Below, piece by piece: positions 1 to 55,187 of a stretch of DNA of 55,187 nt; the stretch's first letter is position 1, and each line of letters starts with the position of its first letter. The position numbers were made by a program, and so were the translations under genes. Location: positions 9,688-64,874 of the forward strand of contig PKWJ01000031.1 in assembly GCA_003132025.1 (NCBI GenBank), given 5' to 3'. This DNA is from Gammaproteobacteria bacterium (GTDB lineage Bacteria; Pseudomonadota; Gammaproteobacteria; Steroidobacterales; Steroidobacteraceae). The notes below the pieces were generated by a model. The model was not told the DNA's origin. It searched no databases and saw only the letters and a program-made list of their open reading frames with translations.

Positions 1-654
1 ACGGCTCGTCCGCACATCCACTTTGGGCTGGTAATGCAGTACGAATTGGCCAACATCAAGAGCACAGCGCAACGCTGCGATTGCCTTTTTTCGGGGCGCG
101 TCGCCGCGCGTGAAGTCGTTGAGACGTCTGCGCAATTCCAGCTGCGCCATGACATGGCGACTTAGAATCTGCAGGGCGGCCTGCTGCTCCGGGGTGATGT
201 GACGAGGGACATAGTCAATGACGCACAGCGTGCCGAGCGCGTCGCCTCCAGAGGTAATCAGTGGGGCGCCGGCGTAAAAGCGGATTTTCGGTCCGCCAGT
301 GACTAGAGGATTGCCGCTAAAGCGCTCGTCCTCGAAGGCATTCGGAATCACGAAAACATCAGTGCCGCCGATGGCGTGAGCACAAAATGCCACGTCGCGC
401 GGGGTCTCGGACACCTCCAGACCGACTTTGGCCTTGAACCATTGACGATTGCCATCAACAAGGCTGACCAAGCCTATCGGCGTGCCTACGATCGAAGCCG
501 CCAATCGCGCAAACTCGTCGAATACTTCTTCCGCAGGCGTATCTAGGATGTCATAGGAATGCAGCGCGAGCAGCCGCGCGTGTTCCTTATCGGGAACCGC
601 AGTCGCACCCCTTATGGGGCTGGGTGCGACGCCAGGGGGTAGGTTCGTTTCCAA
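1..654 (-). CDS. GAF-EAL domain protein, C-terminus outside window
   Basis: Probable cyclic-di-GMP signalling protein. Reading the minus strand gives 218 residues without a stop. A GAF domain occupies about residues 30-170 (visible stretches GNRQWFKAKVG, AFCAHAI, FYAGAPLIT and ALGTLCVID, the last typical of GAF sensors). It is followed by the opening of an EAL phosphodiesterase domain (FVLHYQPKVD), cut by the window edge before the E-x-L catalytic motif. No in-frame ATG exists before the GAF domain and an in-frame stop lies at 664-666, so a TTG at 654 is the likely start. Whether the EAL domain is active cannot be seen. It points away from the other genes and lies beside the decayed mobile region. 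Confidence 0.85.
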   Translation of the reverse strand, partial: METNLPPGVAPSPIRGATAVPDKEHARLLALHSYDILDTPAEEVFDEFARLAASIVGTPIGLVSLVDGNRQWFKAKVGLEVSETPRDVAFCAHAIGGTDVFVIPNAFEDERFSGNPLVTGGPKIRFYAGAPLITSGGDALGTLCVIDYVPRHITPEQQAALQILSRHVMAQLELRRRLNDFTRGDAPRKKAIAALRCALDVGQFVLHYQPKVDVRTSR

Positions 655-862
655 GGTCCAACTTTAACGGCCCTGGTATTCCCGTCCCCGACGCGGATCA
701 CAGTTTATTTCGATCTAGCTGGCCGCCTACACGGCCGCGTGCTGCACAGCCGCATTGCCGTCATCAGCGGATAACGCCTTGAGAAGCCGGCACAGAAAGC
801 CCACCGACGGGCACGACCAATAGCGCGTAAACGGGACTGCGTTAGCACCGCGATGGCTATAG

Positions 863-1030
863 TCACCCTGCCGTCTCGTACGGCGGAGCAGGCCGATTTC
901 GCATCACGAATAAAATTGCCTCGAGTTCTTCCGGCTTGAACTTACCGTCCAACACCACTTCGTTGGAATAGATAGTGCCGATGAATGAACGGGTTTGCTG
1001 TATGAGCTTCAGCGCCTGCTCCAGAGTCAT
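863..1030 (-). CDS. Small hypothetical protein (55 aa)
   Basis: A short open frame of 55 residues preceded by a strong ribosome-binding site (AGGAGG, 5 nt before the ATG at 1030). The protein begins MTLEQALKLIQQ and contains an amphipathic, acidic middle and a Pro-rich end (RPAPPYETAG). I do not recognise a family. The good ribosome-binding site and protein-like composition are the reasons for calling it. It stands alone between the GAF-EAL gene and another small minus-strand gene in what looks like accessory DNA. Confidence 0.55.
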   Translation of the reverse strand: MTLEQALKLIQQTRSFIGTIYSNEVVLDGKFKPEELEAILFVMRNRPAPPYETAG

Positions 1031-1218
1031 GAGATCCTCCTGCCGAGGTCGTCGCGCACGTTGGCCCGACGGCGGCTACAACCACAGTTTCCGGCGCAAG
1101 GACACGGCCTATCCCGACGCCATCCATGGGAGGGCGTCACGATGTCAGAAGTAATCGAGTATATGCGGGTCAGCACCCGCGCAGCGTCGGGAGATCGAAT
1201 CGTTTTCACTGAAATGGA

Positions 1219-1479
1219 TCAATGAGGGCTGGCCAGCTCGCCGCGCATCCTCGCGATCGCCTCACGGTTGCTTGGGGCCTGTCCGGTGAACCAACCATGC
1301 AGTTGCCCCGTGAGCTCGACTGCCAACCGTGCTGCATCAGATCCAGGAGGGGCGCGTTCGCTGATCTTTGTCACCAGCCTCTCCGCTTCGTTGGCGGCCC
1401 CTACGTCGTCCAGCGGGCCCAAATTGAGGAACTTGCGTAGCTGCTCGCACGACGTTTGAACGGATTCTGGCTGGTTCAT
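1219..1479 (-). CDS. Small hypothetical protein (86 aa)
   Basis: Soluble, mostly helical-looking protein starting MNQPESVQTSCEQ. The ATG at 1479 is preferred because AGGAG lies about 8 nt upstream; the earlier in-frame ATG at 1485 and GTG at 1494 sit on or before that site. No domain recognised. It is divergent from the next gene, leaving about 120 bases for a shared promoter region. Confidence 0.5.
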   Translation of the reverse strand: MNQPESVQTSCEQLRKFLNLGPLDDVGAANEAERLVTKISERAPPGSDAARLAVELTGQLHGWFTGQAPSNREAIARMRGELASPH

Positions 1480-1598
1480 CGGCATTCTCCTCACTCAATG
1501 CGGAGCGGACCGCGTAACGTGGCACAATCGGGAAGCGGCCCCGGCCGGTGGTGGTACACCGAGCGGGACCTGGCCAGGGCAATCGATGGAGGAGTGCC

Positions 1599-1994
1599 AT
1601 GGGTAGCACCATTCTAGGCTTACAGGCGAGGCCGGCCGAAAAGCTCCTAAATGATTCCTTTCTGGCGATGATCCGCAACGCCGATGAGATTCGGCAATTT
1701 CTGAGTACACCGCGGGAATCAGGGAAAGAGCCATCGCACAAAAAGTTCTACCACGCCCCATCTCGAATGGCGAGCTATGTCGCGGTTACTGGCGACCGTT
1801 GGATTTGCCTGACCGTCTCAAACGTCACGGCCGATCAGGCCGATAAGATCGAAAGCTGCTTGAAGATGAATAAGAATGCAAGGTGGTCTCTGCCGCCCTT
1901 TCAGGATATCGTCGAGGACGTCCTGGGCGAGTCGGTCAATCCAGAGCACCCGAAGGGCAGCTACATCGCCAAGTGGTGGACGGGACCGCCTTGA
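1599..1994 (+). CDS. Hypothetical protein (131 aa)
   Basis: The ATG at 1599 follows GGAGGAG at ideal spacing, so the longer upstream reading from 1548 is not needed. The protein starts MGSTILGLQARPAEKLL and ends with a Trp-rich tail (YIAKWWTGPP). No signal peptide, membrane segment or known motif is visible. It is likely a real accessory gene of unknown role. Confidence 0.6.
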   Translation: MGSTILGLQARPAEKLLNDSFLAMIRNADEIRQFLSTPRESGKEPSHKKFYHAPSRMASYVAVTGDRWICLTVSNVTADQADKIESCLKMNKNARWSLPPFQDIVEDVLGESVNPEHPKGSYIAKWWTGPP

Positions 1995-2052
1995 TCGCTT
2001 CGCCAGGTCGCGCATGGCGGCCGCAGGCGCCGCCCCTAGGTGATCAGGCGAA

Positions 2053-2400
2053 TCAGCCCGCGCGGACCATGACGTTTTTGTCGTATGTGACCCACGGGCC
2101 CCAGCGCCCAGAGTCAAGCACGGCTCGGGCGGCCTCACGATAACTGAAACTCCCGATTTCCTCCGCACCGAACCGGGTTGCATATTCCTCGGCGCAGAAG
2201 GTCTCGTTCTGAACCGCGTCATATACCCAGCCGTCGCGCTTGAGCCATGCATGCCCGTAGCAGATGTCGAACTCGGCCGAGTAGAGGGTGCCGTGCACAA
2301 GCGTCCATGTCGGGTCATCGATCTGATAGCGTCCCGATAGTTCGAAGCAACGCCCGGCACGGTTGCGCGGGCGAAGCCTCGAGTTTGGCCGCGGCGTCAT
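2053..2400 (-). CDS. Phage/ICE-type protein with Cys-His-Asp pattern
   Basis: Last gene of a minus-strand chain; its ATG at 2400 overlaps the stop of the preceding gene (ATGA). The 115-residue protein begins with a basic tail (MTPRPNSRLRPRNRAG), followed by C18 in GRCFELSG, H50 in GHAWLKRDG and D61 in VYDAV. That order and local context resemble papain/transglutaminase-like folds found in small phage proteins; this is inference from pattern, not a family match. Coupling to the upstream genes suggests co-translation. Confidence 0.6.
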   Translation of the reverse strand: MTPRPNSRLRPRNRAGRCFELSGRYQIDDPTWTLVHGTLYSAEFDICYGHAWLKRDGWVYDAVQNETFCAEEYATRFGAEEIGSFSYREAARAVLDSGRWGPWVTYDKNVMVRAG

Positions 2401-2666
2401 TCGCGTTCTATCGTCTGCCCGGATCGCTGATGCAGGCAATAGTCCATCTTGCTCAGTTCGCGCCGGAAGGCGGTGACGAACAGCGGCAGTGCGTCCTCAC
2501 AGCCCAACCTGCCGCAACCTGGCTGCCTGCACGCTGCGCTGAAGGCCTTGGCGACCGTGTACGCTGCGACCGCCTCGGCCGCCTTCCAGTAAGCCTTGAT
2601 TGCCGCCTTGCGCTCGGCGCCATCGAGCGGGGCGTCGGGATCGCGGAACGGAATGATGTTGCTCAT
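2397..2666 (-). CDS. Hypothetical protein of coupled phage-like operon
   Basis: 89-residue protein starting MSNIIPFRDPDAPLDG. The start at 2666 forms an ATGA overlap with the upstream gene, preferred over the in-frame starts up to 2807 that would lie inside that gene. A Cys pair in ACRQPGCGRLGCED could bind metal, but no family is recognised. It belongs to a run of small genes all linked by overlapping start and stop codons. Confidence 0.6.
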   Translation of the reverse strand: MSNIIPFRDPDAPLDGAERKAAIKAYWKAAEAVAAYTVAKAFSAACRQPGCGRLGCEDALPLFVTAFRRELSKMDYCLHQRSGQTIERE

Positions 2667-3300
2667 GCCCGCTTCTCGGCTAGGGCTTGCCGCTGCACCA
2701 GGGCTGCTATGTGGACTCCCATGGCCGACAGCACGGCGGTCGCGCGCAAGGTGTCGGGCAGGTTCGCGGGCAGCGGAAGCCCATGCTTTACCCAATACAT
2801 GAGACACCCAATCCGCACGCTTAGGACGGGAACCAACGTTTCTGCCGGAAGCGCGTCAGCCTCCTCGGCGATCTCCTCGAGCATTTGCGCGCAGGCGGCC
2901 GAGTCAGGAGCCGCGGCGAAGTCCAGGCCGAGAGCAACCGCTGACACAATCGCACGGACGCGAGTCACCTCCGCCGATTTGGCGCGCCATCGTTCGCCCT
3001 CCTTGCGCTCCGCCATTACCGCGTCGGCCCCGGGCAGGCTGCGCATGCGGCACTCCGGCTTAGAGCGGATGAGCCGAATGCATGGGATTTGTTTCCCCCG
3101 CGTATGCCTCCAGTACCGTTCAATCCGGAATTCATCACCATCACAGTCCCGACGCTTGCTTGGCCCGGGCGCGAGCATTTCAGGGGCAGCCACGCAGCGG
3201 CAATCAAGTCGCGCGCCGGCCCGCAATATCTGATTCCGTCTCCCCAGTCTGCGACGCTGATGGTTGGAAAGCCCTTCAGGGGCCCTTGTATTCCCCTCAT
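2663..3300 (-). pseudogene. Phage-like hypothetical gene with apparent frameshift
   Basis: Two frames look like halves of one protein. The first half starts at 3300 (MRGIQGPLKG, continuing through GIRYCGPARDLIAAAWLP). After that point the same frame becomes Gly/Ser/Ala-rich and stops at 3016, while the other frame reads as a natural, charged protein (EMLAPGPSKRRDCDGDEF, then ERYWRHTRGKQ) and continues to a stop at 2663. Adding one base to the four-G run at 3183-3186 (plus strand) joins them as LPPEM, giving about 212 residues. The cause may be a sequencing slip or real decay. The 3' part could still be made alone from the ATG at 3016, which overlaps the upstream stop as TAATG (117 residues, MAERKEGERW). 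Confidence 0.6.
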
Positions 3301-3752
3301 GACCGTTCCTCCTCGTCGATGATCGTCTGCACCACGACTCCAAGGACGGTCATTTCATCCGACAGCACGATCGGCTGATACCTATCGTTGAGGGAAGTAA
3401 GCATGAAATAGGGACCGCCTTGCTCCTCAAGGACACTGGCATCAGGCAGAACGCCCCGATCGGAGATCGTGCCGCGCACGGGCACGGCTCGTCGGATCTG
3501 CTTCACAACAACGACGTCAGTGCCACGCTTGCTGACGACCACGATGTCACCCTCTTTCCATTTCCGGTCCGGATCTACGATGACAGAAGAGCCATCGGGA
3601 ATGGATCGGGGATCTCCCGCCTTGGTCATGCTGTCGCCGACGCAGAGCAGCGCGAATGCGCGAGGCCCGACGGGTACAGTGGCCGACATAGATCGTGCGT
3701 AGGAGGTTGCTGTAGGCTCCGACAGGTACTTGGCGATGGCCGAGGCGGTCAT
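3297..3752 (-). CDS. S24 LexA/UmuD-type peptidase domain protein
   Basis: Self-cleaving repressor-type serine peptidase fold. The catalytic serine is S41 in CVGDSM and the general base is probably K84 in VVVVKQIRR; their 43-residue spacing fits phage CI-like members. The 151-residue protein has only about 30 residues before the catalytic core, so it lacks the usual helix-turn-helix and shows no Ala-Gly or Cys-Gly cleavage site. It could be an UmuD-like accessory or a stripped repressor. The start at 3752 overlaps the upstream gene's stop as ATGA; the downstream gene is likewise coupled. Confidence 0.8.
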   Translation of the reverse strand: MTASAIAKYLSEPTATSYARSMSATVPVGPRAFALLCVGDSMTKAGDPRSIPDGSSVIVDPDRKWKEGDIVVVSKRGTDVVVVKQIRRAVPVRGTISDRGVLPDASVLEEQGGPYFMLTSLNDRYQPIVLSDEMTVLGVVVQTIIDEEERS

Positions 3753-4072
3753 GATTGCACCTCGCGCGGCCGGCGGCTTCCAGCGCGTCTCAGCTGCATC
3801 TCGGCATCGCGTAAGGCAGCATAGATCGCGTTTAGCGATGCCTGGGGCAGCCACAACCCTGTAGCGGAAGGATCAGCCAGCGGCCGAAGGCGCCCGGACT
3901 TCCATTCCTGAGGCAGGCCACGGAGCAACCCATAACGACACTTGGCAATCGTCTCGATAGGATCATTGCTTCGAAGATAGGATCGGAGTTTGCGGTAAAC
4001 GGTGCGCCTCTTCGCTTTGGTGGAGAGCGCATCGACTTCCCGGCGCCGGGATGTAGACTTGTCGGTAGCCAT
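3749..4072 (-). CDS. Hypothetical basic protein, first gene of coupled operon
   Basis: 107 residues, strongly basic at both ends (MATDKSTSRRRE; RRAGSRRPREVQS). AAGGAGG lies 6 nt before the ATG at 4072, making it the probable lead cistron of the chain running down to 2053. A central Trp-containing stretch (LPQEWKSGRLRPL) suggests a small nucleic-acid-binding protein, but no family is recognised. Direct coupling to the S24 peptidase raises the possibility that it provides a DNA-binding partner for that stripped protein; this is speculation. Confidence 0.65.
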   Translation of the reverse strand: MATDKSTSRRREVDALSTKAKRRTVYRKLRSYLRSNDPIETIAKCRYGLLRGLPQEWKSGRLRPLADPSATGLWLPQASLNAIYAALRDAEMQLRRAGSRRPREVQS

Positions 4073-4384
4073 GATCTGCCTCCTTGAAGGCTGGTTGTGG
4101 TCAGGCGCCCGACGGTGTTACAGCACCGGCGAGCGCCGATCTGAAAATCAGCTCTGCATCGAACGCACGATTATGCCGGCGCGACTCACGTCGCGGACGC
4201 GGCTTCCGTGCCGCCGCGCCTCTGCAGCACAGCGGTGAGCCGTCCGCCGGCGAGATCCAGCAGGCGCGCGGCGTGGCCTCGAAAAGCGGTAACTGGTCCC
4301 CCAAGTGGTCCCTCAAACGCGGAATGGCTCGACCTCTTGTTGCATAACTTACTGTTTTAAATGGCTGTAGCGCCAAGTTTCGAG
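4073..4384. other. Stretch without a supportable gene
   Basis: The minus strand can be read through from the phosphoribosyltransferase fragment to a stop at 4101, but the reading becomes Arg/Ala-rich and looks non-coding. About 4340-4395 is notably AT-richer than its surroundings and may mark a junction of the decayed element. No RNA gene or terminator was seen. Confidence 0.4.
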
Positions 4385-4655
4385 GCATTAACCACTTGTA
4401 GTGCTTGCCGGTAGTCAGCACGTCATCGAACAGTACGATGCGCGCGCGCAGCGGCCTGATGTTGAGCAGCGTCCGGTCCAGCCCGATGATGCGATACAGC
4501 GCCTCGGCGCTCAATCGGCGCGACCTGGTATGGTCCGGGGCGGTAGCCTCGGTCTGATACAGCAGGTGCCGAAGATCCAGGTCATAGCCGTCGAAAGCCT
4601 GCGCCAGAATGCGCGGCAGGCGATCGTCGTAGTCGGCATCGCGTGCCGGCCTGGA
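4385..4655 (-). pseudogene. Phosphoribosyltransferase-like fragment
   Basis: A minus-strand frame without a proper start reads DADYDDRLPRILAQAF, then LLNIRPLRARIVLFDDVLTTG. The last part is the PRPP-binding loop signature of phosphoribosyltransferases (acidic pair followed by TTG). Similar proteins occur in ICE and plasmid backbones. The 5' end runs straight into the truncated pilin gene, and the 3' end loses protein character soon after GKHYK, so it is broken at both sides. Probably non-functional. Confidence 0.6.
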
Positions 4656-4899
4656 CGGTGATCAGTATCACAGCGATAGGGGTCAGCCAAGCCAGAATGT
4701 TGCTCTGCAGAGCTGTCGCTCCAGTCAGGAATGGCGATGTCTGCGCCGAAGCAACTACCGGCAGCATCAGCACCGGTATTACCAGCGCCGGCACCACCAG
4801 GACCGCCCGCCGGCGGCGGCTGTGACTGCGGCTGCGGCTGCTCCTGCGACTGGGATCGCCATGGGCTCGCAGCATCCGGTTGGAAACGTTGAACAGCAT
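4656..4899 (-). pseudogene. virB2: Truncated VirB2/TrbC-type conjugative pilin
   Basis: Major pilin subunit of a type IV secretion/conjugation system. The frame from the ATG at 4899 has a basic leader, a signal-like segment (VPALVIPVLMLPVVASAQ) and then NILAWLTPIAVILI, the conserved start of the first VirB2 membrane helix. The usual continuation (a second helix and the C-terminus) is missing; the frame changes into the phosphoribosyltransferase fragment, so a deletion appears to have joined two genes near 4655. No other conjugation genes are in the window. Confidence 0.65.
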
Positions 4900-4976
4900 T
4901 TCGGTCTCTTCAGGCGGCGAATGGCCGCACTCGCTAAGTTGTGGGTCGCGGTGCAGCGGGGCTGCACCGAGAGAAT

Positions 4977-5387
4977 TCAGCCGACGCTCGACAGCGCGCT
5001 GCGCGAAGCATCACCGTCGCGCCGCAGATCCCGCAGCTCGAACTCCTCGCGCTTGGCCCTACCCGGCGCCCCGAACCGGAAGCCCTCGACCACGAACGAA
5101 TAGTCGTACTGCTTCTCGCCCTGCGGATCGATCCAGTTGTTAGAGCGAATCCTGGCATCGAGAATCAGCTGATCGCCTTTGCGGGTGTTGTTGGCGATCG
5201 CCTCGCCGAGCGCGCCGAACGCGACGAACCACACGCTGGTGACGACCTCGCGTGGACTGCCGTCCTCGTCCTTGCCCGCAAAGTCGTTGCCGATTACACA
5301 GAAGCGCGTGTAGCTCACGTCGCCCTTGGCCACTAGCTCCGGATTCTTCGCAAGATTTCCGATCGCGGTGAGTTTGAAACTGTTCAT
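4977..5387 (-). CDS. ssb: Single-stranded DNA-binding protein
   Basis: 136-residue OB-fold protein. Typical features are the opening MNSFKLTAIGNLAKNPEL, the middle VVTSVWFVAFG and a strand near GDQLILDARIRSNNW. The ATG at 5387 has AAGGGG upstream at suitable spacing; the longer reading to 5531 adds a non-conserved tail. The C-terminus lacks the acidic DDDIPF-type tip of chromosomal SSB, as often seen in ICE- or plasmid-borne versions. Its place next to a broken virB2 supports origin in a conjugative element. Confidence 0.85.
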   Translation of the reverse strand: MNSFKLTAIGNLAKNPELVAKGDVSYTRFCVIGNDFAGKDEDGSPREVVTSVWFVAFGALGEAIANNTRKGDQLILDARIRSNNWIDPQGEKQYDYSFVVEGFRFGAPGRAKREEFELRDLRRDGDASRSALSSVG

Positions 5388-5636
5388 GCTTGGTCCCCTT
5401 GGATGTTCGATGGCGCCTGATTCACCAGGCGGAGACGAGTCTAGCGATGCAACCTCACCGTGCGCGCTGCGCTTTTGCGCGCGTTCGTGCAGAAACACCA
5501 ATGCACCGCCAGGAAGAGCTGGCACGGACAAAACGTGATTTTTTCGTCAGAAATTGCGCTCGAGTTTTCCGGCCGACGGCAGCTGACGGCGGCTGCATGA
5601 TGTATCGTGCGGGCATCGATCCCAAGGAGAGCACTG

Positions 5637-5873
5637 ATGGCAGATCGAACCGGAGTTCCCGCCGCCGCAACCATCGAGCAGTGCGTGGACGAGATCGATG
5701 ATTTCATCGAGACGCTTGTGCGCTACCCCGAATCGGTCATCGCAATGGCGCTTCGGGTCCATCTGGGCGCGTTGCTTCGCGCCATGGTCGACGATCAGCT
5801 CTGCAGCCGCGCGGAAGTGCGTGAGTTCGTCGCGGCGCTGGAACAGGAAGCCATAGGCGCCGCCGGGCAATAA
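5637..5873 (+). CDS. Small hypothetical protein (78 aa)
   Basis: AAGGAGA precedes the ATG at 5637. The protein is acidic and helical (EQCVDEIDDFIETLVRYPES), without signal peptide or known motif. It is divergent from ssb across a 249-base gap that probably holds both promoters. Role unknown. Confidence 0.6.
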   Translation: MADRTGVPAAATIEQCVDEIDDFIETLVRYPESVIAMALRVHLGALLRAMVDDQLCSRAEVREFVAALEQEAIGAAGQ

Positions 5874-5963
5874 GGTCCGCCGCTACGATCGCGTGGCCAA
5901 TTGTCAAAACAGCAGCGGCATCGCAATATGCCGGCTACGCCCGATACGCTCCGGATTCGATCG

Positions 5964-6878
5964 ATGGCTGCAAATCCCAACATCGAGCTCCTCATTATCC
6001 CGCCGGTGCACGATCTCGGCGATGGCTTTCATGTGCGCCGTGCCCTGCCCAACAGCCGGCGTCGCATGGTCGGGCCGTTTGTTTTCTTCGATCAGATGGG
6101 GCCGACCGTATTGCGCGCCGGCAGCGGCCTGGACGTGCGTCCGCACCCGCACATCGGACTGGCCACGGTCACCTACCTGTTCGACGGCGAGATCATTCAC
6201 CGCGATAGTCTCGGCAACGTGCAACCGATTCGGCCGGGCGCGGTCAACTGGATGATTGCCGGGCGCGGTATCGTGCATTCCGAACGGACCGCGGCAGATA
6301 AACGCAGCGCCGGCTCATCCCTGTCCGGGATCCAGACCTGGATCGCCCTGCCAAAGGCAGAGGAGGAGCGCGACCCGAGCTTTCGCCATTACGCCGCCAG
6401 CGAGTTGCCGCTGATCGACGGTGAAGGGACATCTCTGCGGCTGATCGCAGGCTCGCTGTTCGGCAAGCAATCCCCGGTGGCTACGCTATCGGACATGTTC
6501 TATGCCGACGCCACGCTGGCGGCAAAAGCGCGCCTGCCGATCGCTGCCGAGCACGAGCAGCGCGCGGTCTACGTCATCCGCGGCCGCATCGACATCGACG
6601 GTGACAGCTTCGATGCCGGTCAGCTGGTCGTGCTTCGTCCGGGTCAGGTGATCATGTTGCTGGCGCTCGTGCCGGTGCAGCTGTTGCTGCTCGGCGGTGC
6701 CGCGCTGGATGGCCCGCGGCACGTATGGTGGAACTTTGTCTCCAGTTCCACTGAACGCATCGAGCAGGCGAAAGAGGATTGGCGCGAAGGGCGACTCGGC
6801 CATGTCCCGGGCGATGCGGAATTCATTCCACTCCCTGCCGTACCAGGGGTTCAGACCCCACCGGTCAATTATCCCTAG
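5964..6878 (+). CDS. Pirin family protein
   Basis: Bicupin protein of the pirin family, members of which bind iron and act as quercetinases or redox-linked regulators. The N-terminal cupin carries the expected metal ligands: two His in [10 protein letters not shown] and His/Glu in GIVHSERT. The phrase [11 protein letters not shown] is also typical. About 304 residues from the ATG at 5964 match the usual pirin length; ATG 5928 and TTG 5901 are alternative in-frame starts and none has a clear ribosome-binding site. The substrate is not predictable. It stands alone before the padR gene. Confidence 0.9.
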
Positions 6879-6988
6879 CAGAGGCCACACGCCCGCTTGC
6901 CTCGTGGCTGCCCTCGACGCCGAGGCATCGCTCAATATGTTTAACTATCTGGTTCTAAACATAATAATCGGTCGCTCAAATAGGGTAG

Positions 6989-7017
6989 TTGTCTTTAGAC
7001 ATATCTTAAGATATAGT
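6989..7017 (+). promoter_or_regulatory. padR promoter with palindromic operator
   Basis: A sigma70-like promoter TTGTCT (6989-6994), 17-base spacer, TATAGT (7012-7017). The perfect 14-base palindrome ATATCTTAAGATAT (7001-7014) lies in the spacer and overlaps the -10 box, a good position for repression. As the only regulator nearby is the PadR protein starting at 7048, autoregulation is the simplest reading. Confidence 0.6.
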
Positions 7018-7047
7018 TTTCGATATTAATTGCGATAGGTAATTCCA

Positions 7048-7701
7048 ATGAGACGACATCATCTTGAATCTCCGCATTTCGGCGAACACGGCCGCCACGG
7101 CCATTTCGGACGCAGGCGCGGCTTTCTCGGCGGCTTCGCCGAGGGTTTTGGCGGGCGTGGCATGCGATCCGGAAGGATGCTGGGTTCCGGCGATCTGCAG
7201 CTGATCATTCTCGCGCTGCTGAGCGAAAAACCCCGACACGGTTACGAGATCATCAAGGCCATCGAAGAGCATTCCAGCGGCATCTATACGCCCAGTCCGG
7301 GCGTGGTGTATCCCGCGCTCACCTATTTGGAGGAGACCGGCTTCGCGGTCTCGGAAACCGAGGGCACCAAGAAGCTGTACCGGATTGCTGCGCCCGGCAT
7401 CGAGCATCTGGCCGCGCACCGTGCCGAGGCCGATGAGATGCTGGAGCAGTTGGACCGCTTCGGCAAGAAAATGGCGCAGTTCCAGCGTCAGTTCGTCGAG
7501 GACGAGGTCACCGGCGAGGAATGGGGCGGCACGCCCCGCGACCAGGAAAAAAAGGAATGGCGACAACTCAAGGCGGAATTCCACGAGCTGAAGCATCAGT
7601 TCAAAGCGGCGCTATTTGAGAAGCTGCACGCGTCCATGGAAGAGAAGCAGCGCGTGCTCGGGATCCTGCGGCGAACCATCCAGGAGATCCGCGGTCGATG
7701 A
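7048..7701 (+). CDS. PadR-family regulator, YqjI-like, His-rich N-terminus
   Basis: Winged-helix repressor. The core (about residues 47-120) has the family signatures LLSEKPRHGYEIIKAIEEHS and YTPSPGVVYPALTYLEE. Before it is a 45-residue His/Gly/Arg-rich tail (MRRHHLESPHFGEHGRHGHF), a layout shared with E. coli YqjI, which responds to nickel and iron. The C-terminus (residues 125-217) is long and charged, likely the coiled-coil dimerisation region. Metal responsiveness is inference from the tail. An MFS gene follows 67 bases later and may be co-regulated. Confidence 0.9.
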   Translation: MRRHHLESPHFGEHGRHGHFGRRRGFLGGFAEGFGGRGMRSGRMLGSGDLQLIILALLSEKPRHGYEIIKAIEEHSSGIYTPSPGVVYPALTYLEETGFAVSETEGTKKLYRIAAPGIEHLAAHRAEADEMLEQLDRFGKKMAQFQRQFVEDEVTGEEWGGTPRDQEKKEWRQLKAEFHELKHQFKAALFEKLHASMEEKQRVLGILRRTIQEIRGR

Positions 7702-7768
7702 GGGCGAACCTGCCACGTGGTTTCGCCTCGCGACACATTATTCGAGCAGCAGTCATTCGAGGATCTGT

Positions 7769-9028
7769 ATGCCACCCATGACGATCACCCCACCGGCCCC
7801 GCTTGGCCTTTCCAGATACCAGAAATGGGTGATCGCCCTGCTCGCCTTTCTGCAGTTCACCATCATTCTGGATTTCATGGTGATCTCGCCGCTGGGCGCA
7901 CTGCTGATGCCGGCACTGAAAATTACTCCGGCGCAATTCGGCGTCGTGGTGTCGAGCTACGCCTTCAGCGCCGGCGCCGCGGGCCTGCTCACCGCCGGCT
8001 TTGCGGATCGGTTCGATCGCAAAAAGCTGCTGCTGTTCTTCTATTGCGGTTTCATCGTCGGCACGCTGCTGTGCGGCATCGCAGGGAGTTACCAGTTCCT
8101 GTTGCTCTCCCGGATGATTACCGGAGTGTTCGCGGGTGTGATTGGCTCGGTTGTATTCGCCATCACCACTGACCTATTCGCCTACCAGCTGCGCGGCCGC
8201 GTCATGGGTATCCTCCAGACCTCCTTTGGCGCCAGCAGCGTGGTCGGTATTCCACTGGGATTGTACTTGTCCGGTCGGTGGGGCTGGAACGCGCCATTTT
8301 TGCTGATCACTGCAATTAGCGTCGTGGTCGGCGCGATTGCGGTGCGCTACTTACGCCCGATCGATGCGCACCTGGGGTTGCATCCGGATCGCAGCGCGCT
8401 GCATCACTTGTTACATACGGTGTCGACACCGCGCTATCTGCAGGGGTTCGCTACTACCGGCCTGCTGTCAATCGGCGGATTCATCCTCATGCCGTACATG
8501 AGTGCGTTCAGCGTACACAATCTGGGGATCGCATTCAGCCGCCTGCCCATGGTGTACCTGGTCACCGGCGCCTGCGCCATCATCGCCGGGCCGTTGATCG
8601 GTCGCGCCAGCGATGCGGTCGGGAAATATCTCGTATTTTGCTTCGGTTGCTTCGCCACGATCGTGATGGTGACGATCTACACCCATCTTGGCGTGACGCC
8701 GCTCAGCATCGTCATCCTCATCAACAGCCTGCTGTTTATCGGCGTTACCTCGAGAATGATTTCTGCCTCGGCGATGATATCGACGATCCCGCAGCCGGCC
8801 GATCGCGGCTCATACATGTCGATCAGCAGTTCGATTCAGCAGATATCGGGCGGCATCGCGGCGGCGGTCGGCGGACTGATCGTGAGTCAGACCAGCAATG
8901 GCGCGCTGCTGCATTTCGATGTTGTCGGCTACGTGCTGGTCGGTTCCACGCTGGCGACACTGGTCATGATGTATTTCATCAGCCGCCAGATCGCGGCACC
9001 CGCAACGCTGTCGTCGGCAGCAGCCTGA
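7769..9028 (+). CDS. MFS transporter
   Basis: About 419 residues with 12 predicted membrane segments. The loop 2-3 motif is present as GFADRFDRKKLL, and the second half begins near residue 215. The ATG at 7769 follows GAGGAT and gives the usual short N-terminus before the first helix (WVIALLAFLQFTIILDFMVI). It resembles drug/sugar efflux carriers of the DHA1 type. The substrate is unknown; the gene lies behind the padR regulator, so export of a metal-complexing or toxic compound under PadR control is possible. Confidence 0.9.
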   Translation: MPPMTITPPAPLGLSRYQKWVIALLAFLQFTIILDFMVISPLGALLMPALKITPAQFGVVVSSYAFSAGAAGLLTAGFADRFDRKKLLLFFYCGFIVGTLLCGIAGSYQFLLLSRMITGVFAGVIGSVVFAITTDLFAYQLRGRVMGILQTSFGASSVVGIPLGLYLSGRWGWNAPFLLITAISVVVGAIAVRYLRPIDAHLGLHPDRSALHHLLHTVSTPRYLQGFATTGLLSIGGFILMPYMSAFSVHNLGIAFSRLPMVYLVTGACAIIAGPLIGRASDAVGKYLVFCFGCFATIVMVTIYTHLGVTPLSIVILINSLLFIGVTSRMISASAMISTIPQPADRGSYMSISSSIQQISGGIAAAVGGLIVSQTSNGALLHFDVVGYVLVGSTLATLVMMYFISRQIAAPATLSSAAA

Positions 9029-9050
9029 TCGCGCACGCCCCTGGACCCGG

Positions 9051-9935
9051 TTACACCAGAGCCGTTTTGAACAACGCCAGCATGCGGCCCCAGGCTTTCT
9101 CGGCCTGCTCCTGGTTGTACACTTTGTTGTCCAGTGCACACCAGCCGTGCATCATGCCTGCATAGACCTCGATCTCCGCCTTCAGGCCGGCCTTGGCGAA
9201 CGCCTCGCGCAGCAGATTCTTGGCGGCCGGGTCGCGCTGATCGTCGTTCTCGGCAATGGCAATCAGGTACTGGGCCTTCATCTTCGGCACCAGCAGGTGC
9301 GGGCTGTCGGGTTTGTCGGTGGCGAGGTTGGCACCGTGAAAGGAGGCACCGGCGCCGATACGATCGGGAAACGTCGCCGCGGTGCGCATGGTCATGGGCC
9401 CCCCCATGCAGTAGCCCGCGGTCCCAAGTTTGCGCCTGCGGTCAACCGCTTTCTGGCCGGTCAGATAGCCTACGTGGGCTTTCGCATCCGTAACCTGGAC
9501 GTCCGGCGTCAAGCTGCCCATCAGCGACATCAGCTTCTGGCGCGTCGCGTCGTCATCGAAGCTCGCCCCTTCCGGCATTATGGGTGCCTTGCCCGAGCGG
9601 TAAAAGGGGTTGGGTACCAGCACCGAATATCCCGATTGGGCAAGCCGCTTACCCATGGTACGGAACGCCGGCCGCAGACCCAAGATGTCGGGCCACATCA
9701 GCACACCGGGGTGGGCACCACTGGATGGATGCACGAAGTAGGCATCCGCGACACCGTCGGGAGTCTTGATCTCGACCTCGGTCTCAGTCACATCGACCGC
9801 TCCGGCAACGGCAGGCAGCATCATCGTCAGGCCGCTGGCCAGCGACCAGGCGCCAAAGCACCGCCGTGTCAGCTCGGCCGTGCGCCGCGCATACTCGTTG
9901 ATGTCGTCGATGGAGTCTTTGTCACACATGGTCAT
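9051..9935 (-). CDS. Dienelactone hydrolase family protein, exported
   Basis: Alpha/beta-hydrolase of the dienelactone hydrolase type, 294 residues. The nucleophile is C176 in GYCMGG; the acid probably lies in AENDDQRD and the base is the His of MMHGWC. The N-terminus has two Arg followed by a hydrophobic stretch ending AVAGA (residues 24-46), suggesting export, perhaps through Tat. An in-frame ATG at 9929 is an alternative start. It converges on the MFS gene. The physiological ester is unknown. Confidence 0.9.
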   Translation of the reverse strand: MTMCDKDSIDDINEYARRTAELTRRCFGAWSLASGLTMMLPAVAGAVDVTETEVEIKTPDGVADAYFVHPSSGAHPGVLMWPDILGLRPAFRTMGKRLAQSGYSVLVPNPFYRSGKAPIMPEGASFDDDATRQKLMSLMGSLTPDVQVTDAKAHVGYLTGQKAVDRRRKLGTAGYCMGGPMTMRTAATFPDRIGAGASFHGANLATDKPDSPHLLVPKMKAQYLIAIAENDDQRDPAAKNLLREAFAKAGLKAEIEVYAGMMHGWCALDNKVYNQEQAEKAWGRMLALFKTALV

Positions 9936-10143
9936 CTCTCATGGCGCGAGGTCATGCGGGAGTGCTGTTCGGAATAGTAGCTCCTGGTACGTGATCTGGC
10001 GACTATCTGCCGCTCCCGTCCAAGTCGTCTACGATCTGCGAAATGTCGTGTTTCGACGCGCGAAGCACCGCGCCAGAACGTGTAATTGCCGCATCGGTCG
10101 CGATCTTCAGCGCACACTGCCGCTAACCTGGTGACGGGCCTGG

Positions 10144-11622
10144 ATGCAGCGCCCTGCCGCCGCTCAACGAGCCGAAGGACATTCCCTGGTGAGTCTGAAT
10201 ACCATCGTGAATCACCCGCCTCAGACACTGATGCCGCCCCGTAGCACCGGTCGCGATCCCCCGGTGGCGCTGTGCGATCTATTCAAGATCGGCATCGGAC
10301 CCTCCTCGTCCCACACCGTCGGGCCGATGAAAGCCGCCGGCTTGTTCCTGCAGCACCTCGAACAGCATTGGGACCAGGTTCATCGCCTGGTGGCAACCGT
10401 CTATGGTTCCCTCGCCTGGACCGGTAAGGGGCACGCCACCGACAAGGCGCTGATGCTGGGACTGGCCGGCGAACGAGCCGACACCATCGATCCGGATCTG
10501 GTGGAGCAGAAATTGCTTGCGATGCTCGCCAATTGCAAATTGACGTTGCCGGACGGAAGATCGATTCAGTTCGATCCCAAATCCGACATTGTGTTCGACA
10601 CCGTACAGAGTTTCCCGCGGCATCCGAATGCGATGACGTTTGAAACCTTCGACGCCGCCGGGCGCAGCGTGCTGCGTGAACTGTGGTTCTCGATCGGCGG
10701 CGGGTTCGTAGAGCAGGACCAGGCCGCCCACCCCACCAGCTGCCGGCCGACCGTGCCGTATCCGTACGACAATGCGGAAACGCTGCTGGCACTGGGCCGC
10801 TCGAGCGGGCTGTCGATCGCGGCCATGGTGCTCGCCAATGAGACCGTGGAACGCTCCGAAACCGAAACGCTGAACGCCGTTGACCGCATTGCCGCAGCCA
10901 TGCACGTGTGCATCGACCGCGGCCTGTCGCGCGAAGGACCGCTGCCCGGCGGCCTGAAGATCAAGCGCCGCGCCAAAGGTCTGTACGAGAAAGCCGAAGC
11001 GGCGCGCCGCAGCAGCAACCGGGCCGGACTGGACGCGATGAACTACGTATCGGCGTTCGCGATCGCGGTCAACGAGGAGAACGCCTGCGGTGGCCGTGTC
11101 GTGACTGCGCCAACGAACGGCGCCGCAGGCGTGGTGCCGGCGGTGCTGCGCTACTACCGCGACTTCTGCACCCCTTACGAGCGGCAGGGTATGGCGAACT
11201 ACTTCCTGGCCGCCACCGCCATCGGCGGCATCATCAAGCGCAACGCCTCGATTTCCGGTGCCGAGATGGGCTGCCAGGGCGAAGTCGGCTCAGCGGCAGC
11301 CATGGCGGCCGCAGGTCTGGCCGCGGCGCTTGGCGGCAGCAATGGGCAGATCGAGAATGCAGCCGAGATCGCACTGGAGCATCATCTGGGGATGACCTGC
11401 GATCCTATCGGCGGCCTGGTGCAGATCCCGTGCATCGAACGCAATGCCTTCGGCGCCATCAAGGCGATCAATGCCGCCTCGATGGCACTGCACGGCGATG
11501 GCACCCATCGTGTATCGCTCGACCAGGCCATTGAGACGCTGCGGCAGACCGGCACCGACATGCAGTCCAAGTATCGCGAAACTTCCCGCGGCGGTCTGGC
11601 TGTCAACGTACCGGAATGTTAA
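10144..11622 (+). CDS. sdaA: L-serine ammonia-lyase (serine dehydratase)
   Basis: Iron-sulfur enzyme converting L-serine to pyruvate and ammonia. Signatures include [16 protein letters not shown] near the N-terminus and, in the C-terminal half, the three cluster cysteines in [21 protein letters not shown] and [10 protein letters not shown]. About 492 residues from the ATG at 10144; GTG 10189 and ATG 10231 are possible shorter starts. In pseudomonads an sda gene commonly lies with glycine-betaine/sarcosine catabolic genes, where it drains serine made from the glycine product; the island from 12.5 kb fits that role. Confidence 0.95.
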
Positions 11623-11635
11623 GAGCTCAAACCTC

Positions 11636-12421
11636 GTGTGGAGCGATGCCGTAGTGGCGGCGCCGACTTCGCAGGTCCGTTCCGAGCGCGAGCTGCTCGA
11701 CCTGAATCGCCGCTTCTACGACCTGCTGTGGTCCGGCGCGCGTCTGGTCGAACCCCAGCGCTTCAACACCTGGCCGCTGGTGAGCTCGGTGCTGCCGGGA
11801 TCGCGACGGCAACTGGAGGTCGCTCCGGGCCTGCGACCGCGATTGCCGCTCGAGGCCACGCAGTTTGTCGATATCAGCGTGCCGGCGCTGGCGACGCTGC
11901 GCGCGCGCGGCGCAAGCGTGATGTTGGGGCTGGTGTCGTCGCTGCCGTTCGCCGACGCAACGTTTGACCTGGTTTGCACCCTCGACATCGTCGAGCACGT
12001 GGACGACGACGATGCCGCGCTGGCGGAGATCGCGCGGGTCGCGGCCCCCGGAGCCGTGCTGCTGCTATCGGCACCGCTGCACCCGTCACGCTGGACGTCG
12101 TTCGATGACTTCGTCGGCCACCGCCGCCGCTATGAGCCGCAGCAGTTACTGGCCAAGCTCGCGCACCACGGTCTGTCGGTCGAACGCAGCGGCATCTATG
12201 GAATGCAGCCGCGCTCCTCCAGATTGCTCGACTTTGGCATGTGGTGGCTCACCCATCATCGCGAGCGGGCAATGTGGTGGTACAACCGTGCGCTCATGCC
12301 GCTCGGCGTCCGATTTCAGAAAAAGCTCACACTTGCCGCGGGCATGATCGACGCGACGGCGGTAGACGAGATCCTCCTGGTGTGCCGCAAGCAGAGCGCT
12401 GCCGCAGCGGCAGCGCATTGA
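11636..12421 (+). CDS. Class I SAM-dependent methyltransferase
   Basis: About 261 residues from a GTG at 11636. The Rossmann core is recognisable: a shortened first motif (FVDISVPALATL), then SSLPFADATFDLVCTLDIVEHV and the strand APGAVLLLSAP. This is the Methyltransf_11 pattern. The C-terminal third, with WWLTHHRERAMWWYNR, probably forms the acceptor pocket. It starts 13 bases after sdaA and may be co-transcribed. The acceptor is unknown. Confidence 0.8.
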   Translation: MWSDAVVAAPTSQVRSERELLDLNRRFYDLLWSGARLVEPQRFNTWPLVSSVLPGSRRQLEVAPGLRPRLPLEATQFVDISVPALATLRARGASVMLGLVSSLPFADATFDLVCTLDIVEHVDDDDAALAEIARVAAPGAVLLLSAPLHPSRWTSFDDFVGHRRRYEPQQLLAKLAHHGLSVERSGIYGMQPRSSRLLDFGMWWLTHHRERAMWWYNRALMPLGVRFQKKLTLAAGMIDATAVDEILLVCRKQSAAAAAAH

Positions 12422-12470
12422 TGGGCAACCACCGGTAAGCGCCGGCGACTGCGGCGCCAGCGGATGCGCA

Positions 12471-14966
12471 CTACATGTGCATGGTCGCCGTGATGCCGAA
12501 AGTACGTGGCCTGAAGGTGTAGTTATTGTACTGCGGCCCCGGCGGGGTATTGGGATTGTTGCTGTCGATGAAAGTGCTCTCGTAATTCGTGGTGGTATGC
12601 GAGTTCAGCAGGTTATCGATAAAGAACGACGTCTCCCAGGCGCCGAACGTCGTGCCAGTGCGAAACTGCACGAATGTTGTCGACGGCAGCGTGTAGGATA
12701 GCGGGCTCGTTCCTCCTCCCACGCCCCCTGCATATTCATTCGAACGCGGATCCTGAACCGCGGCGAGCCATGGGTTGCGGCTTTCGAATTCATAGTCGAA
12801 GCGCGCGTAGCTCTTATGCTCGGCGAGCACGAGGTTGTACTGCACCCCGATGGACACATTCCACGGCGGGTTGGTGCCGGGGCTGGCATTGATGGCGGCC
12901 TGTCCGGAGATGGCGTCGCCATCGAAAGCCAGGTTGTGCGCGGAATTCGCGACATAGCGCGCGGAAGTAAAGCCCACTGCCGCCTCGAACGTGACCGGGC
13001 CCAGCGCGGCATCCGCCTGCAGGTCAAATCCCTTGGCCACCGCCGTGCCGAGATTGTCGGTGAACTGCAGGCCGCAGGAGCCCGCCACGTAGACGTTCTG
13101 CTGGATATGATTCCAGCGGATGTAGTAGACGCTGCTGGCGAGCTTCAGGACGTTGTTGAAGTTGTCCTTGGCACCAACCTCATAGCTTTGCGTCGAATCC
13201 GACTTGTAGGTCTGCGGCGCCTGCCCACTGGGATAGCCATCGGCTATGAGGTCTGGAGCGCAGGTCGGCAACAGTGGCGCGTTGGCGCCACCGACCCGGA
13301 ACCCCTTGGCGTAGGTCGCATAGAACAGGTTACTCTGATCGAGCTGATACGACACGCTCGCCTTCGGCGTGAAAGGGGTTTCACTCTGGTACGCGGTGTT
13401 CGGGCCGACCGGACCGTAATTCTGCGGTCCATTGGAGAGGTTGTAGATATCGAACGACGTCTTGGCCACGCGAGCCCCGAGCGTCAGTTTCCACTGGTCG
13501 GTGAACGCGTACGTGACCTCGCCGAAGCCGGCGATCTGGTGGTCGTGCGATATATTGAGGTTGTAGTAGGAATCACCATTCGGCAGCAGCGGGAATCCGT
13601 AAATGTCCTCGACATCCAGACCGTAGTCCGCCAGCAGCAGCTGATTGGCATCCGGATCGTAGATCTGCTCGAGGCTGAGCTCGCGGCTGGCCTGAAAGAA
13701 GGTGCCGACGGTCCACGTCCAGCGACTGCTCGGGTCGTCGGACTGCAGGCGCAGTTCCTCGGTGAAGCTGCGCTGCTGATTCTTGACCGTGGCCGGGGAG
13801 CGATAGTTGGTCAGGCCGGGCGGCAGATGCACGCCGTCGGTGTCGATCAGCGGGTAATACGCCGGGTTGACGAAGATCGCCTCCGGCGCTGCCGGCCAGC
13901 CGATGCCCTGGTAGTAGCTCAGGTTGTAGTCCGTACCTTCGTAGCCGGTGAGCTCGTCGCGCACGTAGTACGAGGTGTCCGACACCAGCCGCTTGCCGCC
14001 CAGATCGACGTCGATCTTCAATGCCGGCAGATAGAAGCGGTCGGGCACCGGTATCCGATCGGGGTTGGCGTTATTGAAAACGCCGGAGGACGGATTCGAG
14101 GCCGATGGCCAGTAGGTCGACACGTCGTGTTCCTGCCGGTTCTGATAGAAGATACTCGGGGTGACGGTGATGGCGTCGAGCGGCTTCCAGATACCTGCCA
14201 GGCGTAGCACCAGCGTCTGCTGGTGATTGGCATCGCTGTCCACCACCGCACCGCTGGTCGGGTCCACGCGATCGATCCAGCCGCCATCGCGCCGGAACCA
14301 GACGCTGGCGCGAAAACCGAGCGTACCGTCGATGATCGGACCGCCGTGCGCAACACCGGCCTCATAGCTCGGCTCGCCATACTGCGTGTACGAAAGCTCA
14401 CTGCGCACGTAGGTGCTGTCCGTAGTCAGGCTCGGCTGCGTGAGGATGTAGCGCACCGTGCCGCCCTCCGAGCCGGCGCCGAACAAGGTACCCTGCGGCC
14501 CGCGCAGCACTTCCACCCGATCCAGATCGAAGGTCTTCGGCAGCGTGTCATCTGGGTTGAAGCCAAGCGAGCGCATCTGGATCGGCGTATCGTCGATGTA
14601 GATGCCGGTGGTACCGGCGCCGCCCGAAGAGGAGATGCCACGGATCGAGATGGCATTGGTGCCGGTCTGATCGATAGAGACACCGGGGGTAAAGCGGACG
14701 ATATCGGTGAAATCCTTCATGCCCTTCTGATCCATGTCCTCCTGGGTAAACGCGCTGACGCTCACCGGCACCTTGCTCAGCGACTCCTCGTGGCGCGTGG
14801 CCGTGACGACGATCTCCTTCAGGCCGCCGGACAGGTCCGCGGAAGCACCCTCATCCGCAGTGGGCGCGTTCTGGCCCAGCGCGGTCGCGGAAGCACACAG
14901 TGCAAGCGCGAACCCCAGCAGGACTCGTTCCAACCTGGCCGCGGCTGCGAAGTTATTCTGTTTCAT
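12471..14966 (-). CDS. TonB-dependent outer-membrane receptor
   Basis: 831 residues: a signal peptide ending near CASATALGQ, a plug domain (EIVVTATRHEESLSKVPVSV, later VEVLRGPQGTLFGAGSEGG) and a long beta-barrel ending ITATMHM. The ATG at 14966 follows GGGAGAA, preferred over upstream in-frame ATGs at 14981, 14990 and 15035. The ligand is not predictable. It sits 99 bases downstream of the PotA-like gene on the same strand, at the end of the aminotransferase-flavoprotein-GcvT operon, so it may bring the same compound across the outer membrane. Confidence 0.92.
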   Translation of the reverse strand: MKQNNFAAAARLERVLLGFALALCASATALGQNAPTADEGASADLSGGLKEIVVTATRHEESLSKVPVSVSAFTQEDMDQKGMKDFTDIVRFTPGVSIDQTGTNAISIRGISSSGGAGTTGIYIDDTPIQMRSLGFNPDDTLPKTFDLDRVEVLRGPQGTLFGAGSEGGTVRYILTQPSLTTDSTYVRSELSYTQYGEPSYEAGVAHGGPIIDGTLGFRASVWFRRDGGWIDRVDPTSGAVVDSDANHQQTLVLRLAGIWKPLDAITVTPSIFYQNRQEHDVSTYWPSASNPSSGVFNNANPDRIPVPDRFYLPALKIDVDLGGKRLVSDTSYYVRDELTGYEGTDYNLSYYQGIGWPAAPEAIFVNPAYYPLIDTDGVHLPPGLTNYRSPATVKNQQRSFTEELRLQSDDPSSRWTWTVGTFFQASRELSLEQIYDPDANQLLLADYGLDVEDIYGFPLLPNGDSYYNLNISHDHQIAGFGEVTYAFTDQWKLTLGARVAKTSFDIYNLSNGPQNYGPVGPNTAYQSETPFTPKASVSYQLDQSNLFYATYAKGFRVGGANAPLLPTCAPDLIADGYPSGQAPQTYKSDSTQSYEVGAKDNFNNVLKLASSVYYIRWNHIQQNVYVAGSCGLQFTDNLGTAVAKGFDLQADAALGPVTFEAAVGFTSARYVANSAHNLAFDGDAISGQAAINASPGTNPPWNVSIGVQYNLVLAEHKSYARFDYEFESRNPWLAAVQDPRSNEYAGGVGGGTSPLSYTLPSTTFVQFRTGTTFGAWETSFFIDNLLNSHTTTNYESTFIDSNNPNTPPGPQYNNYTFRPRTFGITATMHM

Positions 14967-15065
14967 GACCGGTTCTCCCATGAAATTCATCTGTTTTGCT
15001 TCCCGAGCTTTGTGCCTCGGCCCCTGTGTCGCCATCCCCGCTCATCATTGGACTTATAATTACGC

Positions 15066-16211
15066 TTATGAATGCAGCAGGACGGCCGCATCGGCGCCCC
15101 AGCTGACATATACCTCGTCGCTCCAGTCGATCGACCATTCCGACGTTCGGCGCTCATTCTGGGAAAATACTGTAACCACTTTTCCGGTCGCAGTCTTGAT
15201 CCGGTAGGTCGAGCGATTGCCCAGGTAGCCCAACTCCCATACGGTGCCGCGCAGCTGGTTGACGCGGGCGGCGGGGGCGGGTTGCTTGCTCAGGCGGATC
15301 TTCTCCGGCCGCAGCGCCACCCAGACGCGCTGGCCAATGGCGAATCGCCCCACATCGTCCACCAGCAGATCGCATCCGGTCTCGGTGCATTGCACGGTAA
15401 TCAGGCCCGGCTCGCAGGCGCTGACCGTGCCTTCGAACAGGTTGGTGGTGCCGACGAAATCGGCCACGAAGCGGGTGCTGGGAAATTCGTAGATCTTCGA
15501 CGGCGTGTCGACCTGCAGCACTTTTCCGCGCTCCATCACCGCGATGCGCGTAGCCAGTGCCATCGCCTCGTCCTGATCGTGAGTAACCACGATGAAGGTT
15601 ATGCCAAGCTGATACTGCAGATCCATCAGTTCGAATTGGGTCTGTTCGCGCAGTTTCTTGTCGAGCGCCGATAACGGCTCATCCAGCAGCAGCAGCTTGG
15701 GTCTACGAATAAGCGCACGCGCCAACGCAACGCGCTGGCGCTGCCCGCCCGAAAGCTGGTGCGGCTTGCGCTGCCCCAGCGCGCCGAGTTGAACCATCTC
15801 GAGGGCTTCCTGCACGCGCTTGCGGCGCGTCGCGCTGTCGAGCGGCAAGCGCTTGATCCCGTAGCCGACGTTGGCCTCAACGCTCATATGCGGAAACAGC
15901 GCGTACGACTGGAACATCATGTTGACCGGCCGCTCGTGCGGCGGCACATCGCTCATCTCCACGCCGTCGATCGAGATCCTACCGGCGCTCTGGCGCGCGA
16001 ATCCCGCCAGCATGCGTAGTAACGTCGTCTTGCCGCAGCCGGAAGCACCGACCAGGGCGAACATTTCCCCCTTGTATATTGTCAGCTGCACGTTATCGAC
16101 CGCGGTGTAGCTGCCGTAGGTCTTGCTCACTCCCTCGATGATGACCTGCGGCGTGGCGTTGGGATCGAGCCAGGGACGATCGACCACCGGTTTGAGTTGG
16201 TTTGCGATCAT
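15066..16211 (-). CDS. PotA-like ABC transporter ATPase
   Basis: ATPase of a polyamine/quaternary-amine-type importer, about 381 residues. Walker A is GASGCGKTT, the signature is LSGGQRQRVALARAL, Walker B is LLLLDEPLSALD and the H-loop is VVTHDQDEA. The C-terminal TOBE region (EKIRLSKQP onward) is typical of PotA/PotG. Its start (16211) lies 14 bases behind the GcvT-like gene. The matching permeases (25089-26816) and binding protein (28589-29698) are 9-12 kb away, so one transporter seems split among three transcripts. Confidence 0.92.
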   Translation of the reverse strand: MIANQLKPVVDRPWLDPNATPQVIIEGVSKTYGSYTAVDNVQLTIYKGEMFALVGASGCGKTTLLRMLAGFARQSAGRISIDGVEMSDVPPHERPVNMMFQSYALFPHMSVEANVGYGIKRLPLDSATRRKRVQEALEMVQLGALGQRKPHQLSGGQRQRVALARALIRRPKLLLLDEPLSALDKKLREQTQFELMDLQYQLGITFIVVTHDQDEAMALATRIAVMERGKVLQVDTPSKIYEFPSTRFVADFVGTTNLFEGTVSACEPGLITVQCTETGCDLLVDDVGRFAIGQRVWVALRPEKIRLSKQPAPAARVNQLRGTVWELGYLGNRSTYRIKTATGKVVTVFSQNERRTSEWSIDWSDEVYVSWGADAAVLLHS

Positions 16212-16225
16212 GCCGGGCGCGTGCC

Positions 16226-17443
16226 TCAGTAATCCGCCGGCGGGGAAAGGCGCCGTCGTTCGGGGGCGAAAAACGGCCGCTCCACCACGTGCGTGCGCGC
16301 CATGCGCCGCTCCCACACCAGTTCGCGGTTCAGGTAGATCTCGGCCCACAGGGTGCTGCCGGTCTCGATATACGGCACATCGACCATCGCCAGTGCGATA
16401 TTGCGTTTGCAGGTCGGGGACCATGTGGCGGAGCTGACGCTGCCGATCTGACGCCTACCGGCTTTATCGGCGTACAGCAGCGCATTATGCGCTGGCTTGT
16501 TGCCTTCGATGTCGAGCCCCACCAGCTGCCGCCGCGGTCCGCGACGCTGCTCCTCGAGCAGCGCGCGCCGGCCGGTAAAGTGGCCTTTGTTCAGGTCGAC
16601 CAGCCAGCCGAGCCCGAGTTCGATCGGAGAGCGCTCGGTGCCGGCCCGCAGGGTGCGCTCGCCGGAAACGAAATCGACATTCGGCAGCACGAATCCAGCC
16701 TCGATACGTGCCATATTCAGCGCCCGCGATCCGATCGGCCGGATAGCGCAGTAACGACCTGCTTCCATCAGCGCATCCCAAACCGCCTCCGCGTCCTCCG
16801 GACGCATCCACAGTTCGTAGCCCAGGTCGCCAGTGAAACCGGTGCGCGACACCATGATCTGGGCGTCGGAGGCGATCGCTGCGGGCAGCGCGAAATGTGC
16901 CAGCTCGAATGGCTTGAGCCGCTCGATGCCGCCCAGCCCCATGTTCTTGAGGACCGCACAAGAGGTCGGACCCTGGACCGCCAGGGCGGCGGTCTCCTCC
17001 GTGACCTCGTCGATCTGCAGGTCGAAGCCCAGGGCGGAGTCGAGCAGCCAGTCGAGCTGTCGCTCCCCGGTGCACAGCCGGTACTCGGTATCACCGAGGC
17101 GAAACACCGTGCCGTCGTCGATCAGGTGGCCGGCGTCGTTGCACCACACGCTGTAGGCGACGCGCCCGACCTTGAGCTTGCCGATGTCGCGCGTCATCAG
17201 GCGATTGAGGTAGCGCAGCGCGTCGCGCCCGTCAATCCGGTATTTCACCATCGGCGTGAGATCGTACAGCGTGCTGGCGTTGCGTATCGCGAAGTATTCC
17301 TGCTCCACGAAGCTGAACACGTCGACCGTGGTGTATCCGGCCCACGGAATGAAACTGTCCACCTGGCTGAGAGCGCGCGCGCGCTCGTGAAACGGGGTCT
17401 TCAGCAACGGCTGGCGATAGTGCGGCTCGCTTTCGGTAAGCAT
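16226..17443 (-). CDS. GcvT-like folate-dependent aminomethyl/demethyl transferase
   Basis: 405-residue member of the glycine-cleavage T protein/DmdA/dimethylglycine family, which moves a methyl or methylene carbon from an amine or sulfonium to tetrahydrofolate. Recognisable parts are YDLTPMVKYRIDGRDAL near residue 60, LTQ-like VQGPTSCAVL, the SRTGFTGDLGYELW motif and RIEAGFVLPNVDF. The C-terminal barrel (GSVSSATWSPTC) is complete. It is not accompanied by gcvP or gcvH, arguing against a role in glycine cleavage. It is 2 bases downstream of two flavoprotein genes; together they could demethylate a substrate made by the Rieske oxygenase. Confidence 0.85.
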   Translation of the reverse strand: MLTESEPHYRQPLLKTPFHERARALSQVDSFIPWAGYTTVDVFSFVEQEYFAIRNASTLYDLTPMVKYRIDGRDALRYLNRLMTRDIGKLKVGRVAYSVWCNDAGHLIDDGTVFRLGDTEYRLCTGERQLDWLLDSALGFDLQIDEVTEETAALAVQGPTSCAVLKNMGLGGIERLKPFELAHFALPAAIASDAQIMVSRTGFTGDLGYELWMRPEDAEAVWDALMEAGRYCAIRPIGSRALNMARIEAGFVLPNVDFVSGERTLRAGTERSPIELGLGWLVDLNKGHFTGRRALLEEQRRGPRRQLVGLDIEGNKPAHNALLYADKAGRRQIGSVSSATWSPTCKRNIALAMVDVPYIETGSTLWAEIYLNRELVWERRMARTHVVERPFFAPERRRLSPPADY

Positions 17444-17445
17444 CG

Positions 17446-19026
17446 TCAGGCCGCCTCGCGCATCAGCGCTCGCGCGGCATTGCGCCCGGCGATTCCCATG
17501 ACCCCGCCGCCGGGGTGACAACCCGCTCCGCACAAATACAGGCCGCCGATCGGGGTGCGGTATTGGGCCGCGCCCGGCACCGGACGCACGATGAAAAACT
17601 GGTCGAGCGCGAGCTCAGCGTGATGCCAGTGTCCGCCGCTGATGCGAAATTCGCGCTCGATATCCGGCGGACTGAGCAGCTCGACCGCCTCGACGCTGGC
17701 GCGCAGGCCCGGTGCACAGCGCTCGAGCGCATCGATGACCAGGTCCACGAAACGCTGGCGCTCGTTTTGCCAGCCCCCGGCGAGTTCATAGGGCGCGTAT
17801 TGCACCACCGCTGACAGCACGTGCCGCCCAGCCGGGGCCAGACTGGCATCGTTCACGGTCGGCACCGTGATCTCAGCGATCGGCGCCGCCGAGAACTCAC
17901 GATACTTGGCGTGATTGAAAGCACGCTCAACGTAGTCCAGCGATGGCGCCAGCAACAGGCGGCCGGCCAGAGCGCTGTCCGACAGGCCGGTGAACTGCGG
18001 CAGCCGATTCAATGCCAGATGCAGCTTGGCGGTCACGCCCCTGGCACGCAGATGCGCGATACGGCGCACGAAACCGGTGTCGAGGTATTCCCCGCCGAGC
18101 AGCTGCAGGAAAGTCGTCTTAGGATCGGCATTGGATATGACATTGGTGGCGGTGATCTGCTCGCCAGACTTGAGGATCACGCCGGCGGCACGATCGTCGC
18201 GCACCATGATGCGCTCCACGGTGGCGCTGGTGCGGATCGCGGCCCCGGCCGCCAGCGCAGCGCGCGCCAGCGAATCCGACAGCGCGCCCAGTCCGCCCAC
18301 CGGCTGTGCCAGCGCGCTACCGCCCTGCACCTCGGCCGCCATGCGGTACAGCAGCGGAAACACGCTGCCCGGCGAGCGCGGGCCGGCGCTGGTGCCCAAC
18401 ACAGCATCAAATCCGAGCGCCCCCTTGAGCAGCGGCGTCTCGAAGTGTTCGTCCAGCAAGTCCTGCACGCACATGCCGCCGATGCGCAGCAGTTCGCGCA
18501 TGTCCCTGCGTCCAAGACGGCGAATGCGCCATCCGATGCGCAACCATGAGGCGCGATCCTGCCAGGATTCGGTCCCCAGTCGCGGTGTTGCGGTGTCGAG
18601 CACCGGATACAGCGCCTCGGCTAGCCGTCGCAGGCGCGCACGATAGGCGGGCAGCGCGGCGGCGTCTGCGGCCGAGCGCGCCGCGAGCAGCGTCGGGTCG
18701 TGCGCGTCGATCGGCAGCGGCGGGCAATCGGGCGCAATCGCAGTGGTCCGCATATGGGCGGCGGCCAACTGCAGGCCGCGTGCATCCAGGCCCAGATCCT
18801 TGATCAGCGACCCCGGCATCAGATGCAGCAGGTGCGCACAGGCCGAGACCTTGAAGCCAGGGGCAAATTCGCGCGTGATAGCTGCGCCTCCGACCTGGCT
18901 CGCCGCTTCCAGCACCAGCACCGAGCGGCCGCCGCGGGCCAGATAGGCGGCGCATACCAGGCCATTGTGACCGCCGCCGATAACGAGGCAGTCGTAGCTG
19001 GCGTTGCCGGCGGAAGCGCCTGACAT
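17446..19026 (-). CDS. PYROXD2/CrtI-like FAD oxidoreductase, copy 1
   Basis: 526-residue flavoprotein of the phytoene-desaturase/PYROXD2 superfamily. The dinucleotide-binding motif is VIGGGHNGLVCAAYLARGG at the N-terminus, and the C-terminal FAD motif reads LYLCGAGCHPGGGVMGIAG. The ATG at 19026 begins 2 bases after the stop of its paralogue; the longer reading to 19368 is antisense-style noise inside that gene. Substrate unknown. A tandem pair suggests either two steps or a heteromer. Confidence 0.85.
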   Translation of the reverse strand: MSGASAGNASYDCLVIGGGHNGLVCAAYLARGGRSVLVLEAASQVGGAAITREFAPGFKVSACAHLLHLMPGSLIKDLGLDARGLQLAAAHMRTTAIAPDCPPLPIDAHDPTLLAARSAADAAALPAYRARLRRLAEALYPVLDTATPRLGTESWQDRASWLRIGWRIRRLGRRDMRELLRIGGMCVQDLLDEHFETPLLKGALGFDAVLGTSAGPRSPGSVFPLLYRMAAEVQGGSALAQPVGGLGALSDSLARAALAAGAAIRTSATVERIMVRDDRAAGVILKSGEQITATNVISNADPKTTFLQLLGGEYLDTGFVRRIAHLRARGVTAKLHLALNRLPQFTGLSDSALAGRLLLAPSLDYVERAFNHAKYREFSAAPIAEITVPTVNDASLAPAGRHVLSAVVQYAPYELAGGWQNERQRFVDLVIDALERCAPGLRASVEAVELLSPPDIEREFRISGGHWHHAELALDQFFIVRPVPGAAQYRTPIGGLYLCGAGCHPGGGVMGIAGRNAARALMREAA

Positions 19027-19028
19027 GT

Positions 19029-20633
19029 TCAGTGCGCCCGCCCGAGGTCGCGCAGAATCGCGCCCGCCGCGTTGGCACCCGGAGCGCCCATCACGCCGCC
19101 ACCCGGATGAGTGCTGGAGCCGCACATATACATGCCGCGCACCGGAGCGCGGTACTGTGCATAACCGGGGATCGGCCGATTGAACAGCAGCTGATCGAAG
19201 GTCAGTTCGCCCTGGAAGATATTGCCCTCGGTCAGCCCGACCTCGTTCTCCAGGTCCCAGGGAGTACGGATCTCGGCGTGCAGGATCAGGTCCTTGAAAT
19301 CCGGGCTGTGCTCGGCGATGGTGTCGATGACCGTACGCCCGAAGGCCTGACGCCTGGCCGCATCCCACTCGCCGTCGGCAAGCTTGTAGGGACAGTACTG
19401 CACGAATACCGACATATAGTGCTTTCCCGCCGGCGTCAGAGTCGGATCGATCTGCGATGGCATCAGCATATCGATGTACGGCGCGCGCGACCAGCGGCCC
19501 TCCTTCCAGTCGTCGTAGGCGCGCTCCAGCATCTCAATGCTGTCGGTTACGTGCAGATCACCGCGTATGCTCGGCGAGCCATGCGGGATGGCGGGAAAGT
19601 GCGGTAGCCCGTCGAGCGCGATATTGAGCTTGCCCGATGAGCCGCGGATCTTGAAATTTCGCACCTGCGAGACGAACTCCTCGGGCAGGTCGTTGGCGTT
19701 CATGATGTCGAGAAAGGTGCGCCGCACGTCGAGATTGGATACCACGATGCGCGCCAGCAGCTCTTCGCCACTCTCGAGCACCACGCCGCAGGCCCGCCCA
19801 TTGCGCACCAGAATCCGTTCCACCGGCGCGCCGCTGCGAATGCTGCCGCCGCTGGCCTGGAAGGACGCAGCCAGCGCCTGCGTGACCGCTCCCATGCCGC
19901 CGCGGGCAAAGCCCCACGCACCCACCGCACCGTCGATATTGCCCATGTAGTGATGCAGCAGCACGTAGGCGGTGCCTGGGGACCGCGGGCCGAGCGCGGT
20001 ACCGATGATCGAGCTGCCGGCCAGGTGCGCCTTGACGATCTCGCTCTCGAAATACTCGTCCAGGAAGTCGGCACAGCTCATGGTCCAGAAGCGCACCGTG
20101 TCGTACATGCGCTGCTCGCCGAGACGGTGAAAATGCTTGCCCAGGTACAGCAGCTCCCTGATGTCGCGTGGTTTGAACGAAGTTGGGTCCGGCGGCTCGC
20201 GCAGTAACAGCGGCTTGATGAAGCGGCACTGGCGCAGCATGTCGCGCAGGTAGCGCTCATAGCTCTCGGCATCACGCCTGGAGTGGCGCGCGATCTCGCG
20301 GCGCAGTGCGTCGTGGTTGTGGTACAGCGCCAGATGGCCACCATCGCGCATCATGGTGCAACCGCCCTCATAGGGAATGATCTGCAGCCCGTAACCGGGC
20401 AGGTTCAGCTCGCGGATGATCTCGGTACGCAGCAGGCTGCAGACGTAGGAGCAATTGGAATAGGTAAAGCCATCGTACAGCCGGCGGCTGACGGCAGCGC
20501 CGCCGATGTAGGGATTGCGCTCCAGCACCAGCACATCCAGGCCGGCGCGCGCCAGATAGCACGCCGCGACCAGGCCGTTGTGGCCGGCACCCACGATGAT
20601 CGCATCATGGCGCCCGCTGCCGCCGCTGACCAT
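19029..20633 (-). CDS. PYROXD2/CrtI-like FAD oxidoreductase, copy 2
   Basis: 534 residues, paralogous with the next gene. It opens with IIVGAGHNGLVAACYLARAG, followed by GGAAVSRRL, and closes with GMYMCGSSTHPGGGVMGAPG. Members of the family oxidise C-C or C-N bonds with FAD. It lies 45 bases downstream of the aminotransferase gene and 2 bases before the second copy. The pair shares both FAD motifs but differs in the middle (substrate-binding) third, so the substrates or subunits may differ. Confidence 0.85.
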   Translation of the reverse strand: MVSGGSGRHDAIIVGAGHNGLVAACYLARAGLDVLVLERNPYIGGAAVSRRLYDGFTYSNCSYVCSLLRTEIIRELNLPGYGLQIIPYEGGCTMMRDGGHLALYHNHDALRREIARHSRRDAESYERYLRDMLRQCRFIKPLLLREPPDPTSFKPRDIRELLYLGKHFHRLGEQRMYDTVRFWTMSCADFLDEYFESEIVKAHLAGSSIIGTALGPRSPGTAYVLLHHYMGNIDGAVGAWGFARGGMGAVTQALAASFQASGGSIRSGAPVERILVRNGRACGVVLESGEELLARIVVSNLDVRRTFLDIMNANDLPEEFVSQVRNFKIRGSSGKLNIALDGLPHFPAIPHGSPSIRGDLHVTDSIEMLERAYDDWKEGRWSRAPYIDMLMPSQIDPTLTPAGKHYMSVFVQYCPYKLADGEWDAARRQAFGRTVIDTIAEHSPDFKDLILHAEIRTPWDLENEVGLTEGNIFQGELTFDQLLFNRPIPGYAQYRAPVRGMYMCGSSTHPGGGVMGAPGANAAGAILRDLGRAH

Positions 20634-20678
20634 TCCCTGAGCCCCTCATTCAGTCGCGAAAATTCAGTGGCGGTTGTT

Positions 20679-22007
20679 CTAAGCCGGCATCTTGCGCGAT
20701 TTGCCGAGTGTCTCCAGCGTGGTGTCGATCGCTACCTCGAACCCCGCCAGTGTATCGCGCAGGCAGGAGTCATCGTGCGCCGCGGAGATGAACCACGGCT
20801 CGCGCGAATCCGGTTCGCACAGAATACGTTCATCGTGCAGTACCCGGGCGGCGGCATCGTAGAACGTGTAGTCACTGCCCTTCCAGTCGCGGTAGGTGCG
20901 CGGCGGCTCGTGCGCGAAGTACAGCCCTCCCATCGACGGGTGGCCGACGAAGCTGTGCGCCACGCCACGCGCCTTCAGGATCGCACTCATGCCGCTGCGC
21001 AACCGGGTACCGTAGGCGGCGATGCGTTCGAGCGCATCGGTCTCATCCAGGATCTGCAACGTCCTTTCGGCCGCTGCCAGCGACACCGGGTGCGCGGTAT
21101 AGGTGCCGCCGTGCGCGACCCCGCGGCCGATCTTGCGCATGATGTCCTCGCGGCCGGCCAGCACCGAGATCGGATAGCCGTTGGCGATTGCCTTGGCGAA
21201 GGTGCATAGGTCCGCCGGTACGCCGTATAGCTCCTGCACGCCGCCACGGGCGACGCGAAAGCCGCTCTTCACCTCGTCGATGATCAGCAACACGCCGTGG
21301 CGATCGCACAGTTCACGCGCCGCGCGGATGTAGGCCGGGTCGGTCGCAATCCCCAGGCAGTTGCCCATAATGGGCTCGATCAACAGGCAGGCAATCGAGC
21401 CCGCATGGCGCTTGAATACGTCTTCCAGCTGATTGGCATCGTTTGCCTGGACAAAATGCGCGAAATTGCGTGTGCTGAGCGGCACTCCCTCGCTGTACGG
21501 ATAGACCTCTGGTTCCCCGACCTGGGACCACTTGTCCATCGGCGTGTACCACATGGCGGCATCGAACAGCCCGTGATAGCTGCCCTCCAGAATCACGTAG
21601 TCGTCCTTACCGGTAAAGGCGCGCGCCAGGCGCAGCGCCGCCATGACCGCCTCGGTGCCGGAATTGGAAAAGCGCACCAGCTGTGCGGCCGGCACCATTT
21701 TCGCGATGCGCTCCGCCACGCGGTACTCGCATTCGGTCGACAGCGCGAACACACCGCCGACCTGCATGCCTTCACGTGCCGCCTGATCGACCCGCGGATC
21801 GGCGTAGCCCAGGATCGCCGGCCCATAGCCCATGCGATAGTCGACGTAGACGTTGTCGTCCAGGTCGGTGATCCGGGCGCCACGGCCTGATTTTACATAA
21901 ATCGTGCGTTCTTCCCCCCAAAAGCGGAAATTGGAGGCCACACCCAGTGGCATGCGCTGCACGGCGCGACGGAAATGCGCGTGGTTTTTGCTTAGGATTC
22001 GGGGCAT
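20679..22007 (-). CDS. Class III PLP-dependent aminotransferase
   Basis: 442 residues, similar to glutamate-1-semialdehyde aminomutase-type and omega-amino acid transaminases. The PLP lysine is in FAKAIANGYP, the preceding Asp in IIDEVKSGFR, and the phosphate-binding SGTEAVMAALRLAR is clear. First gene of a minus-strand operon (aminotransferase, two flavoproteins, GcvT-like protein, PotA-like ATPase). It is divergent from the Rieske oxygenase across 130 bases, so an amine released by oxidative demethylation could be its substrate; this is inference. Confidence 0.9.
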   Translation of the reverse strand: MPRILSKNHAHFRRAVQRMPLGVASNFRFWGEERTIYVKSGRGARITDLDDNVYVDYRMGYGPAILGYADPRVDQAAREGMQVGGVFALSTECEYRVAERIAKMVPAAQLVRFSNSGTEAVMAALRLARAFTGKDDYVILEGSYHGLFDAAMWYTPMDKWSQVGEPEVYPYSEGVPLSTRNFAHFVQANDANQLEDVFKRHAGSIACLLIEPIMGNCLGIATDPAYIRAARELCDRHGVLLIIDEVKSGFRVARGGVQELYGVPADLCTFAKAIANGYPISVLAGREDIMRKIGRGVAHGGTYTAHPVSLAAAERTLQILDETDALERIAAYGTRLRSGMSAILKARGVAHSFVGHPSMGGLYFAHEPPRTYRDWKGSDYTFYDAAARVLHDERILCEPDSREPWFISAAHDDSCLRDTLAGFEVAIDTTLETLGKSRKMPA

Positions 22008-22068
22008 GGTTGCGCTCCGCTAGAGGTGCCGGTGGGGCACGGTAGCACCAGTCAGGCAACGAGTCTAT

Positions 22069-22109
22069 ATGCTCATATAATTTTTGTGTAGAATTGAATG
22101 CTCATATAA
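22069..22109. promoter_or_regulatory. Twin 12-base direct repeats, candidate TetR operators
   Basis: ATGCTCATATAA occurs at 22069-22080 and again at 22098-22109, 29 bases apart, between the divergent aminotransferase and Rieske genes. The first copy lies in a dyad, TATATG-CT-CATATA (22067-22080). Spacing near three helical turns and AT-rich sequence in a GC-rich genome suit binding by a dimeric regulator, most likely the TetR-Rieske fusion encoded just downstream. Confidence 0.55.
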
Positions 22110-22137
22110 AACTGCCCCGAATCGCCGGAGGCCTCCG

Positions 22138-23304
22138 ATGAATTCCTCAGCTGCCCCATTGGTCGAGTCGACCCTGGCCCCGCTGCCGCGGGCACTACCG
22201 GCGTGGGCCTACAGCCATCCGGAAATGACGCGCCTGGAATACGAGCGCATCCTCAAGCCGAGCTGGCAGATCGTGTGTCACATCAGCTCCATCCCGAAGC
22301 CGGGCGACTACATGACGCTCGATCTAGGGGCCGACAGCGTGGTGGCCGTGCGCGGCGCCGACGGTGCGATTCAGACGTTTCATAACGTCTGCCGCCATCG
22401 TGGTTCGCGTCTGCTGGAAGGCGGCGGCAATTGCCGCGCCCACATCACCTGCCCCTATCACGGCTGGTCCTACCGGCTGTCGGGCGAACTGGTGGGGGTA
22501 CCCGCACGCGAGACTTTCCCGGGACTCGATCGCGCGCAATACAGCCTGAAGCCGGTGCGCTCGCAGGTCATGATGGGGTTCGTATTCGTCTGCGTGGCCG
22601 GGACCCCGCCGCCGCTGGAGCAGATCTGGGGCGCATTTCTGGCGGAGTTCGCCCCGCATCGCTTCGAGGACATGGTCCCGCTGGGCACGTCCTATGTCGA
22701 GCACTGGGACTGCGACTGGAAAATCGCGATGGACAACTATCTGGAGTCCTACCACGTACCCATCGGTCATCCGGGCTTAAATCGCCTGTTCACCCCGGAC
22801 TATGACGATCAGGTCAACCTGCCGGGCGGCGTGGCGCGCGGCATCAGCTGGATGCGCGAGCGCGAATCCTCCCGCTGGAGTGAGCGCATGTACCAGCGCA
22901 TGGTCGCCGGGGTCAGTCAGGAACTGCCCGAAGCACACCGCAAGCGCTGGAGCTTCTACAGCATGCTGCCGAACCTGGGCATCGATGTGTTTCCGGACCA
23001 GATGGATTTTTTCCAGGTGCTGCCGCGCGGTCCGGGCAAATGCACCATCCGCGGCGCCTCGTTTGCGCTCGCGGATGAGCGGCGCGAGATGCGCATCGTG
23101 CGCTACCTGAGCACCCGCATAAATCGCCTGGTACAGCGCGAGGATGAATTTCTGTGCCGGCGGGTGCAGCTCGGGCTGGGGTCGGGTAGCTATGAACCCG
23201 GTCCGCTGTCGCGCCTGGAGAACTGCATGTACGAGTTTCACGAGCTGCTGCGCGAGCGCATTCCTGAAGTGCGCCAGCCGGGCCCGCCTGCGCGCTTCGC
23301 CTAG
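22138..23304 (+). CDS. Rieske non-heme iron oxygenase, quaternary-amine type
   Basis: Terminal oxygenase alpha subunit, 388 residues. The Rieske cluster ligands are C85, H87, C105 and H108 (CRHRG and CPYHGW). The mononuclear iron site has H206 and H211 in YLESYHVPIGH, with Glu203 where ring-hydroxylating enzymes have the bridging Asp; Glu at this spot is seen in carnitine monooxygenase CntA, glycine-betaine monooxygenase GbcA and choline monooxygenase. Its role is therefore probably N-demethylation or C-N cleavage of a quaternary amine. GGAGGC precedes the ATG at 22138. No reductase partner is in the window. Its stop overlaps that of the convergent TetR-Rieske gene by 3 bases. Confidence 0.9.
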   Translation: MNSSAAPLVESTLAPLPRALPAWAYSHPEMTRLEYERILKPSWQIVCHISSIPKPGDYMTLDLGADSVVAVRGADGAIQTFHNVCRHRGSRLLEGGGNCRAHITCPYHGWSYRLSGELVGVPARETFPGLDRAQYSLKPVRSQVMMGFVFVCVAGTPPPLEQIWGAFLAEFAPHRFEDMVPLGTSYVEHWDCDWKIAMDNYLESYHVPIGHPGLNRLFTPDYDDQVNLPGGVARGISWMRERESSRWSERMYQRMVAGVSQELPEAHRKRWSFYSMLPNLGIDVFPDQMDFFQVLPRGPGKCTIRGASFALADERREMRIVRYLSTRINRLVQREDEFLCRRVQLGLGSGSYEPGPLSRLENCMYEFHELLRERIPEVRQPGPPARFA

Positions 23305-24986
23305 AGCAAGCGTTCCGGCAGCGTCGGGATCGCCGGCAGCAACGCCGTGATCGAGCGACGAAACTGCAGCAGCGGGTCGGGAATCGGGCCGGCGTCCTCG
23401 AACTCCTCGGGGGCACCCGCCAACCCGGTCTGGGTAGACTCAGCCAGGGCAATCTCGCGCTGCAGCCAGGCGTTGATCTGTCGTTGCCAGCCGCCGCCGG
23501 CGTGTACACCGGCGCTGCCGGAAACTGCGCTGCCGCGCTTTGGGCCGCTGTGCCGCCGTGCCGGCACAGCCGCGACGTAGTCGTAGCGCTGCAGGCGGCA
23601 GCGGCCCGCCGCCACCGGAATCACCTGAAGGATCAGTGCCGCGTCGCGCCGCGCCTCGATCAGCTGGTTCGGCGGCAGGAACTGGCGCTGCGCCGCCGGC
23701 GCTTCGAGCCAGCGCTCGACGATCAGCTTCCAGTCCGCGGCCACCTGGATCTGCTGCGCACCGACCGGCGACATGCGGTCGAATACTCCCCACTCGATCT
23801 CGACCTCGGCGGCCACTTCTGGCGCAGCGGCACCGGCCCCGCGCACCACGATCAGGCGCCCCCATTGCGTAAGCCCGAGCGCACTGAGGTCGCCGGGCGT
23901 GTCGCCATCGACCAGTCGTCCATCGAGCCGGTAGGTGAGATTGTGGGACGCGCAGTGGATTGCGCCCTCGAGGTGGCCAGTGCGCGCGATAACCAGGGCG
24001 TGCGGTCGCCGGCGGCAGGCATTGCGAAAGGCGTGCAGGCGGCCGCGCTCGCCGCGCACTACCAGGGCTCGCTCGCCAGCCAGATCCGCACTCAGAAAGT
24101 CGCCTGCGACCGGGACTTCAGCCTCGTGACCGATGATTTGCCAGGCCGGTCGCAGCAGCCGCTCGCGCTCCGCCGCCAGCAACGCGCCGTGGGCGTAGGC
24201 CCAGGCGGGCAGGCGTGCGCCGGCACGCAGCTTCGGTTCGGATGCCGCAGCGAACGTTGTCGGCGGCGACTGGCCCGCATCGCTGGTGTCGCGCTCAGGG
24301 GCCGGCGTCGGTGCCGGCGGCAGCAGCGGCGCCGCGCCCGCGAACTGCCCCGGGAACACCGAGCGCAGGTAGGCCAGCGCACGCGCCCGGGCGGCCACGC
24401 GATCGATGCTGGCCTCACTTTGAAACGCGAAGCCCTGCCACAGAATCTCCAGCACGCCGATCAGTCCCAGCGCTACGCCGTCGGCGTCCAGGTGCCGGGC
24501 TGCGCTCTGTGCGATCATGCGCTCGATCAGTTCGCGCACCAGTGCGGCAAACTCGTCGTCCCTGTTACCGCAGATGTCGTAGTACTCCTGGCGCGAGCTG
24601 GCCTCGCCCCAGAACGAATACCAGACCGATACCTTGCGCGGACTGGCTATGTCCGCATCCAGATACAGGTCCACCAGTAATTCCAGCGCCAGCACCGGCG
24701 ATTGCCGCAGTTGCGACACCGGCAACAGCACCCGCTCCTCGAACTCGGCCGACAGATGCTCGAGCGATGCCACCAGCATTGCCGCCTTGGAATCGAAGTA
24801 AAACCGAACGATTCCGGGCGACAGATCGGCGATCGACACCACTTTTTCCACCGTGGTGCGCGACGGCCCGTAGATATGCAGTGCCGAGATGCAGGCGTCG
24901 ATCAGCCGTTGGCGCTGGCGGCTGCGTGTGGCCCGGCCGGGACCCGCCTCAGCGCCGCTGCCCACCGGTGGTACGCGCGACGCCAC
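23301..24986 (-). CDS. TetR regulator fused to degenerate Rieske oxygenase
   Basis: One uninterrupted 561-residue frame. Residues 22-215 are a TetR/BetI-type regulator: helix-turn-helix near 43-70 (EKVVSIADLSPGIVRFYF) and the W122-x2-F-W-G motif seen in the island's other BetI-like proteins. A Pro/Ala-rich linker (216-250) follows. Residues 258-561 align along their length with the neighbouring Rieske protein (LPAWAYAHG versus LPAWAYSHP; C-terminal QTGLAG region also shared). Cluster ligand His is replaced: C324-R-R326 instead of C-x-H, while C345 and H348 remain. The iron-site histidines are gone (ADWKLIVERWLEAP) and the catalytic domain is shortened. A catalytically dead paralogue used as a sensor domain is the likeliest reading. 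Confidence 0.88.
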   Translation of the reverse strand: MASRVPPVGSGAEAGPGRATRSRQRQRLIDACISALHIYGPSRTTVEKVVSIADLSPGIVRFYFDSKAAMLVASLEHLSAEFEERVLLPVSQLRQSPVLALELLVDLYLDADIASPRKVSVWYSFWGEASSRQEYYDICGNRDDEFAALVRELIERMIAQSAARHLDADGVALGLIGVLEILWQGFAFQSEASIDRVAARARALAYLRSVFPGQFAGAAPLLPPAPTPAPERDTSDAGQSPPTTFAAASEPKLRAGARLPAWAYAHGALLAAERERLLRPAWQIIGHEAEVPVAGDFLSADLAGERALVVRGERGRLHAFRNACRRRPHALVIARTGHLEGAIHCASHNLTYRLDGRLVDGDTPGDLSALGLTQWGRLIVVRGAGAAAPEVAAEVEIEWGVFDRMSPVGAQQIQVAADWKLIVERWLEAPAAQRQFLPPNQLIEARRDAALILQVIPVAAGRCRLQRYDYVAAVPARRHSGPKRGSAVSGSAGVHAGGGWQRQINAWLQREIALAESTQTGLAGAPEEFEDAGPIPDPLLQFRRSITALLPAIPTLPERLL

Positions 24987-25088
24987 GGCTAGCGCCGCTC
25001 ACCGCGCGGCTGCGAGCCGGCAAAATCTGTACCCCAGGGTGGATTTATCGCGCACAATACTGCCGGTAGCCACATTCCTGCGCGACTG

Positions 25089-25979
25089 ATGAAACCTATA
25101 GATCGTCCGGGCCGTTGGCTCATCATCCTGCCGCCGCTGCTGTTCCTGCTGATTTTTTTCCTCATTCCGTTCGCCTTCGCCTTCAAGATCAGCTTCGCCG
25201 ACACCGCGGCGCGCGTACCTCCGTTCACCGATGTACTGACCCGCACCCCAGACCATCACCTGCAATTCAGCGTCAGCCTGGCGAACTATCAGTACCTGTT
25301 TACCGATGACGTTTATGGTGTGGCGTATCTATATTCGCTCAAGACCGCATTCTTTTCGACATTGATCTGCCTGGGGCTGGGCTATCCGATGGCATACGCG
25401 ATCGCCCGGGCGTCCAAGTCGACGCAGAATGTGCTGTTGCTGATCATCATCCTGCCATTCTGGACCTCGTTCCTGCTGCGGGTATATGCCCTGGAGGGCA
25501 TCATCCGCGACAACGGCATACTCAACACCGTGCTGCTGCACCTCGGGCTGATTCACGAGCCGCTCCGAATCATGCGCACGACGCTGGCGGTGTACCTCGG
25601 CATCATCTATTCCTACCTGCCATTCATGGTGCTGCCGCTGTTCGCCACACTGGAGAAACTCGACCGTTCGCTGCTGGAAGCAGCCTCTGACCTGGGCAGT
25701 CCCCCGTGGCGCGTGTTCCTCGACGTCACGCTGCCGCTGTCGATACCGGGCGTGATTGCCGGCTCGATGCTGGTGTTCATACCGGCGGTCGGCGAATTCG
25801 TGATCCCGTCGCTGCTCGGCGGACCCGATAGCCTGATGATCGGCCGCGTGCTGTGGGATGAGTTCTTCGGCAACCACGACTGGCCGGTCGCCTCGGCGGT
25901 GGCCATCGCGTTTCTGTTTCTGCTCGCCGGCCCGATCGCGATCTACCAGTACTACAACGTCAAGCAGCTCGAGGCCTGA
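25089..25979 (+). CDS. PotB-like ABC transporter permease
   Basis: 296 residues with six membrane helices. The cytoplasmic EAA loop reads EAASDLGSPPWRVFLDVTLPL in two adjoining pieces around residues 197-217. PotB/PotH family: import of polyamines or related cationic amines. It is divergent from the TetR-Rieske gene (102-base gap) and 6 bases before the second permease. Partner ATPase and binding protein are encoded elsewhere in the island. Confidence 0.92.
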   Translation: MKPIDRPGRWLIILPPLLFLLIFFLIPFAFAFKISFADTAARVPPFTDVLTRTPDHHLQFSVSLANYQYLFTDDVYGVAYLYSLKTAFFSTLICLGLGYPMAYAIARASKSTQNVLLLIIILPFWTSFLLRVYALEGIIRDNGILNTVLLHLGLIHEPLRIMRTTLAVYLGIIYSYLPFMVLPLFATLEKLDRSLLEAASDLGSPPWRVFLDVTLPLSIPGVIAGSMLVFIPAVGEFVIPSLLGGPDSLMIGRVLWDEFFGNHDWPVASAVAIAFLFLLAGPIAIYQYYNVKQLEA

Positions 25980-25985
25980 ATCGGC

Positions 25986-26816
25986 ATGGAAAGCCGCTAC
26001 TCCCCGACACTACTCACCGTACTGTGCCTCGGCATCACGATACTCTACCTGCCGATCGTGGTGCTGATCGCCTACTCGTTCAATGCCTCCCCACTGGTCA
26101 ACGTCTGGGGTGGATTCTCGACCGCCTGGTATTTCCAGCTGCTGCACAACCGCCAGTTGCTGCAAGCGGCACTGCTGTCGCTGGAAGTCGCGGTCACCGC
26201 TTCCAGTGCCGCGGTACTGCTCGGGACCATGGCGGCGATCGCGCTGGTACGCTTTGCCCGCTTTCGCGGGCGCCTGCTGCTGACCGGCATGGTGAATGCA
26301 CCGCTGGTGATGCCGGAGATCATCACCGGCATCACGCAGCTGCTGCTGTTTGTTTCGATGCTGCAGATGCTCGGCTGGCCGCACCGCGGCTTCACCACCA
26401 TCGTGCTGTCGCACGTGGCGTTCTGTTCGGCCTATGTGACCATCACGGTGCAGTCGCGATTGCAAACCGCCGACCGGTCGCTGGAGGAGGCGGCGATGGA
26501 CCTCGGCTCCGGTCCGGCGCGCGCGTTCCTGGAAATCACGCTGCCGATCCTGGCGCCCGCGATCCTGTCGAGCTGGTTGCTGAGCTTCACGCTGTCGCTC
26601 GACGACCTGGTGATCTCGAGCTTCGTGTCCGGACCGGGCGCCAGCACGCTGCCGATGGTCATCTACTCCAAGGTCAAGCTTGGCGTCAGCCCCGACGTCA
26701 ATGCACTCGCCAGCCTGATCATCTGCGCCGTCGGGGCCTGCGTGATTGCCGCCGGCTACTTCATGCGTCGTGCCGACCAGCGGCGGGCGCTGGAGATGCA
26801 GATGGCGGAGCGCTAA
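25986..26816 (+). CDS. PotC-like ABC transporter permease
   Basis: 276 residues, six membrane helices, EAA motif EEAAMDLGSGPARAFLEITL. Second permease of the PotBC pair, translated right after the first. PotC-type sequence DDLVISSFVSGPG near the last helices is typical. The gene converges on the HD-oxygenase gene with 29 bases between stops. Confidence 0.92.
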   Translation: MESRYSPTLLTVLCLGITILYLPIVVLIAYSFNASPLVNVWGGFSTAWYFQLLHNRQLLQAALLSLEVAVTASSAAVLLGTMAAIALVRFARFRGRLLLTGMVNAPLVMPEIITGITQLLLFVSMLQMLGWPHRGFTTIVLSHVAFCSAYVTITVQSRLQTADRSLEEAAMDLGSGPARAFLEITLPILAPAILSSWLLSFTLSLDDLVISSFVSGPGASTLPMVIYSKVKLGVSPDVNALASLIICAVGACVIAAGYFMRRADQRRALEMQMAER

Positions 26817-26845
26817 CGCCGCGGCGCCCGAGCGGCACCGCCTGT

Positions 26846-27439
26846 TCAGGCGATCGGCTCGGCGATGTAACGCGGATCGTGCGCCGGCCGGCCAAGGATG
26901 CTGCGTACCAGCGGCTCGAATGCCTCCAGCGGCTGGCTCGGATAGTCCGGATCGAACGACGCCTGGTCCCAGCGTTCGCAGAACGCCGCGCAGGCGCCAT
27001 ACCACTGATGATCCTTGTAGCGATCGCGGGCATTGCGGTTGCCACCCAGGTGGTGCACGTAATAGTAATTCTGGAACAGGCCGTGCTGCTCGACGATCCA
27101 GGTCACCTCGGCGCGCACGTACGGCCGGATGATGGCTGCGGCAAACTCCGCGTGATTGTACGGCGCCAGCTCGTCGCCGATATCGTGAATCAGCGCCGCG
27201 AGCACCAGCTCATCATCGGCACCATCGCTGCGCGCGCGCGTCGCGACCTGAAGCGAATGTCCAAGCCGGCTCAGTGGGTAACCGGCGAGCGAATGATCAA
27301 GCCGGCGTAGCGCCTCGAGCACCCGATCGGGCAGGCCCAGCGCGTAGTAGCGCTCCGAGCGGTCGAGCAGCAGGTAATCCTTGCGGGTACCGTCCTGCAT
27401 CCTGCGAAAACTCACCATCTCGCCCATGATCTCGCTCAT
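26846..27439 (-). CDS. tmpB: TmpB/PhnZ-like HD-domain diiron oxygenase
   Basis: 197-residue HD-domain protein. A full set of six metal ligands of the mixed-valent diiron oxygenases (MIOX, PhnZ, TmpB) can be assigned: H61, H85, D86, H96, H119 and D158 (LIHDIGDELAPYNH, VEQHG, RWDQ). This argues for an oxygenase rather than a phosphohydrolase. TmpB cleaves the C-P bond of 1-hydroxy-2-(trimethylammonio)ethylphosphonate to give glycine betaine and phosphate. Its start overlaps the stop of a TmpA-like oxygenase gene as ATGA, the arrangement known for tmpAB. The substrate assignment is inference from this coupling. Confidence 0.75.
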   Translation of the reverse strand: MSEIMGEMVSFRRMQDGTRKDYLLLDRSERYYALGLPDRVLEALRRLDHSLAGYPLSRLGHSLQVATRARSDGADDELVLAALIHDIGDELAPYNHAEFAAAIIRPYVRAEVTWIVEQHGLFQNYYYVHHLGGNRNARDRYKDHQWYGACAAFCERWDQASFDPDYPSQPLEAFEPLVRSILGRPAHDPRYIAEPIA

Positions 27440-28584
27440 TGCGGGTTCTCCGTCGCAGTCGCTCGGCGGCGTCGCAGCAGCCGATACAGGCTGCGCGGGC
27501 CGTCGATGTCGATGTAGCAGCCCTGAAGATGACGCAGGCCTTCGGTGGGGTCGAATCCGGTACGTCCGTGCAGCAGCCGCCGGTTATCCATCATCATGAG
27601 CTCGCCGGCGTTGAGCAGGAAGCGAAATTCGAACTCCGGCGAGCGCAGCAGGTGATCAAATGCACGCCGCGCGCGATAGTACGCTTCCAGATCCGCCGGC
27701 GGCTGCAACGGCACGAAATCCAGCCGCGGGCTGAAGTGCACCGCCTGTACGCGGCCGGTGACGTCGAGTTCGATCGGCGCTGCGCTCGCCACCAGATCGG
27801 TGGCGGCATCGCGATAGCGAAATCGCACCGCCGTGCGTGACATCCGATCAAACGCTTCGGGGTCGCGCAGCCGCAGCGCCTCGGCCACCGCAAAGCCGTC
27901 GACCAGAGTCGACAAACCACCGGAGGTCTGGTTCACCAGGCAGTGCAGCAGCTGTACGCCCGGCACCGGCCAACGGTACGGATTGTCGGTGTGCGGGTCG
28001 AGCGCCATCGCGGTGTACGCAAGATCGATGGCCGCGGGTGTGGAACGCACGTCGAACAGCTCGCCAAAATTCGTCTCCCGGGGATAGCCGAATGCGGCGG
28101 CGACCTGCAGTATCTGTCCCGGTTGCGTCGGCACGTCGCTGAAGACCACGAAGCCCAGTTCCAGGAACCGCGCCAGCCACCGCGCGCGCTCGTTATCACT
28201 TGGCTGGCTGTTCCACCGCGCGTGCGGGGCAGGGCGCAGCGTCGCATCCCACAGCCTGGGCGCCGGCAGGTCGTGATCGCCGGCGCGCAGCGCCGCCTCC
28301 GCCAGAATGTCGCACTCCAGGAAATCCGCCTGGTGTCCGTCGCTGAACTGCACGCGAAATTTTCCGGCTTCGGGCTGCGTGACGGCGCTCAGCGCCAGCC
28401 GCGGATCAAGATCCGATGGATCCAGCAGCCGCTGCCCGGTATGCAGGTCGACCGTGCTTGCGTCCTGGCAGCGCTCACGCAGCCAGATCGGGTGGATGGC
28501 ATAGCGTTGCCCGTCGGCATGTTCGATCGTCAGTTCATTGCCGGCGGTGACGCGCAGTCGCGCCGTGGGTGCTGGTGATTGCAT
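27436..28584 (-). CDS. tmpA: TmpA/gamma-butyrobetaine hydroxylase-like 2OG oxygenase
   Basis: 382-residue Fe(II)/2-oxoglutarate dioxygenase of the gamma-butyrobetaine hydroxylase family. The iron triad is H198, D200 (DPHTDNPYR) and H339 (LLHGRTGF). The N-terminal domain normally holds a Cys3-His zinc site; here only C39 of the usual cysteine cluster remains. Close coupling to a TmpB-like HD oxygenase suggests the TmpA reaction (hydroxylation of 2-trimethylaminoethylphosphonate). A true gamma-butyrobetaine hydroxylase making L-carnitine is the alternative, since carnitine genes lie nearby. The ATG at 28584 sits 4 bases after the binding-protein stop; the longer reading to 28710 would lie inside that gene. 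Confidence 0.75.
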   Translation of the reverse strand: MQSPAPTARLRVTAGNELTIEHADGQRYAIHPIWLRERCQDASTVDLHTGQRLLDPSDLDPRLALSAVTQPEAGKFRVQFSDGHQADFLECDILAEAALRAGDHDLPAPRLWDATLRPAPHARWNSQPSDNERARWLARFLELGFVVFSDVPTQPGQILQVAAAFGYPRETNFGELFDVRSTPAAIDLAYTAMALDPHTDNPYRWPVPGVQLLHCLVNQTSGGLSTLVDGFAVAEALRLRDPEAFDRMSRTAVRFRYRDAATDLVASAAPIELDVTGRVQAVHFSPRLDFVPLQPPADLEAYYRARRAFDHLLRSPEFEFRFLLNAGELMMMDNRRLLHGRTGFDPTEGLRHLQGCYIDIDGPRSLYRLLRRRRATATENPQ

Positions 28585-28588
28585 TGGA

Positions 28589-29698
28589 TCAGCGCGCCGT
28601 CTTGATCCGGGTCCAGGTGCGGGTACGGATACGTTCCAGGGCCGGATTGACCTCCGCGGATTCGTATAACCTGGCTGCGACCGCCGGGGTCGGATAGATC
28701 GCCGGATCATTCAGAATCTGCGGATCGACGTAGGGCGTGGACGCCAGATTGTCGTTGCCGTAATGAATGTCGTTGGTAATGTCCGCGATCACTCGGGGTT
28801 CAAGTATGAAATTGAGAAACTTGTGCGCCGCATCCGGATGCGGCGCGTCGACCGGTATCAGCAGCGCATCGAACGATGCGTTGGCGCCTTCCTTGGGCAC
28901 GGTAAACGCCAGGTTGACGATGACCCCGGCGGCCTTGGCACGCGCCCGGGCCGCCGCATAATCCCCGGACCACGACATCGAGATACAGAACTCCTTGTTC
29001 CCCAGGCCATTCATGTACTCGGATGAGTCAAACGCGCGGATGTAGGGACGCACCGCGAGCAGCAGTTTCTCGGCGCGCTTGTAGTCCTCGGGGTTGGTGG
29101 AATTCGGGTCCAGATGCAGATAGTTCAATGCCAGTTGCAGCACATCCTCCGCCTGATCCAGAAACGATACCCCGCAATCGGCAAAGTGCGCGATGACCTG
29201 CGGATTGAAGATCATGTCGAGGCTGTCGAGCGGCGCGTTGGGCATACGGGATTTGATCATGTCGACATTGTAGGCAAAGCCATTGACGTGCCGCAGGTAG
29301 GGCATCGCGTACTGGTTGCCAGGATCGGCGCCGGCCTCAATCGCGAGCACCTGTGGATCCAGATTCTTCCAGTTCGGCAGTTTGCTGCGGTCCAGCTTCT
29401 GGTAGATGCCGGCCTTGATCTGACGGCTGAAGAAATCCGTCGAGGTGCTCACCACGTCGTAGCCGGAGTCGCCCGCCATCATCTTGGCTTCCAGGGTTTC
29501 ATCGGCATCGTAAGTATCGTAGACCACCTTGATGCCGGTGGCGCTTTCAAATTTCGCCAGCGTGTCCTTGCCGATGTAATCGGACCAGTTGTAGATGTTC
29601 ACTACCTTGGCCTCGGCGCCCTGGTGACCCGAACCGCAACCGGTGAGCGCTGCGGCCGCCAGCAGCAGTAGCGTTCGCAGCCCAGCCCGGGCGTACAT
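28589..29698 (-). CDS. PotD-like periplasmic binding lipoprotein
   Basis: 369-residue solute-binding protein of the spermidine/putrescine (PotD/PotF) family. The lipobox is LTGC (about residues 18-21) after a short hydrophobic leader. Family signatures are VVNIYNWSDYIGKDTL and EFCISMSWSGDYAAA. It lies between the aldehyde dehydrogenase gene (3 bases) and the TmpA-like gene (4 bases), implying that this operon imports the compound the TmpAB pair oxidises. The matching permeases converge on the same operon from the other side. Confidence 0.92.
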   Translation of the reverse strand: MYARAGLRTLLLLAAAALTGCGSGHQGAEAKVVNIYNWSDYIGKDTLAKFESATGIKVVYDTYDADETLEAKMMAGDSGYDVVSTSTDFFSRQIKAGIYQKLDRSKLPNWKNLDPQVLAIEAGADPGNQYAMPYLRHVNGFAYNVDMIKSRMPNAPLDSLDMIFNPQVIAHFADCGVSFLDQAEDVLQLALNYLHLDPNSTNPEDYKRAEKLLLAVRPYIRAFDSSEYMNGLGNKEFCISMSWSGDYAAARARAKAAGVIVNLAFTVPKEGANASFDALLIPVDAPHPDAAHKFLNFILEPRVIADITNDIHYGNDNLASTPYVDPQILNDPAIYPTPAVAARLYESAEVNPALERIRTRTWTRIKTAR

Positions 29699-29701
29699 AC
29701 G

Positions 29702-31126
29702 CTATAACCTCACCATCACGTGGCGCGGCACACTGTAATCCTCGAGCGCATATACCGACAGATCCTTGCCATAGCCGGAGCGCTTGAAGCCGCCGTGCGG
29801 CATCTCGCTCACGCTCGCGAAGTGCGTATTGATCCAGGTCGCGCCGTATTGCAGCCGCGCGGCCACCAGCATGGCGCGCGCGATATCGCACGTCCAGACC
29901 GATGACGCCAGCCCGTATTCGGAATCGTTGGCCCAGCGTACCGCGTCGTCGGCATCGGTGAAGCGGGTGATCGACACCACCGGACCGAATACTTCGCGCT
30001 GCACGATCTCGTCGCCCTGCCGGGCGCCGGCAACGATCGTCGGTTCGTAGAAGAATCCGCCGCCGGCACGGGCCTTGCCGCCGGTGGTGATCTGCATGTG
30101 CGGTTCGGCCGCTGCGCGCGCCACGAACGCCGCCACGCGTTCGCGCTGCGCGTGCGAGACCAGTGGGCCCATTTCCACACCCGGCTCCTGCTGCCGGCCG
30201 ACCTTGATGGTTCGCACCGCCTGGGTCAGATCGGCGACCACGCGCTCGTAGATGCGCTCACCGACGTACATGCGGCAGGCCGCGGTGCAGTCCTGGCCGG
30301 CATTGTAGAAGCCGAAGCTGCGGATTCCCGCGACCACCTCGGCCACGTCGGCGTCGTCGAACACGATCACCGGTGCCTTGCCGCCCAGCTCCAGATGGGT
30401 ACGCTTGAGGTTGCCGGCCGCCGCGGCCAGCACCTTCTGGCCAGTCGCGACCGATCCGGTCAGCGACACCATGCGCACGCGCGGGTGTGCCACCAGCGTC
30501 GTGCCGACCGGATCGCCCAGCCCGCAGACCACATTCACCACGCCGGGCGGCAACAGTTCCGCAAACAGCTGCGCCAGCATCAGCGCGCTGAGCGGCGTCT
30601 GCTCGGAGGGCTTGAGCACCATGGTGTTGCCGGCCGCGATCGCCGGCGCAATCTTCCAGGCCGCCATCATCAACGGATAATTCCAGGGTGCAATCGACGC
30701 CACCACTCCGATCGGGTCCCGGCGTACGAAACTGGTGTGACCAGGCAGGTATTCGCCGGCCAGCTGGCCATGCTGGGTGCGGGCGGCACCGGCAAAGAAC
30801 CGGAATACATCGGCGATCGCCGGGATCTCGTCGTTGAGCATCGCCGGCAGCGGCTTGCCGGTATTCTGCGATTCCAGGGCGGCGTAGTCCTGCGCCTGGG
30901 CCTCGATGCCATCGGCGATCTTCAGCAGCAGGGCGGCGCGATCCTTAGGACAGGTCTGCGCCCAGCCGTCGCCCGCCCCCTCGGCCGCGGCCACCGCCGC
31001 ATCAACCTGCGCGGCGCTCGCCGAGGCCACGCTCGCCAACTCTGCGCCGCTGGCCGCGTCCAGCACCTGCTGCACCGGCCCTTCACCTGCAAGCAGTCGG
31101 CCGCCGATCAGCAATTGTGTCTGCAT
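29702..31126 (-). CDS. NAD-dependent aldehyde dehydrogenase, PatD-like
   Basis: 474 residues. The catalytic Cys is in NAGQDCTAA, the general base Glu in [11 protein letters not shown], and the cofactor region [13 protein letters not shown] is intact. Closest in style to gamma-aminobutyraldehyde/4-trimethylaminobutyraldehyde dehydrogenases. If the latter, it would supply gamma-butyrobetaine. First gene of the operon with the PotD-like and TmpAB-like genes, divergent from the dehydrocarnitine cleavage enzyme. Confidence 0.88.
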
Positions 31127-31192
31127 GAATGTTCTCCGAAGACCGGTAGCTGCGTCAGCGCGCGCTGCTGCAGCATGCCACGACTTGCCGCA

Positions 31193-31230
31193 GTGTCACC
31201 CATTATTATATTATTGACACCATAATATTT
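31193..31230. promoter_or_regulatory. AT-rich candidate operator between divergent operons
   Basis: Contains GTGTCA (31193-31198) and TGACAC (31215-31220) as inverted arms, and ATTGACACCATAATATT (31213-31229), which matches 13 of 17 bases with a site upstream of the NCS1 permease (42578-42594). It ends 20 bases before the ATG of the cleavage-enzyme gene. A shared operator for carnitine genes is likely; the cognate regulator is unproven. Confidence 0.5.
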
Positions 31231-31249
31231 ACCAGTCGCGGGCATCGTC

Positions 31250-32149
31250 ATGAACCAGGATGTTTTCATCACCTGCGCCATCACCGGCGACGATACCAAC
31301 GTCACCAAGAGCCCGCACTGCCCCATTACTCCGCAGCAGATCGCCGCCGCTGCGGTGGCGGCCGCGACCGCCGGCGCGGCCATCGTGCACATCCACGTGC
31401 GCGAACCCGAGACCGGCGCCTTCAGCATGGACACGCGGCACTACCGCGAAGTGGTGAAGCGCATCCGTGAAAGCAAGGTTGACGTCATCGTCAATCTGAC
31501 CTGCGGCATGGGCGGCTACATCGTGGTCGGCGATCAGGGCCTGGCAAACACGCCGGCGCCGGGCAGCGACTTCTGCAGCCAGGAACAGCGCATGCGGCAT
31601 GTCATCGATCTTTGCAGCGAGGGACTGTACCGGCCGGATATTGCCACGCTCGACTGCGGCAGCCTGAACTTCGGCGACGGCAACCGCGCCTATGTATCGA
31701 CGCCGAACTATCTGCGCCGCGGCGCCGAGATCCTGCGCGAGCTGGGCGTGAAGCCGGAGCTGGAGGTGTTCGACACCGGCAACCTGTGGTTCGTCAAGCA
31801 GATGATCAAGGAAAAACTTCTGCCGGCGCCGGTGCTGATCCAGCTCTGCATGGGCATACCCTACGGCGCACCGGCCGATACCGGGCACCTGCTCGCGATG
31901 GTCAACTCGCTGCCGCCCGACTGCGTGTTCAGCTCGTTCGCGATCAGCCGCATGCAGATGCCCTGGGTGGCGCAGTCGGTGCTGCTGGGCGGCAACGTGC
32001 GCGTCGGGCTGGAGGACAACCTGTACCTGAGCCGCGGGGTATACGCCAGCAATGCACAGCTGGTGGAAAAGGCGCGCGGCATCATCGATGCCATGGGAGC
32101 GCGGATTCTCAGCCCGGCGCAAACGCGCGAGCGGCTGCAGCTGCGCTAG
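31250..32149 (+). CDS. cdhC: Dehydrocarnitine cleavage enzyme (BKACE family)
   Basis: 299-residue beta-keto acid cleavage enzyme (DUF849). Signatures: FITCAITGDDTNVTKSPHCP, the zinc-binding VHIHVREPETG, and EVFDTGNLWF. The family condenses a beta-keto acid with acetyl-CoA; the 3-dehydrocarnitine member yields betainyl-CoA and acetoacetate. It is followed by a thioesterase gene of the type that frees glycine betaine from betainyl-CoA, which fits the carnitine assignment. First gene of a four-gene operon running to 35508. Confidence 0.9.
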   Translation: MNQDVFITCAITGDDTNVTKSPHCPITPQQIAAAAVAAATAGAAIVHIHVREPETGAFSMDTRHYREVVKRIRESKVDVIVNLTCGMGGYIVVGDQGLANTPAPGSDFCSQEQRMRHVIDLCSEGLYRPDIATLDCGSLNFGDGNRAYVSTPNYLRRGAEILRELGVKPELEVFDTGNLWFVKQMIKEKLLPAPVLIQLCMGIPYGAPADTGHLLAMVNSLPPDCVFSSFAISRMQMPWVAQSVLLGGNVRVGLEDNLYLSRGVYASNAQLVEKARGIIDAMGARILSPAQTRERLQLR

Positions 32150-32164
32150 ATCGCAGCCCCCATC

Positions 32165-32641
32165 GTGCCGGCAACCCCGATCTATCGCACCGCAATCGAT
32201 GCCGCGTGGATCGACTACAATGGGCATCTGCGCGACGCCTACTACGCGCTGATATTGAGCTATGCCACCGACGCACTGATGGATCGTCTGGGGCTGGATG
32301 CTGCCTATCGAGCCGCCACCGGCAACACGCTCTACACGCTCGAGATGCATATCCACTACCTGCGCGAAGTCCACCACAGCGACCAGGTCCTGGTCGGCGT
32401 GCACCTGCTCGCCTCGGATCACAAGCGCATTCATGCCGGCTTCGACATCAGCTGCGAAGGCAACGCAGCGGTGGCCGCGACCGCCGAGATCATGCTGCTG
32501 CACGTACACCAGGGCGACACCGTGGCCAGCGCGCCGTTCGCGCCTGAAATCGCGGCAGCCATCGCGGCGCTGGCGCCGATGGCGGCCGATGCGCCGTGGC
32601 TCGGGCCGGGCTCCCGGCGCATGGAATTGCGCGGCCGCTAA
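32165..32641 (+). CDS. cdhB: Hotdog thioesterase, betainyl-CoA type
   Basis: 158 residues, 4-hydroxybenzoyl-CoA thioesterase-like hotdog fold with WIDYNGHLRDAYYAL, where the Asp-Tyr-Asn-Gly-His stretch marks the active site. It starts with GTG at 32165, 15 bases after the cleavage enzyme, and its stop directly abuts the next ATG. Predicted to hydrolyse betainyl-CoA to glycine betaine. A second, related domain is fused to the carnitine dehydrogenase at 41047-42555, so the island has two. Confidence 0.85.
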   Translation: MPATPIYRTAIDAAWIDYNGHLRDAYYALILSYATDALMDRLGLDAAYRAATGNTLYTLEMHIHYLREVHHSDQVLVGVHLLASDHKRIHAGFDISCEGNAAVAATAEIMLLHVHQGDTVASAPFAPEIAAAIAALAPMAADAPWLGPGSRRMELRGR

Positions 32642-34720
32642 ATGAACCCGCATGCAATGCAGCGACTGCTGGCGCCGCGCAGCATCGCCATGATTGGCGG
32701 CGCCTGGGCCGACGCGGCGGTCGCGGCCAGCCGCGCCGTCGGCTACGACGGCAAGCTGTGGCGTATTCATCCGCAGCGTCCGTCCTCGCCCGAGACCCCG
32801 TATTACCGCTCGGTTGATGACCTGCCGGGCGTGCCGGATGCCGCCTTCATCGCCGCTCCAAATCGCGAGGTGCCGGGCATCGCCGCTGCCCTCGCCCGCA
32901 GCGGCGCCGGCGGCTTCGTCTGCTTTGCTGCCGGATTTTCCGAGACCGGCAACCCCGAAGGACAGCAACTCACCGGACAATTGCTGGCCGCTGCCGCGGA
33001 CCTGCCGTTCTTCGGACCCAATTGCTATGGCTTCATCAATTTCTTCGATGGCGCGGCGCTGTGGCCGGATCAGGTAGTCGGGGGGCGCCCGGAACGCGGC
33101 GTGGCGCTGATCTGCCAGAGCGGCACCATCGCCCTCAATCTGCTGTTCAACGACCGCTCGCTGCCGATCGGCTACGTGATCACGGTCGGCAACCAGACCC
33201 GGCTGGCGGTCGAAGACTTGATCGAGCTGCTGACAGCTGAAGAGCGCGTCACCGCGTTCGGCATTTATATTGAAGGTATCAAGGACGTGGCGCGCTTCGC
33301 GCGCGCGGTGGACCGGGCGCGAGCCGCCGGCAAGCCGGTGGCACTGGTCAAAGCCGGGCGCACCGAGGCGGCGGCCCGCACCGCGCGCACGCACACCGGC
33401 GCGCTGGCCGGCGCCGACGCGGTGTTCGACGCTTTCTGCCGCCAGGCGGGCATCGCGCGCTGCGATTCACTGGCCACACTGTGCGAGACGCTGAAGATTT
33501 TCCACACCGGTGGCCCACTTGCCGGTCGGCGCGTACTGATCATGGGCGCGTCCGGCGGCGACATGGCGATGACTGCGGACACGTCGCGACAGCTGGGTCT
33601 TAAATTTCCGCCATTTCCAGCCGCGTCCGCGGCACAGCTGCACGAAATTCTCGGCGATCGGGTCACGATCGCCAACCCGTTCGATTTCCACACCCACATC
33701 TGGTTCGATCGCCCGGCGCTGCGAGCGTTGTTTTCGGTGGTCCAGCGCGCCGGGTTCGACGCCGTGGGCCTGATGGTCGATTGTCCACCCGAAGAGCAGG
33801 CCGATCCGGCCAGCTACTTCGCCGTGATCGAGGAATACATAGCGTCGCTGGCGGATGCGCCGTGCCGCGCCGCGGTCATCTGTTCGCTACCGGAATCCCT
33901 GGCGTCCGGCACGCGCGAGAAGTGCCTTGCCGCCGCCATCGCCCCGCTTCAGGGTCAGCGCGAAGCGCTCGAGGCGCTCGACCTAGCGGGCGCGGTCGGC
34001 GAGACCTGGGGCGGCGGCGGCGGCGTGCAGCTGCGACTGACGCGCCGGGCGTCGATCGGCGCTGCCGGCACGTTGAACGAATACGAGGGTAAGGCTGCGC
34101 TGGCGGCGTTTGGCGTGCAGGTTCCGCGCTCGCACATGATCGACGGCAAGCGCCCAGGCGGCGTGGCCACGGCGGTGGCCGCTGCCGCGGAAGCGATCGG
34201 CTTCCCCGTGGTCATCAAGGCCGCCGGGGCGGCGCTGGAACACAAATCGGAACTCGGCGGCGTCGTTGTCGACGTGCGCACCGCGGCGGAAGCCGCCGCC
34301 GCGGCGCAGCGCCTCGCTATACTCTCGGACTCGGTTCTGGTCGAAGAAATGGTGCGCGACGGGGTCGCCGAGGTTCTCATTGGTATGAGCGTCGACCCTC
34401 AATTCGGACAGGTGCTGGTGCTCGGCGCCGGTGGCGTGCTGACCGAACTGCTGCAGGATAGCGCCAGCCTGCTGCCGCCGTTTACGCCGGCAGCGATCGA
34501 GGCGGCGTTGATGCGGCTCAGCATCGGTAAGCTGCTCGGCGGCTTTCGCGGCCGCCCGCCGGGCGACGTTGCAGCACTGGTCGCCACTGCCATGGCGTGC
34601 GCGCGCTACGGCGAGGCCAACGTCGATCGCCTGGTCGAACTCGACATCAACCCGGTGATTGTCCGGCCGCAGGGCCGCGGCGCGGTCGCTGTCGATGCGC
34701 TGATTCGACTGCTGCCTTGA
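32642..34720 (+). CDS. ADP-forming acyl-CoA synthetase (ATP-grasp)
   Basis: 692 residues fusing the alpha and beta parts of the acetyl-CoA synthetase (NDP-forming) family: CoA-binding domain (RSIAMIGG at the N-terminus), succinyl-CoA-ligase-like domains with the phosphorylated His in ARTHTGALAG, and a C-terminal ATP-grasp domain (VPRSHMIDGKRPG, VVIKAAGAALEHKSELGGV). It makes a CoA thioester from an acid at the cost of ATP. Between the betainyl-CoA thioesterase and a CaiD-like hydratase, the likely acids are crotonobetaine, carnitine or gamma-butyrobetaine. That would replace the AMP-forming CaiC and transferase CaiB, neither of which is present. Confidence 0.85.
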   Translation: MNPHAMQRLLAPRSIAMIGGAWADAAVAASRAVGYDGKLWRIHPQRPSSPETPYYRSVDDLPGVPDAAFIAAPNREVPGIAAALARSGAGGFVCFAAGFSETGNPEGQQLTGQLLAAAADLPFFGPNCYGFINFFDGAALWPDQVVGGRPERGVALICQSGTIALNLLFNDRSLPIGYVITVGNQTRLAVEDLIELLTAEERVTAFGIYIEGIKDVARFARAVDRARAAGKPVALVKAGRTEAAARTARTHTGALAGADAVFDAFCRQAGIARCDSLATLCETLKIFHTGGPLAGRRVLIMGASGGDMAMTADTSRQLGLKFPPFPAASAAQLHEILGDRVTIANPFDFHTHIWFDRPALRALFSVVQRAGFDAVGLMVDCPPEEQADPASYFAVIEEYIASLADAPCRAAVICSLPESLASGTREKCLAAAIAPLQGQREALEALDLAGAVGETWGGGGGVQLRLTRRASIGAAGTLNEYEGKAALAAFGVQVPRSHMIDGKRPGGVATAVAAAAEAIGFPVVIKAAGAALEHKSELGGVVVDVRTAAEAAAAAQRLAILSDSVLVEEMVRDGVAEVLIGMSVDPQFGQVLVLGAGGVLTELLQDSASLLPPFTPAAIEAALMRLSIGKLLGGFRGRPPGDVAALVATAMACARYGEANVDRLVELDINPVIVRPQGRGAVAVDALIRLLP

Positions 34721-34731
34721 GGAGCATTGCA

Positions 34732-35508
34732 ATGTCTGAAGGAATCATGATCACGACCGATGGCCCGATCCTCGAGGTGACGCTCGATCGGCCGAAGGCC
34801 AATGCCATTAACCTTGCGGCCAGCCGGCGCCTGAACGAGGTATTCCGCGCGTTCCGCGACGATTCAAAGCTTCGCATCGCGATCATCACCGGCGCCGGCG
34901 ACCGGTTTTTCAGCGCCGGGTGGGACCTGAAGGGCGCAGCGGCTGGAGAGGAATCGGATGCGGATTGGGGCGCGGGCGGTTTTGGCGGCTTGAATCACCC
35001 CCGCAATCTCGACAAGCCGATCATTTCCGCCGTCAACGGCATCGCGTGCGGCGGCGGCTTTGAGATCGTGCTCGGCACCGACATTATCGTCATGGAGGAG
35101 CACGCGCGCTTCGCCCTGCCGGAAATCAATGTCGGAGTGCTGGCCGATGCCGGAACGATCAAGCTGCGGCGGCGCATCCCCTACCATGTGGCGGTGGAAT
35201 TCCTGATGACTGGCCGCTGGATGGACGCCGCTGAAGCCAAGCACTGGGGCCTGGCGAATCACGTCGTGGCCAAGGGCCAGGCCCTGAGCAAGGCGCGCGA
35301 GGTGGCGCACCAGCTCGCCGCCGGGCCGCCATTGCTGTTTCCCGCGATCAAGCAATTGTTGCGCCATACTGAAATGGTGCCTGAGCATCAGGCCTTCGAG
35401 CTGCACGACAGCCTGCATGCCGTGCAGCAAGTCATTCGTTCCGAGGATCTTAAGGAAGGGGCGCGCGCGTTCAGCGAGAAGCGGCCGCCGGCGTGGAAAG
35501 GGAAATAG
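34732..35508 (+). CDS. caiD: Crotonobetainyl-CoA hydratase
   Basis: 258-residue crotonase-fold enzyme strikingly similar to E. coli CaiD: ILEVTLDRPKANAI, AIITGAGDRFFSAGWDLK and the C-terminal FSEKRPPAWKGK match its landmarks. Glu111 (CGGGFE) corresponds to the catalytically important CaiD residue; E131 is the second. It interconverts crotonobetainyl-CoA and L-carnitinyl-CoA. GAGGAG lies before the ATG at 34732. Last gene of the cleavage-enzyme operon; the partner CaiA-like dehydrogenase is at 39184. Confidence 0.9.
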   Translation: MSEGIMITTDGPILEVTLDRPKANAINLAASRRLNEVFRAFRDDSKLRIAIITGAGDRFFSAGWDLKGAAAGEESDADWGAGGFGGLNHPRNLDKPIISAVNGIACGGGFEIVLGTDIIVMEEHARFALPEINVGVLADAGTIKLRRRIPYHVAVEFLMTGRWMDAAEAKHWGLANHVVAKGQALSKAREVAHQLAAGPPLLFPAIKQLLRHTEMVPEHQAFELHDSLHAVQQVIRSEDLKEGARAFSEKRPPAWKGK

Positions 35509-35633
35509 GCCGGCCGCTGCGCCCGACGCGCTTCCTGGCAGCGCACTGATCGACGATAATTCCCACCGCCCGATCTGATATCGTGCCCGGCCGAATAGAC
35601 CAACCGAATATAAAGAAATTCCGGAGCTTGCCG

Positions 35634-36149
35634 ATGAAAATGTCACTGTTGCCGGGAATACTGTGTTGTGGCTGCATCGCAGCGCTGGCCCACGCGGGCG
35701 ACTATCCGACCATCAGGGAGGGTCTGTGGAGCACCACGACGACCATCGGCGACGCCAAACGGCCGCCTCAGATCGGCACCATGTGCAACAGTACTGCGGT
35801 CATGCAGAGCATCATTGACGCGCACAAGAAGGGTGATCAACCCTGCAAGATCATCAATATGAGCCACACCGGATCGGTATACACCGAGCAGACCGAGTGC
35901 ACCTTCGCCGGCCAGGTGAGGAAGAGCACCAGCGTGACCACATTCACCGGTGAAACCTCGGTGCACACGGAAATTCACCAGGCCGACGGCAGCGTAACGG
36001 TGACCAGCGACAGCAAGTACCTTGGCGCGTGCCCGGCCGGAATGGTGCCTGGCGATTTCGTGGGAGCGGACGGGATGAAGTTCAACATTCTGCATCCGGA
36101 TAGCATGAAGCTGCCCGACAGCGCCAAGGGGCCGGACAAGACGCCCTGA
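35634..36149 (+). CDS. DUF3617 periplasmic protein
   Basis: 171 residues with a signal peptide (MKMSLLPGILCCGCIAALAHA). The mature part begins with REGLWSTTT, the hallmark of DUF3617, and has the paired cysteines around TMCNST, QPCKI, TECTF and GACPAG. Function unknown. GGAGC precedes the ATG at 35634. Not evidently linked to carnitine metabolism. Confidence 0.85.
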   Translation: MKMSLLPGILCCGCIAALAHAGDYPTIREGLWSTTTTIGDAKRPPQIGTMCNSTAVMQSIIDAHKKGDQPCKIINMSHTGSVYTEQTECTFAGQVRKSTSVTTFTGETSVHTEIHQADGSVTVTSDSKYLGACPAGMVPGDFVGADGMKFNILHPDSMKLPDSAKGPDKTP

Positions 36150-36346
36150 ACACCGCGGCGCGCTAACACGCGCGATGCAACCGCATCATCGACGGGCCAT
36201 TCAACCAGCCATAGCCCGTAGGAATCCGCCGGCAGAAATGCGGTGCGGGGACGAAGCCGCACTGCACAGCGATTCAGTGTGCGTTCAGTCGTATTTGCTT
36301 AGCTTCCATGGTCATGGATTCACCATGCCGCGAGGAAGGTGTTGCG

Positions 36347-36652
36347 ATGCGAATCGACAACGCCAGACATTGGAAGCTGGAGGCGCAGCCGATGCCGTCC
36401 GATCGAATACAACAGGACCTGGAACAACGCGCGCAGCAGCAGATCCGCGAGGGACGTCTGCCCGCTGCCACGCCCTATCGTACCTGGGGCGGCCACGGCA
36501 GCAATGAACCCTGCGCTTTGTGTGATGTGGTCATTCGCAGCGACGAAGTCGAGTACGAGATCGAGACGATGGAAGCGCCCGGCCGGCGCCAGTACCGTTT
36601 TCATTTCCTGTGTCACGACGCCTGGCAGAACGCCTGCGCGCAGGTGACCTGA
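36347..36652 (+). CDS. Small hypothetical protein with Cys/His pairs
   Basis: 101 residues. GAGGAAGG precedes the ATG at 36347. The middle carries CALCDVVIRSDEVEYE and the end FHFLCHDAWQNAC, a spacing of Cys and His that could hold one zinc ion. Similar short proteins are common and uncharacterised in soil proteobacteria. No role proposed. Confidence 0.65.
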   Translation: MRIDNARHWKLEAQPMPSDRIQQDLEQRAQQQIREGRLPAATPYRTWGGHGSNEPCALCDVVIRSDEVEYEIETMEAPGRRQYRFHFLCHDAWQNACAQVT

Positions 36653-36762
36653 CGCCCAGATGCTCCCGGCGCCGGCGCGTGGTCCGGCGCGGCGCGTGGC
36701 TGCAGTAGCCTGCGATCCCGCAGATCCTGTACCCTTGCGGGCAACGATCCCCAGGGCAAACC

Positions 36763-37755
36763 ATGACCGCAAACGCGGCCGACGCTTCCGTCGCCGGTAC
36801 TCCCACAAGCTACCTGGACTCCTCGTCGCGCGCCGATAAGTTGTCCGGGGGCGTACGCATCATTCCGATCACCACCGCTCACGGTACGTTCAAGGTCTGG
36901 ACCAAACGCGTGGGCAACAATCCGCGCGTCAGACTGTTGCTGCTGCACGGTGGACCGGGCGCGACCCACGAGTATTTCGAAGCCTGCGATTCCTACCTGC
37001 CGGCGGCAGGTGTCGAGTACTACTACTACGATCAGCTCGGTTCCTACTACAGCGATCAACCGGACATTCCGCAGCTGTGGGATATCGAGCGCTTCGTCGA
37101 TGAAGTCGAGCAGGTGCGGGTGGCGCTGGGCCTGGATGCCGGCAATTTCTTTCTACTCGGGCATTCCTGGGGCGGGATTCTCGCCATTGAGTACGCGCTG
37201 CGGCACCAGCGGCGCCTGAAGGGCCTGATCATCTCCAACATGATGGCGAGTATTCCCGCCTACAATGACTACGCCGAACGCGTGCTCATGCCGACCATCG
37301 ACGCGGTCGCACTGGCGCAGATAAAGCGCCTCGAGGCGGCCCAGGACTACGCCAATCCGCGCTACATGCAACTGCTGATGCAGCACCACTACGTCTATCA
37401 TGTGTTGCGCATGCCCATCGGCGAGTGGCCGGACCCGGTCGACCGCGCTTTCAAGCATCTCAATCCGAAGGTCTATATCCCAATGCAGGGCCCGAGTGAA
37501 CTCGGCGCCAGCGGCAAACTCATGCACTGGGATCGCAGCGCCGACCTGCAGCACATCACGGTCCCCACCATGACCATCGGGGCCGGCCACGACACCATGG
37601 ATCCGCGCTACATGCAAAGCATGGCGCGCAGCCTGCCGCATGGCCGCTATCTGGACTGCCCCGAGGGCAGTCACATGGCGATGTACGACGACCAGCAACG
37701 CTACTTCGACGGCCTGATCCGCTTTCTCGCAAACATCGCTCGCGGCGCCCGTTAG
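36763..37755 (+). CDS. Proline iminopeptidase-family alpha/beta hydrolase
   Basis: 330 residues of the peptidase S33 type: oxyanion hole HGGPGATHEYF, nucleophile Ser in GHSWGG, acid probably in GAGHDTMDP and base in EGSHMAMYDD. It cleaves N-terminal proline or a related amide. The amino acid permease gene follows 53 bases later, so the pair may process and import or export a peptide or amide. No signal peptide. Confidence 0.9.
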   Translation: MTANAADASVAGTPTSYLDSSSRADKLSGGVRIIPITTAHGTFKVWTKRVGNNPRVRLLLLHGGPGATHEYFEACDSYLPAAGVEYYYYDQLGSYYSDQPDIPQLWDIERFVDEVEQVRVALGLDAGNFFLLGHSWGGILAIEYALRHQRRLKGLIISNMMASIPAYNDYAERVLMPTIDAVALAQIKRLEAAQDYANPRYMQLLMQHHYVYHVLRMPIGEWPDPVDRAFKHLNPKVYIPMQGPSELGASGKLMHWDRSADLQHITVPTMTIGAGHDTMDPRYMQSMARSLPHGRYLDCPEGSHMAMYDDQQRYFDGLIRFLANIARGAR

Positions 37756-37808
37756 CCGCCTCCAACAAACCACAACGAACCGCGCCGGGTCGCAAGGCAC
37801 ACTCCCCC

Positions 37809-39146
37809 ATGCCAGGTCTTGATCAATTCGGCTACAAGGAACAGCTGCGGCGTGTGCTCACGACCGGTGACCTCGTCATCTACGGACTGATATTCATGGT
37901 GCCCATCGCGCCGTTTTCGGTGTACGGCTTCGTCTGGGATGACGCCAAGGGCATGGTGCCACTCGCCTATCTGGTCGGCCTGGTGGGCATGGTTTTTACC
38001 GCGATGAGTTACGCCGCCATGTCGCGCGCATTTCCGATGGCGGGCTCGGTGTACTCGTATGCGCAGCGCGGCCTGAGCGAGACCGCCGGCTTCTTCTCGG
38101 GCTGGTTGATCCTGCTTGACTATATTCTGGTGCCGGCGCTGCTGTACCTGTTCAGTGCCATTGCCTTGCAGCCGATGCTACCGCACGTGCCCGAGTGGTT
38201 ATGGTTGCTCGGCTTCGTGAGCTTCAACGCAGCGGTGAACCTGATCGGCATCGAGTTTACCGCGCGCGCCAATCGCTACATGCTCGCGATCGAACTGGTG
38301 GTGCTGGCGCTGTTCATCGTGCTGGGGTTGGTGGCGCTGTACGGTGGTCATGGCGCGGGCCGGCTCACGCTCAAACCGGTGTACGACCCCAGCGTGTTTT
38401 CCTTGGCCACTGTGGCCGGCGCGACCTCGATCGCAGTGCTGTCGTTTCTCGGGTTCGACGGCATATCGACGCTGTCGGAAGAGAACCGCGGCAACCAGAG
38501 CGCCGTCGGCCGCGCCACCGTGCTGTCGCTGCTGCTAGTGGGCGCACTGTTTTTGCTGCAGACCTGGATCGCCACCGACCTTGCGCGCGGCATGCAGTTC
38601 TCATCGCCCGGCACCGCGTTCTACGACATCGTCAGGCTCGCCGGCGGCCTGTGGCTGGAGCGCATCACTCTGATTGCCGTGGTACTGGCAAACATCGCCA
38701 ACGCGATGGCGGCACAGGCAGCCACATCGCGCATCCTGTTCGCGATGGCGCGCGATCGCAAATTGCCCGCGGTGCTGGCCAGAGTTCATCCGCGCTTTCA
38801 GACGCCGTACATCAGTACGCTGGTGGTGGCCCTGGTATCGCTGCTGGTCGGGGTGTTTTTCTCCAGTCGGGTCGACGATCTGACCCGGATCGTGAATTTC
38901 GGGGCGCTCACGGCCTTCCTGCTGCTGCACCTGTCGGTGATCAATCACTACTTCATCCGCGGACGCAGTGGCCGATGGCTGGCCCACCTCACCTCGCCAC
39001 TGCTGGGATTTCTGGTAATCGCCTATGTGCTGTATGAGATGGACGACAGCGCCAAGATCATGGGCGGCTGCTGGATAGTTCTCGGCGTGATCTACTACCT
39101 GGTGCTGACCCACGTATTGAAGCGGCCGGCCGCACTGGAACTTTAG
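37809..39146 (+). CDS. APC-family amino acid permease
   Basis: 445 residues, about 12 membrane segments. It starts with a short cytoplasmic stretch then LVIYGLIFMVPIAPFSVYG; the family motif FLGFDGISTLSEENRG lies near the middle. It resembles uptake systems for amines and amino acids (PuuP/YjeH style). Likely co-transcribed with the iminopeptidase. Substrate unknown. Confidence 0.9.
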   Translation: MPGLDQFGYKEQLRRVLTTGDLVIYGLIFMVPIAPFSVYGFVWDDAKGMVPLAYLVGLVGMVFTAMSYAAMSRAFPMAGSVYSYAQRGLSETAGFFSGWLILLDYILVPALLYLFSAIALQPMLPHVPEWLWLLGFVSFNAAVNLIGIEFTARANRYMLAIELVVLALFIVLGLVALYGGHGAGRLTLKPVYDPSVFSLATVAGATSIAVLSFLGFDGISTLSEENRGNQSAVGRATVLSLLLVGALFLLQTWIATDLARGMQFSSPGTAFYDIVRLAGGLWLERITLIAVVLANIANAMAAQAATSRILFAMARDRKLPAVLARVHPRFQTPYISTLVVALVSLLVGVFFSSRVDDLTRIVNFGALTAFLLLHLSVINHYFIRGRSGRWLAHLTSPLLGFLVIAYVLYEMDDSAKIMGGCWIVLGVIYYLVLTHVLKRPAALEL

Positions 39147-39147
39147 A

Positions 39148-39175
39148 GCCGCGGCCGCAGCGCCACGGCCGCGGC
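39148..39175. terminator. Perfect GC hairpin between convergent genes
   Basis: GCCGCGGCCG (39148-39157) and its exact inverse complement (39166-39175) are separated by an 8-base loop. It starts 1 base after the permease stop and ends 8 bases before the stop of the convergent acyl-CoA dehydrogenase gene. No T-run follows, so it may act as a bidirectional or Rho-assisted terminator. Confidence 0.5.
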
Positions 39176-39183
39176 GGCGCGGC

Positions 39184-40347
39184 TCAGCCGCCGAGCGGTC
39201 GCAGCAGCGAGCGCGAAATGATGTGCCGCTGTACCTCGCTGGTGCCGTCCCAGATGCGCTCGATGCGCGCGTCGCGCCAGATGCGCTCCAGCGGCAGCTC
39301 GGTCATCAGCCCCATGCCGCCGTGGATCTGCAGCGCCTCGTCGGCCACCATGGCCAGCATCTCGGTGGCCTTGAGCTTCGCCATCGCCATGTCCATGTCG
39401 GTCGCGGTCTTCTGATCGAGCTTCCATGCCGCCTCGAGCGTCAGCAGTTCGGCGGCGCGTAGCTCCAACGCCATGTCCGCCAGCTTGAAGGCCACGCCCT
39501 GAAATTTTCCGATTTGCTGCCCGAACTGCACCCGATCGACCGCCCACTGCTTGGCGTGATCCAGCGCCCGCTCGGCGCGGCCCAGGCAATTGGCGGCTAC
39601 TTGCAGGCGCGTCGCCCCGAGCCAGGTGTTGGCGACGTCGAAGCCCTTGTGGACTTCCCCCAGCACCGCGGATTGGGGCACGCGGCAATCGGTGAACTGC
39701 AGGATGCTGTTGTTGTAGCCGCGGTGTGAAACGTTCTGGTACCCGGGCCGCACTTCGAAACCCGGCGTGCCGACATCGACCAGAAAGGCGGTGATGAGCT
39801 TGCGTTTGCTGCGCGTAGTCTGCTCTTCGCCGGTGACCGCGAACAGGATGACAAAATCCGCGTGGTCGGCATGGCTGATGAAATGCTTGGTACCGTTGAT
39901 GACGAAATCGTCGCCCTGCTGCACGGCGGTGGTCTTCATGCTCCGCATATCCGAGCCGGCGCCGGGTTCGGAAATGGCCAGGCAGTCGGATCGCTCGCCG
40001 CGCACGGCGGCCAGCAGATAGCGCTCGCGCTGCGCGTCCCGGCATGCCAGCAGGATGTTCGATGGCCGCGCCACACAGGTGTAGTGCAGCACATAGCTGG
40101 TGCGCCCAAGTTCCTTCTCGTACAGGATCCAGCTCACCGCATCCAGACCGGCGCCGCCGACTTCGGTCGGCATATTGGCGGCGTACAGCCCGGCGTCGAT
40201 GGCCTTCGCCTTGAGCTCGCGCAGCAGTTCCGGACGCAGCTGGCCGCTGCGCTCGATCTCCAGCTCGTGTGGATACAGCTCCCGTTCCACGAATTCGCGC
40301 GTGGACTTGATGATCAGCTGCTGTTCTTCGGTGAGCGCGAAGTCCAT
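39184..40347 (-). CDS. Acyl-CoA dehydrogenase, CaiA-like
   Basis: 387 residues, FAD enzyme. Landmarks: SEPGAGSDM, NGTKHFISHAD, QIHGGMGLM and the C-terminal IWDGTSEVQR. In MCAD-type enzymes the catalytic Glu stands in Y-E-G-T; here that position is Asp367. Placed in an operon behind carnitine dehydrogenase and a BetI-like regulator, it probably acts on gamma-butyrobetainyl-CoA/crotonobetainyl-CoA. The ATG at 40347 follows the TetR gene by 22 bases; the longer frame to 40458 overlaps that gene and is not protein-like. Confidence 0.88.
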   Translation of the reverse strand: MDFALTEEQQLIIKSTREFVERELYPHELEIERSGQLRPELLRELKAKAIDAGLYAANMPTEVGGAGLDAVSWILYEKELGRTSYVLHYTCVARPSNILLACRDAQRERYLLAAVRGERSDCLAISEPGAGSDMRSMKTTAVQQGDDFVINGTKHFISHADHADFVILFAVTGEEQTTRSKRKLITAFLVDVGTPGFEVRPGYQNVSHRGYNNSILQFTDCRVPQSAVLGEVHKGFDVANTWLGATRLQVAANCLGRAERALDHAKQWAVDRVQFGQQIGKFQGVAFKLADMALELRAAELLTLEAAWKLDQKTATDMDMAMAKLKATEMLAMVADEALQIHGGMGLMTELPLERIWRDARIERIWDGTSEVQRHIISRSLLRPLGG

Positions 40348-40369
40348 TGGTATCCCCCGGCAGAATCCG

Positions 40370-41035
40370 CTACGCCGCCGATGATCCGGACGCGGGCGTC
40401 TTATGCGACTTCCTGAGCTTGTCCGGCCCGGCAGCTGCGGCACTGGTGGCCCAGGCACGCAGCAGCTGCAATGGCAGCCGCAGCTGCTCGAGCTGTTTTT
40501 CGGCCGGCCAGTCGCTGCGACTGACCACGGCGCCGGCGGTAAGGCCGTTGATGAAGGTCACCACCGAGCGCAACACCTGATCGCGCGTCGACGGCGCCCA
40601 TTGCGCCCATTCGGGCCAGGCGCGCGCCAGGCACCGCTCAAATAGGCGCATGTACTCGCGATGCACCCAGGCATTGATGCGTTTCAGGCGCTTGTCTGCC
40701 GACACCTGGCCCCAGAATGCGATCCAGAAAGCACATTCGGTGTAGCGCTGCTCATCCACCGGCAAAGCCTCGGTCAGCAGCAGCAGCAAATCCGGCGCCG
40801 TCTGGCCGGCCGGCCGCGTCAGGCGCTCCTCGATACGTCGCAGGATCAGCCGCAGCGCGGCGATGATGATGTCCTGCTTGGTATCGAAGTAATGCGCCAC
40901 CATGCCGGTGGTGTAACCGGCTTCGCGCGCGATGCGCACCACGGTGGCCTGGTCGAAGCCGTACTCCGCCACTACACGGCAGGCGACGAGCGCGATTTCA
41001 TCCCGGCGTTGGTCGTGATCGACGATCTTGGGCAT
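40370..41035 (-). CDS. TetR-family regulator, BetI-like
   Basis: 221 residues. Helix-turn-helix at about 31-50 (TVVRIAREAGYTTGMVAHYF), which matches BetI closely; the W104-x2-F-W-G motif in the effector domain is shared with the two fused TetR proteins of the island. It lies 11 bases downstream of the carnitine dehydrogenase fusion and before the acyl-CoA dehydrogenase, so it likely controls this operon and perhaps the AT-rich sites at 42578 and 31213. The start at 41059 is an alternative. Confidence 0.88.
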   Translation of the reverse strand: MPKIVDHDQRRDEIALVACRVVAEYGFDQATVVRIAREAGYTTGMVAHYFDTKQDIIIAALRLILRRIEERLTRPAGQTAPDLLLLLTEALPVDEQRYTECAFWIAFWGQVSADKRLKRINAWVHREYMRLFERCLARAWPEWAQWAPSTRDQVLRSVVTFINGLTAGAVVSRSDWPAEKQLEQLRLPLQLLRAWATSAAAAGPDKLRKSHKTPASGSSAA

Positions 41036-41046
41036 GGGGCTAAAGC

Positions 41047-42555
41047 TCAACTCTTCCACAGACTGAGGTGGCGGCCGCTGCGCGGCGGCTGGTCGATTCC
41101 GGCATGGGCAATGCGAATCTTCTCAAGCTTAGCGCGCAGCGTCGCGTCCATGGCAGAGGCCTTGCCCGCGGCACTGTTCACGTGCAGATACAGCTGCTCG
41201 CCAGTGGCGACCAGCCGGTCGTCGCGCCGCCGATTCAGGTTATGAAACAGGTGCACGCGTTTGTCGTCCAGGCCGAGAATCTGCGTCGTCACGTACAGCG
41301 GCTCGAGCGCGCTGGCTTCGGAGCGATGCGTGACATGGGTCTCCACCGTGTAGAGCGCGCGCCCGGACGCACGGTAGGCGTCGTCGACCCCCACGGCCCG
41401 CAGCAGCGCGTCGGTGGCATCACCGAATACCTGCAGGTAGCGCGAATCGGTCATGTGGCCGTTGTAGTCCACCCACTCGGGGCGCACGTAGGTCTCGACC
41501 AGCCGCAGCGGTTGGCCGGCGACGACTCCAGCCCCGTCATCCACGGCAGCGCGCGCCGCCGCGCCGTTCTGCTGGTACAGCCGCTCTTCCAGGGCGCGCA
41601 AGGTCGCCCCGGCACCGATATCAAACTGCCGCAGTACCTGCTGGATTGCCACCAGGTAGTCATCGCGCAGCCGCTCCAGCTCGCGGATCGAGCGGCCGCC
41701 GGCCTGTGCCTGCGTGCCCTCGACCATGCGGTCGATCAGCTGCTCGCTCAGCTCGGGCGCCTCGAGCTTGGTCCAGGGCCACTTCAGGCACGGCCCGAAC
41801 TGCTGGAGCATGTGGCGCATGCCGGACTCGCCACCGGCCAGGTGGTAGATCAGGTTGGTCCCCATGGCGGCCCAGCGCAGGCCCGGCCCGTAGACGATCG
41901 AGTCGTCGAGTTCACCGGTGCTGGCCACGCCATCGTTGACCAGGTGCAGGATCTCGCGCCACAGCGCCTCCTGCAGCCGGTCGGTCAGGTGGCCCGGGAC
42001 TTCGCGCCGCACCCGCAGTGGGTGCATGCCGATGTAGCGATAGAAATCTGCGGCCGCCTCGAGCGCCTCGCCCGAGGTGCTGCCCCCGCCCACCAGTTCC
42101 ACCAGCGGCAGCAGATACACCGGATTGAACGGATGCCCCACCAGGAAGCGCTCCGGGGCTTGCATGTCGCGCTGCAGCTCCGACGGCATCAGTCCGGAGG
42201 TGCTCGAGGCGATGATCACGTCCGGCGGCGCGCAGTGGCTGACATCGGCCAGCACGCTCTGCTTGAGCTCGAGCTGCTCGGGGATGTTCTCCTGGATGAA
42301 ATCGACCCGGCGCGCCATCGCTCGCAGGTCGGTGGTGAACGACAGCGTGCCTTTGGGCGGCAGCGGCGCGAACGTCAGGCGCGACAGTGCAGCCTCGGCA
42401 TTTTCCACCGCGCCGCGAATCCAGGCCTGCATTTCCGGCTTTACGTCCGCCGCCACGACGTCGATACCGAAATGCAGTGCGCGCGCCGCCCAGCCGCCGC
42501 CGATCACTCCGGTACCCAGCAATCCCAGCGTCTTCACTGGTCGCATAGCCGCCAT
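41047..42555 (-). CDS. cdhA: L-carnitine 3-dehydrogenase fused to betainyl-CoA thioesterase
   Basis: 502 residues with two enzymes. Residues 1-320: 3-hydroxyacyl-CoA dehydrogenase-like carnitine dehydrogenase, with NAD motif LLGTGVIGGGWAAR and HPFNPVYLLPLVELVGG. Residues 345-485: hotdog thioesterase with WVDYNGHMTDSRYL. The first oxidises L-carnitine to 3-dehydrocarnitine; the second frees glycine betaine from betainyl-CoA, made by the cleavage enzyme at 31250. Such a fusion has been described in alphaproteobacteria. It heads an operon with the BetI-like regulator and acyl-CoA dehydrogenase, divergent from the NCS1 permease. Confidence 0.92.
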   Translation of the reverse strand: MAAMRPVKTLGLLGTGVIGGGWAARALHFGIDVVAADVKPEMQAWIRGAVENAEAALSRLTFAPLPPKGTLSFTTDLRAMARRVDFIQENIPEQLELKQSVLADVSHCAPPDVIIASSTSGLMPSELQRDMQAPERFLVGHPFNPVYLLPLVELVGGGSTSGEALEAAADFYRYIGMHPLRVRREVPGHLTDRLQEALWREILHLVNDGVASTGELDDSIVYGPGLRWAAMGTNLIYHLAGGESGMRHMLQQFGPCLKWPWTKLEAPELSEQLIDRMVEGTQAQAGGRSIRELERLRDDYLVAIQQVLRQFDIGAGATLRALEERLYQQNGAAARAAVDDGAGVVAGQPLRLVETYVRPEWVDYNGHMTDSRYLQVFGDATDALLRAVGVDDAYRASGRALYTVETHVTHRSEASALEPLYVTTQILGLDDKRVHLFHNLNRRRDDRLVATGEQLYLHVNSAAGKASAMDATLRAKLEKIRIAHAGIDQPPRSGRHLSLWKS

Positions 42556-42577
42556 GCGCGTCGCCCTTGGCTTTTAT

Positions 42578-42598
42578 AATGTCACCGTAATAATATAA
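42578..42598 (+). promoter_or_regulatory. AT-rich candidate operator upstream of cdhA/NCS1 permease
   Basis: AATGTCACCGTAATAAT (42578-42594) matches 13 of 17 bases with the site at 31213-31229. It lies in the 75-base gap between the divergent carnitine dehydrogenase and permease genes. AATAATATAA (42589-42598) also recurs inverted at 31206-31215. Confidence 0.5.
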
Positions 42599-42630
42599 CA
42601 AACCGATGGCGGCGTGGCAGTGCAGGCCCG

Positions 42631-44046
42631 ATGGTCAACAGCGGCTTCATCGAACGGCGCTCGATCGACTACGTGCCGCTGGCCGAACGCCACGGCAAGG
42701 TGTGGCACCTGTGGCCGGTGTGGTTCTCGGGCGACGCCAATCTGGCCACGCTGGCGGTGGGCGTGCTGGGTATCACGCTTGGCGGTAACCTTCTGTGGAC
42801 CGCCGTGGCGGTGATCGCGGGCTGTGCATTCGGCACCTTCTTCATGGCGTTTCATTCCACGCAGGGGCCGCAGCTGGGATTGCCGCAGATGATCCAGTCG
42901 CGGCCGCAGTTCGGCTATATCGGCGCGCTGCTGGTGTGGGCAGTAGCGCTGGTGGCGTACATCGGCTTCAACGCCTTCAATCAGGTGCTCGCCGTGCAGG
43001 CGCTGCACCAGTTGTGGCCCGCGATAGCACCGACCTCGGCGCTGGCCATGATCGTATTTGCCGTTGCGGCCCTGGGGCTGGCCGCCATCGGCTACGACAC
43101 CATCCATCTGGCGCAGCGCGGAATTGCCTATCTGATGATCGCCATCCTGTCGGTGTTCTCGGTCGGCGCCTGCCTGCTGCTCAGGTTTCCAGCCACGCAG
43201 TGGGATGCGGGCGGCTTTCGGGCGGTTCCGTTCATCGCGCAGTTGTTTGCCGCCGCCTCCTACCAGCTCAGCTGGTCGATCTACGTATCGGATTACTCAC
43301 GCTACCTGCCGCGCGATGTCAGCGTCCGATCCTCGTTCTGGTGGACCTATTTGGGGGCCTTCGTCGGCGGCACCTGGATGATGCTGGTCGGCACTATCGC
43401 CGCCGCGAGCAACCCCAGCATGGACGTGGCAGCGGCGATGCAGCGCACCGCCGACGGCATCGTGCCGGGTCTGGGCGCGGTTTTGCTGCTCGGCGCCCTG
43501 CTGGGCTTAGTGACGATATCGGCGCTGAATTTCTACGGCGCCTCGCTGACACTGTTGAGCGTTGCCGATACTTTCGGTGCCGTGAGCTCCGGAGTCGGCA
43601 AGCGCATGGCCAGCCTGCTGGTGGCCGCGGTGGCGGCAACCGCGATTGCGCTGCGCTCGTCGAGCGACTTCGCCACCCGGTTCGGCGACCTGCTGGCGCT
43701 GCTGCTGTACCTGTTTACGCCGTGGACGGCGATTAACCTGGTGGACTTCTATCTGGTGCGCCATGCACACTATTCGATCCGCGAGATCTTCAATGCCGAC
43801 GGCATGTACGGACGCTGGAACTGGCGCGGGCTCACGGCCTATGGGCTGGGTTTTGCCGTCATGATCCCGTTCTTCAGCACCGGCATGTACACCGGGCCGA
43901 TCGCGCGCGCTTTGGGCGGGGCGGATCTGGCGATGCTGGTGGGCTTGCCGGTCGCCGCCACCGCGTATTACCTCGCCTGTCGAAGCATGGATGTGGATCA
44001 GGACCGGCTGCGAGCGGCAGCGGCTGATGCAGGCCTTGCGCCCTGA
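42631..44046 (+). CDS. NCS1-family permease
   Basis: 471 residues, 12 membrane helices, of the cytosine/purine/thiamine (NCS1) family. Landmarks are WPVWFSGDANLATLAVG near the start, SWSIYVSDYSRYLPRD in the middle and TPWTAINLVDFYLVRHAHY near the end. NCS1 carriers bring in cyclic nitrogen compounds; divergent pairing with carnitine dehydrogenase suggests import of a quaternary amine here. That would be unusual for the family. Confidence 0.88.
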   Translation: MVNSGFIERRSIDYVPLAERHGKVWHLWPVWFSGDANLATLAVGVLGITLGGNLLWTAVAVIAGCAFGTFFMAFHSTQGPQLGLPQMIQSRPQFGYIGALLVWAVALVAYIGFNAFNQVLAVQALHQLWPAIAPTSALAMIVFAVAALGLAAIGYDTIHLAQRGIAYLMIAILSVFSVGACLLLRFPATQWDAGGFRAVPFIAQLFAAASYQLSWSIYVSDYSRYLPRDVSVRSSFWWTYLGAFVGGTWMMLVGTIAAASNPSMDVAAAMQRTADGIVPGLGAVLLLGALLGLVTISALNFYGASLTLLSVADTFGAVSSGVGKRMASLLVAAVAATAIALRSSSDFATRFGDLLALLLYLFTPWTAINLVDFYLVRHAHYSIREIFNADGMYGRWNWRGLTAYGLGFAVMIPFFSTGMYTGPIARALGGADLAMLVGLPVAATAYYLACRSMDVDQDRLRAAAADAGLAP

Positions 44047-44233
44047 ACAAGTGCCTGCAGGTCGCCAAAAAACCAATCTCTGAACAAGCGTTCAATGGTT
44101 TTGCAGCATGCGGTCAGTTCGATACGAGTTCAGTTGTCGGATGTAGCTTACTGTTTTAGAACAATAACAAATTTCAGATCGTGTATTTCTTGCATCGCTG
44201 GATACCTTCGTAGATCATAGCCGCGTCGGGGGG

Positions 44234-44246
44234 TCAATAATATTGA
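44234..44246. promoter_or_regulatory. 13-base palindrome upstream of GlxA/CdhR-like regulator
   Basis: TCAATA-A-TATTGA is a perfect inverted repeat 11 bases before the regulator's ATG (44258). GTCAATAATAT here also occurs, on the other strand, in the 31206-31217 element. Likely an operator close to the translation start. Confidence 0.45.
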
Positions 44247-44257
44247 GCGGCTATTCA

Positions 44258-45310
44258 ATGCCCCAACCGGCGGCGAATCACAAACCAGATCCCGCGCACC
44301 GTGGCGCACGCACGCCGCTGCGCGTCGGCGTGATCCTCGCGGATCATTTCACGCTGTCCGCTTTTGCGGTCTTCATCGATCACCTGCGGCTGGCCGCCGA
44401 CGAGGGCGATCGCAGCCGCCCGATGCACGTTCAATGGTGGGTCATGGCCAGGCAGCGCGAGCCGGTGCTCGCCAGCTGCGGCGTCATGATCGAGCCTACC
44501 AACGAGTTTCTGGCGCCCGCTGCGCTGGATTACCTGGTAGTGATCGGCGGTGTACTGCATGCCGGCCCGCAAATCGATGAGGCGACGGCGCGCTACCTGC
44601 GCGAAGTCGCCGCGGCCGGTGTGCCTCTGATCGGCGTGTGCACCGGCAGCTTTATCCTGTGCCGGGCGGGCTTGATGAAGGGCCGTCGTACCTGCGTCAG
44701 CTGGTATCACTATCAGGATTTCCTGCAGGCTTTTCCGGACCACGAGGTGGTCGCCGACCGGCTGTTCCTTGCCGACGGTCCACGCATTACCTGCGCCGGG
44801 GGTGCCGGCGCGGCGGCCCTCGCCACGCATCTGATCGAACTGCACCTCGGCCGGGCGGTGGCGCAGAAAGCCAGTCAGGTGCTGCTGTTCGACCGGCCGC
44901 GCTCCGGCAGCGAAACGCAGCCACACCCGCCGTTGCCCGAGACGGTGCGCGAGCCGCGCGTGCGGCGTGCCCTGCTGCTGATGGAGCAGAATCTGGCACG
45001 CCCGGTGGCCATCGCAACCATCGCCCGGGAACTCGGGGTATCGGTACGGCAACTCGAGCGCCTGTGCCGCGAGCAGGTGGGCGCGGCTCCGGCATCGCTT
45101 TACCGTCAGCTACGCATGCGCTATGCGCACTGGCTGATCGACAACACTGACCGTTCGGTCACCGAGATTGCCATCGAAGCCGGATTTGCCGATTGCGCCC
45201 ATTTCTCGCGCCAGTTTAAGGACGCATATGGCCTGTCGCCCTCCACGCGTCGCCTGCAGCCGGCGCGCTCGCTGCTGGGCGAAGCCGCCGGCGCGCGCGT
45301 GTACGATTGA
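44258..45310 (+). CDS. GlxA-family regulator (DJ-1/PfpI plus AraC), CdhR-like
   Basis: 350 residues. N-terminal glutamine-amidotransferase-like domain (LIGVCTGSFILCRAG marks the nucleophile elbow) and a C-terminal AraC double helix-turn-helix (IATIARELGVSVRQLERL; TEIAIEAGFADCAHFSRQF). CdhR, GbdR and related activators of carnitine and glycine betaine genes in Pseudomonas have this architecture. It stands between the NCS1 permease and a TonB receptor; likely inducer carnitine or betaine. The ATG at 44258 is preferred to TTG 44243. Confidence 0.88.
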   Translation: MPQPAANHKPDPAHRGARTPLRVGVILADHFTLSAFAVFIDHLRLAADEGDRSRPMHVQWWVMARQREPVLASCGVMIEPTNEFLAPAALDYLVVIGGVLHAGPQIDEATARYLREVAAAGVPLIGVCTGSFILCRAGLMKGRRTCVSWYHYQDFLQAFPDHEVVADRLFLADGPRITCAGGAGAAALATHLIELHLGRAVAQKASQVLLFDRPRSGSETQPHPPLPETVREPRVRRALLLMEQNLARPVAIATIARELGVSVRQLERLCREQVGAAPASLYRQLRMRYAHWLIDNTDRSVTEIAIEAGFADCAHFSRQFKDAYGLSPSTRRLQPARSLLGEAAGARVYD

Positions 45311-45368
45311 GCGCGCCGCGGCCGTCGGCACCGGCCTGATGCACGTCAAGTTCCAAGGGGATCAAGCA

Positions 45369-48053
45369 ATGAACTCGAAGATCTCATATGCGGTAGCGGT
45401 CATCCTCAGCGGAGCCTCATTGGGCGCCTCGTGGAACGCCAGCGCTGACGAGCCGGCAGCCGACACCACCGCGGCTGGCACCGACATGCTCGCCGAGATC
45501 ACCGTCACCGCGCAGCGCCGCACGCAAAACATGCAGGACGTGCCGATCTCGATGCAGGCGCTGACCGAACAGACGCTGCAGCAGCTGAATATCACGACCT
45601 TTGATGACTACATCAAGGACCTGCCGAACGTCACGGCGGCGAGCAACGGGCCGGGACAGAATGAAGTCTTCATGCGCGGCCTGAGCGCCGGGTCGCAGGC
45701 CAGCCAGGGCAGCGCTTCGACCGGCTTGTGGCCGAACGTTGCCATCTACCTGGACAACCAGTCCGCGCAATTGCCCAATCGCAACCTCGACATCTACGCC
45801 GCCGACCTGAATCGCATCGAGGTGCTGGAGGGGCCGCAGGGAACGCTGTTCGGCGCTGGCGCCGAGGCCGGCGTGATCCGCTACATTACCAACGAACCGA
45901 AGCTCGACGTCACCGAGGGCAGCGTCAAGGGCGGCTACGGCTGGACCGCACACGGCGATCAGAATGCCGACGTGACGGCCGTGATCAACCTGCCACTGAT
46001 CGAGAACACCATGGCAGTGCGCGCGGTGATCTACGACGATCATCGCGGCGGCTACATCGACAACGTGCCGGCCACCTTCACGCGCAGCGCCACCGACATC
46101 GGCATCCACTACGCCAATTATCCGACCGGTTGCGGCGTCAACAGCGTGCCGGCAGGACCGCCGTGTGAGGTACCGCCCGGTAGCCCCAGCCTCAGCAATG
46201 GCGCCGTAGTCGGCAATGCCATCAATCCCGTTGACTACCAGGGCATGCGGGTAGAGGCGCTGTACAAGATCAACGATGACTGGAACGTGCTGATCACGCA
46301 GTCGTTCCAGGACATGGACTCGTCGGGCGTGTTCTACCAGCAGCCCAATGCTTCAGATGGCACGCCGCTACAGCCGCTCCAGGTCACGCTGTTCAACCCC
46401 TCGCACGATGACGATAGATTCGAGAGCACCGCCTGGACAGTGAATGGAAAGTTCTGGGACCTCAAGGCGGTCTATACCGGCGGCTACCTGGTGCGCAAAG
46501 TTGAGCAGACCGGCGACTACACCAACTATGCACGCGGCGTGTATGCCGATTACTACCAGTGCTACGGTCCGGGGACGGGCTATGACACGGCGCTGAAGTC
46601 AACCTGCTTCTCGCCCAGCGCCACCTGGCGTTCGGTCGAACGCAACACCCACCAGCAGCACGAGTTTCGGGTCAGCACGCCCGATGAGTGGCGTCTGCGC
46701 GCGATCGTCGGCGCGTTTTACGAGAACAACACGCTCTTCGACCAGACCGACTGGATGTACAAGACCATTCCCGCGTGTACCTCGAATGCCCCGGCCGGAT
46801 CTCCGGGCAATAGCGGCTGCCTGTCGGACACCGGCACCTTCCCCGGCACCACCGTAGTAAATCCCGGCGTGCAGAGCGACAACAGCTCGTTCTACCAGGA
46901 CACGGTGCGCCAGACCCGGCAGACGGCATTCTTCGCATCGGTCGACTTCGATCTGATTCCGAAGGTACTGACGGCGACCGTCGGTACGCGCCACTTCCTG
47001 TTCGAGAATTTTTCGGCCGGCAGCGTGCTGTCGAGTTTCTACTGCTTCGAGGCGGGCGACCCGGTCGGTGGCTGCCACAATCCGGCGGCCAGCTACAATC
47101 TGAACGCGGCTAATCTGCGCAACTCCGAGTCCGGCACCAAGAGCCGCGGCAACCTGACCTGGCACATCACACCCGATGTCATGGTGTACTACACGTTCTC
47201 GCAGGGCTTTCGACCGGGCGGCTTCAACCAGAACGGTAATTCCCAGCATGCCTACGGTACCGATGGGGTGTTGCAGTACGCGATTCCCGTGTCGTACGCA
47301 TCCGATCGGTTGACCAACAATGAAATCGGCTGGAAAACGGAATTCTTCAATCATCGCCTGCAATGGAACGGCGCCATCTACCAGGAAAACTGGGACAACG
47401 TCCAGATCTCATTCTTCGACCCAACGGTGGTGGGCAACATTTTTTACGACACCAACGGCCAGAACTTCCTGGTCAAGGGTATCGAGACCTCGATCGTGGC
47501 CCGGGTCACCAATGGCCTGACACTGCACGGTGCGGCTTCGTGGAACACCAGCAGGCAGACCAACTCCCCGGCGCTGATCGACAACATCCCCGGCAGCAAT
47601 AACTTCGGCAAGCCGATCACCCAGGCGTGCGGCGCCACTGGCACCGGTTGCACGCCGATCGTCAATCCGTTCGGCCCGATCGGTGCCCCGAGCGCCGACG
47701 CACCGCCGATCCAGTTCAGCCTGCGCGCGCGCTACGATTGGACTGTTGCCGGCTACGCGCCTTTCGCGCAGTTCGGCGCCACGCATCAGGGCATTTCCTA
47801 CACGCAGGCGGGCTCGAATCCGACCATCGCGCAATCCGGCCTCAGCACCTCCAGGCTGCGGTTCGTGAATCCCGCGTACTCCACCTACGATGCGTCGGCG
47901 GGCGTTGCCAAAGATGCCTGGACGCTGACCGTGTATGGCGAGAACCTCGCCAACTCCAACGCCAGCACCTTCATCAGCACCGATCAATTCATCGTCGCAC
48001 AGACGCCACTGCGGCCACGCGTCATTGGCGCGTCGCTCGCGTACAAATTCTAG
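45369..48053 (+). CDS. TonB-dependent outer-membrane receptor
   Basis: 894 residues. Signal peptide (MNSKISYAVAVILSGASLG, then cleavage near WNASA), TonB-box-like EITVTAQRRTQNMQDVPISM, plug signature VEVLEGPQGTLFGAGAEAG, barrel ending VIGASLAYKF with terminal Phe. AAGGGG precedes the ATG at 45369. Second receptor in the island; ligand unknown. The stop overlaps that of the convergent betA by 4 bases. Confidence 0.92.
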   Translation: MNSKISYAVAVILSGASLGASWNASADEPAADTTAAGTDMLAEITVTAQRRTQNMQDVPISMQALTEQTLQQLNITTFDDYIKDLPNVTAASNGPGQNEVFMRGLSAGSQASQGSASTGLWPNVAIYLDNQSAQLPNRNLDIYAADLNRIEVLEGPQGTLFGAGAEAGVIRYITNEPKLDVTEGSVKGGYGWTAHGDQNADVTAVINLPLIENTMAVRAVIYDDHRGGYIDNVPATFTRSATDIGIHYANYPTGCGVNSVPAGPPCEVPPGSPSLSNGAVVGNAINPVDYQGMRVEALYKINDDWNVLITQSFQDMDSSGVFYQQPNASDGTPLQPLQVTLFNPSHDDDRFESTAWTVNGKFWDLKAVYTGGYLVRKVEQTGDYTNYARGVYADYYQCYGPGTGYDTALKSTCFSPSATWRSVERNTHQQHEFRVSTPDEWRLRAIVGAFYENNTLFDQTDWMYKTIPACTSNAPAGSPGNSGCLSDTGTFPGTTVVNPGVQSDNSSFYQDTVRQTRQTAFFASVDFDLIPKVLTATVGTRHFLFENFSAGSVLSSFYCFEAGDPVGGCHNPAASYNLNAANLRNSESGTKSRGNLTWHITPDVMVYYTFSQGFRPGGFNQNGNSQHAYGTDGVLQYAIPVSYASDRLTNNEIGWKTEFFNHRLQWNGAIYQENWDNVQISFFDPTVVGNIFYDTNGQNFLVKGIETSIVARVTNGLTLHGAASWNTSRQTNSPALIDNIPGSNNFGKPITQACGATGTGCTPIVNPFGPIGAPSADAPPIQFSLRARYDWTVAGYAPFAQFGATHQGISYTQAGSNPTIAQSGLSTSRLRFVNPAYSTYDASAGVAKDAWTLTVYGENLANSNASTFISTDQFIVAQTPLRPRVIGASLAYKF

Positions 48054-49708
48054 CGCTGCGCGGTGTGCCAGCCGGGCGCAACGTAGAGCGGCACATCAGC
48101 TGCCGGCAGCAGCGGCTTGCCGAGGATGTGGTCGGCGGCCTTCTCCGCCAGCATGATGGTCGGCGCATTCAGATTGCCGTTGGTGATCGTCGGCATGATC
48201 GACGAGTCCACCACGCGCAGCGCCTCGACGCCGATGACGCGGGTTTGTGGATCCACCACCGCCATCGGATCATCGACCGCCCCCATGCGACACGAGCACG
48301 ACGGATGATAGGCGCTCTCCACGCGCTGGCGGATGAAGTCGTCGATCTGCGCGTCGGTTTGCACTGCCGCGCCCGGCTGAATCTCCCGTCCCCGATAGGG
48401 GGCGAATGCACTCTGCGCGAAGATCTCGCGCGTCAGGCGTACGCAGGCGCGCATCTGCACCCAGTCGGCCGGCTCCGACATGTAGTTAAAGAAAACCTTG
48501 GGTTTATCGAACGCATTGGCGGACGCCAGGCGCACCCAGCCGCGGCTGCCAGAGCGCATCGGCCCCACGTGCGCCTGGTAGCCGTGCTCGCGCGCCAGCG
48601 ATAGGCCGTCGTAGCTGACCGCCATCGGCAGGAAGTGATACTGGATGTCTGGATAGCGCTCGCCGGCGCGGCTGCGGATGAAGCCGCCGGTTTCGAAATG
48701 ATTGGTCGCGCCCAGTCCGTCCTTGCGCAGCATCCAGCGCAGGCCGATCAGTGCCTTGCGGTACGGCGTCATCTGCGAATAAAGCGTGATCGGCTGCGTG
48801 CAGGCGACCTGAAAGTAGAATTCCAGGTGGTCCTGCAGGTTCTCCCCCACGCCGGGCAACTCCTGCACCACGCCGATGCCGTGGCCGGACAGTTCCGGCC
48901 CCGGTCCGATGCCCGACAATTTGAGCAGCTGTGGCGAGTTCAACGGGCCGCCACTGACAATCACCTCGCGCCGGGCCTGCGCCACATGATCGGCGCCGGC
49001 GCGGCGGTAGCGCACACCGGTGGCGCGCCGGCCATCGAACACGATGCGCGTGGCCAGCGCCCGGGTGCGCACCGCGAGATTGTCGCGGCTCATCGCCGGC
49101 CGCAGGTAGGCGTTGGCGGCGCTGCAGCGGCGCCCGCCGCCCACCGTCATGTCCAGGCGTCCGAATCCTTCCTGCTGATAGCCATTGATGTCGTCGGTCA
49201 GCGGATAGCCCGCCTGGCGTGCGGCGGAAAGCCACGCCTGGTGCAGCGGATTGGTCAGCAGCCCATAGCGCGTGTGCAGCTTGCCGACCGCACCACGATA
49301 CTCATCGCCGCCATCCGCACGCCGCTCCGAGCGCCGGAAGTACGGCAGCAGTTGCCGATAGCCCCATCCGGAGGCCCCCTGGGATTCCCAATGCTCGTAG
49401 TCGAGCGCATTGCCGCGCACGTACACCAGTCCATTGATCGACGATGAGCCGCCGAGCACCTTGCCGCGCGGCGTGTGCATGCGCCGCCCACCCAGATGCG
49501 GCTCGGCTTCGGTCTGATAGCGCCAGTCGTATTTCGGCATGTTCATCGGCATCGACAGCGCCGACGGCATCTGTATGAAGATCGAGCGATCCGAGCCGCC
49601 ATACTCAAGCAGCAGTACCTTGTGCCGGCCGTCTTCGCTCAGGCGATCGGCCAGCACGCAGCCGGCCGATCCGGCGCCCACGATCACGTAGTCGAACGTC
49701 TCATCCAC
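48050..49708 (-). CDS. betA: Choline dehydrogenase (GMC oxidoreductase)
   Basis: 552-residue FAD enzyme. N-terminal YVIVGAGSAGCVLADRLSED, GMC signatures GKVLGGSSSINGLVYVRG and SGGPLNSPQLLKLSGIG, and C-terminal active site around SYHPSCSCRMG-like AYHPSCSCRMG, with its conserved His. It oxidises choline to betaine aldehyde at the membrane. It starts 15 bases behind the BetI-BetB fusion, reproducing the betIBA gene order. Confidence 0.92.
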   Translation of the reverse strand: MDETFDYVIVGAGSAGCVLADRLSEDGRHKVLLLEYGGSDRSIFIQMPSALSMPMNMPKYDWRYQTEAEPHLGGRRMHTPRGKVLGGSSSINGLVYVRGNALDYEHWESQGASGWGYRQLLPYFRRSERRADGGDEYRGAVGKLHTRYGLLTNPLHQAWLSAARQAGYPLTDDINGYQQEGFGRLDMTVGGGRRCSAANAYLRPAMSRDNLAVRTRALATRIVFDGRRATGVRYRRAGADHVAQARREVIVSGGPLNSPQLLKLSGIGPGPELSGHGIGVVQELPGVGENLQDHLEFYFQVACTQPITLYSQMTPYRKALIGLRWMLRKDGLGATNHFETGGFIRSRAGERYPDIQYHFLPMAVSYDGLSLAREHGYQAHVGPMRSGSRGWVRLASANAFDKPKVFFNYMSEPADWVQMRACVRLTREIFAQSAFAPYRGREIQPGAAVQTDAQIDDFIRQRVESAYHPSCSCRMGAVDDPMAVVDPQTRVIGVEALRVVDSSIMPTITNGNLNAPTIMLAEKAADHILGKPLLPAADVPLYVAPGWHTAQR

Positions 49709-49723
49709 TTCCGGCAGCCCCGC

Positions 49724-51805
49724 TCAGTACGGCGCGTCTACATCGCCCATGGCGACATAGACGCTCTTGAGCTGCGAGTAGTGCTCGATCGCGGCACGGC
49801 CGTTCTCGCGACCGAGCCCGGACAGCTTGGTGCCGCCAAACGGCAGCTCGATCGGCGTTACGTTGTAATGGTTGATCCAGCAGGTACCGGCCTGCAGCTG
49901 CGCGATCACACGATGCGCCCGCGTGAGATCGTTGGTAAACACGCCCGCGGCAAGGCCAAACTCGGTGGCGTTGGCGCGCGCGATCACCTCGTCCTCGTCG
50001 CTGAACTCCAGCACCGTCATCACCGGTCCGAAGATCTCTTCGCGCGCGATCGCCATGTCGTCGTGGCAACCGTCAAACACCGTGGGCGCCACGAAAAAGC
50101 CGTTGGCCAGGTCGCCGGTGGTCACGCGATGACCGCCAACCAGCACCTGCGCACCTTCGGCGCGGCCGCGCGCAATGTAGCCGAGCACCTTCTCCATATG
50201 AGCTTCCGAGATGAGCGCGCCCACCTGTGTGCTCGGGTCCATCGGGTCACCGACCCGCATCGCGGTGGTGCGCAGCTTGAGGCGTTCCAGGAACGCAGCC
50301 CGGATACGGCGATGAACGAACACCCGGGTGCCGTTGGAACACACCTCGCCGGCGGAGTAGAAATTCGCCAGCAGCGCACCGGCCACTGCGTTGTCCAGTT
50401 TGGCGTCGTCGAACACGATCAGCGGCGATTTGCCGCCCAGTTCCAGTGTCACATGCTTGAGCGACGCGGCCGCATCGGCCATGACCGCTTTGCCGGTGCC
50501 GACCTCCCCGGTGAGCGACACCTTGCGGATGCGCGCATGGCGGGTCAGCAGCCGCCCGGTGTCGGCATAACCCTGCACCACCTGGAAGACGCCCTCCGGC
50601 AGGCCAGCCTGCGCGAACACCGCACTCAATTCAATCGCGGACAACGGCGTCAGTTCCGCCGGCTTGAACAGCATCGCGTTGCCGCAGGCCAGCGCCGGCG
50701 CCGCCTTCCAGCAGGCGATCTGCAGCGGGTAGTTCCAGGCGCCGATGCCGGCGACGACGCCGAGCGGCTCGCGCCGGGTATAGCCGAAGGCCTGCGGCCC
50801 CAGGTCCATATGCTCGCCCGCGAGACTTGCAGCCAGGCCGGCGAAATATTCCAGGCAATCGGCGCCGGAGGCGACATCGACCGCGATCGTCTCCTGGATC
50901 GGCTTGCCGGTGTCGCGCGTCTCGAGTTCGGCCAGCTCGCGGTTGCGGGCGCGCAGGATGTCGGCCGCCCGGCGCAGCACGCGGGCGCGCACCGCGCCGC
51001 TCATGGCGGCCCAGCGCCGTTGCGCCTCCTCGGCCCTGCCCACAGCCGCGTCGATCTCGCGCGGCCCGTCCACGCGAACTTCAGCCAGCACCGCGCCGGT
51101 GGCCGGGTTGATGCTGGTGATGCTGGCGGGGTAGTCGCGTGCGCGATCGCTCACCGTCGCATCCGAGGCCGACTCGATCGCGGGCGGCGCCGACTCCCTG
51201 AGCCGACCGTCGACGAAGGCCGTCAGCAGTGCCCGGGCGCTCTCGCTGTCGGCTTCGCGCCAGTTCGACAGTGCGGCACGCAGCCACACGCCGTCGATCA
51301 TCGCCGCTATCATGGCCGCGAGGCTGCGGGCTTCGCGCGCGGGCAGCAGCCGTTTCAGCGCGTGGCAGAGATTGGACAGGGTGCGACTCTGATAGGCTTT
51401 CTGTACACGTTTCAGGCTGTCGGCATGCAGCACCTGGCCCCAGAAAGCGAGCCACGCGGTTCCGGTACGCCGGTCGAATTCCTCCGGCGCCAGATTCGCG
51501 TCGATGACCGCCTGGATGCGGCCGCGGGGCGTGTACGCCAGCGAAAGACGCGCCTGCACGCGCTGCGCCACGCGTCGCGCCAGGGTGCGAAAGGTCGCGG
51601 CCAGCAGGCCGTCCTTGTCGCGAAAATAATGCGCCACCAGCCCTGGAGAGACGTCAGCACGACTGGCGATCTGCGCCAGGGTGCTGCCGACGTAACCGAC
51701 TTCGGCCAGACTGTCGATGGTGACCTCGATCAGCTGCCGCCGGCGGCTTTCTTCCAGCTCGTCCCGGGGCAACACGGCGGGCGTTGATTGTCTGTTCAAT
51801 TCCAT
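49724..51805 (-). CDS. betI-betB: BetI regulator fused to betaine-aldehyde dehydrogenase BetB
   Basis: One 693-residue frame. Residues 14-200: BetI, with helix-turn-helix [20 protein letters not shown] (43-62) and W118-x2-F-W-G. Linker about 201-228. Residues 229-693: BetB-type aldehyde dehydrogenase with [15 protein letters not shown], Lys381, catalytic Glu455 (LELGGKS) and Cys489 (GEVCSNG), all present. The first 25 or so residues of normal BetB are missing at the join. In enterics betI and betB are separate neighbouring genes, so the fusion probably arose by losing the stop between them. GGAG precedes the ATG at 51805. The enzyme is likely active and tethered to the choline-responsive repressor. 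Confidence 0.9.
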
Positions 51806-52016
51806 GCTCCGGGGAGCCACAGTGCAGGGCCGAATGTAATCCGGGCGGTCACAGCGGTCCCGGGCCGATACCCCATGATTCTTCAGGCACTTGGTGGAGC
51901 TCGGGTAGTCTTGACACGGGCCGCATTAAACCGCTATTCAAAGCGTGGCAGCGATCATCCGGTCGAGGCCCGCCGAAGGTCAAGTCCTCATTGCAACTAG
52001 ATCGAGCGGAGCGCGT

Positions 52017-53872
52017 ATGCCGGCTGCCACATCGTCCCATTCCACCGCGTCGACCGGGGCGCGTCTGCTTGGCGGGGCGATGCTGCTGCTCACGCTGCTG
52101 GCAGCGCCGAGCGCCGCCCTTACCGCCTCCCCAACCCAACTCGATGGCGACGCCTGCCGCACGGTGCGGCTGTCGGACGTCGGCTGGACCGACGTGACCG
52201 CGACCACGGCGCTGTTCAGCGTGCTGCTCGAGCGCCTGGGTTACCAGCCGCAGGTCACCGTGCTGGCAGTGCCGGTCACCTTTGCCTCGATGAAGAACAA
52301 GGACATCGACGTGTTCCTGGGCAACTGGATGCCGACCCAGGAAGGCGACAGCAGGGCCTATGTGGCTGACGGCTCGATCGACGTGCTTGGCCCCAACCTG
52401 ACCGGCGCCAAGTACACGCTCGCCGTGCCCTCCTACACCTACGATGCGGGCTTGAAGTCCTTCGCCGACATCCAGCGCTTCGCATCGCAGCTCAAGAATT
52501 CGATCTACGGTATCGAGGCCGGTAATGATGGCAACCGGCTGATCCTGTCGATGCTGAAGCAGAATCTGTTCGGCCTCGGCGAGTTCAAACTGATCGAATC
52601 CAGCGAACAGGGCATGCTGGCCGAAGTGGAACGCGCCTATCACGAGCACGCGCCGATCGTGTTCCTGGCCTGGGACCCGCACCCGATGAACATGCGCTTC
52701 GACCTGAAGTACTTGGCGGGCGGCGACAGCGTGTTCGGGCCGAACTATGGCGGCGCCTCGGTCTACACCAACACCCGCGCCGGCTATTCGCTGCAGTGCC
52801 CGAACGTCGGCCGGCTGCTGAAGAATCTGCATTTCACGCCGCGCGGCGAAAGCCAGCTGATGGCATCGATACTTGATGAGCATCAGCCGCCGGAGGTCGC
52901 GGCGGCCGCATGGCTCAAGGCCAATCCGGCGGTGGTCAGTGCCTGGCTCGATGGCGTCTACACCTTCGACGGTCGCCCGGGGCTCGACGCGCTGCGCGGC
53001 GAACGCAAAGCCGGCGGCGGATCGAGTTTCGAGCACTGGATCAGCGCCCATAAGATCCCGGTGGGCGACACCGTTGCGGTCATGATCGACTACATCAAGG
53101 CCCATGGCAGGGCGGTATTCGACGGTGTTTCGACGCTGATACGCGGCAGCGTCGACGGCCTGACCTCATTGCTGCGCATCATTCCGGCTCCGCTGCTGAT
53201 CCTGGGGGTGGCGGCACTGAGCTGGCTGCTGCGTCGCTCGCTGCCGCTGGCGGTGTTCGTCAGCCTGGCGCTGCTGTTCATCATGAACCAGGGTTACTGG
53301 CTGCCGACACTGGAGACGTTGTCGCTAGTGATCGTCGCCGCGCTGCTGTCAACCGCGATCGGTGTGCCGCTGGGAATCGCGGCGGCGCATCGACCGGGCT
53401 TCTACGCCGCGCTGCGCCCGGTGCTCGATCTGATGCAAACCCTGCCGACCTTTGTCTATCTGATTCCAACCCTGGTGCTGTTCGGCTTAGGGGTCGTTCC
53501 CGGCCTGATTTCCACGGTGATCTTCGCGCTGCCGGCGCCGATCCGCCTGACGCAACTTGGCATCAGCTCGGTCCCCGAGTCGTTGCTGGAAGCGGGCCAG
53601 GCGTTCGGGGCCACGCGCCTGCAGATGCTGTGGAAAATCGAGCTGCCGAGCGCGGCGCCGACCATCGTCGCCGGCATCACCCAGTGCATCATGCTCAGCC
53701 TGTCGATGGTGGTGATTGCGGCACTGGTGGGAGCCGGTGGCCTGGGTGTGCCGGTGGTGCGCGCGCTCAACACGGTGCAGGTCGGCATGGGGTTCGAAGC
53801 CGGATTCGTGATCGTGCTGCTGGCGATCATTCTCGATCGTATCAGCCGCCCGGCGGCCAAGGCGGACAAGTC

Positions 53873-53876
<4 letters not shown>
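52017..53876 (+). CDS. choX-choW: Choline ABC transporter: binding protein-permease fusion
   Basis: 619 residues joining a periplasmic choline/betaine-binding protein (about 1-330; signal-like LLGGAMLLLTLLAAPSAAL, then VRLSDVGWTDVTATTALF and FLGNWMPTQEG) to an OpuAB/ProW-type permease (about 370-615; EAGQAFGATRLQMLWKIELP is the EAA loop). Trp/Tyr-rich patches such as WDPHPMN suit a cation-binding cage. Binding protein-permease fusions exist in betaine importers, though in OpuA the order is reversed. GCGGAGCG precedes the ATG at 52017; divergent from the BetI-BetB gene. Confidence 0.9.
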
Positions 53877-54757
<881 letters not shown>

Positions 54758-54934
54758 CCCACCGGCCGCGGCACGGCCGTTGCATCGCGGCTGCCCGCGG
54801 TGCCTCCGGCGCACAGTTTCCGTGTCGCATTTGTTCAATCCGGTCGGCGCTCGTATGCTCGTGCCGGCGACCGGCCAACGGCATCATGCCGCTGCCCGTC
54901 CCGCCGCCTAAGCTGCACCGCTGCAGGAATGACA

Positions 54935-55187
54935 ATGCAACGCTTTTCCGCCCTGTCACTCCTCGGCCGCGCGCTCGGTGGCCACCGCGGCTGGACACCG
55001 CAGTGGCGAAGGGCGTCACCGCAACCCGCTTACGACGCGATCATCGTCGGCGGCGGCGGACACGGGCTGGGCGCGGCCTATTACCTGGCGCGCGACCACC
55101 GGCTGGGTAAGGTCGCGGTGCTGGAGAAAGGCTGGATAGGCGGCGGCAACACCGGCCGCAACACCACGATCGTGCGGTCGAATTATT
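54935..55187 (+). CDS. soxB: Sarcosine oxidase beta subunit, N-terminal part
   Basis: 84 residues before the window ends. [20 protein letters not shown], then [20 protein letters not shown] and [20 protein letters not shown] are close to heterotetrameric SoxB, which binds FAD/FMN and oxidises sarcosine to glycine, formaldehyde-level carbon going to folate. AGGA lies 6 bases before the ATG at 54935; ATG 54929 is an alternative. Further sox genes are expected beyond the edge and would complete betaine-to-glycine breakdown. Confidence 0.9.

Follow-up and report, generated by a model that had tools for sequence, protein, structure and literature searches.

A gene of a Steroidobacteraceae genome encodes, in one frame, a TetR-type repressor joined to a Rieske oxygenase-like domain. 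The catalytic iron site of this domain is gone, and the protein probably serves the adjacent enzyme cluster as its sensor. The architecture recurs in a conserved family, and the pseudo-Rieske domain, where it is kept, is under purifying selection. The window referred to below is the whole stretch of DNA analysed, 55,187 nucleotides in length.

The fusion gene and its domains

The fusion is a single frame, as the sequence-only reading had described it; the frame is uninterrupted, has 561 residues and a GTG start, and is laid out as follows.

23301..24986, minus strand: TetR–pseudo-Rieske oxygenase fusion protein, 561 aa (single open frame; Pfam; AF2 model)
24354..24923, minus strand: TetR/BetI-like repressor part, about residues 22-211 (TetR_C_6 match; helical in the AF2 model)
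24222..24353, minus strand: Pro/Ala-rich linker, about residues 212-255 (largely low AF2 confidence)
23886..24221, minus strand: Rieske-type domain, about residues 256-367 (PF00355; fold match to quaternary-ammonium Rieske oxygenases)
23304..23885, minus strand: shortened catalytic-like domain without the two iron histidines and the Asp (alignment; AF2 model)

Examination with Pfam assigns residues 100-211 to TetR_C_6 (PF13977; 46.3 bits, cut-off 27) and residues 282-365 to the Rieske domain (43.4 bits, cut-off 20.3). The N-terminal helix-turn-helix TetR_N (PF00440) scores 20.5 bits, below its cut-off of 24 (E 4e-4), with its helices present in the AF2 model, and Ring_hydroxyl_A is a trace at 12.4 bits, below its cut-off of 24.9. 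The earlier label "BetI-type" holds for the Pfam C-terminal domain; TetR_C_6 and an amine-catabolism context are common to the fusion and BetI-type repressors. The label fails for the NCBIfam BetI equivalog (TIGR03384), against which the fusion scores 66.1 bits compared with a cut-off of 201.3. With 189-197 positions, the BetI models include no enzyme domain, whereas the fusion has one.

The AF2 model has a mean pLDDT of 87.3, with values below 50 in the linker for residues 218-226 and 237-250 of the protein (199-207 and 218-231 in model numbering). Comparison of the model with known structures recovers the quaternary-ammonium Rieske oxygenase fold: the best Foldseek matches are stachydrine demethylase and CntA, and both the Rieske and the catalytic fold are present in the C-terminal half (E 7.7e-15 to 4quq, TM by target 0.62).

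A conserved family under purifying selection

A search for TetR-Rieske architectures, suggested by the sequence-only reading, revealed a conserved family, with 46 distinct TetR–pseudo-Rieske genes in other records, none of which has an internal stop and three of which are cut by contig ends. Among 72 loci, with 4 duplicate loci set aside, there are 48 distinct fused frames, 46 of them of the pseudo type. At the level of the order, full-length matches occur in at least 47 of 396 genomes among the matches listed; 41 of those 47 have scores typical of the pseudo type, every one from the window's own family among the matches listed. The matches at this level also include the active-like G374, G389 and G303. 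A class-level search of 369 genomes added three fusions of the active kind (G737, G517 and G610) and one genome, G661, that matches the TetR part alone. Nothing beyond the window's own genome was found in a phylum-level search of 398 genomes at E 1e-60.

Neither a stop or frameshift between the domains nor separate genes with intact ligands is the rule among these relatives. The exceptions are L018, split by an assembly gap, and L089, split by a stop; relatives that are fused and have intact ligands do exist. The window comes from a draft genome of 61 contigs, and L018 carries an X inside its frame, both of which could point to an assembly error or frameshift that joined two genes. However, the same open fusion is found in dozens of separate genomes, which refutes this explanation and leaves it a negligible probability.

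In all 18 chosen pairs dN/dS is below 1, with values of 0.13-0.47 for the Rieske part, and a simple pseudogene is thereby rejected. Values for the TetR part are 0.08-0.27 (17 computable pairs) and for the partner enzymes 0.07-0.37 (13 pairs). In every one of the 17 computable pairs the pseudo-domain has a higher value than the TetR part, indicating weaker constraint, and it is likewise less constrained than the partner enzyme in 10 of the 12 pairs they share.

Descent from a fusion with a complete oxygenase

Six relatives in which TetR is fused to a complete Rieske oxygenase, here called active fusions, were read. A tree was built from 61 chosen Rieske parts. A branch supported at 98/95 separates its 27 fusions, both active and dead, from its 34 stand-alone enzymes, with the window's partner enzyme among the latter. 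The tree does not support the earlier idea of descent from the neighbouring enzyme, and a copy of that enzyme is rejected; the ancestor of the pseudo-domain was a complete Rieske oxygenase already joined to a TetR. Lone-TetR orthologues nest within the fused group, so the domain has also been lost repeatedly: loss or truncation accounts for seven changes in the tree with these orthologues, at least four of them forced by starred branches. In the 9 kb around one active fusion (L142), no relative of the other compared window genes was found.

Loss of the catalytic iron site

Alignment confirms that both mononuclear-iron histidines are absent from the window fusion and that its catalytic domain is shortened; the position of the Asp is occupied by Leu. 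From the shared LPAW motif to the C-terminus there are 303 residues in the fusion and 369 in the neighbouring enzyme, so 66 residues are gone. Both histidines of the 2-His-1-carboxylate iron site are also absent in 45 of the 45 pseudo members that reach the region; L033 ends before it and is outside this count. Two further positions could be compared with CntA, in which Tyr203 contacts the quaternary ammonium (PMC7948474).

23709..23711, minus strand: Trp426, at the CntA Tyr203 position (quaternary-ammonium contact; Trp in 37 of 45 rows; CntA alignment)
23703..23705, minus strand: Glu428, aligned with the bridging Glu205 of CntA (Glu in 30 and Asp in 3 of 45 rows)

An acid is thus kept at the bridging position in 33 of the 45 rows and lost in 12. 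Glu424 had been considered as the bridging acid and was dropped, as the CntA alignment puts Glu205 at Glu428. The Trp at the Tyr203 position makes reuse of the substrate pocket as a sensor plausible.

An altered cluster site

The canonical motif for a Rieske [2Fe-2S] cluster is C-X-H-X(15-47)-C-X2-H (PMC11138216). In the window fusion the first loop reads C324-R325-R326, giving C-X-R where C-X-H is expected, and Cys345 and His348 are present; the canonical His is found in 6 of 46 members. The residues concerned are as follows.

24015..24017, minus strand: Cys324, canonical first cluster ligand (invariant, 45/45 rows)
24009..24011, minus strand: Arg326, at the canonical His ligand position (variable column)
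24000..24002, minus strand: His329 (C324+5), candidate replacement ligand (invariant, 45/45 rows, 0 changes)
23952..23954, minus strand: Cys345, canonical ligand (invariant, 45/45 rows)
23943..23945, minus strand: His348, canonical ligand (invariant, 45/45 rows)

Position 326 varies widely among the 45 rows (R15, Q8, H6, V6, E4, A3, N1, K1, I1) and needs 13 Fitch changes on the FastTree tree. Cys324, His329, Cys345 and His348 are four of only nine invariant columns among 300 in the 45 members; conservation of at least 95% is reached in 18 of the 300, and the hypergeometric p that four chosen columns would all be in that group is about 9e-6. The set is incomplete in two of the 46 rows: L044 is missing Cys345 as well as the first loop, and L059 has Asp at His348. 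In 53 of 53 parsed stand-alone enzymes, the position of His329 is Ala, Thr or Ser.

The sequence-only reading had one of four ligands replaced, and Arg326 does occupy the canonical His position, but with Cys/His/Cys/His invariant in 45 rows the site is not simply dead. Given the invariance of His329, the replacement may instead be a ligand swap, and the family appears to have exchanged C-X-H...C-X2-H for C-X4-H...C-X2-H, the alternative set in the window protein being C-X4-H-X15-C-X2-H. This candidate site may bind metal. His329 may nevertheless have another role, as a His at C+5 stands beside an intact canonical His in CntA, by alignment, and in five of the six active fusions.

Locus and putative operator

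The surroundings of the fusion gene are those of amine catabolism.

22138..23304, plus strand: partner, an intact Rieske oxygenase (C-X-H, C-X2-H, H-X4-H and Asp; Pfam; alignment)
20679..22007, minus strand: divergent class-III aminotransferase, proposed target (Pfam; synteny)
25089..26816, plus strand: PotB/PotC-type ABC permeases flanking the regulator on its other side (named from their sequences)
22066..22079, strand not applicable: palindrome TATATGCTCATATA, proposed operator 1 (conserved across loci)
22095..22108, strand not applicable: TGAATGCTCATATA, proposed operator 2, 2 mismatches (motif scan)

The fusion gene and the partner enzyme gene converge, with a 4-bp overlap at the stop codons. 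Of the 37 fused loci that span at least 6 kb, a PotB-type neighbour is kept in 36 and a stand-alone Rieske enzyme lies nearby in 33, the other four ending at contig ends.

The palindrome TATATGNNCATATA is found within 3 mismatches in all 38 divergent aminotransferase/Rieske promoters (5.8 in shuffles) and is exact in 18 of them (0.0 in shuffles). The exact site is the sole one found in the 4.2-Mb genome. Near matches are at control level, with 21 places genome-wide at up to 2 mismatches compared with 28 for the control, and 5 sites in the window at up to 3 mismatches compared with 3.8 expected; only the exact site and its conservation across loci therefore carry weight. No palindrome within 3 mismatches lies between the fusion gene and PotB. 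It is also absent within 350 bp upstream of the fusion at the six active-fusion loci, five scattered 3-mismatch matches lying elsewhere in L141, L145 and L146, and the putative operator therefore looks specific to the pseudo and lone group. Lone and truncated orthologues at the same locus adjoin the same palindrome, indicating that the C-terminal domain is dispensable. Binding of the palindrome by the fusion protein is what these patterns suggest, and control of the divergent aminotransferase/Rieske operons, as first proposed, is probable from the conserved palindrome and synteny.

A proposed sensor derived from a retired oxygenase

The model that we favor, to which we give an even chance, is a TetR repressor with a retired-oxygenase sensor that keeps an altered metal site and releases DNA on an amine or redox signal. 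The repressor would bind the palindromes in the aminotransferase/Rieske intergenic region and keep both operons off. An ancestor would have been a bifunctional enzyme-regulator, in which the Rieske oxygenase attached to TetR was complete and probably functional; after the chemistry had passed to a separate Rieske enzyme, the fused copy would have lost its mononuclear iron and become a sensor module. This module would retain an altered Rieske-type metal site (Cys324, His329, Cys345 and His348) and the aromatic position that contacts the quaternary ammonium in CntA. Most likely, the pathway's amine would bind, the metal site would change in occupancy or redox state, or both would happen; the TetR dimer would thereby be reshaped and leave the DNA, making the operons responsive to substrate and electron supply.

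Other readings share parts of this evidence. According to the sequence-only reading, no metal site is left, and what remains of the catalytic domain controls the TetR part by binding an amine, either substrate or product. The uniform absence of the iron histidines, the prevalent Trp at the Tyr203 position, the quaternary-ammonium oxygenases as nearest folds and the amine-catabolism neighbourhood all agree with this, but it leaves unexplained why invariance falls on exactly Cys324, His329, Cys345 and His348 when the catalytic half is variable, and we regard it as unlikely. Alternatively, the domain could be a decaying leftover of the ancestral bifunctional enzyme, with the TetR part alone regulating. 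Repeated losses and truncations and the consistently higher omega relative to the TetR part speak for this; however, the 46 members free of internal stops, the omega of 0.13-0.47 and the nine invariant columns that include the Cys/His/Cys/His set make this distinctly improbable.

Finally, the pseudo-subunit might enter the alpha3 trimer of the partner, or form its own, such that free enzyme or occupancy titrates the repressor. CntA forms a head-to-tail trimer in which the Rieske site faces the catalytic iron across subunits (PMC7948474), and the invariant His348, the bridging acid in most rows and the frequent nearby stand-alone enzyme are in keeping with such an assembly. Nevertheless, a TetR dimer and an alpha3 trimer differ in symmetry and the bridging acid is lost in 12 rows, and we consider this very unlikely.

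Relation to known regulators and significance

Group V Rieske oxygenases (CntA, stachydrine demethylase and GbcA) match the fold of the C-terminal half, and the bridging acid and the aromatic residue at the 203 position are also found in the window protein; unlike them, the fusion has no iron triad, is shortened, carries Arg for the His of C-X-H and is joined to a repressor. MocR/GabR regulators similarly combine a DNA-binding domain with a reused enzyme fold, a winged helix-turn-helix and an aminotransferase-like fold. They differ in helix-turn-helix class and enzyme fold, and the fusion has no PLP; by Pfam its domains are TetR and Rieske, and not the GntR winged helix and PLP aminotransferase fold of the MocR type. 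The Rrf2 fold of RsrR is unrelated to that of the fusion. RsrR is an Fe-S redox regulator in which a [2Fe-2S] cluster with a His ligand switches DNA binding (PMC11138216), and this switch, also with regard to other Rrf2 Fe-S regulators, resembles the proposed centre, the cluster in the fusion being putative. A precedent for the redox state of a Rieske-type protein informing transcription of a ring-oxygenase operon comes from the tetralin genes, where ThnA3, a Rieske ferredoxin, in its reduced form keeps its own dioxygenase operon from being induced (PMC3771892). ThnA3 and the ferredoxin-reductase-like ThnY are separate proteins acting on the LysR-type activator ThnR, unlike the one-protein fusion.

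The sequence-only reading knew of no described regulator of this design, and we likewise found no description of the TetR–pseudo-Rieske architecture in open-licence PMC papers among the matches listed. The main text of a review of Rieske oxygenases (PMC12445004) does not contain the word "transcription", and no such fusion is mentioned in the passages covered. A bolder proposal, which we put forward as possible but doubtful, is that these proteins form a new class of one-component regulators with a non-canonical C-X4-H/C-X2-H Rieske-type centre, derived from a bifunctional TetR-Rieske oxygenase, that reads amine binding and electron supply and in this way reports productive turnover by the partner. 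Should the metal site prove real, the protein would have a Rieske-type centre whose ligands have been re-registered, and we know of no earlier module of this kind in a DNA-binding protein. Existing genomes provide a graded series from enzyme-regulator fusion, to dead-enzyme sensor, to loss of the sensor, and so make the question of how enzymes become sensors a testable one.

Architecture and distribution of the fusion

The TetR-pseudo-Rieske fusion is real, conserved and unusual. As the sequence-only reading proposed, a single frame joins a TetR regulator to a Rieske-like domain, with 561 residues open from GTG to TAG on the minus strand (23301-24986). Pfam places a BetI-type TetR C-terminal domain at residues 100-211 and a Rieske domain at residues 282-365, and the TetR HTH and Rieske catalytic-domain models both score under cut-off. 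The AlphaFold2 model (mean pLDDT 87.3, 47-sequence alignment) is helical in its N-terminal half, and a low-confidence linker joins this to a strand-rich, mostly confident C-terminal half. For the latter, Foldseek matches stachydrine demethylase and the carnitine monooxygenase CntA (TM by target ~0.6). For L020, a fusion with a complete oxygenase, the model (mean pLDDT 80.0) reaches a TM of 0.77-0.80 to CntA. We read the window's version as a shortened CntA-type fold.

A search for TetR-Rieske architectures, set beforehand as a check, found dozens of relatives. A single contig scan yielded 52 loci, to which searching 60 relatives added more; among the 72 loci are 48 distinct frames with both parts, four duplicate loci being set aside. 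Contig ends truncate the fused frames of L009, L033 and L059. The active site is complete in two of the 48 (L019 and L020) and incomplete in the other 46. Among the matches listed, a family profile matched full length in at least 47 of 396 genomes of the order; 41 of these 47 score pseudo-like, all in the window's family, and six active-like. One TAG lies inside the aligned stretch in three of the 41 (genomes G147, G342 and G026). Three more fusions, each retaining the C-X-H loop and the two iron histidines, were found in 369 genomes of the class, and a phylum-level profile search of 398 genomes at E 1e-60 returned no fusion except the window's own. The loci are labelled as Steroidobacteraceae, as MAGs of Gammaproteobacteria or Proteobacteria, and in one case as an 'Elstera' MAG.

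Neighborhood and a candidate operator

The fusion lies beside the following features.
20679-22007, minus strand: class-III aminotransferase
22066-22079: palindrome, the only exact site in the window's genome
22138-23304, plus strand: intact stand-alone Rieske oxygenase

Among 37 fused loci of at least 6 kb, a PotB homologue adjoins the regulator in 36 and a stand-alone Rieske enzyme lies on its other side in 33; the four loci lacking the enzyme (L036, L039, L047, L050) stop at contig ends. L059 has a different gene order, with no PotB within its 7.4 kb, and in some fused loci an aldehyde-dehydrogenase-like gene sits between regulator and enzyme. Where the DNA of a locus extends far enough, a class-III aminotransferase gene lies beyond the Rieske enzyme gene in divergent orientation. 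The promoter between these two genes carries the palindrome TATATGNNCATATA with up to three mismatches in 38 of 38 loci (41 regions extracted, three dropped), exactly in 18, and with a second site of up to three mismatches in 25; dinucleotide-shuffle controls gave 5.8, 0.0 and 0.7, respectively. Because lone-TetR loci also retain the palindrome, we tie it to the TetR half. It was not found within 350 bp upstream of active fusions.

Lost iron site, conserved candidate metal site

Both mononuclear-iron histidines are missing, as claimed from the sequence, and likewise in all 45 pseudo rows that reach the region (L033 ends earlier). The same reading held that one of the four cluster ligands is replaced, in a catalytically dead domain. 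The canonical His is indeed variable, being His in only 6 of 46 pseudo rows, and position 326 requires 13 changes on a FastTree tree of 45 rows. However, the cluster site is not simply dead. The columns of C324, H329 and C345 are Cys, His and Cys in 45 of 46 rows, L044 lacking the first loop and having Tyr at the Cys345 position, and the H348 column is His in 45 of 46, L059 having Asp. In the 45-row set (L044 dropped, contig-end rows absent, members L084, L093 and L102 added), 9 of 300 columns are invariant, and these four are among the nine.

The position five residues after the first Cys (C+5), that of H329, is Ala, Thr or Ser in all 53 parsed stand-alone enzymes with the canonical His (out of 61 enzyme rows; the others were not parsed or are split fusions such as L018). 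In a wider set of 83 enzyme-labelled rows it is Ala, Thr or Ser in 73 and Gly, Met or Asn in four; five rows were unparsed, and His occurs once, in the split fusion L018. By alignment, CntA carries both histidines, as do five of six active fusions read (L019, L020, L138, L139 and L146), L140 having Ser at C+5. We read this as a possible ligand swap, in which a two-histidine ancestor kept the outer His, and we infer that the candidate C/H/C/H site could bind a [2Fe-2S] cluster or a metal of some kind. Alternatively, His329 may serve in another role, as the His in CntA presumably does.

In CntA, Tyr203 serves the quaternary ammonium group and Glu205 is a bridge between subunits (PMC7948474). Their counterparts in the fusion, from phmmer and MAFFT alignment rather than superposition, are Trp426 and Glu428; of 45 family rows, 37 have Trp at the first position and 33 an acid at the bridging one.

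Descent, loss and selection

A tree built from 61 selected Rieske sequences puts all 27 fusions and 34 stand-alone enzymes on opposite sides of one branch (98/95); its 22 pseudo members group together (100/100), next to the active fusions. The same picture emerged from a wider quick tree, except for L018 and L089, which carry enzyme labels because of split frames. Since fusions and stand-alone enzymes separate, the neighboring enzyme is not the parent. The outline of the sequence-only reading stands with two corrections: a possible ligand swap takes the place of a dead site, and an older fusion that of the neighbor as ancestor.

Intact C-X-H/C-X2-H motifs and both iron histidines occur in TetR fusions L019, L020, L138, L139, L140 (Glu replacing the iron-site Asp) and L146; judged by sequence, active fusions are possibly bifunctional enzyme-regulators. 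Relatives of window genes lie near the active fusions of L141 (HD protein, GcvT, FAD oxidase), L145 (PotB, PotC, ABC and binding protein) and L146 (GcvT and dehydrogenase); none were found near that of L142. The active fusions of L143 and L144 each have a second Rieske oxygenase gene as immediate neighbor, an arrangement that could allow the fused copy to lose its catalytic role.

In the TetR tree, 15 unfused rows (among them L018, interrupted by an assembly gap, and L071, which runs off its contig) fall at several places within the fused group, with seven changes, at least four of them forced; therefore the domain was trimmed or lost more than once. Lone TetRs (L055, L056, L058, L060, L061, L063-L065) end no more than 16 residues past the match, and in orthologues L017, L057, L066, L067 and L069 a tail of 57-103 residues follows it. 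The two tails read, of L017 and L057, look like remnants of the Rieske-domain start. Where retained, the Rieske domain has dN/dS of 0.13-0.47 in all 18 pairs chosen, of which one is the active L019/L020 pair; the TetR part has 0.08-0.27 (17 computable pairs) and the partner enzyme 0.07-0.37 (13 pairs), with dS near or beyond saturation in a few pairs. This pattern indicates that a functioning protein is under selection, less strongly than its neighbors.

Other genes of the window

Further genes were noted elsewhere in the window.
26846-28710, minus strand: HD-domain protein gene overlapping a gamma-butyrobetaine-hydroxylase-like gene
40370-41059: lone BetI-type TetR, adjoining the next gene
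41047-42555, minus strand: carnitine 3-dehydrogenase with C-terminal extension (NCBIfam PRK07531, 590.7 bits, cut-off 592)
48050-49708: BetA-like oxidoreductase (our own assignment), after the next fusion
49724-51820, minus strand: second TetR-enzyme fusion, BetI-type TetR and betaine aldehyde dehydrogenase

The hydroxylase-like gene best matches NCBIfam TmpA (365.9 bits, cut-off 400), and with the HD-domain gene looks like a TmpA/TmpB-type pair. The dehydrogenase of the second fusion matches NCBIfam PRK13252 (775.7 bits, cut-off 593); among the matches listed, that fusion is full length also in genome G008, and the other 28 of 30 genomes have the dehydrogenase part alone.

Proposed mechanism

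Among the matches listed from open-licence literature, we found no description of a TetR combined with a retired Rieske oxygenase. The joining of a DNA-binding domain to an enzyme fold put to new use is a design principle known from MocR regulators. Reduced ThnA3 blocks gratuitous induction in the tetralin system, linking Rieske redox state to operon control (PMC3771892), and in RsrR an Fe-S centre that includes a histidine ligand can act as a switch for DNA binding (PMC11138216). We propose that the TetR half would act as repressor and the retired enzyme half as sensor. Signals may be the amine substrate, perceived via the pocket, and the state of the C/H/C/H site, set via reductase electrons or metal supply.
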